A stretch of DNA of 17,342 nucleotides. It comes from Bacteroidia bacterium. Lineage in GTDB: Bacteria > Bacteroidota > Bacteroidia > NS11-12g > UBA955. The notes under the pieces were generated by a model, which was not told where the DNA came from, did no database searches, and saw only the letters and a list, made by a program, of their open reading frames with translations. Shown one piece after another: positions 1 to 17,342 of this stretch; within the stretch, counting starts at the first letter, position 1, and each line of letters starts with the position of its first letter. The translations under genes and the position numbers were made by a program. Where the stretch lies: the NCBI GenBank assembly GCA_023254645.1, contig JALRLA010000037.1, positions 1-17,342 on the forward strand, in the 5' to 3' direction.

Positions 1-20
1 CCCCAAAACCCCAAAACCCC
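1..20. repeat. Hypotrich ciliate telomere repeat (C4A4)
   Basis: The window opens with exactly two and a half units of CCCCAAAA, ending in CCCC. This is the C-rich strand of the macronuclear telomere of spirotrich ciliates. Oxytricha and Stylonychia carry 20 bp of double-stranded repeat in precisely this phase (C4A4C4A4C4), whereas Euplotes carries 28 bp. The length and phase therefore fit an oxytrichid nanochromosome end. It is not a bacterial feature, and nothing like it recurs elsewhere in the window. The two following A residues could be the start of a partial unit. The identification of the repeat is direct; whether the end is physical or an assembly join cannot be told from the sequence. 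Confidence 0.88.
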
Positions 21-64
21 AACGAGCTCATATTTAAATTTAACTTAATGAGTGTGATCAGTCG
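21..64. other. Junction between telomere and bacterial DNA
   Basis: This short stretch links the telomere repeat to bacterial coding sequence. Its first 30 bases are AT-rich with TTTAAATTTAA, as expected of ciliate subtelomeric DNA but also possible for a bacterial intergenic region. From about position 50 the composition becomes mixed. In the frame of the downstream pump gene the codons before 79 read roughly DQSVEASK, which could be the tail of a membrane-fusion protein gene that commonly precedes this type of pump, but no stop codon follows, so this is weak. The exact breakpoint cannot be placed by eye and lies somewhere between 20 and about 79. Confidence 0.45.
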
Positions 65-3000
65 GTGGAAGCATCGAAATGCATGTACAGCAGGTACTGG
101 ACTTTATCAATGAGATGCGGCTGCATTTGCAAGGCTTCCAGCTGGTCGATTGACAACAAGACTATCATTTATATCCTGTCCCTGTTCATCAGTGTGGCCG
201 GTATATTTTCCTACATCAAGATTCCGAAAGAGCGCTTTCCGGACATCGTGATCCCTACGATTTACGTTCAAACGGTTTATCCTGGATCCTCACCCAAAGA
301 CATTGAAAACTTGATTACCAAGCCCATTGAGAAAAAAATCAAGAGCATCAGCGGTGTCAAGCAATTGAAGAGTCAGAGCATTCAAGACTTCTCCATCATT
401 ACCGTCGAATTTGACACCGACGTGGAGGTTGCAGAAGCCAAACAAAAGGTCAAGGACGAGGTAGACAAGGCCAAGAGCGACTTGCCTACTGACCTTCCCT
501 CTGACCCCACCGTACAAGAAGTCAATTTCTCTGACATTCCCATTTTGTACATCAACATCAGTGGGAATTACGATTTGCAAACACTGAAGCGCTACGCCGA
601 AATGGCCAAAGACAAAATTGAGTCATTGCCAGCCATTTCCAAGGTAGACATGGTGGGTGCATTGGACCGCGAAATTCAGGTCAACCTGGATTTGGCTAAA
701 ATGACGGCAGCAGGATTTACCATTGACGATGTTTCTCGTGCCATCCAAATGGAGAATCGACGCATTTCGGGCGGCAACATTGACCTGGACAACATGAAGC
801 GTTCTTTGAGCGTCAGTGGCGAATTTGAATCAGCCGATGAAATTGCTCAGATGTCGGTGCGCAGCAACACAGGAGCCACCTTGCGATTGGGCGATTTTGC
901 CGAAGTCGTAGATGGTTTCAAGGAAAAGGAAAGTTATGCTCGTTTGATGGGCAAAAACGTCATCACCTTGAACATTGTCAAGCGTGCCGGAGAGAACTTG
1001 ATTCAAGCCAGCGATGATTGCCGTGAATTGATCGCGGAATTGCAGGCAGGTCCCTATCCCAAAGATTTGGACGTGGTATTCACCGGTGACCAGAGCACTC
1101 AAACACGCATTACTGTTCACGATTTGATCAACACCATCATCATTGGTTTCATTTTGGTGACCTTGATTTTGATGTTCTTCATGGGAGCTACCAATGCGAT
1201 TTTCGTAGGCTTGTCAGTTCCCCTGTCTTGCTTCATCGCCTTTTTGGTATTGCCCAGTTTGGGATTCTCCTTGAACTTCATCGTTCTTTTCTCCTTTTTG
1301 TTGGCCTTAGGCATTGTGGTCGATGACGCCATTGTCGTTATTGAGAATACCCACCGCATTTTCATGAAGGAAAGTTTGAGCATCGTAGATGCCGCTAAAA
1401 AGGCAGCTGGAGAAGTTTTCATGCCTGTATTCAGTGGTACTCTGACCACCTTGGCTCCTTTTGTTCCCTTGGCCTTTTGGAGCGGCGTGGTAGGTAAATT
1501 CATGTTCTTCCTACCCGTAACCCTGATCATCACCTTGCTGGCTTCCTTATTGGTTGCCTACATCATCAACCCCGTATTTGCGGTTGACTTCATGAAGCGA
1601 GACGATGAGCGCCCTGCCATTGGCAGCCCTGAGGCGAAAAAAGCGGTACGCAAAGCCAGCATCATTATGGGTATCCTCGCTGTCTTTGGCTATGCCCTCG
1701 GCGGATTGGGTCTAGGAAACCTGTTTGTATTCCTATACCTCTTGTACATTCTGCACCATTTTTGGCTCAAAGCCGTCATTGATCGTTTCCAACACGTTCA
1801 CTGGCCACGCGTTCAGAATTACTACAGCCGTGTGGTTTCTTGGATATTGACCGGGAAACGCCCTATTGCCGTGCTTGCAGCGACCTTTTTGATGTTGATT
1901 TTGAGCTTTGTAGCCTTGGGCATTCGCAAACCTGCCGTAGTTTTCTTCCCGCAAGCCGACCCCAACTTTACTTATGTGTATTTAACCATGCCTACTGGAA
2001 CATCGGCCTTGGCCACCGATAGCGTAACTCGCTTGGCTGAAGAACGAGTGTTCCGCGCTGTGGGTGAAAACAATACGTTGGTGGAGTCTATCATTTCCAA
2101 CGTAGCCGTGGGAGCCTCAGACCCGAACAGCGGTGACCGAACCGTGGCCTCCAACAAGAGTAAAATCACCGTTGCCTTTGTGGAATTTTCCAAGCGCAAT
2201 GGTCAAAGCACCCGAGAGTTGTTGGAAAAAATTCGCACGGAACTCGGTGCATTTCCTGGAGTCGAAATGATCGTAGAACAAGAACGCAATGGCCCTCCTG
2301 TGGGCAAAGCGGTCAACGTGGAAATTCGCGGTGACGAGTTCCAAAGTCTGGTTCAAACGGCATCGGCTCTGAAGTTGCACATTGAGTCTCAGAAGATACC
2401 TGGAGTAGAAGAATTGAAGAGCGACTTTGTTGCCTCTAAGCCTGAGGTCATCATTGACATCGATCGCGAAAAAGCCAATCGAATGGGCATTTCTACCTCT
2501 CAAGTGGGTGGCGCCCTTAGAAACAGCATCTACGGCGCTGAACCTAACAAATTCAAAGACGACAATGAAGACTACCCCATCATGGTTCGTTTGGAAGAGA
2601 AAACCGTCAATGACTTGAATGCCTTGTTGAACATGCGCATCTCATACCGAGACATGGTCATGGGTGGTAAAATCAGGGAAATACCGTTGAGCGCCAGTGC
2701 TACGGCTCGGTACACCAATAGTTATGGTGGAATCAACCGCTTGAACCAAAAGCGTGTCATTACTTTGGCTTCAAACGTACTGCCCGGCTATGCTCCTAAC
2801 GAAGTGGTGGCCCAAGTTCAGAAGGCCATCGATCGCTTTGAAAAGCCCGAAGGCCTAGCCATTGAAATGACGGGTGAACAAGAAAAGCAAAAAGAGACAG
2901 GCGCTTTCTTGGGAACGGCGCTGATGACCAGTATTGCCTTGATCATCATCATTTTGGTGACCCAATTCAACTCCATCTCCAAGCCTCTCATCATTTTGTC

Positions 3001-3469
3001 TGAGATCTTGTTCTCTGTCATTGGTGTATTGTTGGGATATGCCATCACGGGCATGTCCTTCTCCATCATCATGACAGGCATCGGTATTGTGGCCTTGGCG
3101 GGTATTGTGGTACGAAATGGCATTTTGATGGTCGAATTTGCCGATCAGTTGATCGCAGAGGGAATGCCCTTGCGCGAAGCCTTGATTGAAGCAGGAAGAG
3201 CGCGTATGACTCCTGTATTATTGACGGCTGCTACCACATCGTTGGGATTGATTCCATTGGCTGTAGGTTTGAATATGGACTTTGTGACCCTATTCACCTA
3301 TGGCAACCCCCATTTGTACTTTGGTGGAGATAGCGTAGCCTTCTGGGGCCCCTTGAGCTGGACCATGATTTTCGGATTGTCGTTCGCGACATTCTTGACC
3401 CTGGTTTTGGTACCGGCCCTTTACTACCTAAATGAAAAAGCCCAAGCCCGTCTCAAGCGCTTGTTCTAA
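65..3469 (+). CDS. RND family efflux transporter permease, N-terminus frame-shifted
   Basis: Inner-membrane pump of the resistance-nodulation-division superfamily, driven by the proton gradient and normally working with a membrane-fusion protein and a TolC-like outer-membrane channel. Recognisable family sequence begins at residue 25 (SSWSIDNK). Helix 1 spans about 33-51, a porter domain follows, then helices 2-6 from about 350. GIVVDDAIVVIENTHR carries the paired acidic residues of helix 4 at Asp420-Asp421. Residues 510-596 form an enlarged helix 6-7 loop with extra hydrophobic stretches, common in the long Bacteroidota pumps. A second porter domain and helices 8-12 end with a typical FGLSFATFLTLVLVPALYYL segment. 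The GTG start at 65 and residues 1-24 (cysteine-rich) are not credible; the native N-terminus lies in another frame at 79. Substrate unknown. Partner genes would lie upstream, beyond the telomere junction. Confidence 0.9.
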   Translation: MEASKCMYSRYWTLSMRCGCICKASSWSIDNKTIIYILSLFISVAGIFSYIKIPKERFPDIVIPTIYVQTVYPGSSPKDIENLITKPIEKKIKSISGVKQLKSQSIQDFSIITVEFDTDVEVAEAKQKVKDEVDKAKSDLPTDLPSDPTVQEVNFSDIPILYINISGNYDLQTLKRYAEMAKDKIESLPAISKVDMVGALDREIQVNLDLAKMTAAGFTIDDVSRAIQMENRRISGGNIDLDNMKRSLSVSGEFESADEIAQMSVRSNTGATLRLGDFAEVVDGFKEKESYARLMGKNVITLNIVKRAGENLIQASDDCRELIAELQAGPYPKDLDVVFTGDQSTQTRITVHDLINTIIIGFILVTLILMFFMGATNAIFVGLSVPLSCFIAFLVLPSLGFSLNFIVLFSFLLALGIVVDDAIVVIENTHRIFMKESLSIVDAAKKAAGEVFMPVFSGTLTTLAPFVPLAFWSGVVGKFMFFLPVTLIITLLASLLVAYIINPVFAVDFMKRDDERPAIGSPEAKKAVRKASIIMGILAVFGYALGGLGLGNLFVFLYLLYILHHFWLKAVIDRFQHVHWPRVQNYYSRVVSWILTGKRPIAVLAATFLMLILSFVALGIRKPAVVFFPQADPNFTYVYLTMPTGTSALATDSVTRLAEERVFRAVGENNTLVESIISNVAVGASDPNSGDRTVASNKSKITVAFVEFSKRNGQSTRELLEKIRTELGAFPGVEMIVEQERNGPPVGKAVNVEIRGDEFQSLVQTASALKLHIESQKIPGVEELKSDFVASKPEVIIDIDREKANRMGISTSQVGGALRNSIYGAEPNKFKDDNEDYPIMVRLEEKTVNDLNALLNMRISYRDMVMGGKIREIPLSASATARYTNSYGGINRLNQKRVITLASNVLPGYAPNEVVAQVQKAIDRFEKPEGLAIEMTGEQEKQKETGAFLGTALMTSIALIIIILVTQFNSISKPLIILSEILFSVIGVLLGYAITGMSFSIIMTGIGIVALAGIVVRNGILMVEFADQLIAEGMPLREALIEAGRARMTPVLLTAATTSLGLIPLAVGLNMDFVTLFTYGNPHLYFGGDSVAFWGPLSWTMIFGLSFATFLTLVLVPALYYLNEKAQARLKRLF
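79..153 (+). other. Displaced native N-terminus of the RND pump (other frame)
   Basis: An ATG at 79, one frame away from the main pump reading, opens 24 codons beginning MHVQQVLDFINEM and ending in a TGA at 151-153. The amphipathic stretch ending in LQGFQL matches the kind of leader that precedes the SSWSIDNK segment in Bacteroidota RND pumps (family pattern ...GFKLSSWSIDN, from memory). The main frame takes over at AGC TGG TCG (140-148). A one-base insertion, or a loss of 2, 5 or 8 bases, near 138-146 would reconnect the frames. One concrete possibility is an 8-base loss between two copies of CAGCTG, leaving the single copy seen at 139-144. It may be a real mutation or a sequencing or assembly error close to the contig end. 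Confidence 0.6.
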
Positions 3470-3486
3470 GCTTGATGGGCTAGTGT

Positions 3487-3520
3487 AAAAAGCCGCGGCG
3501 CTCTGCGCCGCGGCTTTTTT
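3487..3520 (+). terminator. Strong intrinsic terminator after the RND gene
   Basis: A perfect 10-bp stem (GCCGCGGCGC, loop TCT, GCGCCGCGGC) is flanked by an A-tract on the left and six T residues on the right, 18 bases after the pump stop codon. Because both flanks are A/T-tracts, it can also stop transcription arriving from the opposite strand. Confidence 0.92.
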
Positions 3521-3666
3521 ATACCCTCTATAGGCAAATCTCTATGCTGTTGATGCAATCGTGGAATTAAGCCCAAAAGGGGCTCCTTTCAGCGGCCCAT
3601 GAGCCAACAAGTGAAACAGAACGGTGTGCACTGTTAACCAAAGACCTCCCTGATTCTTAACCCCAT

Positions 3667-3697
3667 AAAAAAAGCCGCTCTGTTGAAGCGGCTTTTT
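3667..3697 (-). terminator. Intrinsic terminator after the coiled-coil protein gene
   Basis: A 6-bp GC stem (GCCGCT / AGCGGC, loop of seven) extends through flanking A and T tracts, giving a bidirectional terminator 17 bases past the stop of the minus-strand gene at 3715. Its arm shares the AAAAAGCCGC sequence with the terminator at 3487. The roughly 146 bases between the two terminators (3521-3666) hold no credible open frame or RNA gene. Confidence 0.8.
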
Positions 3698-3714
3698 ACT
3701 AATGCCTAAAGCGA

Positions 3715-4641
3715 TTAATTCAATTCAAAAGTATTCTTCTGGCGAAGCAATCCGCGGGTCCACAACTCGCAGGTGTATTTGCCTTTTGTCAAACGACCTT
3801 CCAATGTCCCTTTTTGAGGAAAATACCACTTTACCTTTTGCAATGCACCATCAAATTGGATGGTCTCATTCAAGGAAACAACGGTACTCTTATCCTGCAA
3901 TGATTTGTTGGTTGTTGACAATATAGCCCCGTTGGGATCAATAACGCGAATGACGATTTGCTCTTCCACAACTGAAGTAACCAAAGGGTTTTCCAAGATG
4001 TCGAAGGTGATCATCAACTTCTCAAGATTCTTCGCTGAGGTAGAAGGCTCACGCTGGCCTTTTCTCTGCATCAATCCTGTGGTCAACAAGGCTCCAAATT
4101 GTGGACGAGCACCTCTTTCCAAACGATCCTTTAAGTCGAAGTTCTCAGCCGTCAAAATTTGGTTGTTTTCTCGAGCCGAATCCAGTTCAGCCACCATAAT
4201 GGCACGCTCATTCGACATTTGTTCAATTTGTGCCATAAGCTCAGCCACTCGCTTCTTGGCCTCTTCCAACTGACGACGCAAATCTTCAAGACTTCCTGTC
4301 TTTCCCATGCTAGTTCCAGTATTCCCACCTCTAGCCAACTGGCGTCTCAAACTGTAAATTTGTTTGTAAGCTTCAATGACTCTTGGGTTGTTATCTCCCT
4401 CAAGTAACTCAACTTTTGAAACCAAAGTTGCATTTTCATTTCGATAGTTTTGTACCAACGCATTCAACGAATCTTCTACGCGCAGCAATTCTTGTTCAAC
4501 AGAATCTCTTTGACGGCGCATTTGGATTTCGTTTTCTATGGCAATTTGACCTTTGCTTTTTTCTGAAAATAAGAATGCATTGGCTCCCAATGACAGGAGA
4601 AGCAAAACAATCAAGAGGGCGGTTACGGCGGTTTTCTTCAT
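3715..4641 (-). CDS. Membrane-anchored coiled-coil protein, function unknown
   Basis: A 308-residue protein. Residues 1-3 (MKK) plus a hydrophobic segment at about 4-24 form an uncleaved signal anchor or signal peptide. Residues 35-80 and 115-177 are charged and heptad-like, predicting two coiled-coil stretches joined by a Gly/Asn/Thr-rich linker (104-117). From about 205 a beta-rich C-terminal domain follows (KLMITFDILEN ... VIRVIDPNGAIL ... GKYTCELWTRG). Similar proteins in Flavobacteriia are often labelled only as hypothetical or, misleadingly, as chromosome-partitioning proteins; I see no ATPase motif. Most likely it sits in the inner membrane with the coiled coil in the periplasm. I chose the ATG at 4641 over a TTG 24 bases upstream because a promoter -7 box lies at 4663-4670, which would place the longer start before transcription begins, and GAAGG precedes this ATG. 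It is convergent with the RND gene. Confidence 0.8.
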   Translation of the reverse strand: MKKTAVTALLIVLLLLSLGANAFLFSEKSKGQIAIENEIQMRRQRDSVEQELLRVEDSLNALVQNYRNENATLVSKVELLEGDNNPRVIEAYKQIYSLRRQLARGGNTGTSMGKTGSLEDLRRQLEEAKKRVAELMAQIEQMSNERAIMVAELDSARENNQILTAENFDLKDRLERGARPQFGALLTTGLMQRKGQREPSTSAKNLEKLMITFDILENPLVTSVVEEQIVIRVIDPNGAILSTTNKSLQDKSTVVSLNETIQFDGALQKVKWYFPQKGTLEGRLTKGKYTCELWTRGLLRQKNTFELN

Positions 4642-4662
4642 AGTTACCTTCGGTGTATTACA

Positions 4663-4693
4663 CAATATTAACCCTCAAAAAACACCCAAGAAA
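4663..4693 (-). promoter_or_regulatory. Bacteroidota-type promoter for the coiled-coil protein gene
   Basis: Reading the minus strand, TTTC (4690-4693), 19 bases, then TAATATTG (4663-4670). The Bacteroidota consensus is TTTG, 19-21 bases, TAnnTTTG, so each element has one mismatch. Transcription would start around 4656, leaving a leader of roughly 15 bases before the ATG at 4641. Confidence 0.5.
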
Positions 4694-4725
4694 CCACTCG
4701 ACCAAAAATGGGATATATTCTGACC

Positions 4726-4743
4726 AAAAAAAGGTTTTCAACC
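4726..4743 (-). terminator. Weak terminator after the TlpA-like gene
   Basis: Just after the TAG at 4747 the minus strand reads GGTT-GAA-AACC followed by seven T residues. The 4-bp stem is short, so termination would be partial and some read-through into the coiled-coil gene is likely. Confidence 0.3.
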
Positions 4744-4746
4744 GGG

Positions 4747-6123
4747 CTACAACCCCAATAAAACCTGAATATTAGCATCAGCATCCACAATTCGTCCACA
4801 AGCGTCAATTTTCAGGACTTGTGGCAATGATTGCCACTGCATTTTGCGAGCGGCTCGATTGTCCATTACAATTTGATCATAAGCAAAGCCAAATCGTCGA
4901 TTCAAGGTTTGAACATACCTCGCATTTCCACCTTGAGCAACCATCATGATTCGAACATTCAGAATCGATTGAGGATCTTGAACCCATTTTCGAATCTCCC
5001 GCAATGAGGGCTCTTCCCCATCGTGCTCCCGTTTGTAGACAATACTCAAATCTTGCCAGGCGCGGAACTGATTTTGAGAAAAATCGGCTAGAGCAAGGGA
5101 ATCGGTTGCACTCAACCCCATGTCCGGCTGCCAAACATAGATCCATACTGGTTGATTCCTGTATACTCTCCAACTTCGGTGAATTCCCAACTTTTGCGGG
5201 GAATACAAGCCCGCATCGACCAATTGATACTTAACACGAGGAATTCGCTTTCCCTTTATCAACGGATGATCACCGTCGTCTTGCTCGGCGATGCAAACTT
5301 GAGAACCCGACAGAGACAGTCTCCATGGCCTTCCTCTCCACACAGTATGAACCAATCCTGTGCGAGATTCCCATGCAAATGCTCTTTCATCGTCAAAATA
5401 CAATGAATCCATTGAAATCAGAACCTTATCAACTCCTCTATCTCCGAATTGACCGTTGAAATTTTGATCAATGACCGCCACATATACTTGTTTGCTTGAA
5501 TCAAGGGAAAAGGACCCCCAGCGCAAATTCAAGCGTTGGTATCGAAAAGCAGAAGCGGCACCCATATAGACACGGGGACCACACAACGAATGCACTGAGG
5601 CATCGTGCATTTGGGCAAAGGCCGAAAACCGCCCTACAGGAAAAGGCTCCATCAAAAGAGAAAGTCCAGGAGCCAAACTCAATTTCCATGGAATAAATAG
5701 ATTCCAGAGAGTATCGCCTTTGACATGACTAAAGTCCAAATTCCCATTGGGATCTACCCAGTAGACTCTGATCATTCGGCCTTGGTGCAATTGTTCCTGC
5801 ACTAAGACCAAAGTATGATCTTCGATGGGCCCCTCATAATCTCGTCTCGCATAGACCCAGAAATAGGAGTTTCTCGAGCTCCCCAGATTCCAATTCTCAG
5901 GTCTTTTGAAGGCAAATTGGCGCGGAATATCACCCAGACTAGCCGAAGCCAAATCCAAGGGTTCGTAAATGGAATCTCCAGAAAGGACAAAACGATTGAT
6001 GGGCTGCATAGAGCGCAGCTCGCTTTGTGATACGCCTTGACGAGACAATTCAATGCATCTTGGGGACTGAGCGTAAGTGGCTAAGACCCAAAACCATAAC
6101 AGCGATACCAGAACTCGTTTCAA
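4747..6123 (-). CDS. Secreted TlpA-like protein lacking the redox CxxC
   Basis: A 458-residue exported protein. Residues 1-18 form a signal peptide (MKR, hydrophobic core, ATYA before QS). The middle is beta-rich and holds an acidic, EF-hand-like loop, DQNFNGQFGDRGVD (219-232), of a type often seen in Bacteroidota thioredoxin-like secreted proteins. From about 320 the pattern of a TlpA/AhpC thioredoxin fold appears: PVWIYVWQPDM where the active-site strand should be, and QSLPQVLKIDACGRIV near the end, with Pro434 in the cis-proline position. The CxxC after the first strand is absent (Trp-Gln-Pro-Asp instead), so disulfide chemistry is unlikely. It starts with TTG at 6123, three bases after the stop of the 51-residue gene upstream, which suggests translational coupling; the next Met (residue 40) would lose the signal peptide. 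The ligand or partner is unknown. Confidence 0.75.
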   Translation of the reverse strand: MKRVLVSLLWFWVLATYAQSPRCIELSRQGVSQSELRSMQPINRFVLSGDSIYEPLDLASASLGDIPRQFAFKRPENWNLGSSRNSYFWVYARRDYEGPIEDHTLVLVQEQLHQGRMIRVYWVDPNGNLDFSHVKGDTLWNLFIPWKLSLAPGLSLLMEPFPVGRFSAFAQMHDASVHSLCGPRVYMGAASAFRYQRLNLRWGSFSLDSSKQVYVAVIDQNFNGQFGDRGVDKVLISMDSLYFDDERAFAWESRTGLVHTVWRGRPWRLSLSGSQVCIAEQDDGDHPLIKGKRIPRVKYQLVDAGLYSPQKLGIHRSWRVYRNQPVWIYVWQPDMGLSATDSLALADFSQNQFRAWQDLSIVYKREHDGEEPSLREIRKWVQDPQSILNVRIMMVAQGGNARYVQTLNRRFGFAYDQIVMDNRAARKMQWQSLPQVLKIDACGRIVDADANIQVLLGL

Positions 6124-6126
6124 GGA

Positions 6127-6282
6127 TTACTTGAATACAAATCGAACCAAAATAATTACCAATGCGATGGCGAACATAAGCAGGCTAACCCGATTCATGC
6201 CGTGCATGAGCCGAGTATTCAAATTCCGTTCGCCCTCTTGCTTTTGGAAGGTCAAATAGGACCAGATTTTTCTGAAGATCAT
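6127..6282 (-). CDS. DUF6728-like small inner-membrane protein (51 aa)
   Basis: A 51-residue gene between lon and the TlpA-like gene, short enough to be missed by length filters. The N-terminal half is charged (MIFRKIWSYLTFQKQEGERN), then comes LNTRLMHGMNRVSLLMFAIALVIILVRFVFK, with MHGxNRxS followed by one transmembrane helix at about 33-49. This matches my memory of the DUF6728 family of Bacteroidota: about 50-60 residues, a conserved MHGIN motif and a single C-terminal helix. Its function is unknown. The ATG lies 15 bases after the lon stop and the TAA ends three bases before the next start, so it is embedded in a tight co-oriented cluster. A perfect TAnnTTTG element sits at 6286-6293, so it may also have its own promoter. 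Confidence 0.75.
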   Translation of the reverse strand: MIFRKIWSYLTFQKQEGERNLNTRLMHGMNRVSLLMFAIALVIILVRFVFK

Positions 6283-6285
6283 ACC

Positions 6286-6293
6286 CAAATATA
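6286..6293 (-). promoter_or_regulatory. Possible -7 promoter element before the small membrane gene
   Basis: The minus strand reads TATATTTG, a perfect match to TAnnTTTG, ending three bases before the ATG at 6282. No TTTG lies 19-21 bases further upstream. If it is used, the transcript would be leaderless. Confidence 0.35.
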
Positions 6294-6297
6294 CAGT

Positions 6298-8769
6298 TTA
6301 TTTCGAGGCTTTCTCGCTGGAAACGACCAACTGGATGGGTTGGGCAACAGGCTCTTCGGTCAAGGCCAAATCCAAGACTTGCAGCATGTTGCTAACGTAG
6401 CTAAACTGCATCCCTTTGATGTAAGCCTCAGGAATATCCATAATGTCTTTGCGGTTTTGCTCACACAAAATCACCTCTTGAATACCCGCTCGTTTGGCCG
6501 CCAATACTTTTTCCTTGATTCCACCGACTGGTAGAACCTTGCCTCTCAAGGTGATTTCCCCGGTCATGGCCAAGCGATTTTTTACCCGTTTTTGGGTCAT
6601 CAAGGAAGCCAGAGAGGTCAATACCGTTACCCCTGCTGACGGGCCGTCTTTGGGAATGGCCCCAGCTGGGAAATGCACGTGAATATCATAGGAATCGAAA
6701 AGTTCAGCCTCCAGTCCCAAATAATCGGAATGGGCTCTCAAGAAACTGGCTGCTATGTGCACCGACTCTTTCATAACATCTCCCAATTGACCGGTGATTT
6801 GAAGCCTGCCCTTCCCTTTTGACAAGGCACTTTCAACAAACAACACCGAACCGCCCATGGGTGACCAAGCCAATCCCGTTACCACACCTGCTGTTTCGTT
6901 GTTCTCGTAGTGTTCAGGTTCCAATTTCTCAGCACCCAAAACGGATTCCACCTCTTCTGTTTTGAAGGTCGGATTATAGGGCGATTCAGAAGCCACGTGT
7001 TGGGCCGCAGAACGAGCCAAGGCCGCAATCTTCTTATCCAAACCACGTACGCCTGACTCTCTTGTATATTGCTCTATGAGTACTTCTAAGGCCTTATCTG
7101 TCACCTTGAAATCTTTGACTTTCAATCCGTGCGCCTTTCGCTGCTTAGGAACCAGGTATTTCTTAGCAATTTCTTTTTTCTCCTCGATGCTGTATCCGCT
7201 GATATCAATGATCTCCATGCGGTCTAACAAAGCGGGTTGAATGTTATCCAATGAATTGGCTGTGGCTACGAACAATACTTTGCTGAGATCGTAATCCATC
7301 TCTAGGTAATTGTCGTAGAAGGTGGCATTTTGCTCAGGATCCAATACCTCCAACAAGGCACTTGATGGGTCGCCTCGGAAATCGCGCCCCAACTTATCGA
7401 TTTCATCCAACACGAACACCGGGTTGCTGCTGCCTACCTTTTTCAGATTCTGGATGATTCGACCGGGCATGGCACCAATGTAGGTTTTGCGATGGCCTCT
7501 AATCTCTGATTCATCATGCAATCCACCCAAAGACATTCTCACATACTGTCGCCCTAAGGCTCTAGCGATGGACTTACCCAAACTGGTCTTTCCTACTCCT
7601 GGAGGGCCATACAAGCAGATAATAGGGCTTTTCATATCCCCCTTCAGCTTGAGAACGGCCAAGTATTCCAAAATGCGTCGTTTCACCTTCTCCAAGCCAA
7701 AGTGGTCCTCGTCAAAAACGGCACGAGCGTGATTCAAATCAAAATTGTCTTGGGTAACTTCATTCCATGGCAGGTCCAACAACAACTGCACATAATTCAA
7801 GCCCACCGAATAATCAGGAGAAGCTGGATTGATGCGCATCAAGCGATCCAATTCTTTGTTAAAATGTTCGTGTACCGATTTGCTCCAGGCTTTAGCATCG
7901 CCCTTTTCGCGCAGATTGTCAATCTCTTTATCAGGTGTATCACCTCCTAATTCTTCTTGAATGGCGCGTATTTGCTGCTGCAAGAAGTATTCTTTTTGCT
8001 GCTTATCAATGTCGATTCTGACCTTGTTTTGGATTTGATCTTTGAGCTCCAACATTTGCAGCTCTTTCAATACATACTCCAATACCTTAGAAGCTCTTTT
8101 GGTCGGATTCAACTCCTCCAAAAGTGCCTGCTTTTCATGCAATTCGATGTTCAAATTGCTCGCTACAAAGTGAATCAAGAATCGATTCGAATCGATATTT
8201 TTCAAGGCAATCACAGCTTCACTCGGGATATTGGGCGACAGAGCGATGATTCGTTGACTGACATCCTTGATGCTGTCAATGATGGCTTGGTATTCCTTGT
8301 CTTCTTGGAAAGCTTCGTCATCCAAATGGGTCGTATTGGCTTTCAAGTAAGGGTCTTCTTGGGTATACTCCCCAATCGAAATTCTGCGCTTGCCCTGAAT
8401 GATGACCGTAGAGCTGCCATCGGGCATGCGCATCAAGCGAACAATCTGAGCCAGAGTTCCAATGGGATACAAATCGGATGGGCCTGGATCTTCCATTTCG
8501 GGATTGCGCTGGGCCACCACAGCGATGGTTTTATCAGCCTTATTGGCCTCTTTGATCAAACGAATGCTCTTGTCTCGCCCTACGGTAATGGGAAAAATCA
8601 CCCCCGGAAAAAGGACGGTATTTCGAATTGTCAATACTGGCAATTCGCTGGGCACCGACATGCGGTTGCTCTCTTCCTCCTCTTGTTTGGAAAATAGCGG
8701 GAGGAACTCCGGACTATCGTCCATTTGATCGTGATTCAATTGCCAGATGGATTCGTTGGGATCAAACAT
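6298..8769 (-). CDS. lon: ATP-dependent Lon protease
   Basis: Cytosolic AAA+ serine protease that unfolds and degrades damaged and short-lived regulatory proteins. At 823 residues it has the full three-part layout: an N-terminal substrate-binding domain starting at LPVLTIRNTVLFPGV (about residue 44), a long coiled coil near 250-300, an AAA+ module, and a C-terminal protease domain. Walker A is GPPGVGKT (388-395), with Walker B VFVLDEIDK at 451-459. The catalytic dyad is Ser711 in DGPSAG and Lys752 in GGIKEKVLAA. The ATG at 8769 gives a typical Bacteroidota N-terminal extension. It heads the minus-strand cluster and is divergent from the lipoprotein gene across 160 bases that contain a direct repeat. 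No CIRCE-like heat-shock operator was seen. Nothing in it is truncated or degenerate. Confidence 0.98.
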   Translation of the reverse strand: MFDPNESIWQLNHDQMDDSPEFLPLFSKQEEEESNRMSVPSELPVLTIRNTVLFPGVIFPITVGRDKSIRLIKEANKADKTIAVVAQRNPEMEDPGPSDLYPIGTLAQIVRLMRMPDGSSTVIIQGKRRISIGEYTQEDPYLKANTTHLDDEAFQEDKEYQAIIDSIKDVSQRIIALSPNIPSEAVIALKNIDSNRFLIHFVASNLNIELHEKQALLEELNPTKRASKVLEYVLKELQMLELKDQIQNKVRIDIDKQQKEYFLQQQIRAIQEELGGDTPDKEIDNLREKGDAKAWSKSVHEHFNKELDRLMRINPASPDYSVGLNYVQLLLDLPWNEVTQDNFDLNHARAVFDEDHFGLEKVKRRILEYLAVLKLKGDMKSPIICLYGPPGVGKTSLGKSIARALGRQYVRMSLGGLHDESEIRGHRKTYIGAMPGRIIQNLKKVGSSNPVFVLDEIDKLGRDFRGDPSSALLEVLDPEQNATFYDNYLEMDYDLSKVLFVATANSLDNIQPALLDRMEIIDISGYSIEEKKEIAKKYLVPKQRKAHGLKVKDFKVTDKALEVLIEQYTRESGVRGLDKKIAALARSAAQHVASESPYNPTFKTEEVESVLGAEKLEPEHYENNETAGVVTGLAWSPMGGSVLFVESALSKGKGRLQITGQLGDVMKESVHIAASFLRAHSDYLGLEAELFDSYDIHVHFPAGAIPKDGPSAGVTVLTSLASLMTQKRVKNRLAMTGEITLRGKVLPVGGIKEKVLAAKRAGIQEVILCEQNRKDIMDIPEAYIKGMQFSYVSNMLQVLDLALTEEPVAQPIQLVVSSEKASK

Positions 8770-8829
8770 GGTATTCTACATTACAAGTGCCATGCCAAGT
8801 AAGGCCGCAATGTCAGTTATCGAGAAATC

Positions 8830-8856
8830 TATGACAACAACCCACCATGTATGACA
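8830..8856. repeat. Direct repeat TATGACA in the lon upstream region
   Basis: TATGACA occurs at 8830-8836 and 8850-8856, a 20-bp period that places the copies on the same face of the helix, two turns apart. The first copy touches a candidate lon -7 box (minus strand TAGATTTC, 8824-8831, one mismatch to TAnnTTTG). The arrangement suits a regulator binding site, but the motif is only 7 bp and its function is inferred. Confidence 0.35.
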
Positions 8857-8873
8857 GAATGGCGCATTTGAGG

Positions 8874-8905
8874 TTTGCAAAATCTGAACTCATCACCGAG
8901 ATTTG
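8874..8905 (+). promoter_or_regulatory. Promoter of the lipoprotein gene
   Basis: TTTG (8874-8877), a 20-base spacer, then GAGATTTG (8898-8905) fits the Bacteroidota -33/-7 consensus with one mismatch in TAnnTTTG. Transcription would start near 8912, about 18 bases before the ATG at 8930. Confidence 0.5.
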
Positions 8906-8929
8906 TGAAAATCGTTTCGAACTAGAACT

Positions 8930-9784
8930 ATGAAATTCAAACACATTCTTTGGGCTTTGGCAGTACCTGCCTTGGCTTTTTTGGCCTCTTGCGGTGAAGA
9001 CAGCAAGGACCCCAAACCGACTTTAGCCCTTACTGGTGGTGCGGGCCTTATTGCTGGTGATTGCCAAGTTGGTCCTGACTCTATGTTGGCTTTCAGCATT
9101 ACAGCTACTGCTGGATCTGAAAACTTGAAAGGCGTGACCATCACCGCATCCGTCAATGGTGCTTCTGCCGTTGTAGCTTTTGACACCATGCTTACAGGAA
9201 AGACCGCGAGCTTTTTGGCTCAGCGCCAAGTGGCTGGTAACGTCGGTGATGAGGTTGTTTACACCATCACTGCTGCCGATGCCAATGGCCAAACGGCCGA
9301 AGTTAAATTGAACATTGAGGTAGCGCCCGCCTTGTTGCCCCTTGACAATTTGGTACAAGGTCAAAAGGTTTACAATTATTTGTACAATGGATTCCCTTCT
9401 GGTTACAACCTGAACCTGGGTTTGGCCTTGACGTCTGGATCAGCGGGAACCTTGAAAGACATTTTGGACAAAACTCCTACTGGAGCCGCTGAATTCACCT
9501 CTACTTGGGGTAGCGGAAACGGCGCCAAGTTCGTTCGCGTTACAGCCAATGACTACACCAATGCTAGTACCACAACCTTCTTGTACAATTTGTGGAAAGC
9601 CAATGCGGCATCGGCAACTACCGAGATTAGCAACATTGTAAAAAACGACATCATTTTGGTTAAAACAGGCCAAGATTTGACCTACAACATTTATATTTTG
9701 AAAATTGAGAATGTTGTCATCAATACCGCCGCTGGTAACCACAACGACTACATTCAATTCGCCTACAAGGGCAAAGACAATTAA
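8930..9784 (+). CDS. Surface or periplasmic lipoprotein with Ig-like domain, unknown role
   Basis: A 284-residue protein with a lipoprotein signal: MKFKH, a hydrophobic core, then the lipobox LAS-C with the lipidated cysteine at 21. GEDSKD follows; a charged stretch after the cysteine is typical of lipoproteins exported to the Bacteroidota cell surface. Residues about 30-131 look like an immunoglobulin-like beta sandwich (repeated SITAT, VTITASV, VVYTITAADANGQ). The remaining half is Asn/Thr-rich with alternating strands and ends in NIYILKIENVVINTAAGNHNDYIQFAYKGKDN. I recognise no catalytic motif. It stands alone, with a promoter before and a terminator after it, so it is a single-gene unit. 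It might bind a polymer or a surface partner, but that is a guess. Confidence 0.75.
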   Translation: MKFKHILWALAVPALAFLASCGEDSKDPKPTLALTGGAGLIAGDCQVGPDSMLAFSITATAGSENLKGVTITASVNGASAVVAFDTMLTGKTASFLAQRQVAGNVGDEVVYTITAADANGQTAEVKLNIEVAPALLPLDNLVQGQKVYNYLYNGFPSGYNLNLGLALTSGSAGTLKDILDKTPTGAAEFTSTWGSGNGAKFVRVTANDYTNASTTTFLYNLWKANAASATTEISNIVKNDIILVKTGQDLTYNIYILKIENVVINTAAGNHNDYIQFAYKGKDN

Positions 9785-9805
9785 TCTACCAAACGTGTAG
9801 AAACG

Positions 9806-9832
9806 AAAAATCCCGCTTCGGCGGGATTTTTT
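9806..9832 (+). terminator. Intrinsic terminator with UUCG tetraloop
   Basis: ATCCCGC, loop TTCG, GCGGGAT, with A residues before the stem and a run of six T residues after it, 22 bases past the lipoprotein stop. The very stable tetraloop makes this a confident call; it separates the lipoprotein from pfkA. Confidence 0.92.
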
Positions 9833-9833
9833 G

Positions 9834-9866
9834 TTTGGTCCCTACCCTTCTTTTGGTCCAAATTTG
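9834..9866 (+). promoter_or_regulatory. Promoter of the pfkA-recN operon
   Basis: TTTG (9834-9837), a 21-base spacer, then CAAATTTG (9859-9866), one mismatch from TAnnTTTG. The GTG start of pfkA is six bases further on, so the transcript would have almost no leader. Confidence 0.55.
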
Positions 9867-9872
9867 TACTTA

Positions 9873-10841
9873 GTGAAACGTATTGCTGTATTAACATCAG
9901 GGGGCGACGCACCGGGCATGAATGCTTGCATTCGTGCGGTTGTGCGAGCGGCCATACATTTTGACTTTGAAGTTTACGGCGTTCAACGCGGTTATCAAGG
10001 ATTGATCGAGAATTCCATTAAAAAGATGTCTGCAGGTAGTGTAGCCAACATCATTCAGCTGGGTGGAACAGTACTCAAGACAGCTAGAAGCAAGGAATTC
10101 ATGACTCCCGAAGGCCGTAAAAAGGCCTACGAAAACCTTCAAAAACACGGAATTGAAGGATTGGTGTGCATTGGAGGTAATGGTACCTATACCGGTGCTA
10201 TGATTTTTGAAAAAGAATTTGGCATTCCCAGCGTTGGATGTCCCGGAACCATAGACAACGATTTGTCAGGTACCGATTATACCATTGGTTATGACACAGC
10301 CATCAACACGGCTATGGATGCCATTGACAAAATTCGCGATACAGCAGACAGCCACAACCGCGTCTTTTTCATCGAAGTTATGGGACGTCATTCTGGGCAC
10401 ATCGCCTTGAATGCTGGTATTGCGGGCGGTGCTGAAGGAATTTTCATCCCTGAGCGCGAAAACGAGCTGCGCGACATCATGAAAACATACGAAAACAAGC
10501 GACGCAAAAAGGAGTTCAGCATTTTCGTAGTGGCCGAAGGCGAAGAAGATGGCAAAGCCTTTGACATAGCCCACAAATTCCAAGAGGCCTACCCCGAAAC
10601 CGATTGCAAAGTGACCGTTTTGGGCCACATTCAACGTGGAGGCCGGCCCACTGCAAACGACCGTATATTGGCTTCAAGGCTTGGCGCACATGCCGTGAAA
10701 GCTCTGAGCGAAGGCCATCGCAATGTGGCCATTGGTGTCATAGACAATTCCATTGAACTAACACCTTTCCAAGAGGCTATTTACGCCAAAAAAGACGTCA
10801 ATGAAAACCTCTGGGTCATGAACAGCATCATTACTCGATAA
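9873..10841 (+). CDS. pfkA: 6-phosphofructokinase
   Basis: Glycolytic kinase converting fructose 6-phosphate to fructose 1,6-bisphosphate in the cytosol. I take the GTG at 9873 (322 residues, VKRIAVLTSGGDAPGMN), because the 14 codons before it overlap the promoter and do not resemble the family. Visible motifs: GGDAPGMN (10-17), PGTIDND with the catalytic aspartate at 128 (124-130), EVMGRHSG (168-175), and GHIQRGGRP (251-259). The nucleotide-binding loop reads IGGNGTYTGA (100-109). ATP-dependent enzymes usually have GGDGS/T there and pyrophosphate-dependent ones GGDD, so Asn103 replaces the magnesium-coordinating aspartate while Gly104 keeps the ATP-type signature. Donor use is therefore probably ATP but worth testing. 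It is followed after one base by recN, so the two are co-transcribed. Confidence 0.95.
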   Translation: MKRIAVLTSGGDAPGMNACIRAVVRAAIHFDFEVYGVQRGYQGLIENSIKKMSAGSVANIIQLGGTVLKTARSKEFMTPEGRKKAYENLQKHGIEGLVCIGGNGTYTGAMIFEKEFGIPSVGCPGTIDNDLSGTDYTIGYDTAINTAMDAIDKIRDTADSHNRVFFIEVMGRHSGHIALNAGIAGGAEGIFIPERENELRDIMKTYENKRRKKEFSIFVVAEGEEDGKAFDIAHKFQEAYPETDCKVTVLGHIQRGGRPTANDRILASRLGAHAVKALSEGHRNVAIGVIDNSIELTPFQEAIYAKKDVNENLWVMNSIITR

Positions 10842-10842
10842 T

Positions 10843-12516
10843 ATGCTCACACGGGTTCGCATTTCCAATTACGCGTTGATCCAACACATGGATTTGCAAT
10901 TCCCAAACGGATTGATCACTGTAACAGGTGAAACTGGAGCCGGCAAAAGCATTTTGCTCGGAGCCTTAGGGCTGCTTATGGGCAACCGGGCTGACCACAG
11001 TGTACTCATGGATGCCCAAACCAAATGTATTGTAGAAGGCGAATTTGATATCCAATCACTGGGATTGGAGTCGTTTTTTGAAGACGAAGACCTGGATTAT
11101 TCAAGTACGACCATCATTCGAAGAGAAATCGCTCCAGGAGGCAAAAGCCGATGCTTCATCAATGACACACCCGTGAGCTTAGCCCAAGCCAAAACACTAG
11201 GCTCCCAACTGCTTGATATTCATACGCAAAACACTCATTTATTGGTCACTCAGAAAGAGGAACAACTGCAATTATTGGATGAGTATGCTGAAAATGGTGA
11301 ACTGTTCAGGAGCTATAAACATTCGCTCAGTCGTCTGAATAAGATTAACAAAGAAATCGAAGCATTTGAGTCTCAACAGCAGGCTTGGATGAGAGAGCGA
11401 GAATTCAATCAATTCCAATTCGATGAATTGTTCTCCTTTCAACCCAGCACTGAGGAAGAGTCTCGACTCGAATCAGAGATCGCTCTACTCAGCCAAAGTG
11501 AAGAGGTAAAAACTGCGTTAATGGGATCTCATCAATCCCTGTCCAATGCCGATACTGCCCTACTGGATGGTCTGAATTCCATTCGAAGCCATTTGAAGCG
11601 TTTTCGAGGAATAAACTCCGAATTAGACTCATTTTTTTCAAGACTTGACGAGGCTTCATTGGAGTTAAGCGATATTTCTGATAGCCTCGCACAGTGGGCT
11701 GATTCAATGGTCTATGATCCCGTTCGATTGGATGTAGCCAACGAACGTCTGGCCAAGCTCCAAACCTTATTAAGAAAACACCAAGCGGCTAGTTCAGATG
11801 ACCTCATAGCCATCATGCAAAGCCTTGAAAAGTCCTTAATGGGTGTCCAAGAGCAGCAAAGCCATATAGAGGCGCTGAGAAGGGAAAAATCTCTGGTGGA
11901 TTCGGAGTGTCGAGATTTAGCGGAACAATTGCATCAACGTCGCTTGAAAGCGGGAATGCAATGGTGCCAAGAGCTTAGCCTCATGTTGCATCGTTTGGAT
12001 ATACCTGACGCAAAAATTGAGTGCAAATGGGATTATGAGCCTGGACAATTCAAAGGTCATGGATCAGATGAACTAAGTCTTCAATTTACAGCCAACAAAG
12101 GATTACCAGCCAGAGATTTAGACAAAGTAGCATCAGGAGGAGAACTCTCCCGTTTGAACTTCAGTATTCGGAGTTTAGGCGCAGCCAAACGGCCTTCTGC
12201 CACCCTGATTTATGACGAGGCTGACACTGGAATTTCGGGACCCGTAGCTCTTCAAATGGGTCAATTGTTGAGAACCATGGGACTTCATATGCAGACCGTG
12301 GCCATCACCCATCTTCCGCAGGTAGCCAGTGCTGGAAATCATCAACTTTTTGTGTACAAAGACCGCGATTCTGATCAAACAACGAGCCAATTCAAATGGC
12401 TAGACAGGAACGAGCGCATATACCAGTTGGCTCAATTGCTGAGCCACGAAAACCCCAGTGATTCAGCTATAAAAAATGCGGAAGAACTGTTGGATTCTTT
12501 TGAGGAATCAAAGTAA
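10843..12516 (+). CDS. recN: DNA repair protein RecN
   Basis: SMC-like ATPase that acts at double-strand breaks and helps RecA-dependent recombination. Its 557 residues match the usual length. The N-terminal half-ATPase begins MLTRVRISNYALI and carries Walker A GETGAGKS (29-36). QLLDIHTQNTHLL is the RecN version of the Q-loop region. A coiled coil spans about 150-390, and the C-terminal half-ATPase has the signature VASGGELSRL (429-438), Walker B LIYDEADTGISG (Asp458, Glu459), and AITHLPQVA with the switch histidine. The ATG follows the pfkA stop by a single base, so translation is probably coupled. No SOS-type operator is visible, as expected inside an operon. Its last 9 bases overlap the end of rnhA on the other strand. 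Confidence 0.97.
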   Translation: MLTRVRISNYALIQHMDLQFPNGLITVTGETGAGKSILLGALGLLMGNRADHSVLMDAQTKCIVEGEFDIQSLGLESFFEDEDLDYSSTTIIRREIAPGGKSRCFINDTPVSLAQAKTLGSQLLDIHTQNTHLLVTQKEEQLQLLDEYAENGELFRSYKHSLSRLNKINKEIEAFESQQQAWMREREFNQFQFDELFSFQPSTEEESRLESEIALLSQSEEVKTALMGSHQSLSNADTALLDGLNSIRSHLKRFRGINSELDSFFSRLDEASLELSDISDSLAQWADSMVYDPVRLDVANERLAKLQTLLRKHQAASSDDLIAIMQSLEKSLMGVQEQQSHIEALRREKSLVDSECRDLAEQLHQRRLKAGMQWCQELSLMLHRLDIPDAKIECKWDYEPGQFKGHGSDELSLQFTANKGLPARDLDKVASGGELSRLNFSIRSLGAAKRPSATLIYDEADTGISGPVALQMGQLLRTMGLHMQTVAITHLPQVASAGNHQLFVYKDRDSDQTTSQFKWLDRNERIYQLAQLLSHENPSDSAIKNAEELLDSFEESK

Positions 12517-12993
12517 TCCCTGCTGCGAGCGTTCAGAAGCTTCGTAAAAAGAATCAACCTCTGTGGGTTTGGATTTTGCCGCTTGGGTGGCTAAAAAATC
12601 ACAGCGTTCATTTTCGGGTATACCTGCATGCCCTTTCACCCAATTGAATTCAGGATTGAATGCTTTATTCAGTGGGATCAACTGTTTCCATAAATCAGGA
12701 TTTTTCACCTTGGCCCAGCCTTTTCGCTGCCATCCGGCAATCCAATTCTTCACAATGGCATCGTGAACGTATTTGCTATCGGTGTAAATGGATACCGGTA
12801 TACCAGGCTGCTTGATCATCTCCAAGGCCTTGATCACCGCTAGAAGCTCCATGCGATTGTTGGTGGTTCGACGAAATGACCCCGAGAGTTCACGACGGTA
12901 TTCACCGTACATCAACACGGCGCCGTATCCGCCGGGCCCAGGGTTACCCAAGGCCGCTCCATCGGTATAAATTGTGATACGTGGTGTTGACAC
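12508..12993 (-). CDS. rnhA: Ribonuclease HI
   Basis: Endonuclease that cuts the RNA strand of RNA-DNA hybrids, such as R-loops and replication primers. The 161-residue length is normal. The four metal-binding acids are present: Asp11 (IYTDG), Glu49 (NNRMEL), Asp72 (IYTDSKYV) and Asp132 (NERCD), together with the helper His122 in WVKGHAG. The basic WIAGWQRKGW segment (84-93) is the substrate-handle region typical of bacterial type 1 enzymes. It starts with GTG at 12993, four bases after a -7-like element. It is convergent with recN, the stop codons overlapping within 9 bases with no terminator between them, and divergent from cinA across only 51 bases. Confidence 0.97.
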   Translation of the reverse strand: MSTPRITIYTDGAALGNPGPGGYGAVLMYGEYRRELSGSFRRTTNNRMELLAVIKALEMIKQPGIPVSIYTDSKYVHDAIVKNWIAGWQRKGWAKVKNPDLWKQLIPLNKAFNPEFNWVKGHAGIPENERCDFLATQAAKSKPTEVDSFYEASERSQQGLL

Positions 12994-12997
12994 CCTT

Positions 12998-13005
12998 CGA
13001 ATTTA
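12998..13005 (-). promoter_or_regulatory. Possible -7 element for rnhA
   Basis: The minus strand reads TAAATTCG, one mismatch from TAnnTTTG, four bases before the GTG. No matching -33 box was found. AAGG between it and the start could alternatively serve as a weak ribosome-binding site. Confidence 0.3.
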
Positions 13006-13029
13006 AAACAATGCCCGACCTTCATTGGT

Positions 13030-13037
13030 TAATTTTG
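13030..13037 (+). promoter_or_regulatory. Possible -7 element for cinA
   Basis: TAATTTTG is a perfect TAnnTTTG, ending seven bases before the cinA ATG at 13045. No TTTG is present 19-21 bases upstream. If active, the mRNA has essentially no leader. Confidence 0.4.
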
Positions 13038-13044
13038 TACACAG

Positions 13045-14316
13045 ATGAAAGCAGAAATCATCACCATAGGAGACGAGTTGCTCATTGGGCAGACCATTGA
13101 TACGAATAGCGCTTGGCTCGGCCAAACCCTCGGATCTGTGGGAATTCAAATTGTTCGAAAAACCGCTGTGTCTGATAACAAACAAGCGATTTTCAATGCC
13201 TTAGACAGTAGCCTTAGTCAAGTTTCCTTGGTCATCATTACCGGTGGTCTAGGTCCTACTCGCGACGATATCACCAAGCATTCATTGGTGGAATATTTTG
13301 GAGGATCCTATCGAACAGACCAAGTTGTTCTCGCCCATTTGGAAGAATTGTTTGCCAAACGCGGTCGCAAGATGATGGAGGTGAACAAGATGCAAGCTGA
13401 ATTGCCCGAGCGCTGCCAAACATTATTCAATAAAGTTGGCACCGCTCCGGGAATGTGGTTTGAAGACCATCGAGGAATTGTCATCAGCTTGCCCGGAGTT
13501 CCGAATGAAGTTCAATGGATCACGCAGCATGAAATCATTCCCAGGATCCAAGAACAATTCAGCCTAAAAAGCAGGGAGCACCGCACACTGCTCTGTTTAG
13601 AAACCCCTGAGAGCTTACTTAGTAAGCACTTAGAAAGTTTTGAAGATCGTCTACCCCCTTCCTATTCTTTGGCCTACCTGCCCCAATTTAACAGCATTCG
13701 GCTTCGCTTGAGTCAAGTTGTTCAAGACACAGATGGCGATTTGGGCATGGAACATTGGTTTCAAGAACTCCAAAACGAACTCGGATCCCTCTGCTTTGGA
13801 ATTGGAGACAAAACAGCCGCTGAATTTGTGGCCGAATTTGCTTTGAACCGCCAGATTCAATTAGTCGGTGCTGAAAGTTGCACAGGCGGCTATACCACCA
13901 ATCAGTTGATTCAGGTTCCAGGCATGAGCGCGGCCATTCCGGGCTCGATCATTGCCTACAGCAACCAAGTCAAAATGGACATTTTGGGCGTTAACCCCCA
14001 GACACTCGAGTCTCACGGTGCAGTCAGTTTGGAAGTGGGTTTGGAGATGGCCATAGGAGCCATTCGAATGTTCAACGCTGATTTTGCGTTTTCCCTGACT
14101 GGAATTGCAGGTCCTAGCGGCGGATCAGCCGAAAAGCCCGTTGGAACCGTGGTTCTAAACTTGGTTTCTACCCAAAGACCCAACAGTATCGATGGGATTG
14201 TAGAGACCGATGGGCTGTACATCCACCAAAAGATGAAGCAAATTCCCGGCAACCGCTTGCAATTCATGCAACGGGCCAGCAACAGTGTTTTCGCTCTATT
14301 CCAACCCTGGTTTTAG
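13045..14316 (+). CDS. cinA: CinA family protein (competence/damage-inducible; NMN amidohydrolase domain)
   Basis: A 423-residue two-domain protein. The N-terminal COG1058 domain (1 to about 170) starts MKAEIITIGDELLIGQTIDTNSAWL and holds GGLGPTRDD (67-75) and LPGVP; in characterised relatives it hydrolyses ADP-ribose or NAD-related pyrophosphates. The C-terminal PncC-type domain (about 258-423) carries AESCTGG with the nucleophile Ser278, then IAYSNQVKMDILGV and SLTGIAGPSGG; in relatives it deamidates nicotinamide mononucleotide. Together they suggest pyridine-nucleotide salvage. The competence link in the name comes from Gram-positive bacteria and is not shown here. It ends in TAG with no terminator before guaA. 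The short divergent spacing from rnhA leaves little room for complex regulation. Confidence 0.95.
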   Translation: MKAEIITIGDELLIGQTIDTNSAWLGQTLGSVGIQIVRKTAVSDNKQAIFNALDSSLSQVSLVIITGGLGPTRDDITKHSLVEYFGGSYRTDQVVLAHLEELFAKRGRKMMEVNKMQAELPERCQTLFNKVGTAPGMWFEDHRGIVISLPGVPNEVQWITQHEIIPRIQEQFSLKSREHRTLLCLETPESLLSKHLESFEDRLPPSYSLAYLPQFNSIRLRLSQVVQDTDGDLGMEHWFQELQNELGSLCFGIGDKTAAEFVAEFALNRQIQLVGAESCTGGYTTNQLIQVPGMSAAIPGSIIAYSNQVKMDILGVNPQTLESHGAVSLEVGLEMAIGAIRMFNADFAFSLTGIAGPSGGSAEKPVGTVVLNLVSTQRPNSIDGIVETDGLYIHQKMKQIPGNRLQFMQRASNSVFALFQPWF

Positions 14317-14352
14317 GGTAAAATTTGTCGATAACAGACGAGCAATCGGTGG

Positions 14353-14360
14353 TACTTTTG
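14353..14360 (+). promoter_or_regulatory. Possible -7 element for guaA
   Basis: TACTTTTG, a perfect TAnnTTTG, ends four bases before the guaA ATG. The nearest upstream TTTG (14324-14327) is 25 bases away, longer than the usual 19-21, so the -33 part is doubtful. No purine riboswitch is present in the 48-base gap after cinA. Confidence 0.35.
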
Positions 14361-14364
14361 CTCC

Positions 14365-15900
14365 ATGTCTACAGAGAAAATTCTGATCCTTGATTTTGGG
14401 TCTCAATACACGCAATTAATCGCCCGCCGATTGCGAGAATTGTTCGTGTACTGCGAGATTCATCCCTTTCATGATAACATTGAATTGACCGATGAAATCA
14501 AAGGGATCATTTTCTCAGGCAGCCCTTGCAGCGTGAATGAAGAAAATGCACCCAGCATTGACTTGAACAAGTATTTCCAGCATGGCCCCGTTTTGGGTGT
14601 TTGTTATGGCGCTCAGTACATGGCCAAACATTTGGGAGGCAACGTTGGACGCAGCCAACACCGCGAATATGGTCGTGCCATGCTCCAACACAGTTCGGAT
14701 CACGCATTATTGACGGATGTGGCCAACCCTTCTCAGGTTTGGATGAGCCATGGCGACACCATTTTGTCTCTGCCCGAAAATGCCAAAGTCATCGCTACTA
14801 CAGAATCCATTCCTGTTGCCGCTTTTGAGGTGGAAAATCAATTTCCAACCTATGGCATTCAATTCCATCCTGAAGTGTACCACAGCACAGAAGGCATGCA
14901 AATGCTGAAGAATTTCGCCTATACCATCTGTCAATGCTCTGGCGATTGGACTCCAGGACACTTCATTGAAGAATGCGTGGCCCAAATCCAAGAGCAAGTT
15001 GGCCCTGACGATCAAGTCATCTTGGGTCTTTCAGGGGGAGTAGATAGCTCAGTGGCTTCTCTCCTTCTCAACAAAGCCATTGGTCATCGATTGACTTGCA
15101 TCTTTATCGACAATGGCTTGTTGCGCAAAAACGAATTCCAAGACGTCCAAGAAGCCTACAAAGAACTGAAGCTAAACATCATAGCAGTAGATGCCTCACA
15201 GCGATTCTACGATGCCTTAAAGGGCATTTCAGAACCTGAAGCCAAGCGCAAAACCATAGGCCGTGTCTTTGTTGAGGTCTTCCAAGAAGAATCCAAGAAA
15301 ATTCAAGGAGCCAACTGGCTTGCTCAAGGAACCATTTACCCAGACGTCATTGAAAGTGTATCGGTCAATGGCCCTTCTGCCACCATCAAGAGCCACCACA
15401 ATGTCGGCGGATTGCCTGAAGACATGCACCTGAAGGTAGTAGAACCCCTGAGATCCCTATTCAAAGACGAAGTTCGTCGAGTGGGAACCGCTTTGGGTCT
15501 GCCCGCTATCCTGCTCAATAGACATCCATTCCCAGGCCCGGGATTGGGAATTCGAATTTTGGGGGACATCACGGCAGAAAAGGTCCAATTGTTGCAGGAG
15601 GCCGATTACATCTACATGAAAAAACTCCAAGACAGCGGTTGGTACAACAAAATCTGGCAAGCAGGAACCATCTTGCTCCCCGTTCAAAGCGTTGGTGTCA
15701 TGGGTGATGAGCGCACCTACGAACAAGTCGTTGCCCTTCGAGCTGTAAGCAGCACAGACGGCATGACGGCAGACTGGGTACACCTACCCTACGATCTTTT
15801 GGCTGACATCAGCAATTCCATTATCAACGGCGTTCGAGGAATCAATCGAGTCGTGTACGACATTAGTTCCAAGCCGCCAGCCACCATCGAGTGGGAATAA
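14365..15900 (+). CDS. guaA: GMP synthase (glutamine-hydrolysing)
   Basis: Converts XMP to GMP using glutamine and ATP, the last step of guanine nucleotide synthesis. The 511 residues include both activities. The glutamine amidotransferase domain (1 to about 190) has Cys80 in GVCYGAQ and the partners His168 and Glu170 in IQFHPEV. The ATP pyrophosphatase domain has the P-loop SGGVDSS (223-229). The dimerisation domain ends with the family-typical [19 protein letters not shown]. All catalytic residues are present. The next gene starts four bases after the stop (15904), so it and probably the methyltransferase after it are co-transcribed with guaA. Confidence 0.98.
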
Positions 15901-15903
15901 ACC

Positions 15904-17013
15904 ATGAGAGCTACTGCTTCATTCATTCTGACCTTTTTGATGACCCTTCACGGTTGGGCTCAAACCGCTCTTGCACCAACACGGGTGGCTGTACTTCTGC
16001 CATTTCATACCGAAAAAGGCAGCAATGACGCCTTTAACCAGGCCATGCTGGACTACTGGGCTGGCATCGAAACGGCAGCCAATGAATGGGCTGAAAACGG
16101 AATCAAAACGGAAATCAATTTGCGTGATTTCACCACCGACAGTTCGTTTCTGTGTTCAGTGGCGGGAAAGTTGTGGCTCAACCAACATGACTTGATTATT
16201 GGCCCTGTTTACCCCAAACAATTGGCCGAGCTAGACAACGGAACGCCCATTTCAAAACCCTGGGTATCTCCTTTAGCTCCTTATGCTTTCAAACAGGCCA
16301 GCAACGGCATATCCATGTTCGCCAATGACAGTCTTCGATTGCTGGGGTTATGCAATGAGTTTTCTCGCTGTTTCCCCCATCACAAAGTTGTCATCATCAG
16401 CCCCGACAAGCCTAAAAACGCGGCTCAATGCGCAGCCACGCGTGATCGCTTGCTGGCCTTAATGGGCCATAAAGCCAGTGTGCATACCTGGAAAACCCAG
16501 TCCCAATCCTTGTCTCCTTTTTTGGAAACAGGTTCAGACTCATTTTTATTCATATATACCGATCAATTCACTGCTCAAGCGCATTCCTTCCTCGCCAAAA
16601 AGGCACTTGATACCAAAAATAGCTATGGTATCGGAGCCTTTGACTGGTTGGATGCCCAAGAGAAGAGCTCGTTGTCCAGCGCACAAAAAGCTCGCATGTT
16701 GTACCCCAGCAATGTAGTGCTGAATTTTAACGATTCGATCGTCAGTTCCATCAGTCAACGCTTGGCTTTGTCTGAATGGGGTGAGCCTAGCAAATACGCA
16801 TACATCGGTTATGATCAGTTTCAGTTCTTGATGGGTCATTATTCAGCCAGCCCCACGATGAGTCCTCTTGTTTATGGCCCAAAAAATTCAAGTCCTACCT
16901 ACCAAGGAAGCATTCAGAACATTAACCTATATCCAACCGGATATGGGCTCGGGAATGCAGGCATTCGCTTGGTTCGGGTTGACGGTGAATTTCAAATCCC
17001 GATCGTACCCTGA
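15904..17013 (+). CDS. Secreted periplasmic-binding-protein-like protein downstream of guaA
   Basis: A 369-residue exported protein. Residues 1-19 form a signal peptide ending HGWAQ. The rest resembles a type 1 periplasmic binding fold: RVAVLLPFHTEKG at the N-terminus, FNQAMLDYWAGIETAANEW as the first helix, DLIIGPVYPKQLAEL, KPWVSPLAP, then KVVIISPDKPKNA opening the second lobe, and YAYIGYDQFQFLMGHY near the end. In Flavobacteriia the gene after guaA often encodes a LysM-repeat protein with a similar C-terminal domain. Here no LysM repeat is present, so cell-wall binding is not supported. No ABC transporter genes are adjacent, so a solute-transport role is unproven; the fold may sense or bind something at the envelope. 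It starts three bases after guaA and overlaps the next gene by four. Confidence 0.75.
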   Translation: MRATASFILTFLMTLHGWAQTALAPTRVAVLLPFHTEKGSNDAFNQAMLDYWAGIETAANEWAENGIKTEINLRDFTTDSSFLCSVAGKLWLNQHDLIIGPVYPKQLAELDNGTPISKPWVSPLAPYAFKQASNGISMFANDSLRLLGLCNEFSRCFPHHKVVIISPDKPKNAAQCAATRDRLLALMGHKASVHTWKTQSQSLSPFLETGSDSFLFIYTDQFTAQAHSFLAKKALDTKNSYGIGAFDWLDAQEKSSLSSAQKARMLYPSNVVLNFNDSIVSSISQRLALSEWGEPSKYAYIGYDQFQFLMGHYSASPTMSPLVYGPKNSSPTYQGSIQNINLYPTGYGLGNAGIRLVRVDGEFQIPIVP

Positions 17014-17342
17014 ACCACCTTCGAAAACAACTGCAGCACTGCCTAGAGCTTCTAGCTTCGTACTCTTTTGACGAACCCTTTCATTTGTACTTAGCTCAGG
17101 CCTTTAAAACTCAACGCGGATGGGGCAGTCGAGATCGAAAACGATACAGAAGATGGTGCTACACCTACTTCAAGTTTAGCCATATTGATACACAGTCATG
17201 GCCCCATCAACTCAGTGAAGAAGCCTTGATTATTGCCTTGTTGGCAAGCCCTTCCACCTTGGAAGACGAGCGAAACGCCATGTTGGGTTGGGGGTATTCT
17301 CAAAAAACGAGCACCACTGAATTCAAACCCTTTGATTCCACT
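17010..17342 (+). CDS. RsmB/NOP family 16S rRNA methyltransferase, N-terminal part
   Basis: An open frame of 111 codons that continues past the right edge. It reads LNHLRKQLQHCLELL, then WGSRDRKRYRRWCYTYFKF, matching the NusB-like N-terminal domain of Bacteroidota RsmB/NOP-type cytosine methyltransferases (family motif WGSxDRKxxxE, from memory). The SAM-binding catalytic part is outside the window. No ATG, GTG or TTG lies where the family would start; a TGA at 16986-16988 closes the frame upstream. The best candidate is CTG at 17010, overlapping the previous gene's stop as CTGA, in the manner of the common ATGA overlap; ATT at 16989 is the other option. This suggests coupled translation from a rare start codon, or a sequencing error at that base. 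Confidence 0.65.
   Translation, partial: MNHLRKQLQHCLELLASYSFDEPFHLYLAQAFKTQRGWGSRDRKRYRRWCYTYFKFSHIDTQSWPHQLSEEALIIALLASPSTLEDERNAMLGWGYSQKTSTTEFKPFDST

Follow-up and report, generated by a model that had tools for sequence, protein, structure and literature searches.

A spirotrich-type telomere at the tip of a bacterial contig, very probably a chimeric contig end

Introduction

TGA is the sole known stop codon in Halteria and Oxytricha, and 20 bases of C4A4 repeat fit spirotrichs more widely than Oxytricha and Stylonychia. Two genome studies describe how closely genes approach the telomere in such ciliates: in Halteria most stop codons lie ~63 bp from it (PMC7858049), while in Oxytricha the stretch that follows the stop runs from 10 to 3,859 bp with a mean of 210, the subtelomere comprises ~50 bp of biased composition, and the macronucleus carries tens of millions of telomeres (PMC3558436). 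For the macronuclear genome of Euplotes focardii, the authors report no nanochromosomes with bacterial sequence despite the presence of a bacterial consortium, a negative that is weakened by the assembly having been cleaned of bacterial reads beforehand (PMC8455672). Interspecies chimeric contigs are a described product of metagenome assembly, and low-coverage members are prone to them (PMC7881036).

The window, meaning the whole stretch of DNA analysed here, is an entire contig of 17,342 bases (G000:C99) from a metagenome-assembled genome (MAG) of 1.92 Mb in 424 contigs. Its left end resembles the nanochromosome ends of Oxytricha and Halteria (PMC3558436; PMC7858049) in its C4A4 telomere, its AT-rich subtelomere and the short distance between stop and telomere; it differs from them in that a tip of ~137 bases gives way to bacterial DNA, in having no second telomere, and in a candidate gene without a match. 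The likeness to interspecies chimeric contigs (PMC7881036) lies in a sudden change, at an assembly gap, from one genome to an unrelated one, whereas the foreign part is here easily spotted by its terminal telomere.

Results

Telomere at the contig start

Bases 1–20 are exactly CCCCAAAACCCCAAAACCCC (C4A4C4A4C4), as the sequence-only reading had claimed, and the repeat thus starts with the contig itself, where a spirotrich nanochromosome would carry it. A search of the whole MAG found one exact copy, this one. Allowing up to three mismatches, shuffled windows gave a mean of 0.01 matches (2 of 200 shuffles had one); a reversed-pattern control is void for this 20-mer because it is its own reversal. 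A 16-base telomere-like pattern scanned across the MAG with up to two mismatches gave 10 sites (3 forward, 7 reverse) versus 5 and 6 for its reversed control. The telomere of the window accounts for two of these ten; of the remaining eight, the six on contigs of known length do not lie within 30 bases of a contig end. The sequence-only reading had assigned the telomere to Oxytricha or Stylonychia; the spirotrich type stands, and the assignment to those genera is not established, given the wider fit of this telomere noted above. It had also raised a telomere at the opposite end of the contig: we looked for one at 17342 and found none, so that the contig is telomeric at 1–20 only. The right end falls within an open reading frame (ORF), and the contig may be incomplete there.

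The features of the window are as follows (coordinates, strand, description).

1..20, plus strand: macronuclear telomere of spirotrich type (C4A4C4A4C4) that forms the contig end, sole exact copy in the MAG
21..57, no strand: AT-rich subtelomere, read from its architecture as probable 3' untranslated sequence belonging to a ciliate gene
58..137, minus strand: putative ciliate gene, C-terminal end, with a TGA stop at 58–60 and the frame open to at least 162
130..162, no strand: join zone, imperfect bacterial match from 130 and unbroken identity to the same-genus genome G002 from 138 through 162
138..3469, plus strand: bacterial gene for an RND-type pump, native start missing, intact in relatives
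3470..17342, no strand: ordinary bacterial genes, collinear with the same-genus genomes G001 and G002

Segment between telomere and bacterial DNA

The 117 or so bases that follow the telomere look like a spirotrich chromosome end, being AT-rich at first and then occupied by a minus-strand frame that ends in TGA. GC content is 27.5% over 21–60, in keeping with a biased subtelomere of ~50 bp, and 48% over both 61–137 and the contig as a whole. The frame extends out of the join zone as far as the TGA at 58–60, leaving 37 bases between stop and telomere, and since this distance lies within the ranges given in PMC7858049 and PMC3558436, it counts in favour of a nanochromosome end. Positions 1–129 had no match in 31 loci of relatives, and 21–140 had neither a match nor a second copy in the remainder of the MAG. 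The region encoding a 34-residue peptide, a short query, was searched for a ciliate gene without a match in Pfam (three reading frames), in PDB sequences or in a region search of a protein collection. Positions 58–137 are probably ciliate coding DNA, as the telomere and the architecture, rather than homology, suggest; a reading of this segment on the plus strand is a conceivable alternative.

Join zone and truncated pump gene

The sequence-only reading had placed an RND pump gene within ~60 bases of the contig start. Homology to G002 begins instead at 130 (the BLAST edge) or 138 (the start of 25 bases of unbroken identity, 138–162), and nothing earlier matched the 31 relative loci. The switch is sharp, from a left part that is presumably ciliate to one that is bacterial from 130–138 onward. 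A search with the pump protein matched all 38 genomes covered, the MAG among them, and two of these, G001 and G002, belong to the MAG's genus. In both, native sequence runs intact across the position of the switch: the pump has ~10 additional codons at its start and other bacterial sequence upstream, and the copy in the window thus lacks its native start. The ORF listed from the GTG at 65 is a chance frame that spans the join.

A k-mer shared by ciliate and bacterium was considered as the cause of the join. The 25-base identity shows only bacterial origin at 138–162 and is uninformative on such a k-mer. Just inside the bacterial side, at 163–165, the window differs from G002 at two bases, giving isoleucine where all six relative loci compared have serine; this is either a strain variant or a mistake introduced at the join.

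Rest of the contig and the neighbouring contig

From the join to the contig end the window follows G002 (contigs C16 and C31) collinearly at 98% identity, and over the same span it is collinear with G001 in pieces of 71–82% identity. Searching the MAG with the region upstream of the pump in G002 found a further contig, C306 (L200, G000:C306), whose match extends to its last base (6670) and ends at 13020 on the G002 stretch L032. The window starts at 13744 on the same stretch, so C306 stops 723 bases upstream and the join sits at an assembly gap. This argument is weaker than it appears, since identity to G002 is 88% for C306 and 98% for the window contig; the bin may mix strains or species, with C306 perhaps from another strain.

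Recurrence of the telomere in other assemblies

An exact scan for the 20-mer in public stretches returned at least 114 stretches among genome contigs and 16 among viral contigs. Among the matches listed, 79 of 130 carried it within 30 bases of an end (64 at offset 0) and the other 51 at 30 or more bases from the ends, and where an end began in telomere phase it had exactly 20 bases in 55 of 65 cases. Sorted solely by ORF cover under table 11, a rough procedure that surely contains errors (ciliate genes with few TAA or TAG codons being counted as bacterial), the 79 telomere-ended stretches among these matches comprise 11 two-ended, 11 ciliate-like, 47 bacterial-like and 10 mixed. Within the sorted stretches, L099 is apparently a chance repeat.

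In the bacterial-like class, again among the matches listed, the first long ORF lies 250 bases or fewer from the telomere in 20 of 47. The remaining 27 have it farther in, up to 2,634 bases, and short foreign tips are therefore not general in this class; in L058 and L137, kilobases precede the first long table-11 ORF. Six of ten telomere-near ORFs had Pfam families (trigger factor, SecA, TonB receptor, AMP-binding enzyme, DegT aminotransferase and M28 peptidase) and four had none. When 12 MAGs were searched whole, 9 had the 20-mer just once, and in each of these it sat at a contig end, as in the window.

For five of these nine MAGs, which represent different bacteria, the telomere-ended contig was compared with relatives, and each is bacterial only from 67–199 bases inward. 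The switch to bacterial sequence, in bases from the telomere end, is given below.

L124: 72
L054: 67–71
L097: 122
L145: 129
L094: 199

Between telomere and bacterial DNA these contigs have 46–178 bases without a bacterial match, a range that is biased short because they were hand-picked for a long ORF near the telomere. At positions 1–35 of another stretch, L060, acgctcttccgatct precedes the telomere; we take it to be the end of an Illumina adaptor, and this contig seems to show a natural chromosome end ligated to adaptor. None of the titles listed in literature searches deals with telomere-ended contigs from bacterial MAGs, although the phenomenon may still have been published.

Discussion

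Positions 1 to ~137 are very probably the end of a spirotrich nanochromosome that became attached, artificially, to a bacterial contig edge during library preparation or assembly. A spirotrich ciliate in the same sample would have supplied this macronuclear end, in which the telomere is followed by a brief untranslated region and then, probably, by the C-terminal part of a minus-strand gene. Ciliate nanochromosome ends are very abundant natural DNA termini, and one of them may have been attached through a chimeric library fragment or by an assembler bridging two low-coverage sequences. The contig would then stop after exactly 20 telomere bases because the natural molecule ends there, and would have been kept in the bacterial bin because it is 99% bacterial. 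An artificial join of a ciliate chromosome end to bacterial DNA was also what the sequence-only reading preferred, and the present results support it while moving the join from ~60 to ~130–138. The chimeric tip is very probably a recurring artefact rather than a bacterial gene that acquired its telomere inside a ciliate.

Capping had been entertained in that reading as the more remarkable possibility: ciliate telomerase would have added a telomere directly to an end of bacterial DNA, and a telomere is indeed present at the contig end. The telomere is not seated on bacterial sequence, however. The ~117 bases without a bacterial match that separate the two, together with the continuous bacterial locus in same-genus genomes, contradict direct addition, and unmatched bases intervene in the five other contigs too; the probability of this origin is close to nil. 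It might also be proposed that the molecule is real in another way, a ciliate chromosome end having fused to a bacterial fragment in the macronucleus and been replicated as a hybrid nanochromosome, given that the contig runs without a break from telomere through subtelomere into bacterial DNA and that similar contigs recur in unrelated MAGs. Such a molecule sits poorly with a second contig end that has no telomere, with a bacterial part that is an unmodified collinear stretch of genome held in a bacterial bin, with a join near an assembly gap, and with the Euplotes focardii study, which reports no nanochromosomes with bacterial sequence (PMC8455672). No observation in this analysis requires a fused molecule, and we consider it very unlikely.

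A third origin would dispense with the ciliate altogether, positions 1–137 being strain-specific bacterial DNA, produced by native rearrangement, in which C4A4C4A4C4 occurs by chance. The 51 of 130 stretches among the matches listed in which the 20-mer lies away from the ends lend this some plausibility, as they include copies deep inside bacterial contigs, several of them Microcystis. In the window, however, the 20-mer starts exactly at base 1 and is followed by a tract of 27.5% GC in a contig of 48% GC, no other copy exists in the MAG, and the relatives keep other sequence upstream of the pump, all of which makes a native origin extremely unlikely.

If the join was made in vitro or in silico, as is most likely, its biological weight is small, and its use lies in quality control. 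A terminal C4A4C4A4C4 flags ciliate contamination or chimerism in prokaryotic assemblies, and the tips of telomere-ended contigs should be trimmed or inspected before they are used to argue for gene transfer. Were fused molecules real after all, the recurrent telomere-to-bacterium contigs in MAGs would be snapshots of the uptake of bacterial DNA into ciliate nuclei.

Several further assemblies carry such telomeres. In MAG_CO256, labelled Candidatus Paceibacterota, eight stretches (L040, L041, L082, L093, L100, L104, L138 and L139) terminate in C4A4 arrays, and three of these do so at both ends; ciliate nanochromosomes may make up part of the bin. Three stretches from a MAG labelled Chloroherpeton thalassium (L043, L059 and L109) have C4A4 telomeres, at both ends in two of the three, and hold no table-11 ORF of 150 codons or more; these are ciliate-like contigs inside a bacterial bin. 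In the MAG that contains L145, a second contig, C111 (L195, positions 1584–1776), shares 193 bases, at 98.4% identity, with the beginning of the bacterial part of the telomere-ended contig and then diverges, which reflects either a second join or a repeat.
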